From Kineosporia mesophila (GTDB lineage Bacteria > Actinomycetota > Actinomycetes > Actinomycetales > Kineosporiaceae), in NCBI RefSeq assembly GCF_021129235.1, contig NZ_JAJOMA010000014.1:62001-126000 (forward strand): 64,000 nucleotides of DNA. Direction: 5' to 3'. The notes beneath the pieces were generated by a model. That model was not told the origin of the DNA and searched no databases. It was given only the letters and a program-made list of their open reading frames with translations. Made by a program: the position numbers and the translations under genes. Below are positions 1-64,000 of this stretch, one piece after another; the stretch's first letter is position 1, and each line of letters starts with the position of its first letter.

Positions 1-2
1 GA

Positions 3-329
3 TGCCTGGTGAACGCCCTGACCCCGGCCGTCTTCCGGGGCGAGGGCGTGACCTCGTACAGCCGCCCGGGCCGGATCCCGGGCAGTGTGAACCTGCCCTG
101 GACCGAGCTGGTCGACGGGCAGACGCTGGTGTGGCGCGATGCCCAGACCCGGGCGGCGGCGCTGGAACCGCATCAGGACCGGCCGGTCGTGGCCTACTGC
201 GGCGGCGGGATCTCGGCCACGGTCGACGTGTTCGGCTGGTACCTGGCCGGCCGTGACGACGTGCGCCTGTACGACGGCTCGCTGGCCGAGTGGTCGGCGC
301 AGCCCGACCTGCCCCTCCAGCTCGGCTGA
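3..329 (+). CDS. Rhodanese-like sulfurtransferase (5' end outside window)
   Basis: Only the C-terminal part is present; the frame is open to the left edge, so the start lies upstream. Rhodaneses move sulfane sulfur from thiosulfate or 3-mercaptopyruvate to a thiophilic acceptor through a cysteine persulfide. The visible piece has the second-domain pattern: RIPGSVNLPW near the start (the usual GHIPGA.N.pw) and an active-site loop AYCGGGISA with the catalytic Cys. An acidic-hydrophobic tail VRLYDGSLAEW matches the C-terminal G(S)..EW signature of two-domain thiosulfate/mercaptopyruvate sulfurtransferases. The next gene begins 7 bp after the stop, so the two are probably co-transcribed. Confidence 0.85.
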   Translation, partial: CLVNALTPAVFRGEGVTSYSRPGRIPGSVNLPWTELVDGQTLVWRDAQTRAAALEPHQDRPVVAYCGGGISATVDVFGWYLAGRDDVRLYDGSLAEWSAQPDLPLQLG

Positions 330-335
330 CTCCGG

Positions 336-746
336 ATGCGTCTTCTCGATCCGGCCATGGCGACGCCGGTGCCGTGGCGCAACGGGGCGGGCATCACCCG
401 CGAGCTGTGGAACGATGGCCCGATCCGGATCAGCGTCGCCGACCTGACCGCGGACGCCCCCTTCTCCGAGCTGCCCGGCATCGACCGGCTGTTCGTCCTG
501 CTGTCCGGATCCATCACCCTGGACGGCCGGGAACTCGGCCCGGGCGAACAGCTGCGGTTCGCGGGTGAGCGGCCCGTGGCCGCCGTCGTCCGTCATCCCG
601 GTCGTGCGCTCAACCTGATGATCCGCCGGGGCCATGGTTCCGGCGACATCACTCTCACGAGGAAGGCCCCGGATGAAGCCGATTTCGTCATCCGCCTCGG
701 TGACGACCGGTTCGCCGGGATCAGGCTGACCCCGGCGAACCGATGA
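336..746 (+). CDS. HutD/Ves family protein
   Basis: This 136-residue protein carries the family signature VPWRNGAGITREL near residues 10-22, which corresponds to the W(K/R)NG.G.TREI motif of HutD/Ves cupin-like proteins. The middle (RLFVLLSGSITLDGRELGPGEQ) is a typical double-stranded beta-helix turn. HutD is often linked to histidine utilisation and Ves to cold response, but the biochemical role is unsettled and no hut genes are nearby. It is shorter than the usual 180-200 residues, so the second cupin half is reduced. The ATG sits 7 bp after the rhodanese stop, which suggests translational coupling. Confidence 0.8.
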   Translation: MRLLDPAMATPVPWRNGAGITRELWNDGPIRISVADLTADAPFSELPGIDRLFVLLSGSITLDGRELGPGEQLRFAGERPVAAVVRHPGRALNLMIRRGHGSGDITLTRKAPDEADFVIRLGDDRFAGIRLTPANR

Positions 747-747
747 A

Positions 748-2115
748 TCAGCGCCGGTAGGCCGACGCCGGGTGGGTGTCGGCCACCCGGGGTGAACCCT
801 TGCCGCGGAAGTACTCGCGCAGGGTGTCGCCCTCGTACTCGTCCCAGACCCGTCCCCGGCGGCGCAGTTCCGGCACCACCAGGTCGACGAACTCACGGTG
901 CCCGGTCGGCGGGATCGGGTCGGCCAGGTTGAACCCGTCGATCTCCGCAGTCTCCATCCAGGCCTCCATCTCGTCGGCCACCCGACCGGGCGACCCGACG
1001 AACAGCGGCCCGCCGCCACCGACCCCGACGAACTCGGCCAGGGTGCGGGGCGTCCAGGTGCGGTCGGGGTCCATCGTGGTGAAAACGTCGACCAGCCCGC
1101 GGATTCCCTCGGTCTCGGAGTGCGCGAGCGGGGTGTCCGGGTCCAGCCCGGACAGGTCGATGTGCAGCAGCGCGCTCCAGCGGGCCAGACTGCCCTCCAG
1201 CGAGGTGTAGCTCTGCAGGTCGGCCAGGCGCTCGCGGGCGGCCTCGTCGGTGGCGCCGGTCACCACCGTGGCGATCGCGAAGATCTTCAGGTCGTGCGGA
1301 TCGCGCCCCTGGGCCTTCGCCTGCGCCCGGAAGCGGCGGGAGAGGTCCCGGGCCATCTCGGCCTTGTACGTGCTGACGAACACGCCCTCGGCGTGCTTGC
1401 CCGCAAAAGCGCTGCCCGACGGTGAGCTTCCGGCCTGGAAGATGACCGGTGTGCGCTGCACCGAGGGCTCGGACAGGGCGATGCCGGGAACGCTGAAGTA
1501 CTTTCCGCGGTGCTCGATCGGGTGCACCCTGGCCGGGTCGGCGAAGATCCCGGCGACGGCGTCGCGCACCACCGCGTCGTCCTCCCAGCTGCCCTCCCAC
1601 AGCTTGTAGACCACGTCCATGAACTCGTCCGCCATGAGATAGCGCTCGTCGTGCGGGATCTGCCGGTCCAGGCCGAGGTTGCGGGCCGCCGAGTCGAGGG
1701 CGGAGGTGACGACGTTCCAGCCGATCCGGCCGTCGGTCAGATGGTCGAGCGTGGTCATGGTGCGGGCCAGCGCGTAGGGCTGCTCGTACGTGGTCGACAC
1801 CGTCACCGCGAAGCCCAGCCGGCTCGTGGCGGCGGCCATCGCCGGGATCACCAGCAGCGGGTTGCCCGTGGGCGTCTGGATCCCGTCGCGCAGGGCGGCG
1901 TCGACGCGGCCCTGGTAGACCTCGAGCGGGCCGAGCGCGTCAGCGACGAAGAGGGAGTCGAACCCGCCGCACTCGAGGATCTGGGCGGTCTCCACCCAGT
2001 GCCGGACGGTGCGGTACTCGTGGGCGCGGGAATCGGGGTGGCGCCACAGGCCCATGGCCGTGTGGCCAACTGTGTTCTGCCGCAGGCCGTTCAGCCGCAT
2101 GCGCGGAATGCTCAT
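748..2115 (-). CDS. NtaA/SnaA/DszA-family FMN-dependent monooxygenase
   Basis: A 455-residue luciferase-like (LLM class) flavin monooxygenase of the NtaA/SnaA/SoxA/DszA branch, which uses FMNH2 from a separate reductase to oxidise sulfur compounds, aminopolycarboxylates and similar substrates. Typical segments are TVSTTYEQPYALARTMTTLD, GRIGWNVVTS, the NLG...HDERY substrate/flavin region, and PVIFQAGSSPSG. The length fits the family (430-460). It is divergent from a MetQ-MetN-MetI type importer, and in actinobacteria such pairs often serve assimilation of organic sulfur, so a sulfonate, sulfone or thioether substrate is plausible. The exact substrate cannot be read from sequence. ATG at 2115 is the first start; no strong ribosome binding site is seen. 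Confidence 0.9.
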   Translation of the reverse strand: MSIPRMRLNGLRQNTVGHTAMGLWRHPDSRAHEYRTVRHWVETAQILECGGFDSLFVADALGPLEVYQGRVDAALRDGIQTPTGNPLLVIPAMAAATSRLGFAVTVSTTYEQPYALARTMTTLDHLTDGRIGWNVVTSALDSAARNLGLDRQIPHDERYLMADEFMDVVYKLWEGSWEDDAVVRDAVAGIFADPARVHPIEHRGKYFSVPGIALSEPSVQRTPVIFQAGSSPSGSAFAGKHAEGVFVSTYKAEMARDLSRRFRAQAKAQGRDPHDLKIFAIATVVTGATDEAARERLADLQSYTSLEGSLARWSALLHIDLSGLDPDTPLAHSETEGIRGLVDVFTTMDPDRTWTPRTLAEFVGVGGGGPLFVGSPGRVADEMEAWMETAEIDGFNLADPIPPTGHREFVDLVVPELRRRGRVWDEYEGDTLREYFRGKGSPRVADTHPASAYRR

Positions 2116-2324
2116 GGCAGCAGACTATTTGGGATCGGACCAGGTTCGCGCGTGTCTCTCGTCTCGTGGGGTGCACATTCACCGGCTTTTTATACTAGTT
2201 TAATAGAGAACACACAGGAGAGAGGGGCGTGAACGAACCGAACGAACCACACTGCCGGAATGCGGGATTGGACCGTCACCGGAGCGTGACCTGCACCTGG
2301 ACATCTTCTGTTAACATCCATCGG
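2116..2324. promoter_or_regulatory. Divergent promoter region between the monooxygenase and the leader ORF/metQNI
   Basis: The region has an AT-rich island at about 2188-2208, unusual in this GC-rich DNA, with a TATACT -10-like hexamer (2191-2196, + strand) and A/T runs usable on the minus strand for the monooxygenase. A dyad GTCAC-N6-GTGAC lies at 2275-2290. TTAACAT (2311-2317) lies 7 bases before the GTG of the leader ORF, a spacing that suits a -10 element and a leaderless transcript. No -35 or regulator can be assigned with confidence. Confidence 0.4.
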
Positions 2325-2399
2325 GTGTCCAGCACCCTGCTCACCAGTCGCCGCGCGGTGGACTATGCCAGGGTCGCAAGCTCGCTCTGTCGGATCTGA
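2325..2399 (+). CDS. Putative Cys-containing regulatory leader peptide upstream of metQNI
   Basis: A 24-codon ORF starting GTG and ending TGA encodes a peptide with the core LLTSRRAVDYARVASSLC followed by Arg-Ile. This resembles the short actinobacterial leader peptides (pattern roughly RRxVDxxRVASxLC) found before sulfur uptake and assimilation operons. In mycobacteria, leaderless Cys-rich upstream ORFs attenuate downstream genes in response to cysteine supply. The GTG follows a TTAACAT element by 7 bases, so the transcript may be leaderless. The ORF lies 179 bp before metQ, with a GC hairpin in between. The start could lie upstream: the frame is open back to a GTG at 2229 that has a good AGGAG ribosome site. 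Function is inferred from resemblance and position. Confidence 0.65.
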   Translation: MSSTLLTSRRAVDYARVASSLCRI

Positions 2400-2503
2400 T
2401 TCCGCGTAACCGCCAGTATCTTCCGGCCCTGCCCGGCCCGATCATCCCTGGCTCACCGTTTCGTTACGCCCCCGCAGACCTCTTGTGACCGACACACCGT
2501 CGC

Positions 2504-2532
2504 CCGGTCCTGACATGACCTGTCCGGACCGG
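2504..2532 (+). terminator. Possible attenuator hairpin between leader ORF and metQ
   Basis: CCGGTCC (2504-2510) and GGACCGG (2526-2532) can pair as a 7-bp all-GC-flanked stem with a 15-base loop, about 105 bases after the leader-ORF stop and 47 bases before metQ. There is no clear U-tract. A role as attenuator or anti-attenuator is inferred from its place behind the leader peptide only. Confidence 0.3.
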
Positions 2533-2578
2533 TCGATGCCCCCTGCTCACATCCCAGACCCCCAAGGATGCCTTCACC

Positions 2579-3556
2579 ATGTCCGAGCCCATCACCCCGG
2601 CCGAGCCGAACGAACCCCAGCTCCCCGCCAAGCCGCGCGACAACCGCCGCACGGCGATCATCGCCGGTGCCGCTGTCGCCGTCGTCGCGATCGCGGGCAT
2701 CGCCTTCGCCGTCACCTCGGGCGGCGACGATGACGACGACACCGCCGCCGGTGTGGCGGGAACGACGAAGACCGTCAGCATCGGTGTCGCGGACGCCTCG
2801 CAGGCCTACTGGAAGACGTACCAGGACCTGGCCAAGAAGGAGCTGAACGTCGACGTCAAGCTGGTCAACTTCAGCGACTACAGCCAGCCGAACCCGGCGC
2901 TGAAGCAGGGCCAGACCGACCTGAACCAGTTCCAGCACATCCAGTACCTGGCCGACTACAACGTCACCAGCAAGGACACGATCCAGCCGATCGGCGCGAC
3001 CGCGGTCTACCCGCTGCCGCTGTACTCCACCAAGTACAAGTCCCCCGAGGAGATCCCGGCCAAGGCCAAGATCGCCATCCCGAACGACACGATCAACGAG
3101 GCCCGGGGCCTGCTCGTGCTCCAGGCGGCCGGCCTGCTCACCCTGAAGGACGGCGGCGGCGCCTTCTCCAGCGTCGACGACATCGACACCAGCAAGATCA
3201 AGGTCGTGCCGCTGGACGCGTCGCAGACCGCCGGCGCGGTGAAGAGCGGTTCCACCGCCGCCTCGATCGTGAACAAGAACTTCGCCACCGACGCCGGCCT
3301 GAAGACCGACGAGGCGATCTACCAGGACGACCCCTCCAGCGACGTGGCCGCGCCGTACGTCAACATCTTCGCCGCCCGCGCGGAGGACAAGGACAACCCC
3401 ACCTACCTGAAGCTGGCCGAGCTCTACCACGACGCGTCGGTCGAGAAGGGCGTGCAGGAGGCCAACGGCGGAACCGCGGTCTTCCGCGACACCTCCCCCG
3501 CCGACCTGCAGGCCGAGCTGGCGAAGGTGGAGGAACAGGCGCGTGCCGCCAAGTGA
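2579..3556 (+). CDS. metQ: MetQ/NlpA-family substrate-binding protein, membrane-anchored
   Basis: A 325-residue solute-binding component of a methionine/organosulfur-type ABC importer. After the N-terminus, an NlpA-family domain covers about residues 60-320 (KTVSIGVADASQAYWKTYQ; LVNFSDYSQPNPALKQGQTDLNQFQH; the APYVNIFAAR stretch near the end). Unlike classical MetQ lipoproteins there is no lipobox cysteine. Instead a hydrophobic helix at about residues 26-48 is followed by an acidic run GGDDDDD, so it should be held by a signal anchor. The stop overlaps the metN start by 14 bp. The ligand may be methionine or another sulfur compound; the divergent FMN monooxygenase favours the latter. The ATG at 2579 has AAGGA 11 bases upstream. 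Confidence 0.88.
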   Translation: MSEPITPAEPNEPQLPAKPRDNRRTAIIAGAAVAVVAIAGIAFAVTSGGDDDDDTAAGVAGTTKTVSIGVADASQAYWKTYQDLAKKELNVDVKLVNFSDYSQPNPALKQGQTDLNQFQHIQYLADYNVTSKDTIQPIGATAVYPLPLYSTKYKSPEEIPAKAKIAIPNDTINEARGLLVLQAAGLLTLKDGGGAFSSVDDIDTSKIKVVPLDASQTAGAVKSGSTAASIVNKNFATDAGLKTDEAIYQDDPSSDVAAPYVNIFAARAEDKDNPTYLKLAELYHDASVEKGVQEANGGTAVFRDTSPADLQAELAKVEEQARAAK

Positions 3557-4598
3557 CATCCACGTCCGCTTCGAGGATGTGACCAAGACCTTTCCCGGTC
3601 GCGGTCGCAAGGATCCCGCGCAGCAGGTGCTGCGCGGGATCGACCTCGAGATCCACCGGGGCGAGATCTTCGGCATCATCGGCCAGTCCGGTGCGGGCAA
3701 GAGCACGCTGGTGCGGCTCATCAATGGCCTGGAACCGGTCACGTCGGGCCGCATCACGGTCGGCGACCGGGTGGTCAGCGGGCTGAGCGAGCGGCAGCTG
3801 CGGGCCGTGCGGCGCGAAATCGGCATGATCTTCCAGCAGTTCAACCTGTTCCGGTCGCGCACGGTGGCCGGCAACGTGGCCTACCCGCTGAAGGTCGCCG
3901 GGGTGAAGCAGCCCGAGCGGGACCGTAAGGTCGCGCGGCTGCTGGACTTCGTCGGCCTGCTGCAGCGCGCCAACGACCACCCCGAGCAGCTCTCGGGCGG
4001 TCAGCAGCAGCGGGTCGGCATCGCCCGGGCCCTGGCCACCGACCCGTCGCTGCTGCTGGCCGACGAGGCCACCAGCGCGCTGGACCCGGAGACCACCCAG
4101 GACGTGCTCAGCCTGCTCAAGCAGGTGAACCGCGAACTGGGCATCACGATCGTCATCATCACCCACGAGATGGACGTGATCCGGCAGATCGCCGACCGGG
4201 TCGCGGTGATCGACTCCGGTCACGTGGTGGAGAGCGGCAGCGCGTACGACATCTTCGCCGCGCCGAAGACACCCGAGGCGACCCGGTTCGTCAGCAGCAC
4301 ACTGCGCGACCGGCCCTCGGCGGCCACTCTGGAACGGCTGCGGGTCTCGCACCCGGGCCGGCTGGTGACGGTGCGGGTGCAGGACCGGCCCGCGTTCCAG
4401 AACTCGCTGTCGGTGGCCTTCCTCCAGCGGGACGTCACGGCCGATCTGGTGTTCGGCGGCATCAGCGAGCTGCAGGACCGGCCGGTGGGCAGCCTGACCT
4501 ACTCGCTGACCGGTGGCGAAGGCTCCGTCGACGAGCTGCTGAAGCAGTTACGCGCCGACGGTTTCGACCTCGACGAGCACGAGGGGGCTTCACGGTGA
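3543..4598 (+). CDS. metN: MetN-type ABC transporter ATP-binding protein
   Basis: This 351-residue ATPase energises uptake with MetI and MetQ. The Walker A is GQSGAGKST (about residues 47-55), the Q-loop is IFQQFNLF, the ABC signature is LSGGQQQR, and the Walker B is LLLADEATSALD, followed by the H-loop in ITHEMD. A C-terminal NIL/ACT-like domain (about 265-351), typical of MetN, binds methionine in E. coli and causes substrate trans-inhibition; its presence supports a MetN rather than a generic polar amino-acid ATPase. The GTG start overlaps the metQ stop and the stop overlaps the metI start by 4 bp, so the three genes are translationally coupled. Confidence 0.93.
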   Translation: MPPSDIHVRFEDVTKTFPGRGRKDPAQQVLRGIDLEIHRGEIFGIIGQSGAGKSTLVRLINGLEPVTSGRITVGDRVVSGLSERQLRAVRREIGMIFQQFNLFRSRTVAGNVAYPLKVAGVKQPERDRKVARLLDFVGLLQRANDHPEQLSGGQQQRVGIARALATDPSLLLADEATSALDPETTQDVLSLLKQVNRELGITIVIITHEMDVIRQIADRVAVIDSGHVVESGSAYDIFAAPKTPEATRFVSSTLRDRPSAATLERLRVSHPGRLVTVRVQDRPAFQNSLSVAFLQRDVTADLVFGGISELQDRPVGSLTYSLTGGEGSVDELLKQLRADGFDLDEHEGASR

Positions 4599-5248
4599 AC
4601 GATTTCGACTGGGAAGTCTTCCGGACCGCCATCGGCCAGACGTTCTTCATCGTCTCGATCTCGGTCGTCGTCGGTGGCCTGATCGGGCTGCTGCTCGGCC
4701 TGGTGCTCTACGCCACCCGGCCGGGCAACCTGCTGTCCAGCCGCCCGGTGTTCATCCTGCTCAACGTGCTGGTGAACATCGTGCGCCCGATCCCGTTCGT
4801 GATCTTCCTGGTGGCCATCCAGCCGCTGATGCTCACCGCGATCGGCACGACGATCGGCACCAACGCGGTGACGTTCGCCCTGTCGCTCTCGGCGGCGTTC
4901 GCGGTGAGCCGCATCGTCGAGCAGAACCTGCTCACGGTGAACCCGGGCGTGATCGAGGCGGCCCGGGCAGCGGGCGCCGGGCCGGTGAGCATCCTGCTGA
5001 CCGTGCTCGTGCCCGAGGCCCTCGGCCCGCTGATCCTGGGCTACACGTTCATCTTCGTGGCGATCGTCGACATGTCCGCCCAGGCAGGCCTGTTCGGGGG
5101 TGGTGGCATCGGTGACTTCGCCATCACCTACGGCTCGCAGCGTTACAACTGGCCGGTCGTGTACATCAGCGTCGCCGCGATGATCATCCTGGTCCAGGCC
5201 GGGCAGTTCCTCGGCAACTACCTGGCCCGAAAGGCCCTGCGCCGCTAG
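4595..5248 (+). CDS. metI: MetI-type ABC transporter permease
   Basis: A 217-residue inner-membrane permease with about five transmembrane helices (for example TFFIVSISVVVGGLIGLLLGL near the start). The EAA loop, EAARAAGAGPVSILLTVLVP, contacts the ATPase. Length and topology match MetI (about 217 residues in E. coli). The GTG start overlaps the metN stop (GTGA). It is the last gene of the leader ORF-metQ-metN-metI unit; no obvious terminator hairpin directly follows. Confidence 0.92.
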   Translation: MNDFDWEVFRTAIGQTFFIVSISVVVGGLIGLLLGLVLYATRPGNLLSSRPVFILLNVLVNIVRPIPFVIFLVAIQPLMLTAIGTTIGTNAVTFALSLSAAFAVSRIVEQNLLTVNPGVIEAARAAGAGPVSILLTVLVPEALGPLILGYTFIFVAIVDMSAQAGLFGGGGIGDFAITYGSQRYNWPVVYISVAAMIILVQAGQFLGNYLARKALRR

Positions 5249-5301
5249 CCAGAACCGGGGACAGCCGACCATCGGCCGGCTGCCCCCGGACCCGGCGTCG
5301 A

Positions 5302-5430
5302 TCAGGGCATCCCCGAATCGGACGGCCAGGTCAACCGGGTCCGGGCCAGATCACTGCCGCGAATCCCCGTCTTCAGGTACACCTCCAGAATGTGCTGCAC
5401 ATCTGCCAGGTCGAGGCGGAAGACACGGGG
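5302..5430 (-). pseudogene. Possible C-terminal remnant, nucleotidyltransferase-like
   Basis: Minus-strand codons here have GC-rich third positions and read DLADVQHILEVYL, then GSDLARTRLTW before a TGA at 5302. The pattern resembles the C-terminus of nucleotidyltransferase-like proteins (KDLADVRAILE...LDLDYLRxW). No start, upstream domain or ribosome site is present, so if real it is a gene fragment. The rest of 5249-5506 shows nothing recognisable. This call rests on a short resemblance. Confidence 0.25.
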
Positions 5431-5506
5431 AGGCAAGGATGACGGCGCCCGGCACCGCCCGGAGGGACGGGCGATGTCGCGTGCACCGTCGCTGCGACGG
5501 ACCTTT

Positions 5507-5830
5507 TCAGGCCCGCGCGACCAGCCGCGGCCCCAGCGAAAGGCGTCCGAGACGGATGACGAAACCGGATGCCAGCAGCAGATATTCGGCAAGTTCCCGG
5601 GCCTGCTCGGCATTGACGTCGAAGAGGTTGCCCACCGTGATGCGCGGTGCCCCCACCTGCCTCACCACCGGATCGGCCAGCAGGTCGTAGTCGACCCGCT
5701 GGGCCACCCGCACCAGGATCGTGTCCCCGGTCGCCCTGACCATCCCGATCTCACGTTCGTGGTCGACGGCCTCTTCGTCCACCACCGAGGACCTCGTCCA
5801 CAGACCGTCCCCGTGAAAGATCTCGCGCAT
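5507..5830 (-). CDS. Small conserved-looking protein of unknown function
   Basis: A 107-residue ORF with an excellent ribosome site (AAAGGAGT, 6 bases before ATG at 5830). I do not recognise the family. It begins MREIFHGDGLW and has a hydrophobic, beta-rich centre (GDTILVRVAQRV), followed by VGAPRITVGNLFDVNAEQAR and a helical Leu-rich tail. There is no signal peptide or transmembrane helix. It is divergent from the XRE/DUF397 pair with a 134-bp shared intergenic region, so that regulator is a candidate for controlling it. In-frame starts further upstream (to 6037) run into the XRE gene and are unlikely. Confidence 0.65.
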   Translation of the reverse strand: MREIFHGDGLWTRSSVVDEEAVDHEREIGMVRATGDTILVRVAQRVDYDLLADPVVRQVGAPRITVGNLFDVNAEQARELAEYLLLASGFVIRLGRLSLGPRLVARA

Positions 5831-5964
5831 TCCTGACTCCTTTCGACACGTCCAGCCTGACCTCCGAGACATTGCCGTGCACGCATTCATGTCGGGAGTC
5901 CCGTTAACGGACACCCGCAGCGGGACTGGTTTTTGACTCATACGACATCTGTCACACGTGGAAT

Positions 5965-6786
5965 ATGTCCGTCGTGGTGAGGAAGTCCCTGGGCCGACAA
6001 CTCGCCGCGCTGCGCCATGCAGCGGGGGTGAGGCCATCGCAAGTTGCTGCTAGCAAAATCGCGAGCACGAGCAAACTGCATCGCCTGGAACACGGCGAAG
6101 TGTCCGTACGCCTGGAAACGGTGTGGGCCCTGTGCGATCTGTACAAGGCATCCCCGGAAGTCAAGAGCCGCCTTTCCGCGATGTCCCTGAATACCGATAA
6201 GAACGGTTGGTGGGAGGGGTTTTCCGATCTCATCGTCAATCCCCACTTCGGCACCTACGTCGAACTTGAATCCATCGCCGACGGCCTCTGCGCCTGGGAG
6301 GAACAGTTCGTCCACGGGCTGTTCCAGGTCCCCGAGTACACAGCCGCGATCTTTGACGCCCATTCGCAGGCAACCGGTCTTCAGCAGGACCGGAATCGGC
6401 AAGTCGCCTTCCGCCGGGAACGACAGAAGAACGTGTTCAATCGTGCGAACGCGATGCGGATGTCAATCGTTCTCGGTGCCGGTGCACTCCTGCAGCAAGT
6501 AGGCGGAGCGCGGGCTCTCGACGCCCAGCGAAAGCACCTGCTCACCGTCGCCGAGCGGCCCGGCGTCGACATCCTGGTCCTGCCGTGGACAGCACCGGCA
6601 CATGCCCTCATGGGCAGTTCACTGAGCCTCCTGCACTTCGATGCCGAGGACATCCCCGATGTGGCCTACGTCGAGGCCCTGTTCGGCGGGCGGTACGAGG
6701 AAGCAGCGGCCACGGTCAGCCTCCAGCGGAAGAAGTACGATCACTTGCTATCCCTGGCCGTTCCGATCGAGGAGTACCTGAGATGA
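5965..6786 (+). CDS. XRE-family regulator with DUF5753 domain
   Basis: A 273-residue protein with an N-terminal helix-turn-helix (LGRQLAALRHAAGVRPSQVA, then SKLHRLEHGEVSVR; about residues 8-65). A DUF5753 domain occupies the rest (WEEQFVHGLFQVPEYTAAIF, FRRERQKNVF, LPWTAPAHALMGSSLSLL). Such proteins are abundant in Streptomyces and relatives and usually pair with a DUF397 protein; some pairs (BldB/WhiJ-like) affect development. Here the ATG of the DUF397 gene overlaps the stop. The AT content of the first 300 bases is higher than in neighbouring genes. Confidence 0.92.
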   Translation: MSVVVRKSLGRQLAALRHAAGVRPSQVAASKIASTSKLHRLEHGEVSVRLETVWALCDLYKASPEVKSRLSAMSLNTDKNGWWEGFSDLIVNPHFGTYVELESIADGLCAWEEQFVHGLFQVPEYTAAIFDAHSQATGLQQDRNRQVAFRRERQKNVFNRANAMRMSIVLGAGALLQQVGGARALDAQRKHLLTVAERPGVDILVLPWTAPAHALMGSSLSLLHFDAEDIPDVAYVEALFGGRYEEAAATVSLQRKKYDHLLSLAVPIEEYLR

Positions 6787-6986
6787 CTACCGAGTCCCCT
6801 TGGATCAAGGCTTCCGCATCAGGAACAGAAAATTGTGTGCAGATGCGCCGCCACCGGGGCGCCCCCGAAGTCCGCGATTCCAAGAACCCCGACAACGACG
6901 TCCTCAAGCTCTCGGTGAACGCGACCACCGCGTGGCTCGACGGTGCCCGCCGGGGCGAGTTCGATCATCTCGCCGGGCACCCGTGA
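6783..6986 (+). CDS. DUF397 domain protein
   Basis: A 67-residue protein starting at the ATG that overlaps the XRE stop (ATGA). The features are those of DUF397: WIKASASG at the N-terminus (usual W.KSS.S...NCVEVA), an NCVQMR segment, VRDSKNP (the invariant RDSK.P), then WLDGARRGEFD in place of the common W..F...v..G.FD. DUF397 proteins are partners, probably antagonists, of the adjacent DUF5753/XRE regulators. A longer in-frame ORF starting earlier would lie inside the XRE gene and is rejected. Confidence 0.9.
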   Translation: MTTESPWIKASASGTENCVQMRRHRGAPEVRDSKNPDNDVLKLSVNATTAWLDGARRGEFDHLAGHP

Positions 6987-7163
6987 ACAGCTCGCGATTC
7001 GGAACTGAGTAGCGAGATCGCTACGCTGTGCGACCTTACCGAGCGCGAGCATCGCGGGGATCGGCCTGGGCCACCGCACAGACGAATCGATCAACGCCCG
7101 ATTAGCGAGCTAAACCGCCCATTAACCGGATTCTGATACCGTCCGGTACGGAATGCGCTTCGG

Positions 7164-8036
7164 TTGCGTTCGGGGCCTGGGCTCATCGGATCCTGGGCAC
7201 CCGGCGCCACGGCTGATGGGTGGCTCGGCTTGACCAATCCGCAGTGGGTGGGCGATGACATCGACCTCACCCGTCCCAGCGTCTCCCGGATGTACGACTA
7301 TTACCTCGGGGGCTTCCACAACTTCGGGCCCGACCGGGAGATGGCCGAGAAGGCGATCGCCGGCTGGCCGGAGCTTCCCCAGATCATGCGCGCGAACCGG
7401 GCGTTCCTGCGCCGCGGGGTCACGTACCTGATCGACCAGGGTGTGCGGCAGTTCCTCGACATCGGCTCGGGCATCCCGACGGTGGGAAACGTTCACGAGG
7501 TGGCGCAGGAGCTGGCGTCGGACGCCAGGATCGTCTACGTCGACACCGACCCGGTCGCCGTGGCGCACAGCAAGCAGTTGCTCGAGGGCAACACCGGCGC
7601 GGCGGCGCTGGCCGGTGACTTCACCCGGCCCGCCGACCTGCTCCAGGAAGTGCAGGAGCTCGGGCTGCTGGACCCGCAGCAGCCGACCGCGGTGCTGCTG
7701 AACGCCCTGCTGCACTTCGTGCCGGACGAGGCCGGACCCACGGAACTGATTGCGCACTACCGCGACTGGAGCGCGCCGGGCAGCTACCTGATGATCAGCC
7801 ACGCCACGCACGAGCTGCACCCCACCGAGCAGACGGAGGGCTTCAAGCAGCTCTACCGCAACGCGACCAGCCAGATGCGTTTCCGTGGACGGGACGAGGT
7901 CGCGACCTTCTTCGAGGGCTACGACCTGGTCGAGCCCGGCATCGAGCTGCTGACCCGCTGGCGCCCGGACGAAGACGCCTCGACCCAGGACGCGGAGCGC
8001 TTCCCGGGCTGGGCCGGAGTCGGCCGGAAGCTATGA
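7164..8036 (+). CDS. DUF574-family SAM-dependent methyltransferase
   Basis: Up to 290 residues, belonging to the actinobacterial S-adenosylmethionine methyltransferase family DUF574 (Methyltransf_19). The diagnostic N-terminal motif is DLTRPSVSRMYDYYLGG followed by NF..DR. The SAM-binding loop is FLDIGSGIPTVGNVHE, with YVDTDPVAV as the acidic loop and PTAVLLNALLHFVPD at motif IV. The substrate of the family is not known. The start is uncertain: TTG at 7164 is the first, but TTG at 7230 would give an N-terminus closer to the family norm. The intergenic 6987-7163 contains no visible gene. Confidence 0.88.
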   Translation: MRSGPGLIGSWAPGATADGWLGLTNPQWVGDDIDLTRPSVSRMYDYYLGGFHNFGPDREMAEKAIAGWPELPQIMRANRAFLRRGVTYLIDQGVRQFLDIGSGIPTVGNVHEVAQELASDARIVYVDTDPVAVAHSKQLLEGNTGAAALAGDFTRPADLLQEVQELGLLDPQQPTAVLLNALLHFVPDEAGPTELIAHYRDWSAPGSYLMISHATHELHPTEQTEGFKQLYRNATSQMRFRGRDEVATFFEGYDLVEPGIELLTRWRPDEDASTQDAERFPGWAGVGRKL

Positions 8037-8058
8037 GCAGCAGTTCCCCCTCTGCCCG

Positions 8059-8086
8059 ATGAACGAGACCGGATGAACGAGGCCGG
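8059..8086 (+). repeat. 14-bp tandem duplication before the GGDEF-EAL start
   Basis: ATGAACGAGACCGG (8059-8072) is followed directly by ATGAACGAGGCCGG (8073-8086) and then by the ATG of the GGDEF-EAL gene. Each unit contains its own ATG and a purine-rich stretch. The duplication places three ATG codons 14 bases apart, in three different frames. Confidence 0.7.
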
Positions 8087-10243
8087 ATGAGCCAGAAGCG
8101 TCTGAGCGCGGACTGGGAACAGGCCCTGCGCGAGTCCGGTGACCCGCTGGCGGGGCAGGACTTCGCCCATCTCGCGGAGCGCCTGGCCATGGTGACCCTG
8201 GCCGGGCTGACCCCGACGGCCGATGCGGAGAAGTCCGGCCGCCGGCTGGGCCGGATGCTGGCCGACGCGCACTTCACCGCGCCCCGGGCGATCGGGCAGG
8301 CCGTCATGGTGCTGGCCCGGTACGCCCCGGACGTCGGTGACCTGCACCGCGAGCGCCAGCTCCTGCTCATGCAGGGCGGGTTGGCGGCCGGTCACGCCTC
8401 GGCGGTTCAGCAGCGTCTGCTGACCCAGCAGGAGGCCATCCACCAGGCCGCGTCGGCGGCCCGTGACGAGGTGGCCCAGGCGCTGTCCGAGTCGGAGGCG
8501 CGCTGGCGGCGGCTGGTCGACCAGGCTCCGGTGGGCATCGCGATCGGAGACATCGAGGGCAACATCCTCGAGGCGAACGCGTCGTTGCAGCGGATGCTCG
8601 GGTTCTCCCTCGACGACATGCGCGGCATGCGGATCGAGCAGTTCACACATCCGGAGGACGGTGAGGACGTCTGGGAGACCTACGCCGACCTGGTCGCCGG
8701 CCGCAGTGACGAGTACCGGATGGAGAAGCAGTACGTCCGCAAGGACGGCGAGGTCGCCTGGACCAACCTGAGCGTGAGCCTGATCCGCGACCCCGACGGT
8801 GAGCCGGCGTTCCAGGTGGCGGTGGTCGAGGACATCACCGAGCGGCACACGCTGCAGGAACAGCTCAGCCACGAGGCCACGCACGATCCGCTGACGGGCC
8901 TGCCGAACCGGGTGCTCTTCCTGCGCCGTCTGGATCGCGCGGTCGCCGACCCCGGTCCGGACGACCGGGTGGCGGTGCTGTTCATCGACCTGGACGGGTT
9001 CAAGTTCGTCAACGACTCGCGGGGTCACATCGTCGGCGACCGGGTGCTCATCGCGGTGGCCGAACGTCTGGCCGAGGCCGCCCGGGCCTCGGGAGCGCTG
9101 GTGGCGCGCCTGGCGGGTGACGAGTTCGTGGCGCTGCTGTCCAGCCGTCTGGACGAGCAGCGGCCGATGACCGTGGCCGAGGAGCTGCTGGCCGCGCTGA
9201 AGCAGCCGCTGAATGTCACCGGGCAGCTCCCGGTGCAGGTCGGCGCCAGCATCGGCGTGGTGGAACTGGCTGCGGCGGGCGCCAACTCGGCCGAGATCAT
9301 GCAGGCTGCCGACCTGGCCCTGCACGCGGCGAAGGAGGCCGGCAAGGGCCGCGTGGTGGAGCACGATCCGCAGCGCCGCGCCGGTCAGCTGACGAAGTTC
9401 CAGGTGGCGATGCAGCTGCCGGGTCTGGTGGAGCGGGGTGAGCTGGCGCTGGTCTACCAGCCCCTGGTGCGCCTGGACACCGGGGCCGTGCACAGCGTGG
9501 AGGCACTGCTGCGCTGGAACCACCCGCACATGGGGCCGCTGTCGCCGGACATGTTCATCCGGATCGCCGAGGAGAACGCCGCGATCCTGCCGATCGGGCG
9601 CTGGGTGCTCGACCGGGCCTGCGCCGACATGGCGGTCAGCGCCTGGCCCGCCGTGAACATCAATGTCAGTGTGCGGCAGCTGTACTCGCCTCGCTTCCTG
9701 AACGACATCAAGTGCGCGCTGGACCTGGCCCAGATCGAGCCGTCGATGCTGCGGGTGGAGATCACCGAGAGCGTGGTGATGAACCTCGACGACCCCGAGC
9801 CGGTGGCGGTACTGGACACCCTGGTGAACATGGGTGTTCGCCTGGTGATGGACGACTTCGGCACCGGTTACAGCAATCTCGCGGCCCTGCGGCGCCTGCC
9901 CTGGCACGAGCTGAAACTGGCCGGCGCGTTCCTGGAGAGTTCCCGCGCCGGCCAGGCCTGGTCACCGACCGACCAGCGCATCCTGCAGACGCTGGTCGAG
10001 CTCGCCCACAGCATCGACCTGCTGGTCACGGCCGAGGGTGTGGAGACCGCCGAGCAGGACCGGCAGGTGCGCGAGATCGGCTGTGACGTGGGGCAGGGCT
10101 GGTTCTACGCCAGACCTGCCCCCGTGAGCCATCAACCGGCCGCACGCCGGATTCTCACCCCCAAACCCACGCCCCCGCAGGCCCGGCGCAACGGGGGCGC
10201 CCCGAACACCGCACCCATGCCGACGATTCAGGTGCGTCGCTGA
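8087..10243 (+). CDS. PAS-GGDEF-EAL cyclic-di-GMP signalling protein
   Basis: A 718-residue soluble protein. An N-terminal helical region (1-140) of unknown type precedes a PAS domain (about 142-255; DQAPVGIAIGD, then a PAC-like VVEDITERH), a GGDEF domain (about 270-430; HDPLTGLPNR, then LAGDEFVALL) and an EAL domain (about 450-690). The GGDEF signature reads AGDEF, a mild change that can still be active. The EAL side keeps SVEALLRW, VNINVSVRQL, ITES, DDFGTGYSNL, the LK lysine and EGVE, so phosphodiesterase activity is likely. The usual LKID aspartate is replaced by Ala. No transmembrane helices are visible, so PAS probably senses a cytoplasmic ligand. It is convergent with the galactanase gene. 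Confidence 0.93.
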   Translation: MSQKRLSADWEQALRESGDPLAGQDFAHLAERLAMVTLAGLTPTADAEKSGRRLGRMLADAHFTAPRAIGQAVMVLARYAPDVGDLHRERQLLLMQGGLAAGHASAVQQRLLTQQEAIHQAASAARDEVAQALSESEARWRRLVDQAPVGIAIGDIEGNILEANASLQRMLGFSLDDMRGMRIEQFTHPEDGEDVWETYADLVAGRSDEYRMEKQYVRKDGEVAWTNLSVSLIRDPDGEPAFQVAVVEDITERHTLQEQLSHEATHDPLTGLPNRVLFLRRLDRAVADPGPDDRVAVLFIDLDGFKFVNDSRGHIVGDRVLIAVAERLAEAARASGALVARLAGDEFVALLSSRLDEQRPMTVAEELLAALKQPLNVTGQLPVQVGASIGVVELAAAGANSAEIMQAADLALHAAKEAGKGRVVEHDPQRRAGQLTKFQVAMQLPGLVERGELALVYQPLVRLDTGAVHSVEALLRWNHPHMGPLSPDMFIRIAEENAAILPIGRWVLDRACADMAVSAWPAVNINVSVRQLYSPRFLNDIKCALDLAQIEPSMLRVEITESVVMNLDDPEPVAVLDTLVNMGVRLVMDDFGTGYSNLAALRRLPWHELKLAGAFLESSRAGQAWSPTDQRILQTLVELAHSIDLLVTAEGVETAEQDRQVREIGCDVGQGWFYARPAPVSHQPAARRILTPKPTPPQARRNGGAPNTAPMPTIQVRR

Positions 10244-10284
10244 GATAGAGGTTCAGAGCAGAGGACGACGTGGGCAAGGGACGC

Positions 10285-11397
10285 TCACGGCGTCCACTTG
10301 ATCGTCGGGTTGACGTGGCCGGTCCAGTCGAACGTGGCCATGTTGTCCCAGCCGTTCCCGCTCGTGGCGATGTTCGCCGGGTCCCAGCCGTTTCCGGTGT
10401 TCGGCCCGTACCAGGTCGGCTCCCAGTAGAAGACGCCGATCGCCCCGGCGTTACGAGCGGTGTTCTGCACGTAGGAGAACTCGGTGGCCTGCCCGGCCCA
10501 GGAGGTCGTGATCCCCTCGCAGGTGGCCGAGGTCACCGAGTTCGACGTGCTGTCGGCATTGGAAGCCGTGAACGGGAAAGCGGTCTCGGCAATCACCACC
10601 GGCTTGGAGTACCGCGTGCGCATGTCGGTGATCACGTTGTAGAGGTTTGCCAGCGTGCCGTGCCACATGCAGTAGTACGACAGCCCGGTGATGTCCCAAT
10701 TGACGCCCTTGGCCTTGATCCCGTCGTAGAACCAGCGGGCGTTGGTCAGGCTGTCGGAGTTCGCGGTGTGGATGATCACCTGGGTCGAGCTGTTGCAGGC
10801 CTTGGTCGCGTTGTACCCGGCCTTCAGCAGCAGACTCAGGTTGGTGAAGTCATTGTTCACGACTTTGCCGTCGTTCCAGAGCATTCCGAGGTTGATCTCG
10901 TTGCCGATCTGCACGCTGTCCGGGGTCGTGCCCTGGGCCTTGAGCGTGGTGCAGAGGTTATAGGTGTAGTCGTAGACGTCGGTCTGCAACTGGGTGATGT
11001 TGTGACTGGCCCAGGCGGCGGGCTTACCCTGCTTGCCCGGGTCGGCCCAGGTGTCGGAGTAGTGGAAGTCGACCAGTAGCTTCAGCCCCTTGGCCTTCAC
11101 CGTCTTCGCGTAGGCCGCGACCTTGGCGGCGTTGTTGTACCCGCTGGCCGGGTTGTTCCAGACCCGTAGCCGGGCGTAGTTCACGCCGTCGGCCTTGAGG
11201 ATGTCCAGCGCGTCCTGCTGCGTGCCGGCGGCGTTGTAGAACTTCAGCCCCAGCTCGTCACTGCGTTGCAGGGTGGACACGTCCGCCCCGAGCATGGTCA
11301 GGCTGTTGGCCGCACTGGCGGTCGGCGGTGCGGTGATGCCGACGGTAATCAGGGCGGCGAGCGCGGCCGCCGTTCCCGCCAGGTTCCTGAGCTTCAT
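10285..11397 (-). CDS. Secreted GH53 arabinogalactan endo-1,4-beta-galactanase
   Basis: A 370-residue GH53 enzyme that cleaves beta-1,4-galactan side chains of pectin. A Sec signal peptide (MKLRNLAGTAAALAALITVG...ASA) is followed by the (beta/alpha)8 barrel: GADVSTLQR, YARLRVWNNPASGY, LLVDFHYSDTWADPGKQ, VQIGNEIN (acid/base Glu) and PVVIAETAFP (nucleophile Glu). The start is ATG 11397, which has GGAG 6 bases upstream; the GTG at 11409 has none. An 18-bp LacI-type operator lies 33 bp upstream. Together with the + strand homologue beyond lacI it forms a galactan-utilisation locus. Confidence 0.93.
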   Translation of the reverse strand: MKLRNLAGTAAALAALITVGITAPPTASAANSLTMLGADVSTLQRSDELGLKFYNAAGTQQDALDILKADGVNYARLRVWNNPASGYNNAAKVAAYAKTVKAKGLKLLVDFHYSDTWADPGKQGKPAAWASHNITQLQTDVYDYTYNLCTTLKAQGTTPDSVQIGNEINLGMLWNDGKVVNNDFTNLSLLLKAGYNATKACNSSTQVIIHTANSDSLTNARWFYDGIKAKGVNWDITGLSYYCMWHGTLANLYNVITDMRTRYSKPVVIAETAFPFTASNADSTSNSVTSATCEGITTSWAGQATEFSYVQNTARNAGAIGVFYWEPTWYGPNTGNGWDPANIATSGNGWDNMATFDWTGHVNPTIKWTP

Positions 11398-11429
11398 CTG
11401 GTGCTCCACTCGTCTTTGAGGTGGACCGG

Positions 11430-11447
11430 ACTGTGAGCGCTCACAGT
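11430..11447. promoter_or_regulatory. LacI-family operator upstream of the minus-strand galactanase
   Basis: ACTGTGAGCGCTCACAGT is a perfect 18-bp palindrome with the central CG typical of LacI/GalR operators. It sits between the lacI-type gene and the galactanase start, and the identical 18-mer recurs at 12647-12664 before the second galactanase. The regulator gene between them is the obvious ligand. Confidence 0.88.
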
Positions 11448-11505
11448 CTCACGCGGCCGACATTCCGGACAAGGGTTGACCGGGAACGGGACCCCTCGAA
11501 CGAGC

Positions 11506-12561
11506 TCAGGCCGAGCCGCGCCGCACCAAGGTCGTGGGGAGCACCCGCGAGGAGGCCGGCCGCCCGTCGATCAGCTGCCGCAGGACCTCGACCATCTCCG
11601 CCGCGACCTGGGCCAGCGGCTGCCGCACGGTGGTGAGCGGGGGCCGGGTGGCCGGGGCGATGGCCGAGTCGTCGAAGCCCCCGACCAGCACGTCGTCGGG
11701 CACCCGCCGCCCGGCCGCGTGCAGCGCCTCCAGGGCCCCCACCGCCAGCAGGTCGGAGGCCACGAAAACCGCGTCCAGATCCGGGCATCCGGCCAGCAGC
11801 GCGGCCATCGCGGCGTGCCCGGCGGCAATGCTGAAGTCGGTGGCCCGCACGACGCCCCGGTCCGGCACCCGCGCCCCGAGCACGTCGCGGTAACCGGCCA
11901 GCCGCTCCACCCCGCCGGCCGTGTCGTCCGGCCCGGCGACCGTGGCGATGCGGTGCCGCCCCTGGTCGAGCAGGTACTGCGTGATCAGCCGGGCTCCCCC
12001 GCGGTCGTCGGCCGCGACGTACGGCATCCGCAGCCCGGCGTCCGGGGGGCGGCCGCAGACCACGACCGGCAACCCGGCCGCGTCCAGCTCGGTGGCCAGC
12101 GGGTCTCCGGTGTGCGTGGACACCAGCAGCACGCCGTCCACGTGCCCGCCCTGGACGAAGCGCATCACCCGGGTCCGTTCCTGCGGGGTGGAGGCCAGCA
12201 TCAGCACCAGGCTGGAGTCGTCCTCGGCGAGGATCTGGGTGCAGGCCCGCAGCAGCACGTTGAAGACCGGGTCCTCGAACAGCCGGTCCTGCGGTTCGGA
12301 CAGCACGAAGGCGACCGCCCCCGAGCGCCGGGTGACCAGGCTACGGGCACTCTGGTTGACCACGTACCCGGTCTCCCGCATGGCCGCCCGCACCGCGGCC
12401 TGGGATTCCGGGCTGACGTGGAAGGCCCCGTTCAGCACCCGGGACACGGTGCCGCGGGACACTCCGGCCACCTCGGCGACGTCTTCCATCGTCGGACCCC
12501 GCCGTTGCGCCCGGCGGGCGGCGCCCCGAGATTTCGGGTGCACACTCGCGCCGTCCGACAT
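11506..12561 (-). CDS. LacI/GalR-family repressor of the galactanase genes
   Basis: A 351-residue regulator. The N-terminal LacI helix-turn-helix (PTMEDVAEVAGVSRGTVSRV and the hinge SARSLVTRRSGAVAFV) is followed by a periplasmic-binding-protein-like effector domain (residues about 65-335, with DAVFVASDLLAVGALEAL and the VGGFDDSAIA loop). The effector is probably a galacto-oligosaccharide or galactose, by context. ATG 12561 is chosen because GGGGAG lies just upstream; a GTG at 12573 is less likely. It lies between two galactanase genes, each with an identical operator palindrome; no copy of the 18-mer lies in its own immediate promoter except the shared divergent region at 12647. Confidence 0.92.
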   Translation of the reverse strand: MSDGASVHPKSRGAARRAQRRGPTMEDVAEVAGVSRGTVSRVLNGAFHVSPESQAAVRAAMRETGYVVNQSARSLVTRRSGAVAFVLSEPQDRLFEDPVFNVLLRACTQILAEDDSSLVLMLASTPQERTRVMRFVQGGHVDGVLLVSTHTGDPLATELDAAGLPVVVCGRPPDAGLRMPYVAADDRGGARLITQYLLDQGRHRIATVAGPDDTAGGVERLAGYRDVLGARVPDRGVVRATDFSIAAGHAAMAALLAGCPDLDAVFVASDLLAVGALEALHAAGRRVPDDVLVGGFDDSAIAPATRPPLTTVRQPLAQVAAEMVEVLRQLIDGRPASSRVLPTTLVRRGSA

Positions 12562-12621
12562 GCCGCTCCCCACCTCACCGACTGATCCCGTTGCACGATA
12601 GCCGGTACCGATTCACGACTG

Positions 12622-12664
12622 TTGACAAATCGGTCGTGAGCACGTGACTGTGAGCGCTCACAGT
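12622..12664 (+). promoter_or_regulatory. Promoter/operator of the plus-strand galactanase
   Basis: TTGACA (12622-12627) is a consensus -35 element. The same 18-bp palindrome ACTGTGAGCGCTCACAGT follows at 12647-12664, where the -10 region should lie, so bound repressor would block polymerase. No clean TATAAT-like hexamer is visible. Confidence 0.75.
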
Positions 12665-12702
12665 GCCAGACCGGCACCGTGACGTTCACCCGGAGGTCGT
12701 CG

Positions 12703-13878
12703 ATGCCCTCGCCCAGCACTCCCGCCAACAGCCGCGAATCAGGCCTGTCCCGAAGAGCCGCCCTGGCCGCCGTGGGCGGGATAGCCCTCACCGGCTTCGC
12801 CGCTTCCCCCGCTCAAGCAGCAAAGCGCGCCGACACGGCCCTCAGCATCCGCGGCGCCGACCTGTCCTTCCTGCCGCAGCTGGAGGAGGCCGGGGTCCAC
12901 TACCGCGACCTGGCCGGCCGCGTCCGCCCGGCCGAGCGGATCATCGCCGCCGCGGGGGCCAACCACCAGCGCATCCGGGTGTGGGTCGACCCGCCGGCCG
13001 GGTACACCGACCGGAAGCGGGCTCTGGCGCTGGCCCGGCGGGCTCACCGGGCCGGGCTGAAGATCGTGCTCGACCCGCACTACTGCGACTTCTGGGCCGA
13101 CCCGAGCAAGCAGCCGATCCCGGCCGGCTGGCCCACCGACCTGGCCGGCCTGACCGAGAAGGTCCGCATTTACACCCGGGACCTGGTCAGGGATTTCGCC
13201 GCCCAGGGCACGCCGGTCGACATCTTCCAGATGGGCAACGAGATCACCGCCGGGATCCTCTGGCCGGTCGGGCAGCTCTACCCGGCCGACGGGTCCCAGC
13301 ACTGGGACGAGTTCGCCACCCTGCTCAAGGCCGGTATCACCGGGGCCCTCCAGGGAGCGGGCCGGCGTCCGCCGAAGGTGATGCTGCACATCGACCGGGG
13401 CGGCAAACTGGCCGACACCCGCTGGTTCTTCGACAACATCACCACCCTGCAGGTGCCGTTCGACATCATCGGCCAGTCGTACTACCCGATGTGGCACGGC
13501 TCGCTGGCGGATCTGCGCGCCAACCTCGAGGACTCGGTGGCCCGGTACGGAAAACCGGTACTGCTGGCCGAGGTCAGCTACCCGTGGACGTTCGAGGACG
13601 GCGACGGCCGGGGCAACATCGTCACCCCCGACGCCGTGCTGCCCGACCTGGACCGGTTCCCGGCCACCCCGGCCGGGCAGGCCGGTTTCTACCAGGCCCT
13701 GCGCGAGGTGCTGGTCGGGGTGCCGGGTGGCAACGGGCTGGGATTCCTGGTCTGGGAACCGGAATGGATTCCCGGCGTGGGCTGGGAGCCCGGCGCCGAG
13801 GCGTCCAACGACAACCTCACCCAGTTCGACTTCACCGGCCGGGCCCTGCCCTCGATCCGCGCGTACCGCAAGCCCTGA
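12703..13878 (+). CDS. Second GH53 endo-beta-1,4-galactanase, Tat-exported
   Basis: A 391-residue GH53 enzyme, divergent from the LacI repressor. The signal sequence has the twin-arginine motif LSRRAALAAVGG and ends near SPAQA, so it is exported folded, unlike the Sec-type homologue at 10285-11397. Barrel motifs are IRGADLSFLPQ, HQRIRVWVDPPAGY, IVLDPHYCDFWADPSKQ, FQMGNEIT (acid/base Glu) and PVLLAEVSYPW (nucleophile Glu). ATG 12703 has GGAGG 6 bases upstream, better than the GTG at 12679. The stop abuts that of the following minus-strand gene. Confidence 0.93.
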   Translation: MPSPSTPANSRESGLSRRAALAAVGGIALTGFAASPAQAAKRADTALSIRGADLSFLPQLEEAGVHYRDLAGRVRPAERIIAAAGANHQRIRVWVDPPAGYTDRKRALALARRAHRAGLKIVLDPHYCDFWADPSKQPIPAGWPTDLAGLTEKVRIYTRDLVRDFAAQGTPVDIFQMGNEITAGILWPVGQLYPADGSQHWDEFATLLKAGITGALQGAGRRPPKVMLHIDRGGKLADTRWFFDNITTLQVPFDIIGQSYYPMWHGSLADLRANLEDSVARYGKPVLLAEVSYPWTFEDGDGRGNIVTPDAVLPDLDRFPATPAGQAGFYQALREVLVGVPGGNGLGFLVWEPEWIPGVGWEPGAEASNDNLTQFDFTGRALPSIRAYRKP

Positions 13879-14352
13879 TCACATGTTGCTCACGCCGATG
13901 TAGAAGACCGTCCCGGCCATCCCGAGCAGCCCCCCGAACGCGGCCGACATGATCATCAGGGCCTGCCGCGTACTGATCCAGACCCGCACCAGCAGATAGG
14001 TACTCGCGGTGGCGACGAGGGCCATCGGGGCCAGGTAGGAGACGAGAACGGACGCGGCGGTGGTCACCAGCATCACGATCACCGCCGCGACCGAGGCACG
14101 CCGGTGCCCGAGGTCGCCACGTAGCACCCCGTAAGCGCCGCCCGCGGTGGCCGCGGCGATGAGGGCAGTCATCGCCAGAAGGCTCAGGTGGGCCAGGCCG
14201 ACGGCGGCGAAGAAGCTCGCGGCCACGACCACCAGCGTGATCCCCCCGGTCAGCAGCGGCTGCCGGTGGTCGCGCCGATGGGCCAGCAGCAGCGCGATCA
14301 CCGCGGCGTACCCGGCCGTGCAGAGGATCAGGAAGATCAGGGCGATGTCCAC
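13879..14352 (-). CDS. Small integral membrane protein of unknown function
   Basis: A 157-residue hydrophobic protein with about five transmembrane helices (IALIFLILCTAGYAAVIALL; LLTGGITLVVVAASFFAAVG; LLAMTALIAAATAGG; VAAVIVMLVTTAASVLV; the last near the C-terminus). No enzymatic motif is visible. The GTG at 14352 is chosen because AGGAG lies 8 bases upstream; a longer frame to 14484 lacks one. Its end abuts the galactanase stop (convergent). The family is not recognised. Confidence 0.7.
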   Translation of the reverse strand: MDIALIFLILCTAGYAAVIALLLAHRRDHRQPLLTGGITLVVVAASFFAAVGLAHLSLLAMTALIAAATAGGAYGVLRGDLGHRRASVAAVIVMLVTTAASVLVSYLAPMALVATASTYLLVRVWISTRQALMIMSAAFGGLLGMAGTVFYIGVSNM

Positions 14353-14511
14353 GGGCGCTTCTCCTAGGTCATTACCGATGCAGGAGAAGCCTGTCAGCGA
14401 GCCCTGGTACCCGCGTCCCGCAAAAGTCGCACCGCGGCCCCGGTGTGAACGTCGTCCAAAAGTCTGATGGAGGACGCCCAGCACCAGGGACCACGATCAG
14501 GTTCCACCTGA

Positions 14512-15045
14512 TCAGATCTCGCCCGTCACCACGATGCTCTGCCGGGCCAGCACGTTCGCCGAGATCAGGAACCCCAGGTAGGCGGGCGAACCCTGCGCGG
14601 TCACCTCGATCTTCTCGACACCCAGCGCGTGCACGGTGATCACGTAACGGTGCGGGCCGTGGCCGGCCGGCGGGGCGGCCCCGATGAACTGCGCCATCCC
14701 GGCGTCGTTGCGCAGCTGGAAAGCGCCTGCGGGCAGGCCGGAACCGTCGGCATTCCCGGCACCCTCGGGCAGTTCGGTGACCGAGGCCGCGACGTCGGCG
14801 ACCGCCCAGTGCCAGAACCCCGACATGGTCGGCGCGTCCGGGTCGTACACGGTGACCGCGTAGCTCTTCGTGCCCTCCGGCGCGCCCGACCAGCTCAGCT
14901 GCGGGGAGACATCCGCGCCGCCGGGCACGCCCATGGCGCCGGAGTACTGCGCGGGCGGCAGGGTCGCCCCGTCGGTGACCGTCGAGCTGGTCAGCGTGAA
15001 ACCCGGCACCTCCGGCAGGCCGGCGAAGGGGTCGTTGCTGTTCAT
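14512..15045 (-). CDS. YbhB/YbcL-family (PEBP/Raf kinase inhibitor-like) protein
   Basis: A 177-residue phosphatidylethanolamine-binding-protein fold. Family motifs are [38 protein letters not shown] (the DPDAP...FWHW anion-binding signature), and [17 protein letters not shown] near the C-terminus. Bacterial YbhB/YbcL proteins are cytoplasmic or periplasmic with no settled function; no signal peptide is present here. The ATG has GAAAGGAG upstream. It is followed downstream by a 159-bp gap containing no gene. Confidence 0.93.
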
Positions 15046-15095
15046 GGCGCTCCTTTCGGGATGTGAGGCACCCGTTCCTCCGTGCGAAGGTCCGA

Positions 15096-15740
15096 TTATC
15101 CCGGCTCAGCCAGAACCGAATGGAGGACGCCCACCAGGCACGCCGGTTCGGCTCCCGTCGGGAGCGCCTCGAGCAGGCGGGGCGGGTAGTAGATCTTGCG
15201 GCCGGAGCGGGTGCCCAGGAACCGGTGCAGCTGGGCCTCGACCGGCTCCCGGCGATGGTCGGGCTGGTGGGCGAAGGTCTCGAACCGGGCCATCTCCCCC
15301 TCGGCCCGCACGACCTCCAGCACCGCGTCCACACCCAGGGCCCGGATCAGCTCGTCCTCGAGATCCGTGACGCAGGCGTGAAATCCTCGCGCCGCCAGGT
15401 CCGCGCGGGCGGGCCCGTCCTCGAACAGGTCCTGCCGGGAGCCCCGGTACCGCGGGAACCAGCCCACCCGTTCCAGGCCCCGGCGCACGTAGCCGATCTC
15501 GGCCTCGTCGTAGAGCCCGGCCAGCGGCAGCCCCAGCCCCGGCGGGCCGAGACGCCCGACGAAATGCGCGATCCCCGAGGCCCCGCCCATCGACACCACC
15601 AGGACGCGCCGCGCGACCAGGTCGAGGCCCGTGCGGCGGGCCGTGGCCTCCACCGCGCCCCGGTCGCTCTCCCCCTCGACCAGCACCACCGCGGCCGCAC
15701 CGGTGGCGACAGCCAGGTCGACGGCTTCGGCAGGCTGCAC
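15096..15740 (-). CDS. OLD-type TOPRIM domain protein
   Basis: A 214-residue stand-alone TOPRIM protein. The N-terminal TOPRIM glutamate motif is [19 protein letters not shown] (about residues 18-36), and the acidic motif is [19 protein letters not shown], as in OLD-family nucleases and the actinobacterial TOPRIM nucleotidyltransferase/hydrolase proteins. It lacks the ABC ATPase half of OLD. The centre ([20 protein letters not shown]) and tail are conserved-looking but uncharacterised. It may act on nucleic acids or nucleotides; no defence partner (such as GajB) is adjacent. Confidence 0.8.
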
Positions 15741-15907
15741 GCCGGAACTCTCTCACCCACCCGGGCGGTCAAGCTACCCACGGTTAAGAGCTCGCCTAAT
15801 GCCGGTGGGGACCCTGCCGATATTGCAGATCGCGACACTCGTCACCCATCCCCCGTCCCTGATCCACCCATCCCTGATCCCCGAGCCACCGAGGACCAAG
15901 AGATCGC

Positions 15908-18900
15908 ATGGAACACATCGAGTCAGCACGGGACCGGCTCGCGGCGCTCCGTGCCGCCCCGGACGCAACGGTCTGGTCGATCCTGACCGGGGAGGAGAGG
16001 GCCCAGGCCGAACTCACACGCCTCAGTGAGCTCCCCGGCGCACCGCTGCGGGGCTGGCTGGTCTCGGTCAAGGACAACGTCGACGTGGCCGGGATGCTGA
16101 CCAGCGCCACCACGGGACGTCCGCTGTACACCCCCGACGCGGACGCCCCGGTCGTGGCGGCCCTGCGCGCGGCGGGGGCGCTCGTCGCGGGCAAGACCAC
16201 GATGGGTCAGCTGTCGATCGGCAGCCGCGACGTGTCGGGTGACCTGTCCTCGGTGGCCGACCCGGCCCTGATCGCCGGGGGCTCCGGCGGTGCGGTGGCG
16301 GTGGCGCGGGGGCTGACGGACATCTCCATCGGCACGGACGCGGGCGGGTCGGGCCGCGTGCCGGCCGCGTTCAACGGCATTATCGGGCTGCGGCCGACCC
16401 CGGGCCTGATCCCGGCCGCGGGCGCGGTGCTCTCGGCCCCCGGCTACGAGTCGATGAGCATCTACGCCCGTGACCTCGACACCGCCGAGCAGGCGCTCGG
16501 CGTGCTCGTGCGTCACCACCCCGACGTGCCCGGCAGCCGCCCCTGGCCCGCCGACGCACCGCTCGCCGCACCCGCTCACGTCCGCATCGGCGTACCCACG
16601 CCGAGTGGGCTGGACCCGCTGACCCCGGCCTGGCGCAGTGCCTTCGAGGGGGCTCAGCGGCGGGTGGACCAGGACTGGCTCACGATCGTGCCGGTCGACA
16701 TCTCCGAGCTGGTCGGCGCCCGGCTGCCCTACGACGTGGCCCTGCTGCGCGACCTGCAGATCCAGCGGACGCTGGCCGCCCGGGTGAGCGCGCTGTGGGA
16801 CCACATCGACGTGCTCATCACGCCGACCGCACCCGGGCACCCCACGCACCAGCAGGCGATCACCGACCCGGCCGGCGTGAACTCGTGGCTCGGCACCTAC
16901 ACGAACTTCGTCAACCTGCTCGACCTGGCCTCGATCGCCATGCCGATGAACACCGACGTCAGCGAGCCGGTCGGCGTCACCCTGATCGGTCCCGCGTTCA
17001 GCGACCGGGTGCTGCTGGACATCGCCGCCCGGGTGCGTCCCGACCTCGCACCGTTGCAGGCCTGGCTGCCCGGGCACCACGAGATCGCCGTCGTCGGGGA
17101 CCTGGCCCGGGGCGGTGCCGCGCAGGACGAGCTGCCACGCCACGGTGCGCGGTTCGTCCGGGAGGTGCGCACCTCACCGGAGTACGTGGTGCACCGCAGC
17201 GGTCTGGTGCGGCGCCCGGGTGCCTCCAGCGTCACCGCCGAGATCTGGGCCCTGCCGTCGGCCGCCGTCTCCCCGCTCCTGGCCGGAATCCCCCTTCCCC
17301 TCAGCCTCGGCACGATCCGTCTCGAAGACGGCAGCATCGTCAGTGGTTTCGTCTGCGAACCCGGCGTCACCTTCCCCGTGACGCGCAACCCGACCGGCAC
17401 GACGACACCTGAGAACGCCGAAGAGAGGCCGCACATGCCCCGTACCCCCGGTGACCGCATCGCCGAGATCGACGGGCTGTTCGCCGCCCGGGCGCTCGAG
17501 CACGTCCGTCCACTGATCAGCGAGGAGCTGCTCGAGGAACACCGCAAGTCCCCCCTCACGATCACCGGTCCCGGGCTGCGGCACCTCCTGGACCAGATCG
17601 ACCAGGCCCCCGCGACCGACTCCCTGGCCGTGCTCGCGCTCAAGCCCGGCGAGAGCTACCAGATCATCCGCCGGGCCGCGCGCCGCGGGTTCCCCAACGA
17701 CCTCAGCGACGTGCGCCGCTACCCCACCGAGGAGGCCGCGCTCCACGAGATCCTCCTGCGCCGTCTGGCCGCCCTCGGCCTGCGGCCCCGGGTGGCCGGC
17801 GACGACACCGGGGTGATGGCCAGCGAGCCCGACATCACGCTGCCCCGGGTCATCGGCTATACCGACCGGCTCGGCGTGAAGCAGGGCACGGGGGTGGACG
17901 TGCACCTCTCGTCCACCCACCCGGTCACCGTCTCCGCCGACCTGGTCTCCCTCGGCAACCCCGAGGTGGTCGCCTCGTTCGGCGAGATCCAGGTGACCCC
18001 GCAGCGCACGGTGCTCGGCTCGTGCGCCGTCACCGGCCTGCTGCCGGTCGAGATCTCCGTGCTCAGCGCCGTCTTCATGCCCACCGGGATCGGTAACGGG
18101 CGCCAGGTGGTGCTCTCGCAGGACGGCCCGGACGGCTGGTGGTTCGGACTCGACCACGAGGGATACCCGCAGCTGACCACCGCGGGCACCACCTCGTCCG
18201 CCAAGAAACCTCTCGTGAACGGGGTCTGGTACATGGTCGCGGTCCAGGCGGGCGAGCAGGGCTCGTTCACCGTCGCCACCGTGCCCGCGCCGCGTTCGGG
18301 CTGGACCTCCGGCGTGAACCTGATCCCGGCGACGGTCACCGCCGAGGCGGCGCTGACCATGACCGACCAGCCGGTGCGCTTCGCGGCCCGGGCCGAGGGA
18401 GAGTTCTGGACGGACTCCTTCGACGGCAAGATCGAGACGCCGGTGGCCCTGGCCGGGGTGCTGGGCGCCGACGTGGTCAAGAACACCCGGCGCCGCATGC
18501 CCGCCCGCGAGGCGGAGACCGCGGTGGTGATCTGGGACGTGGCGGCCAACCTCGGGGACGAGGGCATCAAGGACCACGAGATCCCGGCCCTGGTGCGCTC
18601 GGAGAGCGGTAGCTGGGAAGAGGTGCCCTCGCTGTTCGCCCAGACGCTGAACGCGCCCACGTGGGGCGTCACCTCGTCGTCGTGGAACGGCATGCAGGAC
18701 TCGTTCACCCACCGCCCGGACCAGTGGGCCGCCGTCCACTTCCACCGCTCCGACCTCGACGACTGCCGCTGGCCGGTCTCCTTCACGGTCGACGTCTCCG
18801 ACGAGGTGCGCAGCGGCGCCTACGTCGTGCGGCTGTGCGCGGCCGGTTTCGAGACCGAGCTGCTGCCGCTGTTCGTCGAGCCGGAGTGGCCGGAGGCCCG

Positions 18901-19837
18901 GCTCGCGGTGATCGTGCCGACGCTGTCGTACCTGGCCGCCGAGGACGAGCCGGCCCCACCCGTCGTCACCGACGCCGACCTCTACCTGCACGACCACCCG
19001 CAGTTCGGGCACCACACCGGGGAGACCCACGCGTCGCTGCGGCGCCCGCTGCTGCACCTGCGCTCCACCGGGACCGGCCGCCTGGCCGCCGACATGCAGC
19101 TGCTGGCCTGGTTGGACTCCGAGGGCATCGCGTACGAGGTGGTCACCGACCACGCGCTGCACGAGCAGGGCACCGAGGCGCTGCGCCCGTACGCGGCCGT
19201 GGCCACGACCAGCCGCCCGTCGCTCTACACCACGACGATGCTGGACGCGGTCGAGGAGTACGTCAACGGCGGTGGACGTTTCGCGTACCTGGGAGCCGAC
19301 GGCTTCTCCACCCGCGTCTCGGTGGACTACCGGCGGCCGTGGATGATGGAGCTGCGCCGGGCCGACGCCCGGCCCGGCGAGCTGACCCACGCCTACTCCG
19401 GTGAACGGGGCGGTGCCTGGGCCACTCTCGGCCGCGCCACGCACAAGTTCTTCAACATCGGCGCCAGCCCGCAGCGACCCGACCTGGCCGGCTGGTTCCG
19501 CCGCCTGGCCGACGCCGACGACCCGCGGGCCGCGTTCGTGCTCGACGGGGTGAGCGAAGAGATCTTCGGTCAGCTGCGGGCGCACTGCGTGGACCGGTAC
19601 GACGCGGCGCTCGGATCCTCGCCCGACGTGCTGGTGCTCGCGACCGGTGAGGGCCTGTCCCGGACCGGTGAGCCGGGTGTGCGGGCCGACATGACCTACC
19701 GGGTCACGCCCTCCGACGGCGCGGTGTTCACCACCGGGGCGAGCTCCTGGTGCGGATCGCTGGGCAAGGACCCGGTGATCTCCCGGATCACCGGCAACGT
19801 GATCCGGCGGTTCGTGGACGAGGAACCCCTGGACTGA
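15908..19837 (+). CDS. Fusion: AtzF-like amidase + N,N-dimethylformamidase alpha/beta-like regions
   Basis: A 1309-residue protein with three regions. Residues 1-400 are an amidase-signature domain with the triad Lys55 (SVKDN), Ser126 (GGSGG) and Ser148 (DAGGSGR). Residues 400-490 match the allophanate hydrolase C-terminal domain (VTAEIWALPS...IPLPLSLGTI...GFVCEP). Residues 510-640 resemble the small subunit of N,N-dimethylformamidase (RRYPTEEAALHEILLRRL), and 640-1309 the large subunit C-terminal domain (WNGMQDSFT; RPSLYTTTMLDAVEEYVNGGGR; GRATHKFFNIG). It should hydrolyse amides or ureas in two steps, but the substrate is unknown. Met510 (17435) has a good ribosome site (GAGAGG, 6 bases), and an off-frame TGA lies at 17410, so the joint looks like two former coupled genes joined by loss of a stop or a 1-base change. 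Confidence 0.85.
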   Translation: MEHIESARDRLAALRAAPDATVWSILTGEERAQAELTRLSELPGAPLRGWLVSVKDNVDVAGMLTSATTGRPLYTPDADAPVVAALRAAGALVAGKTTMGQLSIGSRDVSGDLSSVADPALIAGGSGGAVAVARGLTDISIGTDAGGSGRVPAAFNGIIGLRPTPGLIPAAGAVLSAPGYESMSIYARDLDTAEQALGVLVRHHPDVPGSRPWPADAPLAAPAHVRIGVPTPSGLDPLTPAWRSAFEGAQRRVDQDWLTIVPVDISELVGARLPYDVALLRDLQIQRTLAARVSALWDHIDVLITPTAPGHPTHQQAITDPAGVNSWLGTYTNFVNLLDLASIAMPMNTDVSEPVGVTLIGPAFSDRVLLDIAARVRPDLAPLQAWLPGHHEIAVVGDLARGGAAQDELPRHGARFVREVRTSPEYVVHRSGLVRRPGASSVTAEIWALPSAAVSPLLAGIPLPLSLGTIRLEDGSIVSGFVCEPGVTFPVTRNPTGTTTPENAEERPHMPRTPGDRIAEIDGLFAARALEHVRPLISEELLEEHRKSPLTITGPGLRHLLDQIDQAPATDSLAVLALKPGESYQIIRRAARRGFPNDLSDVRRYPTEEAALHEILLRRLAALGLRPRVAGDDTGVMASEPDITLPRVIGYTDRLGVKQGTGVDVHLSSTHPVTVSADLVSLGNPEVVASFGEIQVTPQRTVLGSCAVTGLLPVEISVLSAVFMPTGIGNGRQVVLSQDGPDGWWFGLDHEGYPQLTTAGTTSSAKKPLVNGVWYMVAVQAGEQGSFTVATVPAPRSGWTSGVNLIPATVTAEAALTMTDQPVRFAARAEGEFWTDSFDGKIETPVALAGVLGADVVKNTRRRMPAREAETAVVIWDVAANLGDEGIKDHEIPALVRSESGSWEEVPSLFAQTLNAPTWGVTSSSWNGMQDSFTHRPDQWAAVHFHRSDLDDCRWPVSFTVDVSDEVRSGAYVVRLCAAGFETELLPLFVEPEWPEARLAVIVPTLSYLAAEDEPAPPVVTDADLYLHDHPQFGHHTGETHASLRRPLLHLRSTGTGRLAADMQLLAWLDSEGIAYEVVTDHALHEQGTEALRPYAAVATTSRPSLYTTTMLDAVEEYVNGGGRFAYLGADGFSTRVSVDYRRPWMMELRRADARPGELTHAYSGERGGAWATLGRATHKFFNIGASPQRPDLAGWFRRLADADDPRAAFVLDGVSEEIFGQLRAHCVDRYDAALGSSPDVLVLATGEGLSRTGEPGVRADMTYRVTPSDGAVFTTGASSWCGSLGKDPVISRITGNVIRRFVDEEPLD

Positions 19838-19866
19838 ACCAGTACCCGATCTGAGAGGATTCGGGC

Positions 19867-20478
19867 ATGACGCCCGACGCTCCGAGTAAGCCGTTCCGGC
19901 TCGTCCCCTCGCCCGGCTCGGACTGGAATCTCGAGCCGGGCGGAGGGTCGATCAGCACCACGGCGCACCCCCGGTCGGACGTCTTCGTCGACCCCGCGGG
20001 CGTGGCCGCGCCGAAGCACGACGCGGTCACGCTGCTGGCGCCCGCCCCCGAGGGCGACTTCCAGCTCTCCGCCCGCGTCACCGTGGACTTCGCCGCCGAC
20101 TTCGACGCCGGCGTCCTCGTTCTCTGGTTCGACGAGACGCACTGGGGAAAGCTTTGTTTCGAGTACTCTCCGGCCGGTGAGCCGATGGTGGTCTCGGTGG
20201 TGTGCCGCGGCGTCGCCGACGACTCGAACGCCTTCGCGGTGGCCGGCGACGCGGTCTGGCTGCGGGCCTCCCGGATCGACGGGGCGTTCGCCTACCACGC
20301 CTCGCTGGACGGGAAAACCTGGCCTATGGTGCGTTATTTCGCCATCCCCGAGGGTTCTCCGGCCGATCTGCGCATCGGGTTCCTGGCCCAGTCGCCGGTG
20401 GGTGAGGGCTGCCGGGTGACGTTCGACGAGGTGGCCTTCACAGACGTCCGTCTGGAGAATCTGCGCGACGGCTCCTGA
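19867..20478 (+). CDS. DUF1349 (concanavalin-like) protein
   Basis: A 203-residue DUF1349 protein with the usual beta-sandwich pattern: DVFVDPAG (the TDfw..p.g segment), DFQLSARVTVDFAADFDAGVLVLWFDETHWGKLC with D-G-L-x-V-x-D-E..W-K, and a DGKTWPMVRYFAIP tail. The family is related to the yeast protein Regulation of Enolase 1 and is probably carbohydrate- or metabolite-binding; its function is not established. The gap to the fusion gene is 29 bp on the same strand, so it is likely co-transcribed. Its 3' end overlaps the decayed ABC ATPase on the other strand by about 40 bp. Confidence 0.85.
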   Translation: MTPDAPSKPFRLVPSPGSDWNLEPGGGSISTTAHPRSDVFVDPAGVAAPKHDAVTLLAPAPEGDFQLSARVTVDFAADFDAGVLVLWFDETHWGKLCFEYSPAGEPMVVSVVCRGVADDSNAFAVAGDAVWLRASRIDGAFAYHASLDGKTWPMVRYFAIPEGSPADLRIGFLAQSPVGEGCRVTFDEVAFTDVRLENLRDGS

Positions 20479-20730
20479 CGCTTTCCTTCGCCTGCTGGAT
20501 CAGCCGGTACACCTGCCGCCCGCAGCCGTGCGAACCGGGCGTCCGAGCGGGTGGTGAGCTGGTCGCGCTCGTCAGGCAGGTCCACGGTGACGTCCTCGAG
20601 AAGTACCGTGGGCCGGTCCGACAGCACCAGCACCCGCTCCCCCAGGCAGACAGCGCCGAGCAGCGCCTCATCGCCCGTGGGCTCCAGCAGGCCGCGGATG
20701 CACCGCAGTAGCGTGGTCTTCCCGGCGCCC
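20438..20730 (-). pseudogene. Decayed SsuB/TauB-type ABC ATPase
   Basis: Minus-strand reading gives a Walker A, GAGKTTLLRCIRGLLEPTG (20665-20720 region). It is then joined almost directly to the C-terminal ERVLVLSDRPTVLLEDVTVD and LPDERDQL segments of nitrate/sulfonate-type ATPases. The Q-loop, signature and Walker B (over 100 residues) are missing. A further frameshift separates FARLRA from the tail YRLIQQAKESVRSRRA, which ends at a stop at 20438. The upstream end is fused to a permease fragment. It is not functional. Confidence 0.75.
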
Positions 20731-20943
20731 GAGGTAGCCGACGCTGAGGCGGGCCACGCTGGGCAGCAAGTCGGCGGTGATGCGCTCGCCGAACCAGGTG
20801 CCGGGGAACGCCTTCACCCCGGTCGACAGTGATGGCCAGAAGAAACTCGTACCGTTCGCCGTCGGTGCCCATCACAACCCGACCAGCAGCAGGGGCACCG
20901 TGAGCGCGGACGCGGTGCTTCGTCCAAAATTTCGGATACTCAC
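20731..20943 (-). pseudogene. N-terminal remnant of ABC permease (nonsense codon, truncated)
   Basis: From a GTG at 20943 the frame reads VSIRNFGRSTASALTVPLLL, then VGL, TGA, WAPTANGTSFFWPSL, then GTWFGERITADLLPSVARL and SVGYL. This is the N-terminus of an SsuC-type permease. The TGA near 20877 stands where the family has Trp (TGG to TGA). The sequence breaks after SVGYL and continues as the ABC ATPase Walker A in another frame, so a deletion joined the two genes. The GTG overlaps the stop of the preceding permease remnant by 4 bp (GTGA), a relic of coupled translation. Confidence 0.75.
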
Positions 20944-21155
20944 CCGGCCGCCTCCCGCCGGATCGACGAATGCCATTGCATCAGGCGGCGTTTCGCTCCA
21001 CGGGCAAGGAGATTGACGAGCACCCCGACCACCCCGACCACCCCGACCACGCCGACCACGCCGACCACGCCGACCACGCCGACCAGGGCGTAGGTGCGCG
21101 GGACGGCACCGGATGACTGGGCCACCCCGAGCGCCTGCCTGAGGCTCAGAAGGGC
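20940..21155 (-). pseudogene. C-terminal remnant of a second ABC permease with repeat expansion
   Basis: The frame reads LRQALGVAQSSGAVPRTYAL, a long GVV repeat, then LVNLLARGAKRRLMQWHSSI and RREAAG, ending in TGA at 20940. The end matches the last helix and tail of SsuC-type permeases (RT..v.a...v.GllvN.l.r..e.r.l.W). Only the last ~70 codons remain, and the upstream part is replaced by the DUF222-HNH gene end. The Gly-Val-Val run comes from a 9-bp tandem repeat and would lengthen the final helix. Confidence 0.7.
21023..21088. repeat. 9-bp tandem repeat (CGACCACSC unit, about 7 copies)
   Basis: Units CGACCACCC (2-3) and CGACCACGC (4) run head to tail, ending in CGACCAGGG. On the minus strand they encode Gly-Val-Val in the permease remnant. 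The order of the two variants (CCC first, then CGC) suggests slippage from two founder units. Confidence 0.85.
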
Positions 21156-23470
21156 GGCTTTCCCCAGTAGTCGTCGGGAACCGCCGGGGCCGGGCGGACT
21201 CCGGGATCAACGCGCCGTAGTTCTTGCTGCCAGGCCTCGCGGCGGATGCGGTCGCGCGTGGCCCGGTCCGGTTCGCCAGGGAGAGGTTCGGGAAGCTCGA
21301 TGCGGCGCTGGCCCAGGCGGCTTCTCCATTCGATGCTGCCCGCCGGGTACGGCTCGTCGGGACGGGTCAGGCGCATGGCCCAGCCGCCGTGCGTCTTGAG
21401 ACGATGATGCGCCCGGCAGAGCGGAACAAGGTTGCAGGGGCAGGATTTCCCGCCCTTGGCGAAGGGGATGGCGTGGTCGACGTCGCATTGCGCGGCGTCG
21501 CGGCCGCATCCGGGGTGTACACACGTCTGGAACCGCCCCACGACCTGATCGATGACGCTCTGACGGGGCTTGTAACGACGTGAGGTCTCGGTGCAGTTGG
21601 CTTGGTCGCCGGGACCGTGGGCAGGGTCACCGGAGCCTTGGGCGGGGTCACCGGAGCCTTGGGCAGGGTCACCGGAGCCGTGGGCGGGCTGTATATCGGC
21701 GTTCCGGTCGTGGGCACGCTGTTCGCGGGCCTGCTGATTACTTCCCTGCCGATCACCGGTCTCGCCTATGTAAATGACGGTGACCTTGCCCGCCTGGCGC
21801 GCTATTTCCCGGGCGAGGTCGGCCGGGATCGCCCCGCAGCGCTTGAGTTCGCCGGGTAGGTCGTCGATTCCTCTCAGGGTGTCGGCGCTGATGGTGACGA
21901 CGAGTTGGGGTTTGCGGCCTTGCTGGTTGGGTAGTTGCGGTGGGAGCCACCAGCCCAGGACCAATGGGGTGTCGTCGCTTGCCGGGCCGGACGAGGTATC
22001 GGTGGGCGTCGCGGTAGCAGCCGTCGTCGGCGCACCGGGTGAGGGGACGTGGGACGGGTTTGCGGCCCTGGTCGAGGGTGAACCGTCTTCCGGGTTCATG
22101 GTGCCCGATGGGCTGGGGGCATGGGAGCCGCCCGCACCGTCCGACGAACCCGTGGTTCCAGGCGCGCTTGTTCCGGCAGAGGAACTCGGGGCCCCGTGTC
22201 CACCGGGCCTGTTCGCGTTGGTAGAGGGGTGCGGGGCGTCGGGTCCACCGGGCCCGTTCGCGCTGGTAGAGGGGTGCGGGGCTCCGGGTCCACCGGGATT
22301 GCCCAACAAACCCGAGGCCCCCGTTCCGCTCGCTCCGGCCGGGGGGTTCGCTGCCGCAGAGGCGCTCGGAGTATCAGACCTTCTCGGTCTTGCCGACGGG
22401 CTTGACACGCCAGACCCACCAGCCGAATCCGTAGCGCCAGACCTACCCGCATCGCCAGGTGGACGCGGGGCCCGAGAAGAACGCGGGGCACTCGATGAGC
22501 TCCGGGTGTCCGGCCCGCTCGAGGCATCTGATGCCGTGGGCGCTGTGTTCTTGCCCGCGATGTCAGCGGCGTCGGGGGTATCAGGAGCGTCGGGGTGGTC
22601 GTGAGGCACGACGCGCCCGCTGAAGGTGTCACTGGGGTCGGGTGGCACGGGGATGAAGGGCAGGGGATAGTGGTGGTGGATGGCGTGGAAGATGCTGACG
22701 AGTGCGTCGGCTCGGCGTTCTTGGTGGGTGCGGGGGTCGGGGGTGCCGGCTCGGCGTGAGTAGTCGCGGCAGGCGTCGGCCAGGGCGTCCAGAACGGAGT
22801 GGATGAGCATGACGTGGTCGGCCTGGAGGATGGCTTCCAGTTGGCCCATACCGTCGGGCAGCGGGGAGGCGTAGACGCAGCGTTCTTTCATGCGTGCTTC
22901 ACGACGCTTGCGGGCGGCTTCGGGGTCGACCTTCTGGATCTCCTGCTGGGCGATGTCTCGTGCCTGGCGTTGGTTCTTGCCGGCCAGACGGGCGGCCAGG
23001 GCTTTTTGGACGGTGTTCCAGGCGGGGGTGCCGGGTTGCAGGGCGATGCGCATCTGGGTGTTGACCGAAACCGCGGCCCGCCAGTCCAGGTTGCCTTCGC
23101 GGACCAGGGCCAGGATCAGTGGCAGGTCTTCGCAGATCTCGATGGAGTCCCCGACTCGTTCCATGGCGTCGCGGTTGCTCAGGCCGAGGTTCAGGGCGAT
23201 CTCACTGCCGACCAGCTCGATGCCGTCGAGCGCGTCGTAGGAGGTGTTCGACGGGGTGCTCCGCGCCGCGAGAATAGCCGCCCGGTGGAGACATTCGGCC
23301 TGGGTTGCGTCAAGGTTCCGTTTGATCCGCTCGGACGCCACGACGGATCCCAGGCAGACGCTCTCCGAACCCGTTGACCAGGACGAGCTTTTGATGGCCT
23401 GATGAAGTTCGAGGGCGGACAGGGACCGGAGATCGACCTCCGGCCACGCCGACAGCAGAGCTTCTCCCAT
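21146..23470 (-). CDS. DUF222/13E12-family HNH endonuclease with long low-complexity insert
   Basis: About 774 residues. The N-terminal half is the DUF222 domain common in actinobacterial 13E12 repeat proteins (SYDALDGIELVGSEIALNLG; the EGNLDWRAAVSVN stretch; RADALVSIFHA). The C-terminus has an HNH nuclease motif, CDVDHAIPFAKGG, then CNLVPLCRAHHRLKTHGGW with C-terminal DDYWG. About 230 Pro/Ser/Gly/Ala/Asp-rich residues are inserted between them, including 15-residue repeats of the GPGGPDAPHPSTNAN type. A second linker has HGSGDPA repeats (7 residues, 21 bp). ATG 23470 is preferred; GTG 23509 is possible but lacks a ribosome site. The role is unknown; such proteins have been suggested to be mobile-element derived. 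Confidence 0.88.
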   Translation of the reverse strand: MGEALLSAWPEVDLRSLSALELHQAIKSSSWSTGSESVCLGSVVASERIKRNLDATQAECLHRAAILAARSTPSNTSYDALDGIELVGSEIALNLGLSNRDAMERVGDSIEICEDLPLILALVREGNLDWRAAVSVNTQMRIALQPGTPAWNTVQKALAARLAGKNQRQARDIAQQEIQKVDPEAARKRREARMKERCVYASPLPDGMGQLEAILQADHVMLIHSVLDALADACRDYSRRAGTPDPRTHQERRADALVSIFHAIHHHYPLPFIPVPPDPSDTFSGRVVPHDHPDAPDTPDAADIAGKNTAPTASDASSGPDTRSSSSAPRSSRAPRPPGDAGRSGATDSAGGSGVSSPSARPRRSDTPSASAAANPPAGASGTGASGLLGNPGGPGAPHPSTSANGPGGPDAPHPSTNANRPGGHGAPSSSAGTSAPGTTGSSDGAGGSHAPSPSGTMNPEDGSPSTRAANPSHVPSPGAPTTAATATPTDTSSGPASDDTPLVLGWWLPPQLPNQQGRKPQLVVTISADTLRGIDDLPGELKRCGAIPADLAREIARQAGKVTVIYIGETGDRQGSNQQAREQRAHDRNADIQPAHGSGDPAQGSGDPAQGSGDPAHGPGDQANCTETSRRYKPRQSVIDQVVGRFQTCVHPGCGRDAAQCDVDHAIPFAKGGKSCPCNLVPLCRAHHRLKTHGGWAMRLTRPDEPYPAGSIEWRSRLGQRRIELPEPLPGEPDRATRDRIRREAWQQELRRVDPGVRPAPAVPDDYWGKPPF
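21610..21690. repeat. 21-bp tandem repeats within the HNH gene
   Basis: The unit CAGGGTCACCGGAGCCTTGGG, with single-base variants, is repeated about 3.5 times in frame. It encodes the heptapeptide QGSGDPA/HGSGDPA just ahead of the HNH domain. Copy-number change would not shift the frame. Confidence 0.8.
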
Positions 23471-23716
23471 GACCGCGCCCCCGCACTCCTGGTTCGAACA
23501 GGTGTCCACAGTCTACGTCATTTTTGTGTAGGCAAGACCGCTCAAACCGGGAGTGACGCATGAGCAAACAGCAGCGGGGAAGCAGGCCCAGAGATCTAGA
23601 AAGCACCTATTAGCAAGAAGTTTGACGAAGCAACAGAATCAGCCTGACTCACATGACGTCAGCCTGCCGCAGCGCCTCGATGACACCGTCACGGCACTCG
23701 CAACCTCACCCGTTGA

Positions 23717-23753
23717 AGAATGCCGGCACTGTCAACAATATCGTCGGCATTCT
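23717..23753. other. Inverted repeat in the gap between HNH and hydrolase genes
   Basis: AGAATGCCG (23717-23725) and CGGCATTCT (23745-23753) are perfect 9-bp arms around a 19-base AT-richer core containing GTCAACAATATCGTC. It lies just beyond the stop of the minus-strand hydrolase (23767) and may act as its terminator, or may be a leftover operator. The rest of 23510-23766 shows no gene. Confidence 0.45.
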
Positions 23754-23766
23754 CCGCGGCCGCAGG

Positions 23767-24639
23767 TCACCTGCTCTCCAGCCGCCCCAGCTCCGCGGAC
23801 ACCACCACGCCGGACGACGCGAGCCCCAGCCCGGCCTTGAGATACTCCGTCGTCACCTGCTGGATCATCGCCACCCGGGCCGGGTTCTCGTCGGTGGTCT
23901 CGGCCGCCTCGTACCCGGGAATGCCACCCAGCGAGTGCTCGCCCCCGAACACGGTGAGCAGGCTCTTGGGGCCGGGGCTCAGGTGATACGGGTCGGTCAT
24001 CCAGTCGGCCCCACGACCGCTGAGCGGGGAGTCGTCACGGTCGCCGGCGACGATCAGGGCCGGGCGGGTCATGCCGCTGAAGTCCGGGTTGATGAACGGC
24101 AGCATCTGGACCGCCTCGGGAGTCATGTCGGAGCCCCGGCCGGCGGTGGCCAGGAGCACCCCGGTCCGGACCCGGGGGTCGGACAGGTCTTCCCCCTCAC
24201 CCGTGACGCGGTCGAGCACTCTCAGCCCGAGCAGGCTGCCGGCGCTCTGCCCGCCGAAGGAGTGCCCGGCGACGGCCACCAGGGTCGGGTCGACGCGCCC
24301 GGCCAGGCCCGGAACGGCCCTCTCGACCTCGTCCCACGCATCGAGAACCCGCACCAGGTCCGCCACCCGCGTGCGCCAGACGTCCGCCCATCCCGGGTCA
24401 CCGGGACCCACCCCGACCGTGCGGGAGTCGGGGAACGTCGGCTGCACCACGACGAAGCCCGCGGACGCCCAGTGGTCGGTCAGCGGTCCGTAACCGTGCA
24501 TCGAGGAACCGAATCCGTGGGCGAACAGCAGGATCGGCAGACCGTCGCCGGACGCCGGGGCGGACACCCGGACCTGGAGGTCGCCGTCCCGTCCGGGGGC
24601 GGAGACGATGAGTGGCTTGACCGAGACAAGGGGTTCCAT
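23767..24639 (-). CDS. Alpha/beta hydrolase (chlorophyllase/PAF-acetylhydrolase-like)
   Basis: A 290-residue cytoplasmic alpha/beta hydrolase. The oxyanion segment is LPILLFAHGFGSS, the nucleophile elbow is VAGHSFGGQSAG, the acid is probably in VAGDRDDSPL, and the His is in VFGGEHSLGG. The arrangement resembles dienelactone hydrolase or chlorophyllase-like esterases. ATG 24639 is preceded by AAAGG. It is divergent from a TetR regulator, with two operator palindromes in the 91-bp gap, so it is almost certainly the TetR target and probably acts on an ester that the regulator senses. Upstream in-frame starts run into the regulator and are rejected. Confidence 0.88.
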   Translation of the reverse strand: MEPLVSVKPLIVSAPGRDGDLQVRVSAPASGDGLPILLFAHGFGSSMHGYGPLTDHWASAGFVVVQPTFPDSRTVGVGPGDPGWADVWRTRVADLVRVLDAWDEVERAVPGLAGRVDPTLVAVAGHSFGGQSAGSLLGLRVLDRVTGEGEDLSDPRVRTGVLLATAGRGSDMTPEAVQMLPFINPDFSGMTRPALIVAGDRDDSPLSGRGADWMTDPYHLSPGPKSLLTVFGGEHSLGGIPGYEAAETTDENPARVAMIQQVTTEYLKAGLGLASSGVVVSAELGRLESR

Positions 24640-24664
24640 CAGAAGGCCTTTCGGGTCACCAATA

Positions 24665-24711
24665 AAACGGGACGCTGTCCCGTTTCGAATATACGGGACA
24701 GTGTCCCGTTT
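24665..24711. promoter_or_regulatory. Twin TetR operators between hydrolase and TetR genes
   Basis: AAACGGGAC-GCT-GTCCCGTTT (24665-24685) is a perfect dyad. ATACGGGAC-AGT-GTCCCGTTT (24691-24711) has one mismatch. Their centres are 26 bp apart, that is on nearly the same or slightly rotated faces of DNA. Both lie in the divergent promoter region and should control both genes. Confidence 0.88.
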
Positions 24712-24730
24712 AACAACTAGACTCTCGTCC

Positions 24731-25288
24731 GTGACCGGGAAGACCTTGCGCGCCGACGCGCGCCGCAACCAGGAGACCCTGCTCGACGCGGCGGCCGCGG
24801 TGTTCGTCAGCCAGGGGGTCGAGGCCCCGATCCGGGCCATCGCGACCGAGGCCGGAGTGGGCACGGCCACCATCTACCGCCACTTCCCCACCCGAGCCGA
24901 CCTGATCGTGGCGGTCTACCGGCATCAGGTGGAGGCACTCGCGGCCCGCGGGCCGGAACTGACCGGCCCCGACGTGACACCGCACCAGGCTCTCGGCCGG
25001 TGGCTGCACGAGTTCGTCGATTTCGTCATCACCAAGCACGGCCTGCCCGCAGTACTACAGTCCGCGGACCCCTGCTACGACCCACTGCACGAGTACTTCG
25101 TCGGGCGACTGGAGCCGGTCTGCGCCGAACTGCTGCGCGCGGCCGAGGATTCCGGCGAGATCAACCCGGGCCAGGACCCCTACGAACTGATGCGGGCCGT
25201 CGGCAGCCTGTGCGCGGGGTCCGGCACGACGAGAACGTATGACGCGCGGCACCTGGTCGGTCTCCTGGTGGCCGGGTTGGGCAAGTAG
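24731..25288 (+). CDS. TetR-family repressor
   Basis: A 185-residue regulator. The N-terminal helix-turn-helix is RNQETLLDAAAAVFVSQGVE, then IRAIATEAGVGTATIYRHFP (residues about 10-55), followed by an all-helical ligand domain with PDVTPHQALGRWLHEFVDFV. It resembles the actinobacterial TetR proteins with C-terminal domain of the SbtR-like type. GTG 24731 gives a normal-length N-terminus; the longer frame to 24608 crosses the operators. It is divergent from the hydrolase and probably autoregulated through the twin operators. Confidence 0.9.
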   Translation: MTGKTLRADARRNQETLLDAAAAVFVSQGVEAPIRAIATEAGVGTATIYRHFPTRADLIVAVYRHQVEALAARGPELTGPDVTPHQALGRWLHEFVDFVITKHGLPAVLQSADPCYDPLHEYFVGRLEPVCAELLRAAEDSGEINPGQDPYELMRAVGSLCAGSGTTRTYDARHLVGLLVAGLGK

Positions 25289-25303
25289 GACCCGAGAACC
25301 ACC

Positions 25304-25630
25304 TCAGGGCGCGAGGTGCTCCTGCGCCCAGGCCGTCAGCTGATCCAGAGCCGGGCGCAGGGCGTAGCCGTGCTCGGTCAGCTCGTACCGCACCCGTAGC
25401 GGCGGCCCCTCGATCACCGTTCTGCTGACCAGGTTCTCACCGATCAGCTCGGTCAGTCGCTCATTCAGCACCCGGTCGCTGATGCCCGGCACGCCGCGAC
25501 GGAGCTCGCTGAAGTACACCGACCCGGGCATCAGCGTGGCCAGCACCACCCCGGTCCAGCGTTTGCCCAGCAGGGTCATCACCCGGGAGAGCGGTTCCCC
25601 CAGGCTCTCGCACGCCTGCGCACTTGACAC
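25304..25630 (-). CDS. HxlR-family winged-helix regulator
   Basis: A 108-residue HxlR regulator: CESLGEPLSRVMTLLGKRWT, then SELRRGVPGISDRVLNERL with TELIGENLVSRTV, and YELTEHGYAL. The conserved Cys near the N-terminus (ACESLG) is the sensing residue in redox/electrophile-responsive HxlR proteins such as HypR and YodB. GTG 25630 has GGAG 6 bases upstream; the TTG at 25660 is less likely. It is divergent from an NTF2-like gene, with an operator-like dyad between. Confidence 0.9.
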   Translation of the reverse strand: MSSAQACESLGEPLSRVMTLLGKRWTGVVLATLMPGSVYFSELRRGVPGISDRVLNERLTELIGENLVSRTVIEGPPLRVRYELTEHGYALRPALDQLTAWAQEHLAP

Positions 25631-25663
25631 GAGCGACTCCTTCGCGCTTACCTCATCCAAGCG

Positions 25664-25680
25664 ACTTACAAAAAGTAAGT
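25664..25680. promoter_or_regulatory. Probable HxlR operator
   Basis: ACTTAC-AAAAA-GTAAGT is a perfect 6-bp dyad with a 5-base A-tract, followed by AT-rich sequence to 25698. It lies between the divergent hxlR-type and NTF2-like genes. HxlR proteins commonly bind such short AT-rich dyads (tACTta..taAGTa). Confidence 0.8.
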
Positions 25681-25735
25681 TGCAAACTTTCCCTCAACTT
25701 CGTCCTCCATCATGCCTCACCCCGGGAGCCGTACC

Positions 25736-26185
25736 GTGACCACTCTCGAAGCCCGCATCCAGCGCCTGGAAGACCGCGCCGCCATCGTCGACGTCGTCAT
25801 CAGCTACGCCACCGCCATCGACCGCCGCGACTGGAACACCTGGAGCTCGCTGTTCACCGACCAGGTGCACGTCGACTTCTCCGAGGCCGGGATGCCCGCC
25901 GCCGACTTCCCGCGGGAGCAGTTCGTCGGCTTCGCCCGGCAGGGCCTGGACATCTGGCCGGCCACCCAGCACCTGAGCCCGAACCACCAGGTGGTCATCA
26001 ACGGCGACGAGGCCGTCTGCTACTCGGCGATGTACGCCCAGCACCACACCGAGCAGGGCGATTACGTGATGCGCGGCTCGTACGACAACCACCTCGTCCG
26101 CACGGCGGGCGGGTGGAAGATCGCCCGGCTGGTGCAGCACCTCAGCTGGCTGGAGGGCGACCCCCGGACGGCCGCATCGAGTTGA
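25736..26185 (+). CDS. SnoaL-like/NTF2-fold protein
   Basis: A 149-residue NTF2-fold protein of the SnoaL_4-like type: QRLEDRAAIVDVVISYATAI, then DRRDWNTWSSLFTDQVHVDF and the conserved NHQVV strand, ending WKIARLVQHLSWLEG. Relatives include polyketide cyclases, dehydratases and bile-acid dehydratase-like enzymes. Asp/His residues in the pocket are present, but the substrate cannot be told. GTG 25736 follows GGGAG by 8 bases; ATG 25712 lacks a ribosome site. It is the likely target of the divergent HxlR regulator. Confidence 0.85.
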   Translation: MTTLEARIQRLEDRAAIVDVVISYATAIDRRDWNTWSSLFTDQVHVDFSEAGMPAADFPREQFVGFARQGLDIWPATQHLSPNHQVVINGDEAVCYSAMYAQHHTEQGDYVMRGSYDNHLVRTAGGWKIARLVQHLSWLEGDPRTAASS

Positions 26186-26202
26186 CAGCCATTCCGCCCG
26201 GG

Positions 26203-26239
26203 TGTCGAATCAATACAGCTAGACTGTATTGATTCGACA
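26203..26239. promoter_or_regulatory. Perfect 16-bp inverted repeat before the MBL-fold gene
   Basis: TGTCGAATCAATACAG (26203-26218), five bases CTAGA, then CTGTATTGATTCGACA (26224-26239) form a perfect dyad that ends 10 bases before the MBL start and 1 base before its AGGAG. TTGACA (26182-26187) upstream could be the -35. It could be a long operator for a regulator not encoded next door, or an RNA hairpin that controls ribosome access. Confidence 0.8.
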
Positions 26240-26249
26240 AGGAGCGGTC

Positions 26250-26903
26250 ATGAAGCTGACGAAGCACGTCCATGCCTGTGTGGTGCTCGAAGACCAGGGC
26301 ACGACGATCGTGGTCGACCCGGGCACCTTCGCCACGAACGCCCGTGATCTCCTGAGCACGGCCGATGCCGTCCTGATCACCCACGACCACTTCGACCACT
26401 TCGACGTCGAAGCGGTCAAGGACGTCGTGGCCCAGCGCCCCGACCTGCCCGTCTACGCCCCGGCCTCGGTGATCGCGCAGATCGGGGCCGGCCACCTGAT
26501 CGAGGCCACGGACGGCCTGGCATTCTCCGTCGGCCCGGTGCCGGTGCAGGTCTTCCTCACCGGCCACGCCAAGATCCACCCGGACCTGACGATGCCCGAC
26601 AACGCCGCCTACCTGATCGGTGACAGCGCCGGTGGCAGCGTGTTCCACCCGGGCGACACCTACCTGGTGCCCGGTGTGGCCGTCGACACCCTGCTTGTGC
26701 CGACCAGCGGCCCCTGGACCAAGCTCGGCGAGGCCGTCGACTTCGTGCGGGCCGTCAGCCCGCGGCAGGCCGTGCAGATCCACGAGGCCATGCTCAGCGA
26801 GATCGGGCAGCAGTCCACCGCCCATTTCCTCAGCGAGAAGGGCCTGACCAGGACGCCTTTCACCGTGGTGCCGGTCGGCGAGTCGATCGAGATCGCGGGC
26901 TGA
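26250..26903 (+). CDS. MBL-fold metallohydrolase (UlaG-like)
   Basis: A 217-residue metallo-beta-lactamase-fold protein of the UlaG/L-ascorbate-6-phosphate lactonase-like or YtkL type. The metal motif is ITHDHFDHFD (HxHxDH), followed by LTGHAKIH, VFHPGDTYLVP and the C-terminal IHEAMLS histidine. ATG 26250 follows AAGGAG. The large dyad just upstream suggests tight regulation. The substrate is unknown. Confidence 0.88.
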   Translation: MKLTKHVHACVVLEDQGTTIVVDPGTFATNARDLLSTADAVLITHDHFDHFDVEAVKDVVAQRPDLPVYAPASVIAQIGAGHLIEATDGLAFSVGPVPVQVFLTGHAKIHPDLTMPDNAAYLIGDSAGGSVFHPGDTYLVPGVAVDTLLVPTSGPWTKLGEAVDFVRAVSPRQAVQIHEAMLSEIGQQSTAHFLSEKGLTRTPFTVVPVGESIEIAG

Positions 26904-27006
26904 TCCGTACGGTGAGGCCACGACAAAGGGGTCGCGACCAAACCCGTAGGCATGAAAATAGGCAAGGAACCCGCTCCCTGCCTCTAATAAGGTTATAGCG
27001 CAAGGG

Positions 27007-27025
27007 GGGCCTTGCGGCAAGGCCC
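27007..27025. promoter_or_regulatory. Rifamycin-associated element (RAE) upstream of helR
   Basis: GGGCCTTGCGGCAAGGCCC is a 19-bp dyad that matches the actinomycete RAE consensus (GGGGCTTGCGGCAAGGCCCC) at almost every base. RAEs mark genes induced by rifamycins, including helR, rifampin phosphotransferases and monooxygenases. Here it lies 66 bp before a HelD/HelR gene. TTGCGG within it could serve as a -35, with CACAAT (27037-27042) as the -10. Confidence 0.9.
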
Positions 27026-27091
27026 TGGTCATGGCTCACAATCACCGATCGTGACCTGCCGTGCATCGGCATCAGATCGGAGCCCTACCTC

Positions 27092-29245
27092 ATGAAAGCC
27101 CTCGACCACAGCGCTTTCAACCTTCCCGAAGACCGCGGCGCCAAGTCCGCCGCCCAGCTGATCGCCACGGACGAGAAGCATTTCGCCGAGATCGCCGGCA
27201 CCCTCGAGCAGTCGATCACCGAGCTGACCGAGCGCCTCGACGCCGTGCGCCGGCTGCCCGGTGGCGGCGGTCCGCGCGCGCTCGAGCGCGACCAGGAGGT
27301 GCACCGGCTGACCTCGCGACTGCGAACTTTGCGGCGTTTCGGCCTGGATCTCTGCCTGGGCCGCATCGTGAAGGACGACGGCGAGACCCTGTACATCGGT
27401 CGCCTCGGTCTCACGGCCGACGACGGACGCCGCCTACTGCACGACTGGCGCTCGCCGGTCTCCGAGCCGTTCTTCGGCGCCACCCACGGTAGCCCGACGG
27501 GGCTGGCGAGCCGCCGGCGGTTCCGCTGGACGCAGGGCCGGATCACGGACTACTGGGACGAGGTGTTCACCGCCGACGGCCTCGAGGGCAACGCCGCGCT
27601 GGACGACCAGTCGGCGTTCATCGCCAGCCTGGGCAGCAACCGCTCACCCCGGATGCGCGACGTGCTGGGCACCATCCAGTCCGACCAGGACGCGATCATC
27701 CGCGCGGGTTCCCGCGGTGCCCTGATCGTCGACGGCGGCCCGGGCACCGGCAAGACCGTGGTCGCACTGCACCGCGCGGCCTACCTGCTCTACTCCGACC
27801 CCCGGCTGGGCCACCATCGCGGCGGGGTGCTGTTCGTCGGACCACACCAGCCGTACCTGGACTACGTGGGTGACGTGCTGCCGAGCCTGGGTGAGGAGGG
27901 CGTGCAGACCTGCACGCTGCGCGACCTGGTTCCGCAGGGCACCCGGGCCCGGCCGGAGACCGACCCGGAGGTGGCCCGGCTGAAGTCGGCACTGAACGTG
28001 GTGAAGGTGATCGACTCGGCCGTGCGGTTCTACGAAGAGGCCCCCACCGAGACCATGGGCCTGCGCACCCCGTGGGCCGAGGTCTGGCTCACCCCGGACG
28101 ACTGGGCCCTGGCCTTCGACGCTCCCCCGCCCGGAACGCCGCACAACGAGAGCCAGGAGTACATCCTCGACGAGATCGCCTCGATCCTGGCCGACAAGCA
28201 TCCGGCGGACGACAACGGTGACCGGCCCACCCCGCGGCAGGTGCGCAAGTCGTTGCGGCAGACAGCCGAGCTGGCGAGCGCCGTCAACCGGGGCTGGCCC
28301 TGGCTGGAGGCGGAAGACCTGATCTCCGACCTTTTCACGGTGCCCGCCTACCTGCGCCGCTGCGCCCCCTGGCTGACCCGCGAGGAGATCCGCCTCCTGC
28401 AGCGCGGCGAGCAGATCTGGACGCTGGAAGATCTTCCCCTGCTCGACGTGGCCCGTCAGCGGCTCGGCGACCCGCAGGCCGCCAAGCGCAAGATGCGACA
28501 GGACGCAGCGATCGCGGCCGAGGCCGAGCGCCGCGGTGCGGTCGCCGACGCTCTTCTGCAGGCCCAGGACGATTTCGAGGGTGCCGTGGCCATGCTGATG
28601 GGCAAGGACCTGCAGGACGCCCTGGTCGACGAGGCCGCCCGGCCCACCATGACTCCCGACGCCCTGGCCGGGCCCTTCGCCCACATCGTGGTGGACGAGG
28701 CCCAGGAACTGTCCGACGCCGAGTGGCAGATGCTGTTGCTGCGTAACCCTTCCCGCAGCTTCACCATTGTCGGCGACCGGGCCCAGGCCCGGCACGGGTT
28801 CACCGAGAGCTGGCCCGACCGCCTGAAGCGCGTCGGGCTCGACCGGATCGGGCTGGCCTCGCTCAGCATCAACTACCGCACCCCGGAAGAGGTGATGGCA
28901 CAGGCCGAGCCGGTCATCCGCGCCGTCCTGCCGGACGCGAACGTGCCGACCTCGATCCGCAGCAGCGGCCTGCCCGTGCGCTACGGCACCCCGGTCGAGC
29001 TGAGTGACGTGCTCGACACCTGGCTGGCCGATCACGCCGAGGGAATCGCCTGTGTGATCGGCGATCCCACGTTCCGGCCGACCCCCCGCGTGCGCTCGCT
29101 GACGCCGGCCCTGGCCAAGGGCCTGGAGTTCGACCTGGTCGTGATCGTCGACCCGGAGAAGTTCGGCGACGGCACCGAGGGCGCCGTCGACCGGTACGTC
29201 TCGATGACCCGGGCGACCCAGCAGCTGGTGATCCTCAGCGACTGA
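27092..29245 (+). CDS. helR: HelR: HelD-like RNA polymerase-associated ATPase for rifamycin tolerance
   Basis: A 717-residue superfamily 1 helicase-like protein of the HelD group. The N-terminal coiled coil (residues 15-90; FAEIAGTLEQSITELTERLD) enters the RNA polymerase secondary channel in known structures. The UvrD-like motor has Walker A DGGPGTGKTVVALHR (about 214-228), Walker B IVVDEAQELSDAEW, and later SINYRTPEEV and YVSMTRATQQLVIL. HelD releases stalled polymerase, and HelR displaces rifamycins from it. The RAE 66 bp upstream supports the HelR assignment over a general HelD. ATG 27092 has GGAG 9 bases upstream. Confidence 0.88.
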   Translation: MKALDHSAFNLPEDRGAKSAAQLIATDEKHFAEIAGTLEQSITELTERLDAVRRLPGGGGPRALERDQEVHRLTSRLRTLRRFGLDLCLGRIVKDDGETLYIGRLGLTADDGRRLLHDWRSPVSEPFFGATHGSPTGLASRRRFRWTQGRITDYWDEVFTADGLEGNAALDDQSAFIASLGSNRSPRMRDVLGTIQSDQDAIIRAGSRGALIVDGGPGTGKTVVALHRAAYLLYSDPRLGHHRGGVLFVGPHQPYLDYVGDVLPSLGEEGVQTCTLRDLVPQGTRARPETDPEVARLKSALNVVKVIDSAVRFYEEAPTETMGLRTPWAEVWLTPDDWALAFDAPPPGTPHNESQEYILDEIASILADKHPADDNGDRPTPRQVRKSLRQTAELASAVNRGWPWLEAEDLISDLFTVPAYLRRCAPWLTREEIRLLQRGEQIWTLEDLPLLDVARQRLGDPQAAKRKMRQDAAIAAEAERRGAVADALLQAQDDFEGAVAMLMGKDLQDALVDEAARPTMTPDALAGPFAHIVVDEAQELSDAEWQMLLLRNPSRSFTIVGDRAQARHGFTESWPDRLKRVGLDRIGLASLSINYRTPEEVMAQAEPVIRAVLPDANVPTSIRSSGLPVRYGTPVELSDVLDTWLADHAEGIACVIGDPTFRPTPRVRSLTPALAKGLEFDLVVIVDPEKFGDGTEGAVDRYVSMTRATQQLVILSD

Positions 29246-29927
29246 CGGCGGCGGACCGTTCCCTGGTCGGCAGGGCCCCCGAGGCCGAGTACTCCGCCGT
29301 GGCCCGGACCGCGATCCGGACGGCCTCGGTCAGGGGTGTCTTCTCGGCCAGCAGCACGGACAGCACGCCCCGGAAGCAGTCGTCGGCACCCGAGGAATCG
29401 ACCGTCTCGGCCTCGGGTGCCTCGACGACCTCGGGTTCCTGCTCCTGGAGGGCGATCACGGCTCCCTGCCGGCCCAGCGGCACGACGACGTTCACCCGTA
29501 GCTGCTCGGCGAGACCCCCGGCCAGCGCGACCACCTCGGTCTCGTCGGTCTCGCTGACCAGGGCCGCCAGGGTGGGCAGGTCGGGCAGCAGGACATGGAC
29601 GAAGGGGGCGAATGTCTCGACCCACGCCCGCAGGGCCGCGGCGTCGAGTCCGGGCACCGGGGTCGGGTCGAGCAGAACCTTGCCGTGGGCGTGAGAAAGC
29701 GCGGTCCGCACCACTTCCGGCGGTACGTCCAGGGCCACCAGGACCACGTCGGCCCCGGCCACCTCGTCGGTGTTCACGTCGTCAGGGCTCAGCGGCTCGT
29801 CGCTGCCCACCCCCAGCAGCGACACGCCGGGTTCCCCGAGAAAGGCCTGCGCCGCGGCTGCCTGATCGACGCCCCGGTCAATGATGATGATGCGATGGTC
29901 CTGCTGAGTACCGGTCACAGTGATCAC
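29235..29927 (-). CDS. Short PfkB/ribokinase-like protein with altered catalytic motif
   Basis: A 230-residue protein with the central and C-terminal parts of the PfkB sugar-kinase fold: VLLDPTPVPGLDAAALRAWV, VHVLLPDLPTLAALVSETD (N-x-x-E region changed to LPDLPTL), VVVPLGRQGAVIAL, and VDSSGADDCFRGVL. The hallmark DTxGAGDxF reads DSSGADDCF: the second Gly is Asp, but the Asp at the catalytic base position remains. The ~70-residue N-terminal lobe with the sugar-binding DxGG motif is missing. It may be a degenerate or non-catalytic kinase. It overlaps the 3' end of helR by 11 bp (convergent). Confidence 0.7.
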   Translation of the reverse strand: MITVTGTQQDHRIIIIDRGVDQAAAAQAFLGEPGVSLLGVGSDEPLSPDDVNTDEVAGADVVLVALDVPPEVVRTALSHAHGKVLLDPTPVPGLDAAALRAWVETFAPFVHVLLPDLPTLAALVSETDETEVVALAGGLAEQLRVNVVVPLGRQGAVIALQEQEPEVVEAPEAETVDSSGADDCFRGVLSVLLAEKTPLTEAVRIAVRATAEYSASGALPTRERSAAVSR

Positions 29928-29966
29928 GTCCCGCCCGCGTCGGATGTCTGTGAACTCACGGCGAGC

Positions 29967-30140
29967 CTAGTCAGCCCACCGCGGACGGGCGCGGGCGGCG
30001 TCACCCGTACGGAGCAACGGGCCACGTCCGAGCAGTTGCCCCAGCAGCCTCTCGGCCTCGTCGAGCGGGTCGGTGCGCCCGGTGCGCAGGGCCTTGTGGA
30101 TGCGCAGCGAGACGACGCCGTGGGCGGTGGACCGGCCCCC
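29967..30140 (-). pseudogene. C-terminal gene fragment, family unknown
   Basis: Coding-like minus-strand sequence reads GVVSLRIHKALRTGRTDPLD and then EAERLLGQLLGRGPLLRTGD, with GC-rich third positions, and ends in TAG at 29967. No proper start exists; the frame runs out at about 30149, where a plus-strand fragment begins. I do not recognise the family. It is probably the 3' remnant of a gene. Confidence 0.4.
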
Positions 30141-30146
30141 CGCCGC

Positions 30147-30260
30147 CAACCGTCCAGCGTCGTCTCCGGCGCCCGCAACCGCTTCAACCTGCGACTGCTC
30201 CGGCTCCTGCCCCGGCCGGTGATGCTCAGCATCGTCGCGAGCGCGAACCAGCCGGCCTGA
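30147..30260 (+). pseudogene. C-terminal remnant, SDR-like
   Basis: Plus-strand codons here are almost all G/C-ending and read ARNRFNLRLLRLLPRPVMLS followed by IVASANQPA, TGA. This resembles the C-terminus of some short-chain dehydrogenases (LLPRPVVL..V.RAN). There is no upstream dehydrogenase. It abuts the minus-strand fragment head to head, as if a deletion removed both 5' ends of a divergent pair. Confidence 0.35.
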
Positions 30261-30289
30261 GAACCGATTGCGTCTGCCACCCGATCACG

Positions 30290-32377
30290 TCACCCGGTGC
30301 GGATGAACGCGAACCCCTGCGGGGCCAGCTCCCGGGTTCCGAACGCGGCCCCGGTGCGCAGGTCGGTGCCCTCGAACGTCACCGAGACCGGGACGACCCC
30401 GTGATTGATCACCGTGAGAACGTCACCGCGCCGGGCCGTCTCGACCCCTTCGGGCAGTTCGGCCGAGGGGATGTCCGCCGCCTCCAGCAGGCGGTTGGCG
30501 ATCGCGTCCAGCCCGGCCGCGTCCGGCATGGTCGCGACGTACCAGCCCTGACCGCGACCCTTCCCACGACCCTGACCCCGGCCCTGCCCACGACCCTGCC
30601 CACGGCCCTGGCCGTGCCCCTGCCCACCCCCGTACTCGCGCCGGGTCAGGGCCGGGCGGCCCGCGGACGGGCCGTCTGTGAAGGTGGCCACGACCTCCGC
30701 GTCGTCGGCCCACAGCGCCTCGGCGAAGTAGGTTGCCCCGAAACCCGCCTCCCCGGAGGCGAAGGAGACCGACGTGCGGCCGGCACCGCCGGTGCCCGCC
30801 TCGTCCTGAAGCACCCTCTCCCCCGCCCTCTCGGCGACCCGCTGCCGGACCGGGGGCGGCAGGGGACGGAAGTCCTCGACCCCGACCCCCAGCAGCGGGC
30901 CCAGCCGGGTCAGGAAACCGCCGTCGCAGAAACGGTCCTGCGCGTCCACGACGTCGCTGAACGGGCCGGTCAGCAGCACGCCGCCGTTCTCCACGAAGGT
31001 GGTCAGCGGGGTCTCGTCGCGGATCAGGTAGAGAACCGGTGCGACCGCGAGACGGTAACGGGCGTCGACCTTCTCGGGCGGCACGATGTCGACCTGGACG
31101 CCGCGCCGGTGGAACGCGCCGTACCACTCCCGGATCAACGTCAGGTAGTCGAGAGTGGCAGGATGGTCGGGGTTCTCGACGGCCCACCAGTTCTCCCAGT
31201 CGAACACCAGAGCAACGGACGCGTCGTCACCGGGAGGGGGCAGGCCGGGCAGGGCGGCGAGGTCGGCCCCCAGGGTGGACGCCTCCTGCCAGGTGCGGGT
31301 GCGGGTACCGGCGTGCGGGAGCATGGCGGAGTGGAACTTCTCACTGCCCGCGCGGGACTGCCTCCACTGGAAGTAGAAGATGCCGTCCGCGCCGCGCCCG
31401 ACCGACTGCGCGGTCTCGGCCGCCAGCTGACCGGGCTGCTTCGACGGGTTCGTGGGACGCCAGTTGACCGCGTCGGTGGCCTGTTCCATCAGGATCCACG
31501 GCGTGCCGCGCTTCAGCGAGCGCATCAGGTCACGCTGGAAGGCGGTGTTGCGCACCCGGTGCGGGTCTTGCGGGTCGGGGTAGCAGTCGTCGGTGATGAC
31601 GTCGATGTGCTGAGCCCAGTCGGCGTAGTTGGCGGGCTTGAAGGCCCCCATCATGTTCGTCGAGATCGGCTGGGTGGCACCGGCGGCGCGGATGATGTCG
31701 CGCTCGGCCAGGTAGCACTCCAGCCACAGGTCGGACATGAAGCGCTGATAATCGAGCAACTGCGCGGGGTTACGGCTGTAGGGGGCCTTGAGCGGGGGCA
31801 TCACCTGGGCCCACTCGCCGTACCGCTGCGACCAGAACGCCGTGCCCCAGGCCTCGTTCAGCGCCTCGATGCTGCGGTAGCGCCACAGCAGCCATTCCCG
31901 GAAGGCCTCCTGGGCGGCGGGTGAGTACTCGACCGGCAGGTGACATCCGTACTCGTTGTTGACGTGCCACATCACCACACCCGGGTGCCGCGCGTACCGC
32001 GCCGCCAGACGCGTCACCAGTTCGGCGGCCAGACGCCGGTAGGTCTTCGACGCGGGTGAGTAGTGCTGCCGGGACCCGTGCCAGTAGGTGGCGCCGTTCT
32101 CGTCGGTGGCGAGGATGTCCGGGTGCTCGATGCTCATCCAGGGCGGCGGCGAGGCGGTGGCCGTGGCCAGGTTCACGCCGATACCGGCCGCGTGCAGCTT
32201 GCCGATGACGGTGTCGAGCCAGGTGAAGTCCCAGACGCCCGGAGCCGGCTGCAGCCGCGACCAGGAGAAGATGCCCAGGCTCACGGTGGTCACACTGGCC
32301 CGTTTCATCAGGCGCACGTCGTCGTCCCAGACGTGTTCCGGCCATTGTTCGGGGTTGTAGTCCGCGCCGTAGAGCAT
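30290..32377 (-). CDS. GH42 beta-galactosidase
   Basis: A 695-residue cytoplasmic family 42 enzyme. The catalytic barrel (1-400) shows GADYNPEQWPEHVWDDDVRL, VMWHVNNEYGCH (acid/base Glu) and WILMEQATDAVNW (nucleophile Glu). The trimerisation domain (ALVFDWENWWAVE) and a C-terminal beta domain ending INHGVVPVSVTFEG complete it. A Gly-Gln-Gly-Arg repeat run is inserted before WYVATMPDAAGLD, in the trimerisation/C-terminal joint, and is not a family feature. It hydrolyses galacto-oligosaccharides and could finish the products of the two GH53 enzymes, but it is 17 kb away and lacks their operator. No signal peptide. Confidence 0.94.
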   Translation of the reverse strand: MLYGADYNPEQWPEHVWDDDVRLMKRASVTTVSLGIFSWSRLQPAPGVWDFTWLDTVIGKLHAAGIGVNLATATASPPPWMSIEHPDILATDENGATYWHGSRQHYSPASKTYRRLAAELVTRLAARYARHPGVVMWHVNNEYGCHLPVEYSPAAQEAFREWLLWRYRSIEALNEAWGTAFWSQRYGEWAQVMPPLKAPYSRNPAQLLDYQRFMSDLWLECYLAERDIIRAAGATQPISTNMMGAFKPANYADWAQHIDVITDDCYPDPQDPHRVRNTAFQRDLMRSLKRGTPWILMEQATDAVNWRPTNPSKQPGQLAAETAQSVGRGADGIFYFQWRQSRAGSEKFHSAMLPHAGTRTRTWQEASTLGADLAALPGLPPPGDDASVALVFDWENWWAVENPDHPATLDYLTLIREWYGAFHRRGVQVDIVPPEKVDARYRLAVAPVLYLIRDETPLTTFVENGGVLLTGPFSDVVDAQDRFCDGGFLTRLGPLLGVGVEDFRPLPPPVRQRVAERAGERVLQDEAGTGGAGRTSVSFASGEAGFGATYFAEALWADDAEVVATFTDGPSAGRPALTRREYGGGQGHGQGRGQGRGQGRGQGRGKGRGQGWYVATMPDAAGLDAIANRLLEAADIPSAELPEGVETARRGDVLTVINHGVVPVSVTFEGTDLRTGAAFGTRELAPQGFAFIRTG
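30545..30632. repeat. Imperfect 12-bp repeats in the GH42 gene
   Basis: About seven units of the CCACGACCCTGC type (minus strand coding Gly-Gln-Gly-Arg or Gly-Lys-Gly-Arg). They add a basic, flexible loop of about 25 residues to the enzyme, and all copies are multiples of 3, so the frame is kept. Confidence 0.8.
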
Positions 32378-32560
32378 GGGTTCGTCAGCGTCCTTGCCGT
32401 CGGGAACGTCCGTCGGGCGCCATTCTCCCTTTTGTCCCCGTCACCGTGACGCCCCCGCCCGCTCTGTGATCCAGCCCACCTCACGGCCCGGTTTCCGCGC
32501 CGCGCGGCGACCTATCCTGCCCCGGAAGCCGCATCACCGAACGAGTCAGGAGCCAGGCCC

Positions 32561-35500
32561 GTGTTCTCGAAAATACTGGTGGCGAACCGGGGCGAGATCG
32601 CCGTACGGGCCTTCCGCGCGGCCTACGAGGTCGGCGCCCGCACCGTGGCGGTCTTCCCCTACGAGGACCGCTGGAGCGAGCACCGGCTGAAGGCCGACGA
32701 GTCCTACGAGATCGGCGAGCGCGGGCACCCGGTGCGCGCCTACCTCGACCCGGAGACGATCGTGGCGACGGCCGTGCGGGCCGGGGCCGACGCGATCTAC
32801 CCGGGTTACGGGTTCCTGTCCGAGAACCCGGCCCTGGCCGAGGCCTGTGCCCGGGCCGGCATCACGTTCATCGGGCCGGGCCCGGACGTGCTGGAGCTGA
32901 CCGGCAACAAGGCGCGGGCGATCGCGGCGGCCCGGGCGGCGGGCGTTCCCACGCTCGCCAGTATCGAGCCGACCCGCGACGTCGACGAGCTGGTGGCCGC
33001 GTCGCAGCAGCTGCCCTACCCGCTCTTCGTCAAGGCCGTCGCCGGGGGCGGCGGGCGCGGCATGCGGCGGGTCGACCGCCCGGAGGACCTGCGCGAGGCG
33101 GTCGGGGTCTGCATGCGCGAGGCCGACGGCGCGTTCGGTGACCCGACGGTGTTCATCGAGCAGGCCGTGGTGGACCCGCGGCACATCGAGGTGCAGATCC
33201 TCGCCGACGGCGAGGGGAACGTCATCCATCTGTTCGAGCGCGACTGCTCGGTGCAGCGACGTCACCAGAAGGTCATCGAGATCGCCCCGGCCCCGAATCT
33301 CGACCCGGAACTGCGGACGCAGATGTGCGCGGACGCGGTGCGGTTCGCCCGCGAGATCGGGTACCGGAACGCGGGCACGGTGGAGTTCCTGCTCGCACCC
33401 GACGGCACGTACGTGTTCATCGAGATGAACCCGCGCATCCAGGTCGAGCACACGGTGACCGAGGAGGTCACCGACGTCGACCTGGTGCAGTCGCAGCTGC
33501 GCATCGCCTCGGGCGAGACGCTGGCCGACCTGGGTCTGTCGCAGGACACCGTGCGGCTGCGGGGCGCGGCCCTGCAGTGCCGGATCACCACCGAGGACCC
33601 GGCCAACAACTTCCGCCCGGACACCGGTGTCATCACCACCTACCGCTCTCCCGGCGGCGGGGGCGTGCGGCTGGACGGCGGCACGGCCTACACCGGAGCC
33701 GAGGTCAGCGCGCACTTCGACTCGATGCTGGCCAAGCTCACCTGCCGGGGCCGCACGTTCACCTCGGCGGTGGAGAAGGCCCGCCGCGCCGTGGCCGAGT
33801 TCCGGATCCGCGGGGTCTCCACCAACATCCCGTTCCTGCAGGCGGTGCTGGACGACCCGGACTTCGCCTCCGGGCACGTCACCACCGCCTTCATCGAGAC
33901 CCACCCGCACCTGCTCCAGGCCCGCGGTACCGGCGACCGGGGCAGCAAGCTGCTGACCTACCTGGCGAACGTGACGGTGAACCAGCCGCACGGGCCGGCG
34001 CCGGTGATGCTCGACCCCACGCTGAAGCTTCCCGCCACCGACCTGAACCGCGCCGCACCGCACGGAACCCGGCAGCTGCTGCTGGATCTCGGTCCGCAGG
34101 AGTTCGCCCGCAGCCTGCGAGAGCAGAACCGGGTCGCCGTCACCGACACCACGTTCCGGGACGCCCACCAGTCCTTGCTGGCCACCCGCGTCCGTACGCG
34201 GGACCTCCTGACCGTCGCGCCCCACGTCGCCCGGACCACCCCGCAACTCTGGTCGATCGAGGCCTGGGGCGGGGCGACCTACGACGTGGCGCTGCGGTTC
34301 CTGGCCGAGGACCCGTGGGAGCGCCTGGCATCGCTGCGCGAGGCGGTGCCGAACGTCGCCCTGCAGATGCTGCTGCGCGGCCGCAACACCGTGGGCTACA
34401 CGCCGTACCCGACCCGGGTGACCGACGCGTTCGTGGCCGAGGCCGCGTCCACCGGTATCGACGTGTTCCGCATCTTCGACGCCCTCAACGACGTCGAGCA
34501 GATGCGTCCCGCGATCGAGGCGGTGCGGGCGACCGGCACGACCGTGGCCGAGGTGGCCCTCTGCTACACCGGCGACCTCTCCGACCCGGGCGAGAAGCTC
34601 TACACGCTGGACTACTACCTGCGCCTGGCCCACCGCATCGTGGAGGCCGGGGCGCACGTGCTGTGCATCAAGGACATGGCCGGGCTGTTACGCGCACCGG
34701 CGGCGTCGCGGCTGGTGACGGCGCTGCGGTCGGAGTTCGACCTGCCCGTGCACCTGCACACCCACGACACCGCGGGCGGTCAGCTGGCCACCCTCACCGC
34801 GGCGATCGCGGCCGGGGTGGACGCGGTCGACGCGGCCTGCGCCTCGATGGCCGGCACCACCTCCCAGCCGCCGATGTCCGCGCTGGTGGCCGCGACCGAC
34901 CACAGCGAGCGCGAGACCGGCCTGGATCTGCGGGCGGTCAACGCGCTGGAGCCGTACTGGGAGGCGGTACGCCGGGTCTACGCTCCGTTCGAGTCCGGGC
35001 TGAGCTCGCCGACCGGGCGGGTCTACCGGCACGAGATCCCGGGCGGGCAGCTGTCGAACCTGCGGCAGCAGGCGATCGCGCTGGGCCTGGGCGAGAAGTT
35101 CGAGCAGATCGAGGACATGTACGCCGCGGCGAACGACATCCTGGGCAACGTGCCCAAGGTGACCCCGTCGTCCAAAGTCATCGGCGACCTGGCCCTCTCG
35201 CTCGTGGCGGCCGGGGCCGACCCGGAGGGGTTCGCCCAGCACCCGGGCTCCTTCGACATCCCCGACTCGGTGATCGGTTTCCTGAACGGCGAGCTGGGTG
35301 ACCCGCCCGGCGGCTGGCCCGAGCCGTTCCGCACCCGGGCCCTGGAAGGGCGTTCCTGGACGGCCCCTTCGGAGGAGCTGAGCGCCGAGCAGGAGGAAGC
35401 GCTCGCGGCGGATCCCCGCAAGGCCCTGAACGAGCTCCTGTTCCCCGGCCCGGCAAGAATTTTCGCCGAGGCCCGGTCGACCTACGGCGACACCTCCGGG

Positions 35501-35938
35501 CTGCCCACCCTGGACTACCTCTACGGTCTGCGCCGGGGCGAGGAGCACGTGGTGGAGCTGTCCGAGGGCAAGACCCTGATCATGGGCCTGCAGTCGATCA
35601 GCGAGCCGGACGAGAAGGGCTTCCGCACCGTGATGGCCCGGCTGAACGGGCAGATGCGGCCGATCAGCGTGCGCGACACCAAGATCGCGGCCGAGATCCC
35701 GTCGGCCGAGAAGGCCGATCCGGCCCGGCCCGGGCAGGTGGCCGCGCCGTTCCAGGGCGTGGTGACGCTGGTGGTGGCCGCGGGCGACAAGGTGGCCGCC
35801 GGGGACACGGTCGCCACGATCGAGGCGATGAAGATGGAGGCCTCGATCACCGCCCCGGTCGAGGGCGTGGTGCAGCGGCTGGCCTTCAGCGGGGTGCAGA
35901 GCGTGGACGGTGGTGACCTGGTGCTCGAACTGGCCTAG
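32561..35938 (+). CDS. pyc: Pyruvate carboxylase
   Basis: A 1125-residue single-chain enzyme that makes oxaloacetate from pyruvate, bicarbonate and ATP (anaplerosis). Biotin carboxylase domain 1-450 (ILVANRGEIAVRAFRA; ATP-grasp KAVAGGGGRGMRRV; EMNPRIQVEHTVTEEV). Carboxyltransferase barrel about 525-800 (TDTTFRDAHQSLLATRVRT; LHTHDTAGGQ). PYC-OADA central domain 800-1000, then the biotinyl domain with EAMKMEAS and the biotin Lys1091, 34 residues from the end. Length is normal. The GTG start has GGAG 8 bases upstream. It ends at a palindromic terminator shared with deoC. Confidence 0.97.
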   Translation: MFSKILVANRGEIAVRAFRAAYEVGARTVAVFPYEDRWSEHRLKADESYEIGERGHPVRAYLDPETIVATAVRAGADAIYPGYGFLSENPALAEACARAGITFIGPGPDVLELTGNKARAIAAARAAGVPTLASIEPTRDVDELVAASQQLPYPLFVKAVAGGGGRGMRRVDRPEDLREAVGVCMREADGAFGDPTVFIEQAVVDPRHIEVQILADGEGNVIHLFERDCSVQRRHQKVIEIAPAPNLDPELRTQMCADAVRFAREIGYRNAGTVEFLLAPDGTYVFIEMNPRIQVEHTVTEEVTDVDLVQSQLRIASGETLADLGLSQDTVRLRGAALQCRITTEDPANNFRPDTGVITTYRSPGGGGVRLDGGTAYTGAEVSAHFDSMLAKLTCRGRTFTSAVEKARRAVAEFRIRGVSTNIPFLQAVLDDPDFASGHVTTAFIETHPHLLQARGTGDRGSKLLTYLANVTVNQPHGPAPVMLDPTLKLPATDLNRAAPHGTRQLLLDLGPQEFARSLREQNRVAVTDTTFRDAHQSLLATRVRTRDLLTVAPHVARTTPQLWSIEAWGGATYDVALRFLAEDPWERLASLREAVPNVALQMLLRGRNTVGYTPYPTRVTDAFVAEAASTGIDVFRIFDALNDVEQMRPAIEAVRATGTTVAEVALCYTGDLSDPGEKLYTLDYYLRLAHRIVEAGAHVLCIKDMAGLLRAPAASRLVTALRSEFDLPVHLHTHDTAGGQLATLTAAIAAGVDAVDAACASMAGTTSQPPMSALVAATDHSERETGLDLRAVNALEPYWEAVRRVYAPFESGLSSPTGRVYRHEIPGGQLSNLRQQAIALGLGEKFEQIEDMYAAANDILGNVPKVTPSSKVIGDLALSLVAAGADPEGFAQHPGSFDIPDSVIGFLNGELGDPPGGWPEPFRTRALEGRSWTAPSEELSAEQEEALAADPRKALNELLFPGPARIFAEARSTYGDTSGLPTLDYLYGLRRGEEHVVELSEGKTLIMGLQSISEPDEKGFRTVMARLNGQMRPISVRDTKIAAEIPSAEKADPARPGQVAAPFQGVVTLVVAAGDKVAAGDTVATIEAMKMEASITAPVEGVVQRLAFSGVQSVDGGDLVLELA

Positions 35939-35997
35939 CCGTTCAGCCCTCTGCCCGGATCTTCTGTGCGCTGCTCAGACCCTTCCGCCGTGGTCGG

Positions 35998-36023
35998 GCA
36001 AACCTTCCCCGGGGAAGGTTTGC
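35998..36023. terminator. Bidirectional terminator between pyc and deoC
   Basis: GCAAACCTTCCCC (35998-36010) is followed by its exact complement GGGGAAGGTTTGC (36011-36023): a 26-bp perfect palindrome between convergent genes. There is no U-tract on either side, as is common for actinobacterial terminators. Confidence 0.8.
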
Positions 36024-36041
36024 ACGATCACGGAAGGGTTT

Positions 36042-36716
36042 TCAGTAGGCGCTCGTCGATGCCTGGCCCGCCAGCACGGTGCGCGCCGACGACAGACCGA
36101 GGCGGGTGGCACCGGCGGCGATCATCGCCTCGGCGTCCTCGAGGGTCCGGATGCCGCCGGAGGCCTTGATCCGCACCTGCGGGCTGATGGCCGCGCGCAT
36201 CACCTCGACGGCGTGCACGGTGGCGCCGCCGGTCGGGTGGAAACCGGTGGAGGTCTTCACGAAGTCGGCGCCGGCGCGGGTCGCGGCCCGGCACACGGCG
36301 GTCAGCTGCTCGTCGGTCAGGGCGGCCGACTCGACGATCACCTTGAGCAGGTGCGGGGCGGGGACCGCGGCCCGGACGGCGGCGATCTCCTGCTCGGTCG
36401 TGGAGTAGTCACCGGACACCGCGGCGCCGACGTTGATCACCATGTCGATCTCGTCCGCCCCCTCGGCGACGGAGCGCTTCGCCTCGTCGGCCTTCACGGC
36501 GGCACTGTGGGCGCCGCTGGGGAAACCGCACACCGTCACGACCGCGAGATCCGAACCGGCCGCAGCCTCCTTGGCGACGGTCACCAGGGACGGCGACACG
36601 CACACACCGAACACGGCGAGCTCCCGGGCGTCGGCGACGAGCTTGCGCACGTCGTCGGGCGTGGCTTCCGGCTTGAGCAGCGTCTGGTCGATGTAACGGG
36701 CGAGGTTCTCGGTCAT
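36042..36716 (-). CDS. deoC: Deoxyribose-phosphate aldolase
   Basis: A 224-residue class I aldolase that splits 2-deoxyribose-5-phosphate into acetaldehyde and glyceraldehyde-3-phosphate. The Schiff-base lysine is Lys154 in ADFVKTSTGF. Other motifs are IDQTLLKPEAT, VCGFPSGAHS, EIDMVINVGA and IKASGGIRTLEDA. It is a TIM barrel of normal length. ATG 36716 has GGTGAG upstream; in-frame extension to 36899 would cross a hairpin and is rejected. It is a single gene with no deoA/cdd neighbours. Confidence 0.95.
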   Translation of the reverse strand: MTENLARYIDQTLLKPEATPDDVRKLVADARELAVFGVCVSPSLVTVAKEAAAGSDLAVVTVCGFPSGAHSAAVKADEAKRSVAEGADEIDMVINVGAAVSGDYSTTEQEIAAVRAAVPAPHLLKVIVESAALTDEQLTAVCRAATRAGADFVKTSTGFHPTGGATVHAVEVMRAAISPQVRIKASGGIRTLEDAEAMIAAGATRLGLSSARTVLAGQASTSAY

Positions 36717-36814
36717 GGTTCTCACCCTACGGGGCCGCCGGGAGACGATCGGCAGCCGGTCGGCGGTGCCCGGGCAACTGAACAACCCACCATGGAGGAC
36801 GAGCCTCAGGACGC

Positions 36815-36844
36815 GGAGGGCCCGCTCACGGGGGTGGGCCCTCC
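36815..36844. other. GC hairpin in the deoC-GNAT intergenic region
   Basis: GGAGGGCCC (36815-36823) and GGGCCCTCC (36836-36844) form a 9-bp perfect stem with a 12-base loop, about 80 bp before the GNAT start. No gene ends here, so it is not an ordinary terminator. It could be a leader hairpin for the GNAT gene or leftover sequence. Confidence 0.4.
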
Positions 36845-36922
36845 CGGTATTCGGCCGGACCAGCGTGACGCCCTTCCGAAAAGTGGCGGCGCCCACCACT
36901 CCTTCTCCGGTAGAAAGTGGTC

Positions 36923-37753
36923 ATGGCCTGGCGCACCGCAGAATCCCTGCCCGCCCTCGTGCGCGCCGCCGGCGGTCTCTGGGCCACCGATCGCGCCCGG
37001 CACACGCTCTTCCTGAGCCTCAGCTCCCGGGCCCTGGAGCCGGACGGCCCCGCGCACACGGGTGGCTGGTGGCAGGCGACCGACGGCGCCGTGACCGGAA
37101 GCTACCTGCTCACAACCATCCGGACCCTGATCCTCGGCCCCCTCCCACCCGATGCCGGCCGGGCCCTGGCCGTCGAACTGGCCGACCGGGGAACCTCCGT
37201 CCAGGCGGTGCAGGGCCCCCGGGACACGGTCGAGGAGTTCACCGCCACCTGGGAGCCCCGCACCGCGCGGTCCCGGGCCGGCGAGATGGCCCAGAAACTC
37301 TTCCACCTCGAGCAGCTGATCAAGCCCTACCCGTGGCCCGCCGGTTCCGCCCGCACCGCCCTGCCCCCGGACCGCGGCCTGCTGCTGGACTGGTTCCGCG
37401 CGTTCGGCGACGAGACCGGCGCGGTCGTCGACCTGCCGGCCTCGGTCGACGACCGCCTCGCCACCGGATCACTGACCCTGTGGGAGGTGGACGGGCACCC
37501 GGTCTCGCTGGCCGGCACCACCGTCCCCACCGGCGGCACCTCCCGCGTCACCTCGGTGTACACGCCACCTTCGTTGCGCGGCAAGGGTTATGCCGCGGGC
37601 GCGGTGACCGCGAGCATCCGCCGCGCCATCCGCGAGGGCGCCACCACGGTCGTGCTCTTCACCGATCTGGCGAACCCCACGAGCAATGCCCTCTACCGCC
37701 GGCTGGGTTTCGAGCCCGAGACCGACTTCCTGCAGATCACCTACGCCGGATAA
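36923..37753 (+). CDS. GNAT-family N-acetyltransferase
   Basis: A 276-residue protein. The first ~140 residues are a helical/degenerate GNAT-like half (HTGGWWQATDGAVTGSYLL). The C-terminal half is a true GNAT domain with SRVTSVYTPPSLRGKGYAAG (motif A with R-G-K-G-Y-A) and FTDLANPTSNALYRRLGFEP (motif B). This two-part build matches actinobacterial acetyltransferases that use acetyl-CoA on unknown substrates. ATG 36923 is chosen over GTG 36917. Confidence 0.88.
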   Translation: MAWRTAESLPALVRAAGGLWATDRARHTLFLSLSSRALEPDGPAHTGGWWQATDGAVTGSYLLTTIRTLILGPLPPDAGRALAVELADRGTSVQAVQGPRDTVEEFTATWEPRTARSRAGEMAQKLFHLEQLIKPYPWPAGSARTALPPDRGLLLDWFRAFGDETGAVVDLPASVDDRLATGSLTLWEVDGHPVSLAGTTVPTGGTSRVTSVYTPPSLRGKGYAAGAVTASIRRAIREGATTVVLFTDLANPTSNALYRRLGFEPETDFLQITYAG

Positions 37754-37850
37754 GGGCCCGATCCGGTGCGGCCCTTCCCAGACGGGGATCGCCGATCCAT
37801 GGATGAGTGGACTCTGCCACCCGGCCCGCAGGCGGCGCAGGCTGTCGCCC

Positions 37851-38618
37851 ATGGACATCACCAACAGCACCGTTCTCATCGCCGGCGGCACCAGTGGCCT
37901 GGGGCTCGGCATCGCCCGCAAGCTCGCCGCGGCCGGTAGCACCGTCATCGTCGGGGGCCGCCGGGCCGGCCTGCTCGCCACCATCGCCGCCCAGAACCCG
38001 GGCATCGGCACCGTGGAGATCGACGTCACCGACGACGCCTCCGTGGCCGCGGCCCGCGACGCGGTGCTCGCGCAGTACCCCGGCCTGAGCGCCGTGATCA
38101 CCATGTCGGGCATCATGATTGCCGAAGACCTGCGCAAGGCTGACCATTTCGAGACGACCCGGCGCACGGTCGAGACGAACCTGCTCGGCACCGTCCGCGT
38201 ACTGGACGCGTTCACCCCGCACTTCCTCCAGCGCGGCACCGGCACCCTCGTCACCGTGACGTCGGGCATCGCGTTCGTGCCGTTCCCGCTGACCCCGGCC
38301 TACGGGGCGACGAAGGCGGGCATCCACTCGTACACCGAGTCGCTGCGCGAGCAGCTGGCCGGCACCGGTGTCGAGGTCACCGAGCTGATCCCGCCGCTGG
38401 TGGCGACCACGCTGATGGGTGACGACCAGGCGAACGACCCGAACGCCATGCCGCTGCAGGACTTCGTCGACGAGTCGGTGGGCCTGCTCTCCCAGCAGCC
38501 CACGCCGCGCGAGGTCACGGTGGAGCGGGTCAGGGCCCAGCGCCACGCGGTGGTCAACGGCATCTACGACCAGATGCTGACCCGGTTCTCCGGGGCCCTC
38601 GCCGCCCTGGGGCGTTAA
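37851..38618 (+). CDS. Short-chain dehydrogenase/reductase (DltE-like)
   Basis: A 255-residue classical SDR. The NAD(P)-binding motif is IAGGTSGLGLGIA (residues about 10-22), the conserved Asp is in EIDVTDD, and the catalytic Ser is in VTVTSGIAF, with Tyr-x3-Lys in AYGATKAGIHSYTESL. The usual NNAG is replaced by ITMSGIM. It resembles DltE-type oxidoreductases; the substrate is unknown. It ends in a 4-bp overlap with the convergent trpF gene. Confidence 0.9.
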   Translation: MDITNSTVLIAGGTSGLGLGIARKLAAAGSTVIVGGRRAGLLATIAAQNPGIGTVEIDVTDDASVAAARDAVLAQYPGLSAVITMSGIMIAEDLRKADHFETTRRTVETNLLGTVRVLDAFTPHFLQRGTGTLVTVTSGIAFVPFPLTPAYGATKAGIHSYTESLREQLAGTGVEVTELIPPLVATTLMGDDQANDPNAMPLQDFVDESVGLLSQQPTPREVTVERVRAQRHAVVNGIYDQMLTRFSGALAALGR

Positions 38619-39229
38619 GCGCGCGCGTTCGCGACGAACTGCCGGATCTTCGCGTGATCCTTCACCCCGCGCGCCGATTCCACGCCGCTGGACACGTCGA
38701 CACCGTCGGGGCGCAGATTCTCGATCTGCGCCCCGACGTTGCCGACCCCCAGGCCACCGGCCAGGATCCACGGCGTGCGGGGCAGGAGAGCCCGGTCGGG
38801 AACCTCCATGAGCCGGCCCTGGCCGGGTTCCGGAGCGTCCAGGAGAAGACGGGCATCAACAGTGGACGAGGAACCGCCCGCGACGTACTCGGCCAGCGAC
38901 AGCGCCCGCATCACCGTGAACCCCGCGTCCACGGCCTGTTGCAGGTCGGCGTCGGGCTCACCGCCGTGGAACTGGACGGTGCGCACGCCACCCTCCCGGG
39001 CCACGCGCAGCACCTCCTCGACCGGCCGCCCCCGCACCACCAGGACGGTCTCGACCGGAACGTCACCCCGCCCGTCCACCATCAGCGCGTCGACGATCGA
39101 CCGGATCTGCGCCGGCTCGACGTGACGCGGACTGGCCGGGTGGTAGACGAAACCGATCGCGTCGGCCCCGGCGTCCACGGCCACTCGGGCTGACGGCAGG
39201 TCACGCAGGCCACAGATCTTCACGAACAC
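38615..39229 (-). CDS. trpF: Phosphoribosylanthranilate isomerase
   Basis: A 204-residue (beta/alpha)8 enzyme of tryptophan synthesis. It has the catalytic Cys in VKICGLRD (residues 3-10), GFVYHPASPRHV, VQFHGGEPD, the general-acid Asp region LLLDAPEPGQG, and the phosphate-binding WILAGGLGVGNV and DVSSGVESARGVKD. Many actinobacteria lack trpF because PriA does both the His and Trp steps, so a separate TrpF, here outside any trp operon, is notable. It may be redundant or acquired. Confidence 0.95.
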   Translation of the reverse strand: MFVKICGLRDLPSARVAVDAGADAIGFVYHPASPRHVEPAQIRSIVDALMVDGRGDVPVETVLVVRGRPVEEVLRVAREGGVRTVQFHGGEPDADLQQAVDAGFTVMRALSLAEYVAGGSSSTVDARLLLDAPEPGQGRLMEVPDRALLPRTPWILAGGLGVGNVGAQIENLRPDGVDVSSGVESARGVKDHAKIRQFVANARA

Positions 39230-39241
39230 CGGGCCATTCTG

Positions 39242-40243
39242 TCAGGACGCCTTCCAGCCCAGTTCCGGGGCGATCAGCTCGGTGGTGTCACGCAGGATCT
39301 GCTCGTAGTCCTCCCGGACGAACTCGTAGGGCAGCTCCAGGCGCAGCTCCGAGACCTCGGCCAGCACCGGGTCGGCGTGCAGCTTCTGGAGGATCTCGTC
39401 GCTCGGGCCGACCAGGTCCGCCCCGACGTGCATGCGCCGGCCGCCGAACTCGACCGGGGCCAGGGTGCGCTCGTGCCGGCTCGCCGCGTACGCGCGGTAG
39501 CGCTCGCGGGTGGCCCGCGAGGCACTGTCGAACGGCACGATCACCCGGCCCAGGGCGACACGACCGGCGCAGAGCTGCCGGTACTCGCGCACCAGCCGGA
39601 GCTGGGACTGCAGGAACGTCTCCTGCTCCGCGGCCACGATGTTGCCGGTGAGCAGGTTGAGCCCCTGCTCCCCCGCCCAGCGCACCGAGCGGATGCTGCC
39701 CCCGCCGTACCAGACCCGGCCGGCCAGGCCCGGGCTGTACGGCTGGAGCCGGGGCCGCTGCACGTTGCCCGGTGAGCGGATCACCGTGTCGTCGTCGCCG
39801 AGGAAGTCGCCCCGCAGGTTGGCCAGGAGCCGCTCGATACGCCCGTACGACAGGTCGTAGGTGTGCCAGTCGCCGTCGAAGACCAGGTGCCCCATCAGGT
39901 CGGCGTGCGGGGGCACGCCCGCGCTGAAGCCGGGCTGCAGCCGCCCGCGCGAGAGCACGTCGGACAGGGCCAGGTCCTCGGCCAGCCGGAAGGGACTCTC
40001 GTAACCGATCGGGATCACCGCGGTACCGAGCTCGATGCGGCGGGTGCGCTGACCGGCCGCGGCCAGGAACACCGCCGCCGAGCCGACACCGTGCTCCAGA
40101 TGGCGCTGGCGGATCCAGCCGCCGTCGAAACCCAGGGCCTCGCCGTACTCGAAGAGCTGGAGAGTGTCCTCGAGACCGGAGTACGGATCGTCGTCGTCGA
40201 AGTTGCCGGGAGTCAGGAACGCCAGGGAGGTAATGGCCGGCAT
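39242..40243 (-). CDS. Luciferase-like (LLM class) flavin-dependent oxidoreductase
   Basis: A 333-residue LLM-class protein: ALGFDGGWIRQRHLEHGVGS, then RIELGTAVIPIGYESPFRLAEDLALSDVLSRGR, and VWYGGGSIRSVRWAGEQGLNLLTG. It should use FMNH2 or F420; the substrate is unclear. ATG 40243 is preceded by an AAGGCGG stretch. It is in the same direction as trpF with a 12-bp gap, so trpF may be co-transcribed with it. A TCTCTA-N9-TAGAGA dyad lies 42 bp upstream. Confidence 0.88.
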   Translation of the reverse strand: MPAITSLAFLTPGNFDDDDPYSGLEDTLQLFEYGEALGFDGGWIRQRHLEHGVGSAAVFLAAAGQRTRRIELGTAVIPIGYESPFRLAEDLALSDVLSRGRLQPGFSAGVPPHADLMGHLVFDGDWHTYDLSYGRIERLLANLRGDFLGDDDTVIRSPGNVQRPRLQPYSPGLAGRVWYGGGSIRSVRWAGEQGLNLLTGNIVAAEQETFLQSQLRLVREYRQLCAGRVALGRVIVPFDSASRATRERYRAYAASRHERTLAPVEFGGRRMHVGADLVGPSDEILQKLHADPVLAEVSELRLELPYEFVREDYEQILRDTTELIAPELGWKAS

Positions 40244-40284
40244 GCTCGGTTCGGACCGCCTTCCGTTTCTCTGCACCACCACAT

Positions 40285-40305
40285 TCTCTACTGAAGCAAT
40301 AGAGA
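40285..40305. promoter_or_regulatory. Possible operator upstream of the LLM gene
   Basis: TCTCTA (40285-40290) and TAGAGA (40300-40305) form a 6-bp dyad around CTGAAGCAA in a locally AT-rich stretch 42 bp before the start. No regulator gene is adjacent. Confidence 0.4.
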
Positions 40306-40476
40306 TTACGGGACGTCCGGTCGGATCACCACGGATGGGCGAGGAAAACTTCCACCCCCGACCCGACCCTCCCCACAGCCGATGCAGCCACCATCACCGC
40401 AAACGCCCACTGCGGTCCTGGCCAGAACCGGGCCTCGACGCGGACGCGTAGCGGGCCCGAGAGGGACGGCCCGCGG

Positions 40477-40695
40477 GCGGCCGATCTCCTGCGGGCCGAC
40501 GGCGTGGTCACCATGGAGACCGGTACCGTCCCGGAGGCCACCGACCGGGGCTTCCGGATCGGTGGCGACGAGTTCGCGGTGCGCCACCTGGGTGAGGCCG
40601 CGGAACGACCGAACGCCCGCGCCGACGAGGCCCTCCACCGGGAGAAGAACCGCCGGCGCGAACGTGATCAGGTCAGGCGAACCAGGCGTCCGTGA
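40477..40695 (+). pseudogene. Remnant of a GGDEF domain gene
   Basis: The frame reads AADLLRADG, then DRGFRIGGDEFAVRHLGEAA, then ADEALHREKNRR, TGA at 40695. These are the start of the active-site loop (R-x-GGDEF-AV) and the C-terminal ADxALYxAKxxGRN element of diguanylate cyclases, but the 60-70 residues between them are reduced to about 12, and everything before AADLLRA is missing. It is not functional as a cyclase. Its end overlaps the betaine-binding-protein stop. The gap 40306-40476 shows nothing else recognisable. Confidence 0.6.
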
Positions 40696-41593
40696 TCTTC
40701 TGGTTGTCCAAGGCCCACTTCCGCGCGGTCTCGGCCTCCTGGCCGGACCCCGCCTCCTGGATCCGGGACATCAGCCCGGCGAGGGCGTCGTCCTCGATCC
40801 GGTAGTTCTTCAGCCAGCCCGCGACCTCGGGGTTCGCCTCGCTGAAGCCCCTGGTGGCGATGGTGGTGAGCTGGTCGGGGTCGCCCCAGTTGCCGTCCGG
40901 GTCGTCGAGCGTCTTGATCGGGAACTTGCCGAACGCCCAGTGCGGCGTCCAGAGCGTCACCACGATGTCCTGCTGACGCCTGATCGACGACTGGAGCTCG
41001 GCGAGCATCGCCGCGGTGCTGCCCTCGACCAGGGTGAAGTCGTCCAGGCCGTACTTCGGCATGATGCTCTCGCGCATCACCTTCATCTCACCGGCGCCGG
41101 CCTCGATCCCGACGACGCGCCCGCCGAAGTTGCTCCTGCGGCTCCTCAGGTCGGCGATCGAGCTGATGTCCGTGTACTCGGGTACCGCCAGCACCAGGGT
41201 GCCGTTGGTCCACGTGCCGACGGTCTCCAGGTCGTCCTCGAACCGGTCCCAGTAGTCGGCGTGGGTGCCGGGCAGCCAGGCGTCCATGTACAGGTCGATC
41301 TGGCCGTTCGCGACACCGGTGAAGGTGCTGGCGACGTCGAGGTCCTGGAGCGTCACGCTGTAGCCGCGCTGCTCGAGCAGCACCTTCCAGAGGTTGGTCG
41401 AGGCGATGCACTCGTCCCAGCCGGCCACCACGGCCATGCTGAGCGTCTTGCTGTCCCCGTCGTCGCCGTTGCTCGAACCGGAGCCCGAACCGCCGCTGAA
41501 CCGGGCGGTCTGGCCGCTGCACGCGGCCAGACCGGCGGTGGTGGCGGCCACCAGGCCGCCAAGCAGGGAACGCCTGCTGAAACTGCTTGTCAC
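40673..41593 (-). CDS. Glycine betaine/choline-type ABC substrate-binding lipoprotein
   Basis: A 306-residue OpuAC-family binding protein. The N-terminus has a Tat motif (FSRRSLLGG) followed by a lipobox (LAAC), so it is probably a Tat-exported lipoprotein. The mature domain (about 50-300) shows SMAVVAGWDECIASTNLWKV, DLYMDAWLPGTHADYWDRF (Trp/Asp of the quaternary-amine pocket), IGIEAGAGEM-like VVGIEAGAGEMKV, and VVTLWTPHWAFGKF. Aromatic residues suggest glycine betaine, choline or proline betaine. GTG 41593 follows GGGAG by 9 bases. It is the third gene of proV-proW-proX order. Confidence 0.93.
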   Translation of the reverse strand: MTSSFSRRSLLGGLVAATTAGLAACSGQTARFSGGSGSGSSNGDDGDSKTLSMAVVAGWDECIASTNLWKVLLEQRGYSVTLQDLDVASTFTGVANGQIDLYMDAWLPGTHADYWDRFEDDLETVGTWTNGTLVLAVPEYTDISSIADLRSRRSNFGGRVVGIEAGAGEMKVMRESIMPKYGLDDFTLVEGSTAAMLAELQSSIRRQQDIVVTLWTPHWAFGKFPIKTLDDPDGNWGDPDQLTTIATRGFSEANPEVAGWLKNYRIEDDALAGLMSRIQEAGSGQEAETARKWALDNQKITDAWFA

Positions 41594-41619
41594 GATTGAT
41601 TTCTCCCTTTCGGAAGGCT

Positions 41620-42558
41620 TCAGGAAGCCGCGAGGGCAGCCTCGCCGGCCGGCTGGGTCCCGGTCCCGGCGGAGGGCCGCGGCTGCTGATCGGTGGCCGG
41701 CCGCTTCTCGGCGGGACGCCGCGGGCGGCGGCGCGGCTGTCCCAGGGCGTGGCTCAGACGGTCGAGGTAGATGGCCAGCAGCACGACGCCCAGACCACCC
41801 TCGAAGCCCGCGCCGACGTCCAGGGTGCTGATGCCGCGCACGACCACGGAGCCCAGGCCGTCGGCGCCGACCATGCCGGCGATGACCACCATGGACAGGG
41901 CCAGCATGATCGTCTGGTTGATGCCGGCCAGGATCGACGGCATGGCCAGCGGCACCTGGACCCGGCGCAACGTCTGCAGCGGCTTGGTGCCGAACGCCTG
42001 GGCCGCCTCGACGACCTCGGCGTCGACCCCGCGGATGCCCAGCTCGGTGAGCCGCACGGCCGGCGGGATCGCGAAGACGGTGGTGGCGACCACGCCCGGC
42101 ACCACGCCGACGCCGAAGAAGAACACGGCCGGGATCAGGTACACGAACACCGGGAGGGTCTGCATCAGGTCGAGCAGCGGGCGGGCCACGCCACTGACGC
42201 GGCGGCTGCTGGAGGCGGTGATCCCGACCGGCACGCCGATCAGCACCGCGATGACCGCGGCGACGACCACGACCGCGAGGGTCTGCATCGCCTCGATCCA
42301 CAGGTCCATCGCCTGGATCAGGATGAACGCGGCCAGGGCGAACAGGGCCAGGCCGACCTGGCGCAGCACCAGTGGCAGCGCCACGAAGACCAGGGTGACG
42401 ACGTAGGCGTGCGGTGCGGTGAGCACGTACAGCACCGCGTTGAGCAGGTGCAGCATCACGTCGGTGACCAGGTCGAAGACCGGGCCGAGGTGCTCGGTGA
42501 GCCAGTCGACGGCGTCGCTGACGGGCGAGCCCAGATCGATGACGGGGATCTCAGGCAT
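41620..42558 (-). CDS. proW: Glycine betaine/proline-type ABC permease
   Basis: A 312-residue permease with six or seven transmembrane helices (YVVTLVFVALPLVLRQVGLA; TLAVVVVAAVIAVLIGVPVG; MLALSMVVIAGMVGADGLGS). The EAA loop is EVVEAAQAFGTKPLQTLRRV. It forms the membrane channel of a ProU/OpuA-type osmoprotectant importer. The C-terminal ~60 residues are a Pro/Arg-rich cytoplasmic tail beyond the family norm. It overlaps the ATPase gene by 8 bp. Confidence 0.93.
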   Translation of the reverse strand: MPEIPVIDLGSPVSDAVDWLTEHLGPVFDLVTDVMLHLLNAVLYVLTAPHAYVVTLVFVALPLVLRQVGLALFALAAFILIQAMDLWIEAMQTLAVVVVAAVIAVLIGVPVGITASSSRRVSGVARPLLDLMQTLPVFVYLIPAVFFFGVGVVPGVVATTVFAIPPAVRLTELGIRGVDAEVVEAAQAFGTKPLQTLRRVQVPLAMPSILAGINQTIMLALSMVVIAGMVGADGLGSVVVRGISTLDVGAGFEGGLGVVLLAIYLDRLSHALGQPRRRPRRPAEKRPATDQQPRPSAGTGTQPAGEAALAAS

Positions 42559-43807
42559 GGGCTTCCTTCCCGTTCTCGCGCACCGGTTTCTCGCGCACCG
42601 GTTTCTCGCGCACCGGTTTCTCGCGTAACGGTTGCTCGCGGCCCGGTTTCTCGCGGACCGGTGTGGCCAGGGCGGCGAGCAGCGTGGCCTGCGGGATGAC
42701 GCCGAGCAGTTGTCCGCCGGGGCCGGTGACCGCGAGCGGCACGCTGCTCCGGCCGGCCAGCGAGAAGATGTCGCTCAGGGCGGCATCGTCGCGGACCCGC
42801 TGGTGGTCGTCGCCCACCGAGCCCGCCACCGGCTCCTGCATGATGTCGCCGGCCGTCAGCACGCGGGTACGGTCGACGTCGGCGATGAACTCCGAGACGT
42901 ATTCGTCGGCAGGGGTTTTCAGGATCTCCTGGGCCGTGCCCAGTTGCACCACGCGACCGTCACGCATGATCATGATCCGGTCGCCCATCCGCATCGCCTC
43001 GTTGAGGTCGTGCGTGACGAAAACGACCGTGCGTTTGAGGTCTCGCTGCAGAGTCATCAGCAGGTCCTGCATGTCGCGGCGGATCAGCGGGTCGAGCGCA
43101 CTGAAAGGCTCATCCATCAGCAGGATGTCGGCGTCCGACGCGAGAGCCCGCGCCAGCCCGACCCGCTGGCGCATACCGCCGGAGAGCTCGCCGGGAAGGG
43201 AGTCGCCCCAGTCGCCGAGACCGACCGTCTCCAGCGCCCAGTCGGCCCGCTCGTGGCGTTCGGCGACGGGCACCTGGCGGACCTGCAGGGCGTAGGCGGC
43301 GTTTTCCCGTACGGTGAAGTGCGGAAACAACGCGAAGTGCTGAAAGACCATGTTGATCTTACGGTTCCGGAGACCGCGCAGATCGTCCGGGTTCATCGCC
43401 GCGACGTCGCGGCCGTCGATGACCAGACGGCCGGCGGTCGGCTCGACCAGCCGGTTGAGCATGCGCAGCACGGTCGACTTACCGGAGCCGGACAGTCCCA
43501 TGATGACGAAGAACTCGCCCTGCTCGACGGTGAAGCTGACGTCGTCGGCCGCTGCTTTCTTCGCGACCGCGTTCGCGCCGACGGGCCCGGGCCGCTTCGC
43601 GCCGAACCACTTCCTCCATCCACTGGAGGCATCCGGGGCGCCGTAGACCTTCGTCAACCCGGTGACTTCGATGGCAGGTTCGGCACTGGGCGCCTGGGTG
43701 GGCAGTGCCGGCTGCGGACTCCATGTGCCTGAAGTCAATGGCCGCTCCATTTCACTTGCTACGCCGCGAGGGCCTTCTTCTCTGCTGCTGTGAAAATCGC
43801 GGTTCAC
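42551..43807 (-). CDS. proV: Glycine betaine/proline-type ABC ATPase with CBS region and repeat tail
   Basis: A 418-residue ProV/OpuAA ATPase: Walker A MGLSGSGKST, signature LSGGMRQRVGLARAL, Walker B ILLMDEPFSALD, H-loop VTHDLNEA. Betaine ATPases carry C-terminal CBS domains that sense ionic strength; one CBS-like segment (about 325-390, VPLAVTGPGGQLLGVIPQA) is present. It is followed by an EKPVR-repeat tail. GTG 43807 is used; ATG 43750 is an alternative that drops a non-conserved leader. A dyad overlapping a TTGACA lies just upstream. Confidence 0.92.
   Translation of the reverse strand: MNRDFHSSREEGPRGVASEMERPLTSGTWSPQPALPTQAPSAEPAIEVTGLTKVYGAPDASSGWRKWFGAKRPGPVGANAVAKKAAADDVSFTVEQGEFFVIMGLSGSGKSTVLRMLNRLVEPTAGRLVIDGRDVAAMNPDDLRGLRNRKINMVFQHFALFPHFTVRENAAYALQVRQVPVAERHERADWALETVGLGDWGDSLPGELSGGMRQRVGLARALASDADILLMDEPFSALDPLIRRDMQDLLMTLQRDLKRTVVFVTHDLNEAMRMGDRIMIMRDGRVVQLGTAQEILKTPADEYVSEFIADVDRTRVLTAGDIMQEPVAGSVGDDHQRVRDDAALSDIFSLAGRSSVPLAVTGPGGQLLGVIPQATLLAALATPVREKPGREQPLREKPVREKPVREKPVRENGKEAHA
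42574..42655. repeat. 15-bp tandem repeats at the 3' end of proV
   Basis: The unit CTCGCGCACCGGTTT and variants are repeated five to six times head to tail. On the minus strand they encode (R)EKPVREKPVREKPVR-type charged repeats at the ProV C-terminus. Three central copies are identical, which suggests recent slippage. Confidence 0.85.
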
Positions 43808-43819
43808 CCTCGCGCCGGT

Positions 43820-43836
43820 CTTGACAGAGTGTCAAG
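43820..43836. promoter_or_regulatory. Possible operator/promoter of proVWX
   Basis: CTTGACA-GAG-TGTCAAG is a perfect 7-bp dyad that starts 13 bases upstream of the proV GTG. TTGACA occurs on both strands, but its closeness to the GTG leaves little room for a -10, so an operator role, or a later ATG 43750 start for ProV, is favoured. Confidence 0.5.
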
Positions 43837-44031
43837 CCAAGTGAATTTTGTTGCGCCGCAAGTGCGCCCGGCCCACCCGGGACGGACCGGCCCGGATGGG
43901 CTTCCGAAGTGCGCCGGAGCAAGGCGTTTCGGAGACATCGCCGAGGGAACTTCCGGCGTTACGTGACGCTCGTCTCAGTCACGCTGAGCAATGACCGCGT
44001 CACCACGATTCTGGCGGTCATAGCATGAGTC

Positions 44032-44080
44032 AGCGCGCCTCGCGCACCTGGTCGCCGGGCCAGGTGTGCGAGAGCGCGCT
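44032..44080 (-). terminator. Long hairpin downstream of the universal stress protein gene
   Basis: AGCGCGCCTCGCGCACCTGG (44032-44051) pairs with CCAGGTGTGCGAGAGCGCGCT (44060-44080), with few mismatches and an 8-base loop. It starts 21 bases after the usp stop and most likely terminates that transcript. The remaining gap to proV (43837-44031) shows no gene. Confidence 0.7.
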
Positions 44081-44101
44081 GAAACGGGTCTTTCGGTGTT
44101 C

Positions 44102-44905
44102 TTAATGGACGACGGCCAGAGGGCTGTGCGAGCGGGTGATGAGACCGTTCCCCACCGATCCGGTGAGCAAGCCGGCCGTCAGCCCCCGACCGCGGTTACC
44201 GACCACGACGATCCCGCAGCCGTGGGAGGCGTCGGAGAGCACCGGTACGGCCGTTCCCTCGACGAGTTCGTACCGTACTCCCACTTCCGGGAAGCAACGG
44301 TGCACCCAGGCGACGGCCAGCTCCCCGACCCGGGTCGCCTCCTGTGCCTCCTCGTAGGCCACGGTGACCACCAGCGGCACGCCCTGACGGCCCGCCCGCT
44401 CGGCGGCGAAGGACAGGGCCCGCTCGGCGCCGGTGGAACCGTCGTACCCGACGGTCACGCACCGGCCGCGGACCACGCCTGCTCCCGGGCTGACCACGAC
44501 GACCGGGCAGTGGGCCCGGGCCACGACCGCGGCTGTGGTGTTACCGAGCACCCGGCCCTCGATGGCCCGGTACTCCGGCACGCCCAGCACCACCAGCTCC
44601 GCCGTACACGAGGCCGTGACCAGCGAACGACTGATGCCGGACAGACCCGTCTCCAGCGTCACCGGCAGTTCGGGCGCCAGGCGGCGCACCCGGGCCAGTC
44701 CGTCCTGCAGCACGATGGCCGAGGCCCGCTCCAGCGGTTCCGGCGCACCGCCCGCGCCGGGTTCGGCCGGACCCCGTTCGGCCACGTGCAGGATGAGTAG
44801 TTCCGAGCCCCGCTCGGCGGCGTCGACCGCGGCCCAGTCGAGGGCTGCCTGTGCGGACGCAGATCCGTCGTAACCGACGACAGTCTTGCGTGTCCTGAAC
44901 GTCAT
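44102..44905 (-). CDS. Tandem universal stress protein
   Basis: A 267-residue protein with two UspA domains (1-140, 145-267). Domain 1 starts TVVGYDGSASAQAALDWA and has VVLGVPEYRAIEGRVLGNTT in place of the G2xG9xG(S/T) ATP motif. Domain 2 has VTVGYDGSTGAERALSFA and VVVGNRGRGLTAGLLTGSVG, with an intact ATP-binding G-x2-G-x9-G-S pattern. Double USPs in actinobacteria are often induced in dormancy or hypoxia (the DosR regulon in mycobacteria). ATG has AAGGAG upstream. Single gene. Confidence 0.92.
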   Translation of the reverse strand: MTFRTRKTVVGYDGSASAQAALDWAAVDAAERGSELLILHVAERGPAEPGAGGAPEPLERASAIVLQDGLARVRRLAPELPVTLETGLSGISRSLVTASCTAELVVLGVPEYRAIEGRVLGNTTAAVVARAHCPVVVVSPGAGVVRGRCVTVGYDGSTGAERALSFAAERAGRQGVPLVVTVAYEEAQEATRVGELAVAWVHRCFPEVGVRYELVEGTAVPVLSDASHGCGIVVVGNRGRGLTAGLLTGSVGNGLITRSHSPLAVVH

Positions 44906-45035
44906 GATCAGCTCCTTCCCCGCTGCCCTCAGTCTGCTTCAGCCCCCGCACAGCGTCCACGGGCGAAAGTCCCCTCATCGCGCAACGGTCGCCCGCCCCT
45001 TGGCCTGATCACGGAAAGAAGGAAGACTCCACGGG

Positions 45036-45635
45036 ATGCTGACGATTCGTCCGTACCGGGCCGACGACCTCGCCGCCTGCTACGGCATCTGCGTGCGCAC
45101 CGGGGCGGCCGGCCACGACGCGCGGGGGAAGTTCGGGAGTGACGAGTTGCTCGGCGACCTCTTCGCCGCGCCCTACCTGGCGCTCGAGCCGCAGTGCGCG
45201 TTCGTCCTCACCGACGACGACGTGCCGGTGGGCTACGTGCTCGGCACCGCCGACACCCCGGCGTACGTGCGCCGCTACCGGGAGATCTGGGTTCCGCGAC
45301 TGCTGGAGCGGTATCCGGGTGAGCCCGCCGCGTCCGACCGGAGCCTGCTCCAGCTGGGCCTGCACCCGGAGAACATGCTGGTACCGGGCCTGGAGGCCTA
45401 CCCGGCCCACCTGCACATCGATCTGCTGCCGCAGGTCCAGGGCGGTGGCCACGGCCGGGCCCTGATCGAGCGGTTCCTGCGCACGGTGCACACGGCCGGG
45501 GCCCCCGCCGTGTATCTGGGCATGGATCCGGCCAACACCCGCGCCCTGGGTTTCTACGAGCGCCTGGGCTTCCGGGTGCTCGAGGTCGGTGACCCGGACG
45601 ACCTGTACCTCGGCCGTCCCACCGCTGCCCCCTGA
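45036..45635 (+). CDS. GNAT-family N-acetyltransferase
   Basis: A 199-residue GNAT: TIRPYRADDLAACYGICVRT at the N-terminus, AFVLTDDDVPVGYVLGTADT, LHIDLLPQVQGGGHGRALIE (acetyl-CoA loop Q-G-G-G-H-G-R-A), and LGMDPANTRALGFYERLGFR. The insert between strands 3 and 4 resembles hydrolase-associated acetyltransferases (OGA-like C-terminal GNAT). The substrate is unknown. ATG follows AGAAGGAAG. Confidence 0.9.
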   Translation: MLTIRPYRADDLAACYGICVRTGAAGHDARGKFGSDELLGDLFAAPYLALEPQCAFVLTDDDVPVGYVLGTADTPAYVRRYREIWVPRLLERYPGEPAASDRSLLQLGLHPENMLVPGLEAYPAHLHIDLLPQVQGGGHGRALIERFLRTVHTAGAPAVYLGMDPANTRALGFYERLGFRVLEVGDPDDLYLGRPTAAP

Positions 45636-45654
45636 TCCCGGCCGGTACCGCGGG

Positions 45655-46020
45655 GACGTCGAAGAACCTCACCAGCAGCCAGGACCGCGGGATGCCGAGG
45701 TAGCTGGTGACCAGGAAGAGCAGCGTGAACCAGGCGTCGAACGAGAACGCGGGTGCGGGGGCCGGCACCTCCGGACGCCAGAACCACGGCCGGCGGCCCG
45801 GGCGAAGGGCGTCACCTCGACCCGGGTGCCGGCCAGAGTCTCGTGACAGCGCACGAGGGCAGCCTCGTCCCAGTCGTCGGTCAGGAACGGCACCCCGGAC
45901 CGGGCCCGGTCGAGCGTGAACCCGTCCTCCCGGCGCAGCACCACCGGAACGCCCTGCCGCAGCAGCAGATACAGCGGGCCGACACCCGGTTGCCGCCGGG
46001 CGGGCCGACAGGTCGCAGTC
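45655..46020 (-). pseudogene. Frameshifted gene fragment of unknown family
   Basis: One minus-strand frame reads GVGPLYLLLRQGVPVVLRRE, then DDWDEAALVRCHETLAGTRV and EVTPFARAAG. One base shift later (about 45785) another frame continues PWFWRPEVPAPAPAFSFDAW and FTLLFLVTSYLGIPRSWLLV. Together they look like one protein ending in a hydrophobic helix, but neither frame has a start, and the second has no stop before it runs antisense into the GNAT gene. It is probably a pseudogene truncated at both ends. The remaining stretch 46021-46227 shows nothing recognisable. Confidence 0.45.
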
Positions 46021-46227
46021 GCCGATCCGGGCCGAGAACCGTTGCAGGCCGGCATTTCAGCAAAACCTTTCGATCCAGATCGGTTTCATGACCGCCGCCC
46101 GTTGCCGTCCTGCCGATCATGTTCTGGCCGGGCGGACGACCGGCAAGAGCCTGTGAGAGGCCTGCGCCGGACGAGCCCCCGTGGGGCGACAGCGCGCCGA
46201 AATCAGCCGTCTACCGGGCCGTTCCCG

Positions 46228-46674
46228 TCAGGACCAACCCCAGATGGAGAAGTTCTGGCCGCCGAGGTGGGGGCCCATGATCAGGCGGGTGTAGAGGAAA
46301 GTGTCGGCCGGAAGCTGTCCGGGCGGGAACCAGCCCAGCGCGTCGCAGAGATCCGGTTCCAGCACGGCGGGCACCCCGTGCCAGCGGGTGACGACGAAGC
46401 TGAACCCGATGCGCGGCTCGCCGCCGGGCGGGCGCACGTGCGCGACCCCGTTGAAGGCGAGGTCGCCCGGGTCACAGGTCACGCCGAGCTCCTCGTGCAG
46501 TTCCCGCCGCACCGCCTGGGGCAGGCTCTCCCCGGCCTCGAGCTTGCCGCTGGGCAGGGCCCACTGACCGCTACCGGGAATGTCCCCGGCCCGTTTCATC
46601 AGCAGCAGGCGGCCGTGGTCGTCTTTCAGCAGCCCGAAGACGTCCACGAGGCTCGCGTGATCATTTCCAGCCAC
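46228..46674 (-). CDS. Nudix hydrolase
   Basis: A 148-residue protein with a full Nudix box, GKLEAGESLPQAVRRELHEELGV (G-x5-E-x7-REUxEExGU; about residues 42-64). The N-terminus VFGLLKDDHGRLLLMKRAG is the typical lead-in strand. It should hydrolyse a nucleoside diphosphate linked to another moiety (for example a damaged nucleotide). GTG start; monocistronic. Confidence 0.93.
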   Translation of the reverse strand: MAGNDHASLVDVFGLLKDDHGRLLLMKRAGDIPGSGQWALPSGKLEAGESLPQAVRRELHEELGVTCDPGDLAFNGVAHVRPPGGEPRIGFSFVVTRWHGVPAVLEPDLCDALGWFPPGQLPADTFLYTRLIMGPHLGGQNFSIWGWS

Positions 46675-46743
46675 GCCGCAGACGCTACCGGTCGGAACTG
46701 ACCCGCCGGTAGCCTGAGTTCCGCGCGCGTACCAGGTCCTGTC

Positions 46744-47754
46744 CTAGACGATCTCCAGCCCGGCCTCGGCGATGGCCACCACGCTGCCGGACAGGTCGCC
46801 GAAGTCCTGGCCGCCCATCGCCCCGGCCCCGACCCGGGCCTGCACGCCGAGAACGATGGCAGCGAACTTGAAGTGGGCGAAAGCCCGGTACCAGTCGAGG
46901 TCTTCGACATCGATCCCGGTCTGGGCCGACCACCGGGCGGCGATCGCGTCAGCCCCCGGAAAACCCGGCAGCGTGGTCACCGAGCGCACCAGCGTGGGCG
47001 CCAGACGCTCGACCGACTCCCAGTAGAACATCAGCAGGCCCAGATCGGTCAGCGGGTCGCCGAGCGTCGACATCTCCCAATCAAGGACGCCGTTGAGCTT
47101 CGGGTGCCTCTCGTCCACCACGCAGTTGTCGAGTCGGTAGTCGCCGTGGACGACGCACGCCGCACTGCTCACGGGCGGCCGCTGGGCCAGGATCCAGGCC
47201 AGCTCCGCGAGCGCGTCGACCGGGGGCGCCGGGGTGGCCTCGATCTGCCGGGTCCAGCGCCGCACCTGGCGCTCGGCGAAACCCTCCGGCCGGCCGAAAT
47301 CCCCCAGCCCGACAGCCTTCGGGTCGACGGTGTGCAGATCGGCGAGCACGTCCACGAGGTTCTCCCCCAGGTGGGCGCGATCCTCGAGGTCGTACGCCGG
47401 CGGCAGGGTGTCGGTGACGACGACGCCAGGCACCCTGGTCATCACGTAGAACGGCACCCCGATCAGCTCACCGGCATCCTCCAGCACGATCTCCGGCACC
47501 GGCACGGTGCTTTCGGCCAGGACCCGCTGGACGCGGGTCTCCCGCCCCATGTCGTGCGCGGTCGGCAGCACGTTCCCGCTCGGCGGACGCCGCAGAATCA
47601 GCTCCCCGGCCGCACTCAGCAGCCGGAACGTCAGGTTGGACCGGCCGCCCGTGATCAGCTCGGCCCGCACGTCCCGCCAGCCCTCGTCGCCGGTGGCCCG
47701 CACCAGGGCCGGAGCGACCAGATCGGGCCGGGCCAGACGCCTGACCTCATCCAT
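46744..47754 (-). CDS. Phosphotransferase (APH-like, ACAD10/11 N-terminal type)
   Basis: A 336-residue aminoglycoside-phosphotransferase-fold kinase. Motifs are VVHGDYRLDNCVVDE (catalytic HGD-x4-N), GVLDWEMSTLGDPLTDLGLL (metal-binding D), and an N-lobe ELITGGRSNLTFRLL. This branch matches the kinase domain of acyl-CoA dehydrogenase ACAD10/11, which phosphorylates 4-hydroxy acyl-CoA, rather than drug resistance. ATG 47754 is used; a GTG 6 bases upstream is equally close to AAGGAG. It is divergent from a family III CoA transferase, which fits acyl-CoA metabolism. Confidence 0.88.
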   Translation of the reverse strand: MDEVRRLARPDLVAPALVRATGDEGWRDVRAELITGGRSNLTFRLLSAAGELILRRPPSGNVLPTAHDMGRETRVQRVLAESTVPVPEIVLEDAGELIGVPFYVMTRVPGVVVTDTLPPAYDLEDRAHLGENLVDVLADLHTVDPKAVGLGDFGRPEGFAERQVRRWTRQIEATPAPPVDALAELAWILAQRPPVSSAACVVHGDYRLDNCVVDERHPKLNGVLDWEMSTLGDPLTDLGLLMFYWESVERLAPTLVRSVTTLPGFPGADAIAARWSAQTGIDVEDLDWYRAFAHFKFAAIVLGVQARVGAGAMGGQDFGDLSGSVVAIAEAGLEIV

Positions 47755-47870
47755 CCGCACCGCGCTCCTTCTCCACCGCCCTGACCGTGCTCCACCCACC
47801 GTGATCAACGCCGGGAGTTCGTCACCTGCCGTTCGCGCCGTTCAGCCTACTCGCGCCATAAACTCGGCCC

Positions 47871-48977
47871 ATGGGCGACGAGGGCCGGTCCGCGGGACCA
47901 CTCACGGGGCTGCGGGTGCTCGAGCTCGCGGGAATCGGGCCGGTTCCGCACGCCGCGATGATCCTGGCCGATCTGGGGGCCGACGTCGTTCGGGTCGACC
48001 GGCCCGGGGGCCTGGACGCCGGTGACCAGGTGCTGCGCGGGCGGCGGGCCGCCGAGCTCGATCTCAGGTCCCCGGCGGGCCGGGACACCCTGCTGGAGCT
48101 GGCCGACCGGGCCGACGTGCTGCTGGAAGGATTCCGGCCGGGTGTGACGGAGCGACTCGGGATCGGGCCGGACGTGTGCCTGGCCCGCAACCCGCGCCTG
48201 GTCTACGGCCGGATGACCGGCTGGGGTCGCACTGGCCCGCGGGCGCACCAGGCCGGGCACGACATCAATTACCTGGCCCTGGCCGGGGTGCTGCACGGCA
48301 TCGGCCGGCCCGGGGAGCGGCCCGTGCCCCCGATGAACCTCGTCGGTGACTTCGGTGGCGGGTCGATGTTCCTGGTCACCGGTGTGCTGGCCGCACTCGT
48401 CGAACGCGGGGTCTCGGGGCGGGGGCAGGTGGTGGACGCCGCCATGGTCGACGGGGCCTCGCTGCTGATGCAGATGATGTGGTCGTGGCGGGCTCAGGGC
48501 GGCTGGACCGATACCCCCGGCTCCAACCTGCTCGACGGGGGCGCACCCTTCTACGACACCTACCGCTGTGCGGACGGCCGGCACGTCGCGGTCGGCGCCC
48601 TCGAACCTGCCTTCTACGCGCAGCTTCTCGACGGTCTCGGGATCACCCCGGACGAGCTGCCCGACCGGGCCGACCGCGGGAGCTGGCCGATCCTGCGCGA
48701 ACGGTTCACCGCCGCGTTCGCCCGGCACGATCTGGCCCACTGGCGGGACGTGTTCGACGGGTCCGACGCCTGCGTGACGCCCGTCCTCAGCATGACCGAG
48801 GCCCTGGACGACCCGCATCTGCGCGCGCACGGCACCCATCTCGAGATCCACGGCGTCCCGCAGCCCGGCCCGGCGCCGCGCTTCTCCCGGACCCCACCCG
48901 GAAACCCGGCTCCACCGGCATCTTCCGGGATCGGGGCCGCCGCCGTGCTCCGCGACTGGCCGGCCCCGGGTGCCTGA
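47871..48977 (+). CDS. CaiB/BaiF family III CoA-transferase (alpha-methylacyl-CoA racemase-like)
   Basis: A 368-residue family III CoA-transferase or racemase. Typical parts are [82 protein letters not shown] (with the Asp of the active site) and VVDAAMVDG. It resembles mycobacterial alpha-methylacyl-CoA racemase (Mcr), which has the -GH-D-NY pattern with His126 and Asp156. It could epimerise branched acyl-CoAs. No start ambiguity. Confidence 0.93.
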
Positions 48978-49039
48978 GCACGTGAACAGTTCCTTCCCGG
49001 GCGGTACCATGGTTTTCGCCCCGGTTCGAGCGAATACTT

Positions 49040-49219
49040 GATTTAAGGGTAGGTACCCGCCGGTGTGTCCGGGCGCAGCTGTCCCCGGCCCGGCTGGACG
49101 ACCTGGTGGGCGAGGTGCCGCAGCAGGTGGAGCATCTGGAGGGCGGGACACCGGAGCGGGTGCCGACCACGATCACGCTGGTACCGGAGGATCTGCGCCT
49201 GCGGTACCACCCGTCCTGA
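49040..49219 (+). pseudogene. Possible C-terminal gene remnant
   Basis: A plus-strand frame with GC-rich third positions reads QLSPARLDDLVGEVPQQVEH, then GTPERVPTTITLVPEDLRLR and YHPS, TGA at 49219. No start codon with a ribosome site is present, and the N-terminal side dissolves into AT-richer sequence (49025-49060). Family unknown. The rest of 48978-49328 shows nothing else. Confidence 0.3.
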
Positions 49220-49328
49220 ATCGGGGCTCCGCTGGAGGGCTTGTTGCCGTCAGCACTCAAGCCGGGCACCCAGACGCCGAACTCCGTAGCGACAGCCGTA
49301 ACAGTCCGGCTACCCCGAGAAGGTGCCC

Positions 49329-49769
49329 GTGTACGAGCTCATCTACGCCAGTCGCGCCGTGGTGGACCTGACCGATGGCGAGCTGGAAATGCTCATCGGC
49401 CCGAGCCGCGACCTCAACGCGCACGCCGACATCACCGGAATGCTGCTGCACGTGCACGACGAGCCGACGCACCATGCCTTCTACGTGCAGCTCCTCGAGG
49501 GCCCGCAGGAGTCGGTCGAGCGGACCTACGAGCGCATCCGGCACAGCACCCTGCACACCGACGTCACCCTGGTGCAGCGGGGCACCACGGTCGCCCGGTC
49601 GTTCGGGGGCTGGCGCATGCGCCTGGCCGCGACGACGACCGACGCCGTGCTGCCGCTGGTCGTGGGCGACCAGGTGAAACGGATGACGTCCAAGGACACG
49701 TTCGGCCTGCTGAAGGACACCTTCGTGGCCCGGGCCCTGCTGACGGCCGAGACCGTCCGGGCCGGCTGA
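49329..49769 (+). CDS. BLUF-domain blue-light sensor
   Basis: A 146-residue protein made almost wholly of one BLUF domain, which binds FAD and senses blue light. Key residues are present: Tyr6 (ELIYASRA), Asn30 (SRDLNAHADITGMLLH), Gln54 (FYVQLLEG), and Trp95/Met97 (FGGWRM). Compared with AppA there is an insert of about six residues (HVHDEPTH) between Asn and Gln. The tail (residues 100-146, FGLLKDTFVARALL) is too short for an output domain, so it should signal through a partner protein. GTG 49329 is used because the AGAAGG ribosome site is 5-6 bases away; GTG 49323 would overlap it. Confidence 0.88.
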   Translation: MYELIYASRAVVDLTDGELEMLIGPSRDLNAHADITGMLLHVHDEPTHHAFYVQLLEGPQESVERTYERIRHSTLHTDVTLVQRGTTVARSFGGWRMRLAATTTDAVLPLVVGDQVKRMTSKDTFGLLKDTFVARALLTAETVRAG

Positions 49770-49793
49770 CCCGGACAGCCTCCCGCAGCCGGG

Positions 49794-50495
49794 TCAGGAG
49801 GAGCTCGGGTAGGCGTCCCGGGGGTCGCCGGCGAGCAGGGCCTTGGCGCGGGCGGCCAGCTCGTCGACGATGATCTCGAGGTCACCGGCCTCGACGCCGT
49901 CGAGAATCTTCCCGACCACCTCGGCCGCGTCGCCCAGCGGCCCGTCCCACCATTCCTGGTGCCCGGTGTCGGTCATGCCCAGGTAGGCGCCACCGACGTA
50001 GGTGCCCTGCTGGGCCAGTTCCAGCCGGGCGCCGCTGGTCAGGGCCCATTCGGCGGCCTTGGCCACGTGGTAGGCGCCTGCCCGGTCGGCCGCGACCCAG
50101 GACATCGCCGAGTTGACGTTCACGATGCCGCCGCCCCCGTTGGCCTTCAGCACCGGCGCGAAGGCCCGCATCATCTCGAGGGTTCCCCAGAAGAAGATGT
50201 CCAGGTCCTGGCGGATCTGGGCCTTGTCGCCGGTGATCAGGTCGGCCATCGACGTGACGCCGGCATTGTTGACGAGCAGGGTGACGTCGGTCGCCACCTG
50301 CGCGACCCGGGCGACCGCCTCCTCATCGGTGATGTCCAGGGGCAGCACCTCGACGCCGGGCAGATCGACGAGTTCCGGGCGGCGGGCCGTGGCGTACACC
50401 TTCGCCGCCCCGCGATCGACCAGCTGCTGCGCGAAATGCCTTCCCAGCCCCCGGTTGGCGCCGGTGACGAGTGCGACGGAGTTCTTGAGTTCCAT
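49794..50495 (-). CDS. Short-chain dehydrogenase/reductase
   Basis: A 233-residue SDR: VALVTGANRGLGRHFA, TLLVNNAGVTSMADL, IVNVNSAMSWVAADRAGAYHVAKAAEWALTS (Ser, Tyr-x3-Lys). It resembles actinobacterial oxidoreductases close to DUF-annotated carbonyl reductases. Divergent from a MerR regulator with an operator-like dyad in the 60-bp gap, so it is the likely MerR target. ATG 50495; a longer frame that reads through the regulator is rejected. The stop is 25 bp from the BLUF stop (convergent). Confidence 0.9.
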   Translation of the reverse strand: MELKNSVALVTGANRGLGRHFAQQLVDRGAAKVYATARRPELVDLPGVEVLPLDITDEEAVARVAQVATDVTLLVNNAGVTSMADLITGDKAQIRQDLDIFFWGTLEMMRAFAPVLKANGGGGIVNVNSAMSWVAADRAGAYHVAKAAEWALTSGARLELAQQGTYVGGAYLGMTDTGHQEWWDGPLGDAAEVVGKILDGVEAGDLEIIVDELAARAKALLAGDPRDAYPSSS

Positions 50496-50511
50496 GCGAA
50501 GTACGCTAAAA

Positions 50512-50529
50512 CTTGACGCTGACGTCAAG
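50512..50529. promoter_or_regulatory. Probable MerR operator between SDR and MerR genes
   Basis: CTTGAC-GCTGAC-GTCAAG is a 6-bp perfect dyad. Such a dyad inside a divergent promoter is the usual MerR arrangement. On the SDR side TAGCGT lies 7 bases before its ATG, which suggests a leaderless SDR transcript. Confidence 0.7.
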
Positions 50530-50555
50530 GGCAAGTCCTTTCTGGAGGGAATCTC

Positions 50556-50948
50556 GTGTTCCGCATCGGTGACCTCGCCGCACAGGCAGGCGTCAGCACC
50601 CGCGCCCTGCGGTACTACGAGGAGAAGGGCCTGCTGGCCGCCGTCCGCAGCACCAGCGGACAGCGGTACTACCCCGAGTCCGCCACCGAGCGGGTGCGCA
50701 CCATCCAGCATCTCTACTCCGCCGGCCTCTTTAGCCAGGGCGTCGCCACCCTCCTGCCCTGCGTCGACGCCCAGGAGACCAGCCCCGAGGCCCTCGCCGT
50801 GCTCCGCACCGAGCGCGAGCGCATCGACCAGCAGATCCGCGACCTGACCGCCACCCGCAACCGCCTGGACGAGGTGATCGTCATCGCCACCGTTCCGGGT
50901 CACTGCGCCGCCGCCCCCGAGGTCGCTCCCCACGCGACATCCCGCTGA
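50556..50948 (+). CDS. MerR-family regulator
   Basis: A 130-residue MerR protein: FRIGDLAAQAGVSTRALRYY (helix-turn-helix), EKGLLAAVRSTSGQRYY (wing), then a dimerisation helix ERERIDQQIRDLTATRNRLDEV. The ligand region is short, with single Cys residues in LLPCVD and GHCAAAP. GTG 50556 follows GGAGGG by 8 bases. Divergent from an SDR gene, its probable target. The next gene's ATG lies 1 bp after its stop. Confidence 0.92.
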   Translation: MFRIGDLAAQAGVSTRALRYYEEKGLLAAVRSTSGQRYYPESATERVRTIQHLYSAGLFSQGVATLLPCVDAQETSPEALAVLRTERERIDQQIRDLTATRNRLDEVIVIATVPGHCAAAPEVAPHATSR

Positions 50949-50949
50949 G

Positions 50950-51501
50950 ATGCCCCGCCTGATTCTGCTCAATGGCGCTCCGGGCAGCGGGAAGTCAACC
51001 CTGGCGCGGATTTTCGCGGACGATCATCCGCTGTCCCTGGCCCTCGACATCGACACGGTGCGGGGGATGCTGGGTGGATGGCTGGAGCAGCCGACCGAGT
51101 CCGGTCTGGCCGCCCGCGAACTCGCCCTGGCCATGGCGGATGTGCACCTGCGCACCGGGCACGACGTGGTCGTGCCGCAGTTCCTGGGCCGCCTGGACTT
51201 CGTCCTCCAGCTCGAAAGCCTGGCGGCCGGAGCCGGGGTGCCGTTCGTCGAGATCGCTCTGGTCTCCGACGTGGACGAGGCGGTCGCTCGTTTCGCCCGG
51301 CGCACGCAGGCCCCGCAGACCCAGGAACACCGCGACGCGGCCGCCCTTCAGGCCCGCTCGGGTGGCGCAGACGAATTGCGGACGATGTACGCGCGCCTGC
51401 TGGCGGTGGTCGGGACCCGGCCGGCCACCCGGACCGTGGTCACGGTGGACGGGGAGATCACCCGGACCTACCGGCGCCTACTGAGCGCCGTCGACGCCTA
51501 A
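50950..51501 (+). CDS. Zeta-toxin/kinase-like P-loop protein
   Basis: A 183-residue P-loop NTPase with Walker A LNGAPGSGKSTLARIF (residues 7-22), LALDIDTVRGMLGGW (lid-like nucleotide-kinase region) and VPFVEIALVSDVDEAVARFARR. It resembles ATP-binding predicted kinases in the AAA_33/zeta-toxin group. The substrate is unknown; no antitoxin-like gene is adjacent. Its ATG is 1 bp from the merR stop, so they form one transcript. Confidence 0.85.
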   Translation: MPRLILLNGAPGSGKSTLARIFADDHPLSLALDIDTVRGMLGGWLEQPTESGLAARELALAMADVHLRTGHDVVVPQFLGRLDFVLQLESLAAGAGVPFVEIALVSDVDEAVARFARRTQAPQTQEHRDAAALQARSGGADELRTMYARLLAVVGTRPATRTVVTVDGEITRTYRRLLSAVDA

Positions 51502-52175
51502 ATCACTGCCCGCACGGCCTTCTCGAATCCCACCACGTGGTCCAGGGCCAGTTGCCCGGCCCGGTCCGCCTCGCCCGCCGCGATGGCCCGCAGCAGGGCC
51601 ACGTGTTCCGCGACGATGTGCATGTCCATGGTGGAGAGCTGATCGAGGAAGACGCAGTGGATGCGGGTGGCCAGGTTGTCGTAGCGGATCAGGGTGTCTT
51701 CGAGGTAGGGATTGCCCGTGGCCCGGTAGATCGCGCGGTGGGCGCCCAGGTCCCAGCGCATCACCTCGCTGCGGTCGGTGTGGGCGATGTCGAGGGCCTC
51801 CGTGCCCACCGCCAGGCCCGAGAGCTCGGCGCGGGCCGCATCACTCGCCCGTTCGGCCGCCCGCCGGGCCGCCAGCGGCTCGAGGGTGGCCCGGATCTCC
51901 GACACGTGGGCCAGGTCGGCGATGTCCACACCGGTCGCGAACGTGCCCCGGCGCGGGTACGAGACCACCAGCCGATCACCCTCCAGCCGCTTCAGCGCCT
52001 CCCGCAGCGGGGTACGGCCCATCCCCAGCGAGGTGGCCAGCCCGACGTCGTCGATCGGCTCACCGGGCTGGATCTGGAGCATGATCAGCTGGTCGCGCAC
52101 GGCCCGGTAGGCCTGCTCGGCCAGGGAGGACGGGGCCTGCGGGGCATCGTCCAGACGCAAGGGTGTCGCGGTCAC
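51498..52175 (-). CDS. GntR-family (FCD/VanR) regulator of the sox operon
   Basis: A 225-residue GntR protein: winged helix LAEQAYRAVRDQLIMLQIQP, then LATSLGMGRTPLREALKRLE, and a C-terminal FCD ligand domain (EIRATLEPLAARRAAERA; WDLGAHRAIYRATGNPYLED; HIVAEHVALLRAIAAGEADR, the last with the metal-binding His pattern). It is the last gene of soxBDAG-purU-gntR, starting 20 bp after purU ends. The TGATATATCA palindrome before soxB is a typical FCD operator. Repression relieved by a sarcosine- or glycine-betaine-derived ligand is inferred. Confidence 0.9.
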   Translation of the reverse strand: MTATPLRLDDAPQAPSSLAEQAYRAVRDQLIMLQIQPGEPIDDVGLATSLGMGRTPLREALKRLEGDRLVVSYPRRGTFATGVDIADLAHVSEIRATLEPLAARRAAERASDAARAELSGLAVGTEALDIAHTDRSEVMRWDLGAHRAIYRATGNPYLEDTLIRYDNLATRIHCVFLDQLSTMDMHIVAEHVALLRAIAAGEADRAGQLALDHVVGFEKAVRAVI

Positions 52176-52194
52176 GGCTCGATGATATTGCCGG

Positions 52195-53061
52195 TCACCG
52201 GAACACGATCGTGCGATGACCGTCGAGCACGATCCGGCGCTCGGCGTGCCAGCGCACGGCCCGGGACAGCGCCAGGGCCTCGGCGTCGCGGCCGATGGTC
52301 TGCAACGCCTTCGGGTCGTGGGAGTGGTCGATCCGTAGCACCTCCTGCTTGATGATCGGGCCCTCGTCCAGGTCGGGGGTGACGTAGTGGGCGGTGGCGC
52401 CGACGTGCTTCACACCCCGGTCCCAGGCCTGGTGGTACGGCTTGGCACCCTTGAAGCTGGGCAGGAACGAGTGGTGGATGTTGATGGCCCGTCCGTGCAG
52501 CCGGCGGCAGGTCTGGTCGGAGAGCACCTGCATGTAGCGGGCCAGCACCACCAGCTCGGCGTCGTACTCCTCGACCAGTTCCAGCATCCGGGCCTCGGCC
52601 TGCGGCTTGGTGTCGGGCGTGATCGGCACGGGCACGAAGGGCAGACCGGCGGCCTCGGCCATCGGGCGCAGCGTCTCGTGGTTGGACACCACCGCCACGA
52701 TGTCGGCACCCAGACTGCCCGCCCGCCAGCGGAAGATCAGGTCGTTCAGGCAGTGCCCCTGCTGCGAGACCATCACCAGCACCCGGGCCGGCGCATCTGC
52801 GAAGAACTTGTACTGCATGTTGAAATCCGCTGCCACCGAGGTAAACCCGGCCGTCAGCGCGTCGGCGTCCACCCCCGGACCGGTGACGCCGTCACAGGTC
52901 GCGCTGACCTGGGCGCGCAGGTGCAGGCGGTCGTGGGTGGCGTCGTCGAACTGCTGATACTCGACGATGTCCAGGCCGTGCTCGAACAGGTAGGAACTCA
53001 CCGCCCGGACGATCCCGGTCCGGTTCGGGCAGCTCAGGGTGAGGGTGAACGAGTCGGTCAT
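52195..53061 (-). CDS. purU: Formyltetrahydrofolate deformylase
   Basis: A 288-residue PurU that hydrolyses 10-formyl-THF to THF and formate. An N-terminal ACT domain (1-85; LTLSCPNRTGIVRAVSSYLF) precedes the formyltransferase fold with catalytic Asn-His-Asp: NIHHSFLPSFKGAKPYHQAW, GATAHYVTPDLDEGPII. In the sox operon it would regenerate THF from the one-carbon product that sarcosine oxidase makes from its methyl group (5,10-methylene-THF, via FolD). It starts 10 bp after soxG. Confidence 0.95.
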   Translation of the reverse strand: MTDSFTLTLSCPNRTGIVRAVSSYLFEHGLDIVEYQQFDDATHDRLHLRAQVSATCDGVTGPGVDADALTAGFTSVAADFNMQYKFFADAPARVLVMVSQQGHCLNDLIFRWRAGSLGADIVAVVSNHETLRPMAEAAGLPFVPVPITPDTKPQAEARMLELVEEYDAELVVLARYMQVLSDQTCRRLHGRAINIHHSFLPSFKGAKPYHQAWDRGVKHVGATAHYVTPDLDEGPIIKQEVLRIDHSHDPKALQTIGRDAEALALSRAVRWHAERRIVLDGHRTIVFR

Positions 53062-53071
53062 GTCGATCCCT

Positions 53072-53629
53072 TCAGTTCACGTACTCGGCGGACGCGTCCA
53101 CGATCCAGTCGGCCAGGTACCCGGCGAACGACGACCGCACGAAGATCCGGTAGTCCTCCCCCGCGCTGTCCAGGGCCAGCAGCACGACATTCGTCATGCC
53201 GAGCGCGGTCTGGGCACTGCTGCCGACGGTGAAGACCGACGGGTGCAGGTCCAGCGAGCACCCCAGGCTGAGCAGGTCCCGGGCGAGGACACCGCTCAGG
53301 CGCAGGCTGAGACGTTGCGCCGAGACGTCCACGGCCGCTCCGCCGCGCTCCTTCACCGCCTCCCGCAACGTGGACTCCAGCTCGTGCGGCTGCTGGTCGC
53401 GACTGGTGACGAGCCACTCGTCCGGCCCCAGCCACACCATCTGCCCGTCGGGCGTGGCCGCCCAGGTGTTGGGCTGCACCGGCGGGGTCGTGTTCAGCAC
53501 CTCCGCCAGGTCGCGCAGCCGCAGGCCGGCCATCGCCACGTGCGACTCGATCGTGACCGAAAGGCCTTCCGGGAGAGCGGCGAAGACATCGCTCGGCAGG
53601 ACCTGGCTGCGGTAGAGGGTGTCAGCCAT
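53072..53629 (-). CDS. soxG: Sarcosine oxidase gamma subunit
   Basis: A 185-residue protein of the SoxG family: LPSDVFAALPEGLSVTIESH, VQPNTWAATPDGQMVWLGPD, WLVTSRDQQPHELESTLREA, then VDVSAQRLSLRLSGVLARDL, and the FRVSVRRSFA-like tail IFVRSSFAGYLADW. It belongs to the heterotetrameric sarcosine oxidase and resembles a GcvT-like fold fragment. Its ATG lies 8 bp inside the soxA end. Confidence 0.92.
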   Translation of the reverse strand: MADTLYRSQVLPSDVFAALPEGLSVTIESHVAMAGLRLRDLAEVLNTTPPVQPNTWAATPDGQMVWLGPDEWLVTSRDQQPHELESTLREAVKERGGAAVDVSAQRLSLRLSGVLARDLLSLGCSLDLHPSVFTVGSSAQTALGMTNVVLLALDSAGEDYRIFVRSSFAGYLADWIVDASAEYVN

Positions 53630-56408
53630 CGCGGCGGGCTCCTTCGGGGTCGACGAGCACGGACGAGGTGATCTGCGCGGCGACCAGCTGCCCGCCGACG
53701 GGCACGTGCACGATGTCACCCACCCGCTCGCGCCCGCCCTTCAGGAGAGCGAGGGCGAAGGGACGACCCAGCGCGGCACTGCGGTAACTGGAGGTCACGT
53801 GCCCGAGCATGGGTACGGGCGGGGCGGGCAGCACACCGTCGTCGCACAGTTCGACGATCTGCGAGCCCTCGGGCAGCTTCGTGGTGCTGTCGGTCGGCAG
53901 CAGCCCGACCAGTTGCTTCCGTAGGGGGTCGGCGTTCAGGGGCCGGGCGAACGACCGCTTGCCGACGAAGTCGGGCTTCTTCTTCGAGACCGCCCAGGCC
54001 ATCCCCAGGTCGTGCGGGGTGACCGTGCCGTCGGTGTCCTGACCGATGATGGGGTAACCCTTCTCGGCCCGCAGCACGTGCATCGTCTCGGTGCCGTACG
54101 GCGTGATGCCGTGCGGGGCACCGGCCTCCAGCAGCCGCTCCCACATCGCCGGGGCGTACCAGGCATTCACGTTCACCTCGTAGGCCAGCTCACCGGAGAA
54201 ACTGATCCGGGCCACCCGCACGGGCACGCCGTCCAGCACCGTGTCCCGCCAGGTCATGAACGGGAAGGCCGCGTTCGCCACGTCGAGGCCGGGGAACACC
54301 GCACCGATCACCTCGCGCGAGCGCGGCCCCACGACCGGGAACACGGCCCACTGCTCGGTCACCGAGGCCAGGTGCACCCGCAGGCCGGGCCACTCGGTCT
54401 GGACCCATTCCTCCATCCAGTCCAGGATCTTCGCGGCCCCGCCGGTGGTGGTGATGACCATGAACCGGTCGTCGGCCAGCCGCAGCACGGTGCCGTCGTC
54501 GATGACCATGCCGTCGACACCGCACATCACGCCGTACCGCACGGAGCCGACCTTGAGGCTGCTCATCATGTTCGTGTAGAGCCGGTCCAGCAGCACGGCC
54601 GAGTCCGGGCCCTGCACGTCGATCTTGCCGAGGGTCGATCCGTCGAGGATGCCGACACCGCCCCGTACGGCGGTACATTCGCGCAGCACCGCAGCCTCCA
54701 TGTCCTCCCCGGGCTGCGGGTAGTGCCGGGCCCGCTTCCACTGGCCGACGTCCTCGAACACCGCGCCGTGGGCCACGTGCCAGTCGTGCACGGCCGTGGT
54801 GCGCACCGGGTCGAACAGCTCGCCGCGCTCGCGCCCGGCCAGGGCGGCGAAGGCGACGGGCGTGTAGGGCGGCCGGAACGTGGTGGTCCCGAGATCCTGC
54901 ACCCCGGTGCCCAGCAGTTCGGCGGCGATCCCGGCCGCGATGACGCCGGTGGTCTTGCCCTGGTCGTGCGCGGTGCCGATGGTGGTGTACCGCTTGACGT
55001 GCTCGACCGAGCGCAGCCCGGCCCCGACGGCCCGGGCGATGTCGGCCACGGTGGCGTCGCGCTGCACGTCGACGAACTGCCGGTCGGTGGCGCCCGGAAC
55101 CCGCCAGATCACCTCTCCCGGAGTGCGTTCGGGCTCGTCTCCGGCCGTGACCTCCGGCCCCAGGCAGCCGGCCAGATCCAGGACGCCGTCGGCGGCGCCG
55201 ACCACCTCGACCCCGGGAACACTCCGGGCGGGGCGGAAGGCGCCCAGTGCCTCGTCGTAGGCCAGGGGCCCGCGCACGTGGCTGAACAGGTGGGCGGTGG
55301 GGTTCCAGCCGCCGGAGACCAGCAACAGGTCGCAGGTCAGGCCGAACTCGTGACCGCCGCCGTCCATCACCGCGACGGACGCGATCCGTCCGTGGTTCCC
55401 GACGGTTTCGTCCGCGGGGAGGACGGCCCGGGTGGACAGGACGCGGGCACCGGTGATGACGTGGAGGTCACCGGCCCCGGCGGGCGCCTGCGCCCGCACC
55501 TCCAGCACGGTGACCTTCGCGCCGGCCGCGACCAGATCGAGCGCCGCCGCGTAGGCGGCGTCGTCACTGGTGAACACCACGATCTCGCGCCCGGCCAGAA
55601 CCCCGTAGCGGTGCAGCAGGTCGCGGGCCGAGGCGGCGAGCAGGATGCCGGGCCGGTCGTTGTCGGCGAAGACGATCGGGCGCTCGTGCGCCCCGGTGGC
55701 CACGACCACCTTCTTCGCCCGCACCCGGTGCACACGCTGCCGCGAGCGCCCGGCCGGTGGGTCGGACAGGTGGTCGGTACGCCGCTCCAGAGCCAGTACG
55801 AAACCGTCGTCGTAGTGCCCGAAAGCGGTGGTGCGCGGGAGGTGCACGACCTGTGCGTTCCCGGCCAGCTCGGTGGTGACCTCCGCGACGAAATCCCGCG
55901 ACGGACGTCCATCGATCGTCTCTGTCCCGGTCAGCGAACCGCCCGCCTCGGCGCGGTCGTCGAGCAGCGCGACCCGCTCGCCCCGGCGGGCCGCGGCCCG
56001 GGCGGCGACGAGCCCCGCGGGCCCGGCCCCGATCACCAGGGTGTCGACGTGGTGGTACTTGCGGTCGTACCGCGCGGTGTCGGGGATCTGCGCCAGACGT
56101 CCCTGCCCGTTCAGGCCGCGCACGACCATCCCGTCGACCAGCTCGACCGCGGTGGCCAGCAGCATCGGCTCGGGGAAGGGCTCCTCGACCTGGATCAGGC
56201 CGGTGGCGTCTTCTGTCCAGGAGGCCCCGATCCCGCGCGGGCGGCCGAGTTTCACACTGGATCCGAGCGTGTGGACGCCGTTGGCCAGCAGGGCGGAGGC
56301 GATCGTGTCGCCCGGGTGGCCGGTGTAGGTGCGCCCGTCGAAGGTGAACGTCAGGGTCTGGTCGCGGTCGACGCGCCCGTACCCCTCGACCCGGAAATCA
56401 CTGCTCAT
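53622..56408 (-). CDS. soxA: Sarcosine oxidase alpha subunit
   Basis: A 928-residue large subunit. The N-terminal 2Fe-2S ferredoxin-like fold (LTFTFDGRTYTGHPGDTIAS) contributes to NAD binding. The central FAD/NAD region is LVIGAGPAGLVAARAAARRG, then VVATGAHERPIVFADNDRPG. The C-terminal ~380 residues are the THF-binding GcvT-like domain (FRARHYPQPGEDMEAA-like region; DVQGPDSAVLLDRLYTNMMS; GVMCGVDGMVIDDGTVLRL; ALGRPFALALLKGGRERVGD). Electrons pass from sarcosine via FAD/FMN to O2, and the methyl group is captured as 5,10-methylene-THF. Its stop overlaps the soxG start and its ATG overlaps the soxD stop by 4 bp. Confidence 0.95.
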   Translation of the reverse strand: MSSDFRVEGYGRVDRDQTLTFTFDGRTYTGHPGDTIASALLANGVHTLGSSVKLGRPRGIGASWTEDATGLIQVEEPFPEPMLLATAVELVDGMVVRGLNGQGRLAQIPDTARYDRKYHHVDTLVIGAGPAGLVAARAAARRGERVALLDDRAEAGGSLTGTETIDGRPSRDFVAEVTTELAGNAQVVHLPRTTAFGHYDDGFVLALERRTDHLSDPPAGRSRQRVHRVRAKKVVVATGAHERPIVFADNDRPGILLAASARDLLHRYGVLAGREIVVFTSDDAAYAAALDLVAAGAKVTVLEVRAQAPAGAGDLHVITGARVLSTRAVLPADETVGNHGRIASVAVMDGGGHEFGLTCDLLLVSGGWNPTAHLFSHVRGPLAYDEALGAFRPARSVPGVEVVGAADGVLDLAGCLGPEVTAGDEPERTPGEVIWRVPGATDRQFVDVQRDATVADIARAVGAGLRSVEHVKRYTTIGTAHDQGKTTGVIAAGIAAELLGTGVQDLGTTTFRPPYTPVAFAALAGRERGELFDPVRTTAVHDWHVAHGAVFEDVGQWKRARHYPQPGEDMEAAVLRECTAVRGGVGILDGSTLGKIDVQGPDSAVLLDRLYTNMMSSLKVGSVRYGVMCGVDGMVIDDGTVLRLADDRFMVITTTGGAAKILDWMEEWVQTEWPGLRVHLASVTEQWAVFPVVGPRSREVIGAVFPGLDVANAAFPFMTWRDTVLDGVPVRVARISFSGELAYEVNVNAWYAPAMWERLLEAGAPHGITPYGTETMHVLRAEKGYPIIGQDTDGTVTPHDLGMAWAVSKKKPDFVGKRSFARPLNADPLRKQLVGLLPTDSTTKLPEGSQIVELCDDGVLPAPPVPMLGHVTSSYRSAALGRPFALALLKGGRERVGDIVHVPVGGQLVAAQITSSVLVDPEGARRDG

Positions 56409-56686
56409 GACTGGACCTCCGGCTGCGGTTCACCACTGCGGTAGGTGGCGAGGAAGGTGTAGGTGCGGGTGTCGCGGACAGCGTTGAACCAGCGGCGGCA
56501 GCCGCCGCTGTGGCTCCACCGCTCCGCGAAGAGTCCCTTGGGGTTGGCGCGGAAGAAGATGTACTGGGCCCATTCGGTGTCCGTGAGCTCCGACGGCGTT
56601 TCCGGGTAGGCGATGTGGGCCTGCCCGCCGTAGTGGAACTCGGTCTCCTCCCGGGGACCGCACCAGGGGCATTCGATGAGCTGCAT
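56405..56686 (-). CDS. soxD: Sarcosine oxidase delta subunit
   Basis: A 93-residue zinc subunit: MQLIECPWCGPREETEFHYG (C-x2-C), DTEWAQYIFFRANPKGLFAE, RWSHSGGCRRWFNAVRDTRT. These match SoxD, including the CPWCG zinc ligands and the HSxGCRxWF motif. Start ATG 56686 lies 11 bp after the soxB stop, with AGGAG upstream. It stabilises the SoxBDAG complex. Confidence 0.95.
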   Translation of the reverse strand: MQLIECPWCGPREETEFHYGGQAHIAYPETPSELTDTEWAQYIFFRANPKGLFAERWSHSGGCRRWFNAVRDTRTYTFLATYRSGEPQPEVQS

Positions 56687-56697
56687 GGCGGTTCTCC

Positions 56698-57933
56698 TCA
56701 GTGGGCCACGGCCGCGGCGCCGTGCTCGTCCACGAGCGCGCCGGTGACGAAACGGTCGAGGGCGAAGGGGGCGACGTACTCGTGCGGGCGGCCGTGGGCC
56801 ACGGTGTCGGCCAGGCACCACCCGATACCCGGGGTCGCCTTGAAACCGCCCGTGCCCCAGCCGGAGTTCACGTAGACGTTCCGGTACGGGGTGTGCCCGA
56901 CGATGGGTGACGCGTCGGGTGTGGTGTCGACGATGCCCGCCCAGGTACGCAGCAGGTGCGCCCGGGCGAACACCGGGAACAGCTCGACCGCGGCGGCCAT
57001 CTGGCGCTCGATGATGTGGAAGGCACCGCGCTGGCCGTACCCGTTGTACGAGTCCACGCCCGCGCCCATCACCAGTTCGCCCTTGTGCGCCTGCGAGACG
57101 TACACGTGCACCTGGTTCGACATGACGATCGTCGGGTGCACCGGCTCCAGCAGTTCCGACACCAGGGCCTGCAACGGGTGCGAGCTCAGCGGGGCGGGAA
57201 CCCCGAGCATGTCCAGCAGCACCGAGGTGTGGCCGGCCGCGCAGAGAGCCACGGTGCCGCAGGCGATGTCGCCCCGGGTGGTGCACACCCCCGTCACCGT
57301 GTCGCCGTCGGTGACGAACCCGGTCACCTCGCAGTCCTGGATCAGGTCGATCCCGGCCTCGTCCGCCTTCCGGGCGAATCCCCAGGCCACCCAGTCATGC
57401 TTGGCGATGCCCGCGCGCGGCTGATAGGTGGCGCCCTGCACCGGGTAGCGAATGTCGCCGGAGACGTTGACGATCGGGCAGATCTTCGCGACCTCGTCGG
57501 GCGTCAGCCACTCGGCGTCCACCCCGTTGAGCTTGTTGGCCTCCACCCGGCGCACCGAGTCGCGCACGTCCTGCTCGGTGTGGGCCAGGTTGAGCACGCC
57601 GCGCTGGGAGAACAGGATCGGGTAGCCCAGGTCGTCCTCCAGGCCCTCCCAGAGCTTCAGCGAGTGCTCGTAGATGGCGGCCGACTCGTCCCACAAGTAG
57701 TTCGAGCGGATCAGCGTGGTGTTGCGGGCCATGTTCCCGCCGGCCAGCCAGCCCTTCTCCAGCACGGCCACGTTGGTGATGCCGTGGTTCTTCGCCAGGT
57801 AGTGGGCCGTGGCGAGGCCGTGCCCGCCGCCCCCGACGATGACGACGTCGTAGGACTTCTTCGGTTCCGGGTTCCGCCAGAGGAAGTCGCCGTGCTCGGG
57901 CAGGTGGGCACCGGGAGGGGTCGCGGAGGTCAT
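56698..57933 (-). CDS. soxB: Sarcosine oxidase beta subunit
   Basis: A 411-residue FAD-dependent subunit where sarcosine is oxidised. The Rossmann motif is [20 protein letters not shown] (residues about 29-48). His179 in [11 protein letters not shown] fits the His that binds FMN covalently in sarcosine oxidase. The C-terminal [20 protein letters not shown] holds the FAD-contacting loop, and [10 protein letters not shown] precedes it. Start: ATG 57933 (MTSATPP) or ATG 57948; neither has a strong ribosome site, so a leaderless or weak start is possible. First gene of the sox operon. Confidence 0.95.
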
Positions 57934-57960
57934 GACCTCACCGTCCATCTGATCGACGAT

Positions 57961-57970
57961 TGATATATCA
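57961..57970. promoter_or_regulatory. Probable GntR/FCD operator upstream of soxB
   Basis: TGATATATCA is a perfect 10-bp palindrome (extended ATTGATATATCAGT), the AT-rich form typical of FCD-GntR operators. It lies 13-28 bp before the soxB start candidates, in the divergent region shared with the molybdoenzyme gene. The gntR gene ends the operon. Confidence 0.75.
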
Positions 57971-58119
57971 GTGCTGCGCCACCGGGAGAATAAGCAGGGG
58001 CGAGCGGGGACGACAAGGCCCCGCACCTCTGGACATTTGCCCCTTCCGGTGCAGCACGCGGCTTGATGGGGCCGGGCGTTTCGGCGAAGGTGGTCCTGAT
58101 CGACTCCCGGAGGCCTTTC

Positions 58120-60432
58120 TTGACCAGCGACCGCACCTACCCCCACACCTCGCACTGGGGCTCGTTCACGGCCGTGGTCCGCGACGGCCGCCTGATCGAG
58201 GCCCGGCCTCCGGCGGCCGACCCCGACCCGTCCCCGCTGCTCGCCTCGATCCCCGGCACGGTGCACTCCGATCTGCGCATCACCGCGCCGGCGGTGCGCC
58301 GTTCCTGGCTGGAGCAGGGCCCGGGCGCGCACCCCGACCGGCGCGGCGCGGAGGAGTTCGTCGAGGTCGCCTGGGACACCGCGCTCGACCTGGTCGCCGC
58401 CGAGCTCGACCGGGTGCGCACCACGCACGGCAACCAGGCGATCTTCGGCGGCTCCTACGGCTGGTCCAGCGCCGGGCGCGTGCATCACGCCAAGACCCAG
58501 CTCCAGCGTTTCCTCAACACCATCGGCGGGTTCACCGACGGGCGCGGCACCTACTCCTTCGGCACCGCCACGGCGCTGCTCCCCCACGTCGTCGGCGACC
58601 CCGCGATGGTCAGCGGCGAGGTGACGACCTGGGGCCGGCTGGAGGGAGCCACGACGCTGTGGGTGGCCTTCGGCGGCGTGCCCCTGCGTACGGCCCAGAG
58701 CCAGTCGGGCGGGGTCAGCCGGCACGTGCAGTGCGATCGTATGCTCGGGATGTCGCGCACCGGAACCCGTTTCGTCAACGTCAGCCCGCTGCGCGACGAC
58801 CTCGACCCGGACCTGGACCCGGAATGGCTGGCACTGCGGGCCAACACCGACACCGCGCTGATGCTGGGCCTGGCCCACACCCTGGAACGCGACGGCCTGG
58901 CCGATCAGCAGTTCCTGGCCCGGTACACCCACGGCTACGCCACGTTCCGGCGCTACCTGCTCGGTGAGAGCGACGGGCGGCCGAAGGACGCCGCCTGGGC
59001 CGCCGGGATCTGCGGCCTGCCCGAGCACCGGATCGTCGACCTGGCCCACCGGATGGCGGCGCACCGCACGTTCATCACGACCACCTGGTCGTTGCAGCGC
59101 GCCGAGTACGGTGAGCAGCCCTACTGGATGACGATCACGCTGGCGGCGATGCTGGGGCAGATCGGGCTGGACGGCGGCGGGTTCTCGTTCGGGTACGGCA
59201 ACTCCGCGACCACCGGCGCCGCGAAACTCCCCTTCGGCTCACCGTCGCTGCCCACCGGCCGACGGCGGTGCGACTCCTGGATCCCGGTAGCCCGGATCAG
59301 CGACATGCTCGAGAATCCCGGGAGCAGCTACGAGTACGACGGGCAGACCCGCACCTACCCGGACATCCGGCTGGTCTACTGGGCCGGGGGCAACCCGTTC
59401 CACCACCATCAGGACCTGAACCGGCTCTCCGCGGCCTGGCGCCGCCCGGAGACCGTCGTCGTGCACGAACCCTGGTGGACCCCGACCGCCCGCCGGGCGG
59501 ACATCGTCCTCCCCGCCACCAGCACGCTGGAACGCAACGACCTCGGCGCCAGTTCCCGGGACCGGGTGCTGGTGGCCATGAAACGGGCCGTCGAGCCCCA
59601 GGCCGGGGCCCGTGACGACTACGCCATCTTCGCCGGGCTGGCCGATCGGCTCGGCGTGGCCGGGGAGTTCACGCAGGGCCGCGACGAGATGGGCTGGGTG
59701 CGGTTCCTCTACGACAGCACCCGCGAGCGCGCGGCCGAGCACGACATCCGGCTCCCGGACTTCGAGACCTTCTGGGAACGGGGCGAGGTCACCGTCGAGT
59801 ACGAGGCCGAGCACACACTGCTGGCCGATTTCCGCGCCGACCCGGTGGCGCACCCGCTGCGCACGCCCACCGGGCTGATCGAGATCACCAGTGACGTGGT
59901 GGCCGGTTTCGGCTACGACGACTGCCCCGGTCACCCGGTCTGGCTGGAACCGCGTGAATGGGCCGGCAGCGCGCTGGCCACCACCTATCCCCTGCACCTG
60001 ATCAGTAACCAGCCGAAACACCGCCTGCACAGCCAGCTCGACCTGGGAGAGGTCAGCCGGGCCGCGAAAGTTGCCGGGCGCGAGCCGGTCCGGCTCAACC
60101 CGGCCGACGCCGCCCAGCGCGGTATCGGCGACGGTGACCTGGTCGAGGTGTTCAACGGCCGCGGCCGGGTCCTGGCCGGTGCGGTGCTTGCGGACGAGGT
60201 GCGCGCCGGGGTGGTCCAGCTGGCCACGGGTGCCTGGTACGACCCGGTCGACCCGTCCGCGACGGACGGGTCCCCCGACCGCCACGGCAACCCGAACGTC
60301 CTCACCCAGGACTTCGGCACGTCCCGCCTGGGCCAGGGGCCCAGTGCCCACTCGACTCTCGTCGAGATCCGGGTGGCCGACCACGACCCGGGGCCCGTGC
60401 GCGTCCATACGCCTCCCCCTCACCAGAGGTAG
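58120..60432 (+). CDS. BisC/TorA-like molybdopterin oxidoreductase, cytoplasmic
   Basis: A 770-residue DMSO-reductase-family molybdoenzyme. [18 protein letters not shown] at the N-terminus is the biotin-sulfoxide reductase/DMSO/TMAO-reductase pattern. The Mo-ligand serine lies in [11 protein letters not shown] (about residues 110-120). Other motifs are [38 protein letters not shown] and the C-terminal [18 protein letters not shown]. There is no Tat signal and no FeS motif. The start is TTG 58120, which has GGAGG exactly 6 bases upstream. Divergent from the sox operon, so it may serve S- or N-oxide reduction linked to that metabolism. Substrate not proven. Confidence 0.92.
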
Positions 60433-60450
60433 GCGGGGCAGAATGCCGGC

Positions 60451-61146
60451 ATGCGCGCACTGATCGTGAGCGGCGCCGGCCGCTACGCCGACCCGTGGCA
60501 CCCGTTCCCGGCCACCAGCCCCCTGCTGGCCGGGATCCTGGAGGCGGCCGGGTTCGCCACGACGATCGACGAGGACGTCGACGGAGCCCTCGCCGATCTG
60601 GACGGCGTCGACCTGCTGGTGGTCAACGCGGGCGACCCGTGGCGCAATGACGCCGGGGACGCCGGGGACGCCGGGGACGCCGCCTCCCGCCCGGGAGCGT
60701 TCACCGCGGCGCTGGCCCGGGGCCTGGGGGTGCTCGCCCTGCACTGCGCGGTCGCATCGCTACGGGACTATCCCGACTGGGCCCCGGCGATCGGCGCGCT
60801 CTGGCTGCCCACCGTCTCGTTCCATCCCCCCGCCGGCGAGGCCGACATCACCGGGCTCGGCCTGCCCACGGGCGAACCGGTCGAGAGCTTCCGCCTTTTC
60901 GACGAACGCTACTGCCGGCTGCAGCCGGTCGGCCACAGCCGGGTGGTCGCGCGGCACGCCGGGCCCACCGGACCCGAACCCACCGCCTGGGTGCGCGAAC
61001 ACGCCGGAGCCCGGATCGCCGTGGACGTGCTGGGCCACGACGAGCGCTCCTACGCCTCCCCGGGCCACCGCCGGCTGGTGCGGCAGCTGGCGCTGTGGGC
61101 CGTCCGCCCCTTTCCCTCCGTGATCGGGCCAACCTTCCCCGACTGA
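60451..61146 (+). CDS. ThuA-domain protein
   Basis: A 231-residue ThuA-like (class I glutamine-amidotransferase-fold) protein: RALIVSGAGRYADPWHPFPA, DGVDLLVVNAGDPW, GVLALHCAVASLRDYPDWAP, FRLFDERYCRL and AVDVLGHDERSY. ThuA-type proteins act in disaccharide utilisation (dehydrogenase partner ThuB), and the fold lacks a full catalytic triad. A 9-bp GACGCCGGG repeat (60649-60681) encodes a Gly-Asp-Ala run in the loop. It follows the molybdoenzyme by 18 bp. Confidence 0.85.
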   Translation: MRALIVSGAGRYADPWHPFPATSPLLAGILEAAGFATTIDEDVDGALADLDGVDLLVVNAGDPWRNDAGDAGDAGDAASRPGAFTAALARGLGVLALHCAVASLRDYPDWAPAIGALWLPTVSFHPPAGEADITGLGLPTGEPVESFRLFDERYCRLQPVGHSRVVARHAGPTGPEPTAWVREHAGARIAVDVLGHDERSYASPGHRRLVRQLALWAVRPFPSVIGPTFPD

Positions 61147-61170
61147 CAAAATCTGACTTTTGTCAGATGT
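61144..61170. promoter_or_regulatory. Nested operator-like dyads upstream of tetR-cyclase
   Basis: TGACAAAA-TCTGAC-TTTTGTCA (61144-61165) and, within it, TCTGAC-TTTT-GTCAGA (61152-61167) are overlapping inverted repeats. They fit a TetR operator just before the tetR start (61189) and overlap the end of the ThuA gene. Confidence 0.8.
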
Positions 61171-61188
61171 CAGGCTAGCCTCGGGGAC

Positions 61189-61800
61189 ATGCCGTCCGAG
61201 GTACTCGATCCACAGGCGATTCTCGACGCGACCGAAGACGTCCTGCGCCGCCACGGCCCCGACAAGGCCACCGTGCTGGACGTCGCCCGCGTACTCGGGG
61301 TCAGCCACGGCAGCATCTACCGGCACTTCCGGTCCAAGACGGCGCTGCGCGAGGCGGTGATCCGGCGCTGGCTGCAGGCCTCCCAGCCGGAGGTCGAGGC
61401 CGTGCTGCACGGGCACTCGGTCAACGGGTCGGAACGTCTTCGATCCTGGCTGACCACCCTGTTCCGGGCCAAGTGGAGACAGGTGAGCGAAGATCCCGAG
61501 CTGTTCGCCACCCTTCAGGTACTGAGTGCCTCCGACAGCCGGATCGGGCTCGAGTTCGTCGGCCAGATGCTGCACCAGATCGAGGAACTCGTCGCCGCGG
61601 GCGTGGCCGACGGCAGCCTGCGCCCGGTCGAACCCGGGCCCACCGCGCAGGCCATCCTCGACGCGTCCACCCGTTTCGTGCATCCCGCACTCGCCGCGGG
61701 CTGGTCCGCACCCGGTATCGACGAAGACCTCCAACGTCTGCTCGACCTGCTCCTGACCGCCCTCGCACCCGTGAAAACATCTAAGGAGAACGATGACTGA
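61189..61800 (+). CDS. TetR-family regulator
   Basis: A 203-residue TetR protein: ILDATEDVLRRHGPDKATVL, DVARVLGVSHGSIYRHFRSK (helix-turn-helix), then a helical ligand domain (LRSWLTTLFRAKWRQVSEDP). The overlapping dyads at 61144-61167 are its probable operator, so it is autoregulated. Its end overlaps the cyclase start by 8 bp (AGGAG in its last codons serves the cyclase). It should control itself and the cyclase. Confidence 0.92.
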   Translation: MPSEVLDPQAILDATEDVLRRHGPDKATVLDVARVLGVSHGSIYRHFRSKTALREAVIRRWLQASQPEVEAVLHGHSVNGSERLRSWLTTLFRAKWRQVSEDPELFATLQVLSASDSRIGLEFVGQMLHQIEELVAAGVADGSLRPVEPGPTAQAILDASTRFVHPALAAGWSAPGIDEDLQRLLDLLLTALAPVKTSKENDD

Positions 61801-62659
61801 GCTGAGCAACTGGGGCCGATGGGGCGAGGCCGACGAACTCGGCACCGTCAACCTGATCACCGCCGAGGCACGTCGCCGCGGGCTGGCCGAGGCCGTCAGC
61901 GGGCGCACCGTCTCGCTGGCCCGCCCGGTGATCCCGTCCCCGCTGATGGGCGGGCCGATGGCGCCGCGCACCCACCAGACCACCGGTGTCCAGACCGTCA
62001 TGCAGTTCACCGGGCCCGACCCGATGGCGATGGCCGAGCTGCTGATCATCAACTCGCATCATCCTGAGGTCACCCACCTCGATGCCATGGGCCATTTCGT
62101 CACCGACGGGCAGGTCTACCCCGGCGTCCCGCTGGCCCGGAGCGTGACCCCGGCCGGGGTGCGGCACGGGTCCGCCTCCGCGTTCGGCGACGGCATCCTG
62201 ACCCGGGGCGTGCTGCTCGACCTGGCCCCCGGCGGGCGGCTCGAGCCCGGGCACGCGGTCACCGCCGACGACCTGGAGGCGACGGCCGCGCGCGAAGGAC
62301 TGGACGTGCAGCCGGGCGACGCGCTGATCGTGCGGGGCGGCTACCACCTGGCCGACGACCGGGGCCTGGTGGCGGTGCCCGGGATGACGACCAGTGCGGT
62401 GGAATGGATTCACCAGAAAGAGATCTCGCTGTACGGCGGGGACATCGGCGACGCCAGTCCGGCCCTGCCCGGCGAGCGCGGCCCCCTGCACCGGATCGGC
62501 CTGGCCCTGCTCGGGCTCGTCCTGCTCGACGGTTCGAGCCCCGACGCCCTGGCCCAGGTCTGCGTGGAGGAGGGCCGGTACAGCTTCCTGCTAGTCGTGG
62601 CGCCGCCCCGGATCGAGGCCGTCACCGGGGTACTGGTCAACCCGATCGCGATCTTCTGA
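61793..62659 (+). CDS. Cyclase/kynurenine-formamidase-family hydrolase
   Basis: A 288-residue cyclase-family (PF04199-like) metalloprotein. The metal/catalytic motif HxGTHxDxxxH reads HHPEVTHLDAMGHF here, and the C-terminal GERGPLHRIGLALLGLVLLD plus VEEGRYSFLLVVAPPRI complete the fold. Relatives are kynurenine formamidase and lactone/imide hydrolases. It probably hydrolyses an amide or ester, with TetR sensing the substrate. Starts in AAGGAGAACG-ATG. Confidence 0.88.
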   Translation: MTELSNWGRWGEADELGTVNLITAEARRRGLAEAVSGRTVSLARPVIPSPLMGGPMAPRTHQTTGVQTVMQFTGPDPMAMAELLIINSHHPEVTHLDAMGHFVTDGQVYPGVPLARSVTPAGVRHGSASAFGDGILTRGVLLDLAPGGRLEPGHAVTADDLEATAAREGLDVQPGDALIVRGGYHLADDRGLVAVPGMTTSAVEWIHQKEISLYGGDIGDASPALPGERGPLHRIGLALLGLVLLDGSSPDALAQVCVEEGRYSFLLVVAPPRIEAVTGVLVNPIAIF

Positions 62660-62771
62660 GCTCTTCGCCGGGCAATAAGCCTTGCTCAAGAATGTGTTTG
62701 GGCGTTGTCCGGGGCGGGCCACGGAACTAGCGTGGACGCGCCTGAACGGACCTCCCTGAATCTGGTGCCCG

Positions 62772-63752
62772 ATGAAACTCGCACGCCCCCTGGCCGTACT
62801 GGCCCTCCTGGCCGTCCCGATCTGGCTGTGGGTGCCCCACGGCGCCTCCGCGGCGGAACCGGCCGCGGCCCAGGCCGCCCCCGTGGATTCCCGGGTGGCC
62901 TCGGCCGGCTGTGACACATCGACGGATCTGGCCGCCGGGAAGACCGTCCAGCAGAGCATCACGTCCGGCGGCCGCACCCGGCCGTACTTCCTGCACCTGC
63001 CCGCCGGGTACCAGGACGGTGAGGCCACCCCGCTGATCCTGGCCTTCCACGGGCACAACGGCACGGGGGCCGACGTCGAGGCGTACTCGGGCATCGACGA
63101 CCTGGACGCGATCGCCGTCTACCCGGTCGGGGCGGCCGGTACCGACGGCGGGACCTCCTGGCAGAGCGCCCCCTACGCCAGTGACGACGTGGACGACGTG
63201 CAGTTCGTCAGCGACCTGCTCGACGGGCTCCAGGGCAGCCTGTGCGTCGACCCCGACCGGATCTACGCCACCGGGAAGTCGAACGGGGGCGGATTCACAG
63301 CCCTTCTGGCCTGCCGGCTGCCACACCGGATCGCCGCGTTCGCCACCGTGTCCGCCGCGTTCTACCCGGGCACCACGACCGGGTGCGACGGCAGCCAGCC
63401 GGTGCCCTACCTGGACTTCCACGGTGTCGCCGACACCACCGTCCCGTACGCCGGCGGCACCAGCCACGGCGCGAAGCTGCCCTCGCTGACGGACTGGATG
63501 AACGACTGGGTCGAGCACAACGGGTGCACCGAGCCGTCCTCACGCACCATCGGTTCCGACGTGACCAAGTACTTCTGGCTCGGCTGCACCCAGGACGCCA
63601 CGGTGGTGCACTACAAGATCGCCAACGACGGTCACACCTGGCCGGGCGACCTCGTCGACAGCGGCCCGGGTGCCTCCACCCGCACGATCTCGGCCACCGA
63701 CGTGATGTGGAGTTTCTTCGGCAAGCACCCGCTCGACCACCGGCCCCTTTAA
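62772..63752 (+). CDS. Secreted PHB-depolymerase-like esterase (LpqC type)
   Basis: A 326-residue secreted alpha/beta hydrolase. A Sec signal (MKLARPLAVLALLAVPIWLW) ends near GASA. The core has PLILAFHGHNGTGADVEAY, nucleophile Ser in YATGKSNGGGFTALL, Asp in DFHGVADTTVPY, and His in NDGHTWPGD. It resembles PHB depolymerase/LpqC-like and feruloyl esterases (CE1). Cys pairs are likely disulfides. Extracellular degradation of polyester or feruloylated polymer is possible. It precedes a polysaccharide-degrading gene by 20 bp. Confidence 0.9.
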   Translation: MKLARPLAVLALLAVPIWLWVPHGASAAEPAAAQAAPVDSRVASAGCDTSTDLAAGKTVQQSITSGGRTRPYFLHLPAGYQDGEATPLILAFHGHNGTGADVEAYSGIDDLDAIAVYPVGAAGTDGGTSWQSAPYASDDVDDVQFVSDLLDGLQGSLCVDPDRIYATGKSNGGGFTALLACRLPHRIAAFATVSAAFYPGTTTGCDGSQPVPYLDFHGVADTTVPYAGGTSHGAKLPSLTDWMNDWVEHNGCTEPSSRTIGSDVTKYFWLGCTQDATVVHYKIANDGHTWPGDLVDSGPGASTRTISATDVMWSFFGKHPLDHRPL

Positions 63753-63772
63753 ATCCTTCCCGGACGGACACC

Positions 63773-64000
63773 GTGAACCTCAAGCGCAGCACTTCCGCCT
63801 TGATCGCCGCTACCGTCGTGGCCGCGCTCGTACCCGCCAGCGCCTTCGCCGTGCAGTCGCGATCAGACGCCGAGGGGAAGACCACGACCCGTGCTGCCGC
63901 ACCGACGCAATCGCTGGGTGCGCGGTACAGCAGTGTCTCGACCACGTTCCGGATCTGGTCACCCGGCAGTTCGGCCGTCAGCGTGACCGTGAACGGTACG
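63773..64000 (+). CDS. Secreted pullulanase-like glycoside hydrolase (3' end outside window)
   Basis: Only the first 76 codons are present. GTG start, Sec signal (KRSTSALIAATVVAALVPAS, then AFA), a short linker, and then LGARYSSVSTTFRIWSP followed by SSAVSVTVNGT, the N-terminal E-set (CBM48-like) strand pattern of pullulanase/isoamylase-type alpha-amylase-family enzymes. The family assignment is tentative because the catalytic domain lies outside the window. 20 bp after the esterase gene, so possibly co-transcribed. Confidence 0.6.
   Translation, partial: MNLKRSTSALIAATVVAALVPASAFAVQSRSDAEGKTTTRAAAPTQSLGARYSSVSTTFRIWSPGSSAVSVTVNGT

Follow-up and report, generated by a model that had tools for sequence, protein, structure and literature searches.

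Positions 15908–19837 of the window (the whole 64,000-nucleotide stretch of Kineosporia mesophila DNA that was analysed) contain, on the plus strand, a single ATG-started open reading frame of 1309 codons (1309 aa) with no internal stops and a third-position GC of 0.94. The frame joins an amidase of the allophanate hydrolase (AH) type to alpha-like and beta-like parts of dimethylformamidase (DMFase), and the genes and fragments downstream of it complete the locus:

15908..17077, + strand: AH-type amidase-signature domain, aa 1–390 (Pfam Amidase; AH side of a 100/100 branch, long stem; NCBIfam allophanate hydrolase is the top match, below its cut-off)
17078..17368, + strand: AH_C domain, aa 391–487 (Pfam AH_C, 6e-20)
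17369..17443, + strand: fast-evolving linker, aa 488–512, with internal Met510 at 17435 (window dN ~0.5 against G009)
17444..17791, + strand: DmfA1-like alpha part, aa 513–628 (blastp to alpha genes and to a Leucobacter single-chain alpha-beta protein)
17828..18877, + strand: N-terminal part of the DmfA2-like beta region, aa 641–990 (DmfA2 homolog alignment; of Ig/pentraxin type, judging from the homologous Paracoccus enzyme)
18878..19834, + strand: DmfA2-like beta region, probable former catalytic domain III, aa 991–1309 (Pfam DMFA2_C)
19867..20478, + strand: DUF1349 gene, next downstream in the window, G008 and G009 (Pfam PF07081; tblastn)
20463..21143, − strand: fragments of an NMT1/THI5-type importer, ATPase and two permeases (tblastn of the G009 importer)

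Pfam searches placed Amidase at aa 4–268 (the better of two stretches, with 6e-56 and 190.8 bits), AH_C after it at aa 392–486 (71.9 bits) and DMFA2_C at aa 921–1286 (6e-49, 167.9 bits), each against a curated cut-off of 27. The beta homology was widened by phmmer to aa 729–1307 (parDMFase 106–758), and the beta part could be aligned to DmfA2 homologs across aa 641–1309. In blastp searches, aa ~511–625 matched alpha (DmfA1-like) genes adjoining beta genes (L024, E 1.6e-14), dmfA1 of P. aminophilus (E 0.002) and the Leucobacter chain (52%, E 4e-27). These results bear out the domains named by the sequence-only reading of this DNA, namely an amidase, AH_C and DMFase alpha-like and beta-like regions.

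That reading had also described an in-frame, single-chain fusion, which is upheld by the intact frame and by full-length chains (aa 1–1309) in two further species of the genus, G008 (94% identity) and G009 (79% identity, on one contig). A frameshift or stop missed between two genes could give a similar picture, in line with a Met510 inside the chain and with the best 80 of 495 related genome-contig loci, whose beta frames held no amidase match (0/80) and, in 79/80, no alpha match. However, the junction was read in the same frame in three separate genome assemblies, one of them single-contig. With the full-length chain recurring in G008 and G009, the fusion lies far beyond chance and a frameshift artefact was ruled out; an assembly or sequencing artefact of this type can be practically dismissed. 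The Shine–Dalgarno complementarity of Met510 was −6.8 kcal/mol in the window and G008 and −2.6 in G009, which is unexceptional beside random in-gene sites (median −4.0, 5% limit −9.4); internal initiation could yield a separate alpha-beta product.

Apart from the window's genome (G000), G008 and G009, no full-length fusion was found among 13 family genomes (E 1e-30) or 396 order genomes (E 1e-45), and G000 was the sole carrier among 394 class genomes (E 1e-60). Another genome-contig scan matched 20 stretches with no relative among them, in a collection that may omit records close to the window's genome. The fusion was not found in G006, where TOPRIM and DUF1349 genes were also not found in three stretches. 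G005 and G007 also lack it, and the 850 bases between the TOPRIM and DUF1349 genes of each held no clear remnant (the best tblastn match, 35 residues long at E 0.018, was read as chance), so gain and clean loss are indistinguishable here. In the beta tree, the fusions formed a single clade, sister to Leucobacter L092 (support 100), with a stem of 0.94 compared with 0.50 for L092. The beta frames of L101, L139, L162 and L138, all four of them very long, looked like fusions and were rejected, as they held no family beyond DMFA2_C and Laminin_G_3; the rest of each was attributed to the length that high-GC frames reach by chance.

A study of 2020 described the DMFase iron site as a unique 2-Tyr-1-carboxylate centre and found the Paracoccus enzyme inactive in its Y440A, E521A and H519A variants (PMC7686228). 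The corresponding positions of the fusion, with further active-site positions, were as follows:

18938..18940, + strand: Ala1011, replacing iron ligand Tyr399 (Tyr in 94/94 non-fusion rows)
19010..19030, + strand: rebuilt loop HHTGETH, aa 1035–1041, with Gly1038 replacing iron ligand Tyr440 (Tyr in 93/94 non-fusion rows)
19214..19222, + strand: Arg1103 for essential His519 and Ser1105 for iron ligand Glu521, the Glu being kept in G009 (His in 94/94 non-fusion rows)
19298..19300, + strand: Asp1131 for Asn547, Gln in G009 (alignment of betas)
19586..19588, + strand: Cys1227 for Glu657, Ser in G009 (alignment of betas)

The results showed that Tyr399, Tyr440, His519, Asn547 and Glu657 are gone in all three fusions and Glu521 in two of them, the iron ligands Tyr399/Tyr440/Glu521 reading A, G, S in the window and G008 and A, G, E in G009. 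All six positions were kept in 93 of the 94 non-fusion betas (sole exception L151, with Tyr440 changed to Cys and Glu657 to Ala), and among 30 more distant DMFA2_C loci, the 28 that align over His519/Glu521 all kept both residues. Misalignment of the active site was ruled out by the clearly aligned flanking motifs TLSYLA, FG, TSRP and YLG. Between active relatives, conservation was higher in the active-site windows than across domain III, at 0.76/0.60 (L092–L093), 0.67/0.46 (L092–L077) and 0.81/0.51 (L092–L078); between the sister L092 and the fusion it was lower, at 0.39/0.54 (window) and 0.41/0.55 (G009). With its iron-binding residues lost, the DMFase-like part therefore probably no longer cuts amides, and it may act as a scaffold or sensor.

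This loss bears directly on the proposal of the sequence-only reading that the two parts successively hydrolyse an N-substituted amide or urea. Two amide-hydrolase families do share one chain, and importer genes adjoin the fusion in G009, but the two-step enzyme is disfavoured by the absence of both Tyr ligands and the essential His in 3/3 fusions and of Glu521 in 2/3, by the inactivity of the equivalent Paracoccus variants and by the altered AH pocket described below, and we regard it as highly improbable. A change of chemistry, in which the Tyr2-Glu site was swapped for a His-rich site in the loop HHxGExH (aa 1035–1041), appears very unlikely. In this loop, His1035 and His1036 are fixed in 3/3 fusions (other betas: His at 1035 in 4/94, Ser at 1036 in 89/94), Glu1039 stands in place of the Asp of 84/94 other betas, and His1041 is common in the family (78/94). 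If true, this would be a natural case of a tyrosine-phenolate iron site giving way to a His/carboxylate metal site, operating on the same chain as an amidase.

For the amidase half, the signature triad is Ser-cisSer-Lys according to a passage of PMC3944691. The following positions were located in the fusion:

16070..16072, + strand: Lys55, triad Lys position (invariant in 13/13 rows of alignment A3)
16283..16285, + strand: Ser126, candidate cis-Ser, with GGSSSGS cut by two residues to GGSGGA (phmmer alignment to 4gyr; at least 90% in A3)
16349..16351, + strand: Ser148, nucleophile position (invariant in 13/13 rows of A3)
16730..16738, + strand: Tyr275 and the place where ~42 columns, including the AER-motif Arg, are deleted (as aligned to 14 AH-like homologs)

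The Ser-to-Ser spacing was 22 in the three fusions and 24 in 25/26 or 23 in 1/26 of the other distinct motif strings, as counted by a script that chose the Ser pair nearest 24 (51 amidase frames, profile including the fusions; 37 rows after repeated motif strings were dropped, 8 of them unreadable). This two-residue deletion may itself kill the amidase. The AER-motif Arg, which has a substrate role in the K. lactis AH, was present in 14/14 AH-like homologs (L089 being the one of these itself scored against TIGR02713) and deleted in 3/3 fusions. Altogether, 46 of the 115 columns invariant in these homologs were not kept in all three fusions, including two Ser of GGSSSGS and the Arg, which points to an altered substrate pocket. 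The fusion scored 325.8 against the TIGR02713 equivalog, below the cut-off of 511.05, and a separate AH elsewhere in the genome passed it with 659.7 bits. In the amidase tree, the fusions lay on the AH side of the 100/100 branch with a long stem of 1.36, and the tree carries a long-branch warning. Given the lost Arg, the two residues lost at the cis-Ser motif and the sub-cut-off score, the earlier label of AtzF-like amidase stands for ancestry more than for a demonstrated activity.

These losses, together with the missing iron site, the long amidase stem and a bona fide AH elsewhere in the genome, give some weight to the possibility that both halves are dead, the chain being a double pseudoenzyme that serves as a scaffold, a sensor or a regulator of another amidase. 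We consider this a rather unlikely but serious alternative, because 3/3 fusions retain Lys55, Ser148 and a Ser where the cis-Ser is expected, and conservation is slightly higher in the amidase signature core than elsewhere. Within ±5 residues of the triad, 31/33 positions were identical between the window and G009 compared with 293/390 across the domain, a weak signal from three sequences that was reached by 4.7%, 2.3% and 6.8% of random placements (half-widths 3, 5 and 8).

The importer next to the fusion was called dead in the sequence-only reading, and tblastn agreed for the window, where fragments of two permeases and an ATPase were all that was found. Two relatives have the importer intact; the homologous importer has open frames beside the fusion in G009 and is partly broken in G008, where the substrate-binding gene is damaged. 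The fusion gene itself is under purifying selection, with a dN/dS of 0.155 between the window and G008 and 0.32 between the window and G009 (Nei–Gojobori; strong codon bias uncorrected), within the range of neighbour genes (0.08–0.38, seven comparisons); conservation has little power here, since only three species carry the fusion. The suggestion that the pathway may be changing fits the decayed importer, but selection still preserves the fusion gene. In another view, constraint would have been relaxed after the importer died, leaving a gene on its way out with a frame still unbroken. The importer damage in the window and G008, the loss of Glu521 in these two alone and the absence of the gene, with no clear remnant, from G005 and G007 would fit such a course. 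Yet the value of 0.155 was obtained between the two species with damaged importers and fell to 0.10 in domain III, and there were 0 stops in 1309 codons and a dN/dS within the neighbour range, which makes this course very unlikely.

On this sequence evidence, the best reading, to which we assign a probability of roughly 55% as a whole, is that the fusion is a lineage-specific single-chain protein from two amide-hydrolase systems, with a changed (or dead) amidase and a fixed pseudo-dimethylformamidase module. An AH-type amidase with AH_C would have been joined to a complete alpha-beta DMFase-like module. On the branch to the fusions this module lost its iron site and would have become a pseudoenzyme, with purifying selection maintained on the remainder. 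The amidase part, with its Lys and Ser catalytic positions kept, its cis-Ser loop shortened and its pocket altered, would, if still active, most likely act on a substrate other than allophanate. The alpha-beta module would hold the chain in an oligomer or bind a ligand without cleaving amides. The architecture, its retention in three species, the lost DMFase site and the selection are direct observations, and residual amidase activity and a scaffold or sensor role are inferred from them. The fusion offers a natural member of the DMFase family in which the iron site is erased and the alpha-beta part is kept and tied to another hydrolase, and the Leucobacter single chain with its intact site is a ready control for it. 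With both proteins, one can look for non-catalytic roles of the DMFase fold and ask whether fusion can rewire amidases of the AH type. Among the CC0, CC BY and CC BY-SA papers searched, none contained both 'dimethylformamidase' and 'allophanate hydrolase'.

Compared with known systems, the fusion shares the amidase and AH_C order of allophanate hydrolase (AtzF; TIGR02713) and its side of the tree, and differs from it in its partner, its sub-cut-off score and its two deletions, one at the cis-Ser loop and one in the segment that carries the Arg. Fusions of allophanate hydrolases are known, as with urea carboxylase in urea amidolyase (PDB 5i8i). With N,N-dimethylformamidase (DmfA1/DmfA2; Paracoccus DMFase, PDB 6lvb; dmfA1-dmfA2 of P. 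aminophilus pAMI2), the fusion shares the alpha-then-beta order and homology in both the N-terminal part and domain III, whereas that enzyme has two chains and the fusion has one, placed behind an amidase and lacking the iron site and the essential His. The N-acetyl-(R)-beta-phenylalanine acylase (PDB 8huy, 8i5a) has a homologous beta domain and, in the alignment output, keeps the HPEY and Tyr motifs that the fusion lacks. The closest relative found was the alpha-beta protein of Leucobacter chromiisoli (L092, 9593–12247; 46% in beta, 52% in alpha), which is also one chain but, unlike the fusion, has an intact active site and a separate amidase, whose gene ends 23 bp upstream. This amidase was considered as the unfused parent and rejected; it showed 31% identity to the amidase of the fusion, its best NCBIfam matches were plain amidases, and, as it is not of the AH type, it is not an unfused orthologue.

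The fused protein is encoded by a single open frame, in which Pfam placed three domains:

15908-19837, plus strand: single open frame of 1309 aa without a stop
aa 4-268: Amidase (Pfam), best stretch, above cut-off
aa 392-486: AH_C (Pfam), above cut-off
aa 921-1286: DMFA2_C (Pfam), above cut-off

A phmmer search against PDB matched aa 17-232 and 288-486, as two stretches, to the allophanate hydrolase (AH) 4gyr at 3e-65. It matched aa 729-1307 to the Paracoccus N,N-dimethylformamidase large subunit (6lve, 5e-63; 6lvb, 6e-63). Between AH_C and the beta part, aa 513-628 (bounds set in this analysis) resemble small alpha genes lying directly 5' of beta elsewhere in bacteria, with matches to locus L024 (E 1.6e-14), a Rhodococcus plasmid (L078, 4e-8) and P. 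aminophilus dmfA1 (0.002). The Pfam, phmmer and alpha-gene matches therefore give the order AH amidase, AH_C, alpha, beta, and bear out the sequence-only reading, which had joined an amidase/AH_C module to dimethylformamidase alpha-like and beta-like regions. A separate alpha-beta product may arise by internal initiation at Met510, where SD complementarity is within the ordinary range and not exceptional.

The search for the same fusion in relatives, proposed from the sequence, found it full length in two species of the genus, G008 (94% identity) and G009 (79%; a single-contig genome), which rules out an assembly or frameshift artefact. Both the architecture of the fusion and its retention are established. 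The fusion occurred in 3 of 13 family genomes (the window's own, G008 and G009), in the same three only of an order-level sample of 396 genomes, and in the window's own genome only of a class-level sample of 394. Two genus-mates, G005 and G007, have the TOPRIM and DUF1349 neighbours, with the fusion absent and no clear remnant. Using a Nei-Gojobori script, we obtained dN/dS values for the full-length fusion of 0.155 (window-G008), 0.323 (window-G009) and 0.302 (G008-G009), and of 0.10 for domain III (window-G008); the linker evolved fastest (dN about 0.5). Seven comparisons of neighbour genes gave 0.08-0.38. These values, with the neighbour-gene range, indicate that the fusion is maintained as a gene despite decay of the importer. 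In G009 this importer consists of four open frames (an NMT1/THI5-type binding protein, two permeases and an ATPase) facing the fusion and the DUF1349 gene downstream of it. The importer genes beside the fusion had been read as dead, and at window 20463-21143 the ATPase and the two permeases indeed survive only as fragments, beside an intact DUF1349 gene. In G008 the ATPase was alignable over 270 residues, the binding protein was split across frames and the permeases were partial. The importer appears intact in the fusion-less G005 (77-80% identity), and in G007 (L183 773-3997) the binding protein lies directly beside the ATPase with both permeases missing, followed by an 8-oxoguanine-deaminase-like amidohydrolase scoring under its cut-off. 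We infer from G005 and G007 that the importer predates the fusion or is independent of it. Elsewhere in the window, two glycosyl hydrolase family 53 genes (10285-11409 and 12679-13878) lie on opposite strands either side of a LacI-type regulator.

Six sites of the beta part were compared in Paracoccus numbering: Tyr399, Tyr440, His519, Glu521, Asn547 and Glu657, the last of which we take to be an active-site position and which is well conserved among the betas compared here. In the Paracoccus enzyme, iron is held by Tyr399, Tyr440 and Glu521, iron is lost along with activity in mutants Y440A and E521A, H519A is inactive, and Asn547 is mentioned in a figure legend (PMC7686228). The iron-ligand and His residues of P. 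aminophilus DmfA2 (plasmid pAMI2) are identical at the same numbers. All six sites were kept in 14/14 non-fusion betas of the first alignment, and in 93/94 once the best 80 of 495 related loci were added; the sole exception, in Rhodopseudomonas sp. B29 (L151), has Tyr440 replaced by Cys and Glu657 by Ala. That locus carries two adjacent beta genes (535-3090 and 3488-5806), the second being the exception. Among 30 loci of more distant DMFA2_C proteins, 28 were alignable at His519 and Glu521, and all 28 kept both. In the fusions these sites are A,G,R,S,D,C (window and G008) and A,G,R,E,Q,S (G009). Judged by these residues, the active site of their dimethylformamidase part is gone, and the iron site with it. 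In the beta tree the fusions formed a single clade (support 100) beside the Leucobacter protein, with a stem of 0.94. G501, from the same class, lies next to named Streptomyces in this tree, which makes the host an actinomycete. Between active proteins, windows round the six sites exceed the domain average in conservation; they fall below it between Leucobacter and the window fusion (0.39 vs 0.54) and are ordinary between the window and G009 (0.80 vs 0.82). The window's genome encodes two further DMFA2_C proteins (G000:C60:26867-28069 and G000:C59:281902-282831), the former retaining the His/Glu motif.

In the amidase tree, a 100/100 branch sets the fusions' amidase part with the AHs, nested among the AH-like sequences; its stem, at 1.36, far exceeds the other branch lengths among them (long outgroup branches may mislead here). 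Its scores were below cut-off for both TIGR02713, the AH equivalog profile (325.8 vs 511.05), and PRK08186 (372.6 vs 487); the other AH of the same genome (contig C1, L089 8485-10356) scored 659.7 and 719.9, respectively. All three fusions retained 69 of the 115 columns invariant among 14 AH-like homologs. Among the columns not kept are two Ser from GGSSSGS, three FATGL-loop residues and the AER motif Arg, which is lost in a deletion of about 42 columns. Lys55, Ser126 (aligned by phmmer with the cis-Ser) and Ser148 are still present. The fusions have a Ser-Ser spacing of 22; among 26 other distinct motif strings, 25 have a spacing of 24 and one has 23 (8 further rows had no readable motif). 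At the sequence level, the AH-type pocket is altered. Identity between the window and G009 round these three residues was 20/21, 31/33 and 45/51 at half-widths of 3, 5 and 8, equalled by 4.7%, 2.3% and 6.8% of random placements, which weakly supports a continuing need for the signature core.

The Paracoccus alpha-beta fold makes dimers and tetramers (PMC7686228). In the fusions, this fold may be a scaffold, oligomeric or ligand-binding, to an amidase whose specificity has changed; alternatively, the entire chain could lack catalytic activity. More boldly, the HHxGExH loop could form a new metal site. Its His1035, His1036, Glu1039 and His1041 are fixed in the three fusions, and His1041 is common across the family; this conservation proves little, the three sequences being about 80% identical or more. 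In a literature search of CC0, CC BY and CC BY-SA papers, none of the 13 with "dimethylformamidase" also contained "allophanate hydrolase".

The alpha part was seen in 58 of the best 80 of 495 loci. It shares the beta frame in one of these 80, from Leucobacter chromiisoli (L092), and a stop-to-stop frame with a LivM-like permease in 16; alpha thus seems prone to fusion. This layout, in which alpha follows a LivM-like permease for branched-chain amino acids within one frame, is seen at L079 6651-8309 (annotated in the record as permease only) and L080 8749-10302, and would link dimethylformamidase to its importer. The Leucobacter locus also has tandem amidase-signature genes (6178-8136 and 8133-9569) 5' of the alpha-beta chain and 3' of ABC importer genes. 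Its 884-aa alpha-beta chain, with an intact active site, is the closest relative found among the best 80 of 495 loci. Like the fusion, it joins alpha and beta in a single chain; unlike the fusion, its amidase is a separate gene, 23 bp upstream, and not of AH type. This amidase is therefore a parallel case and is excluded as parent of the fusion's amidase.
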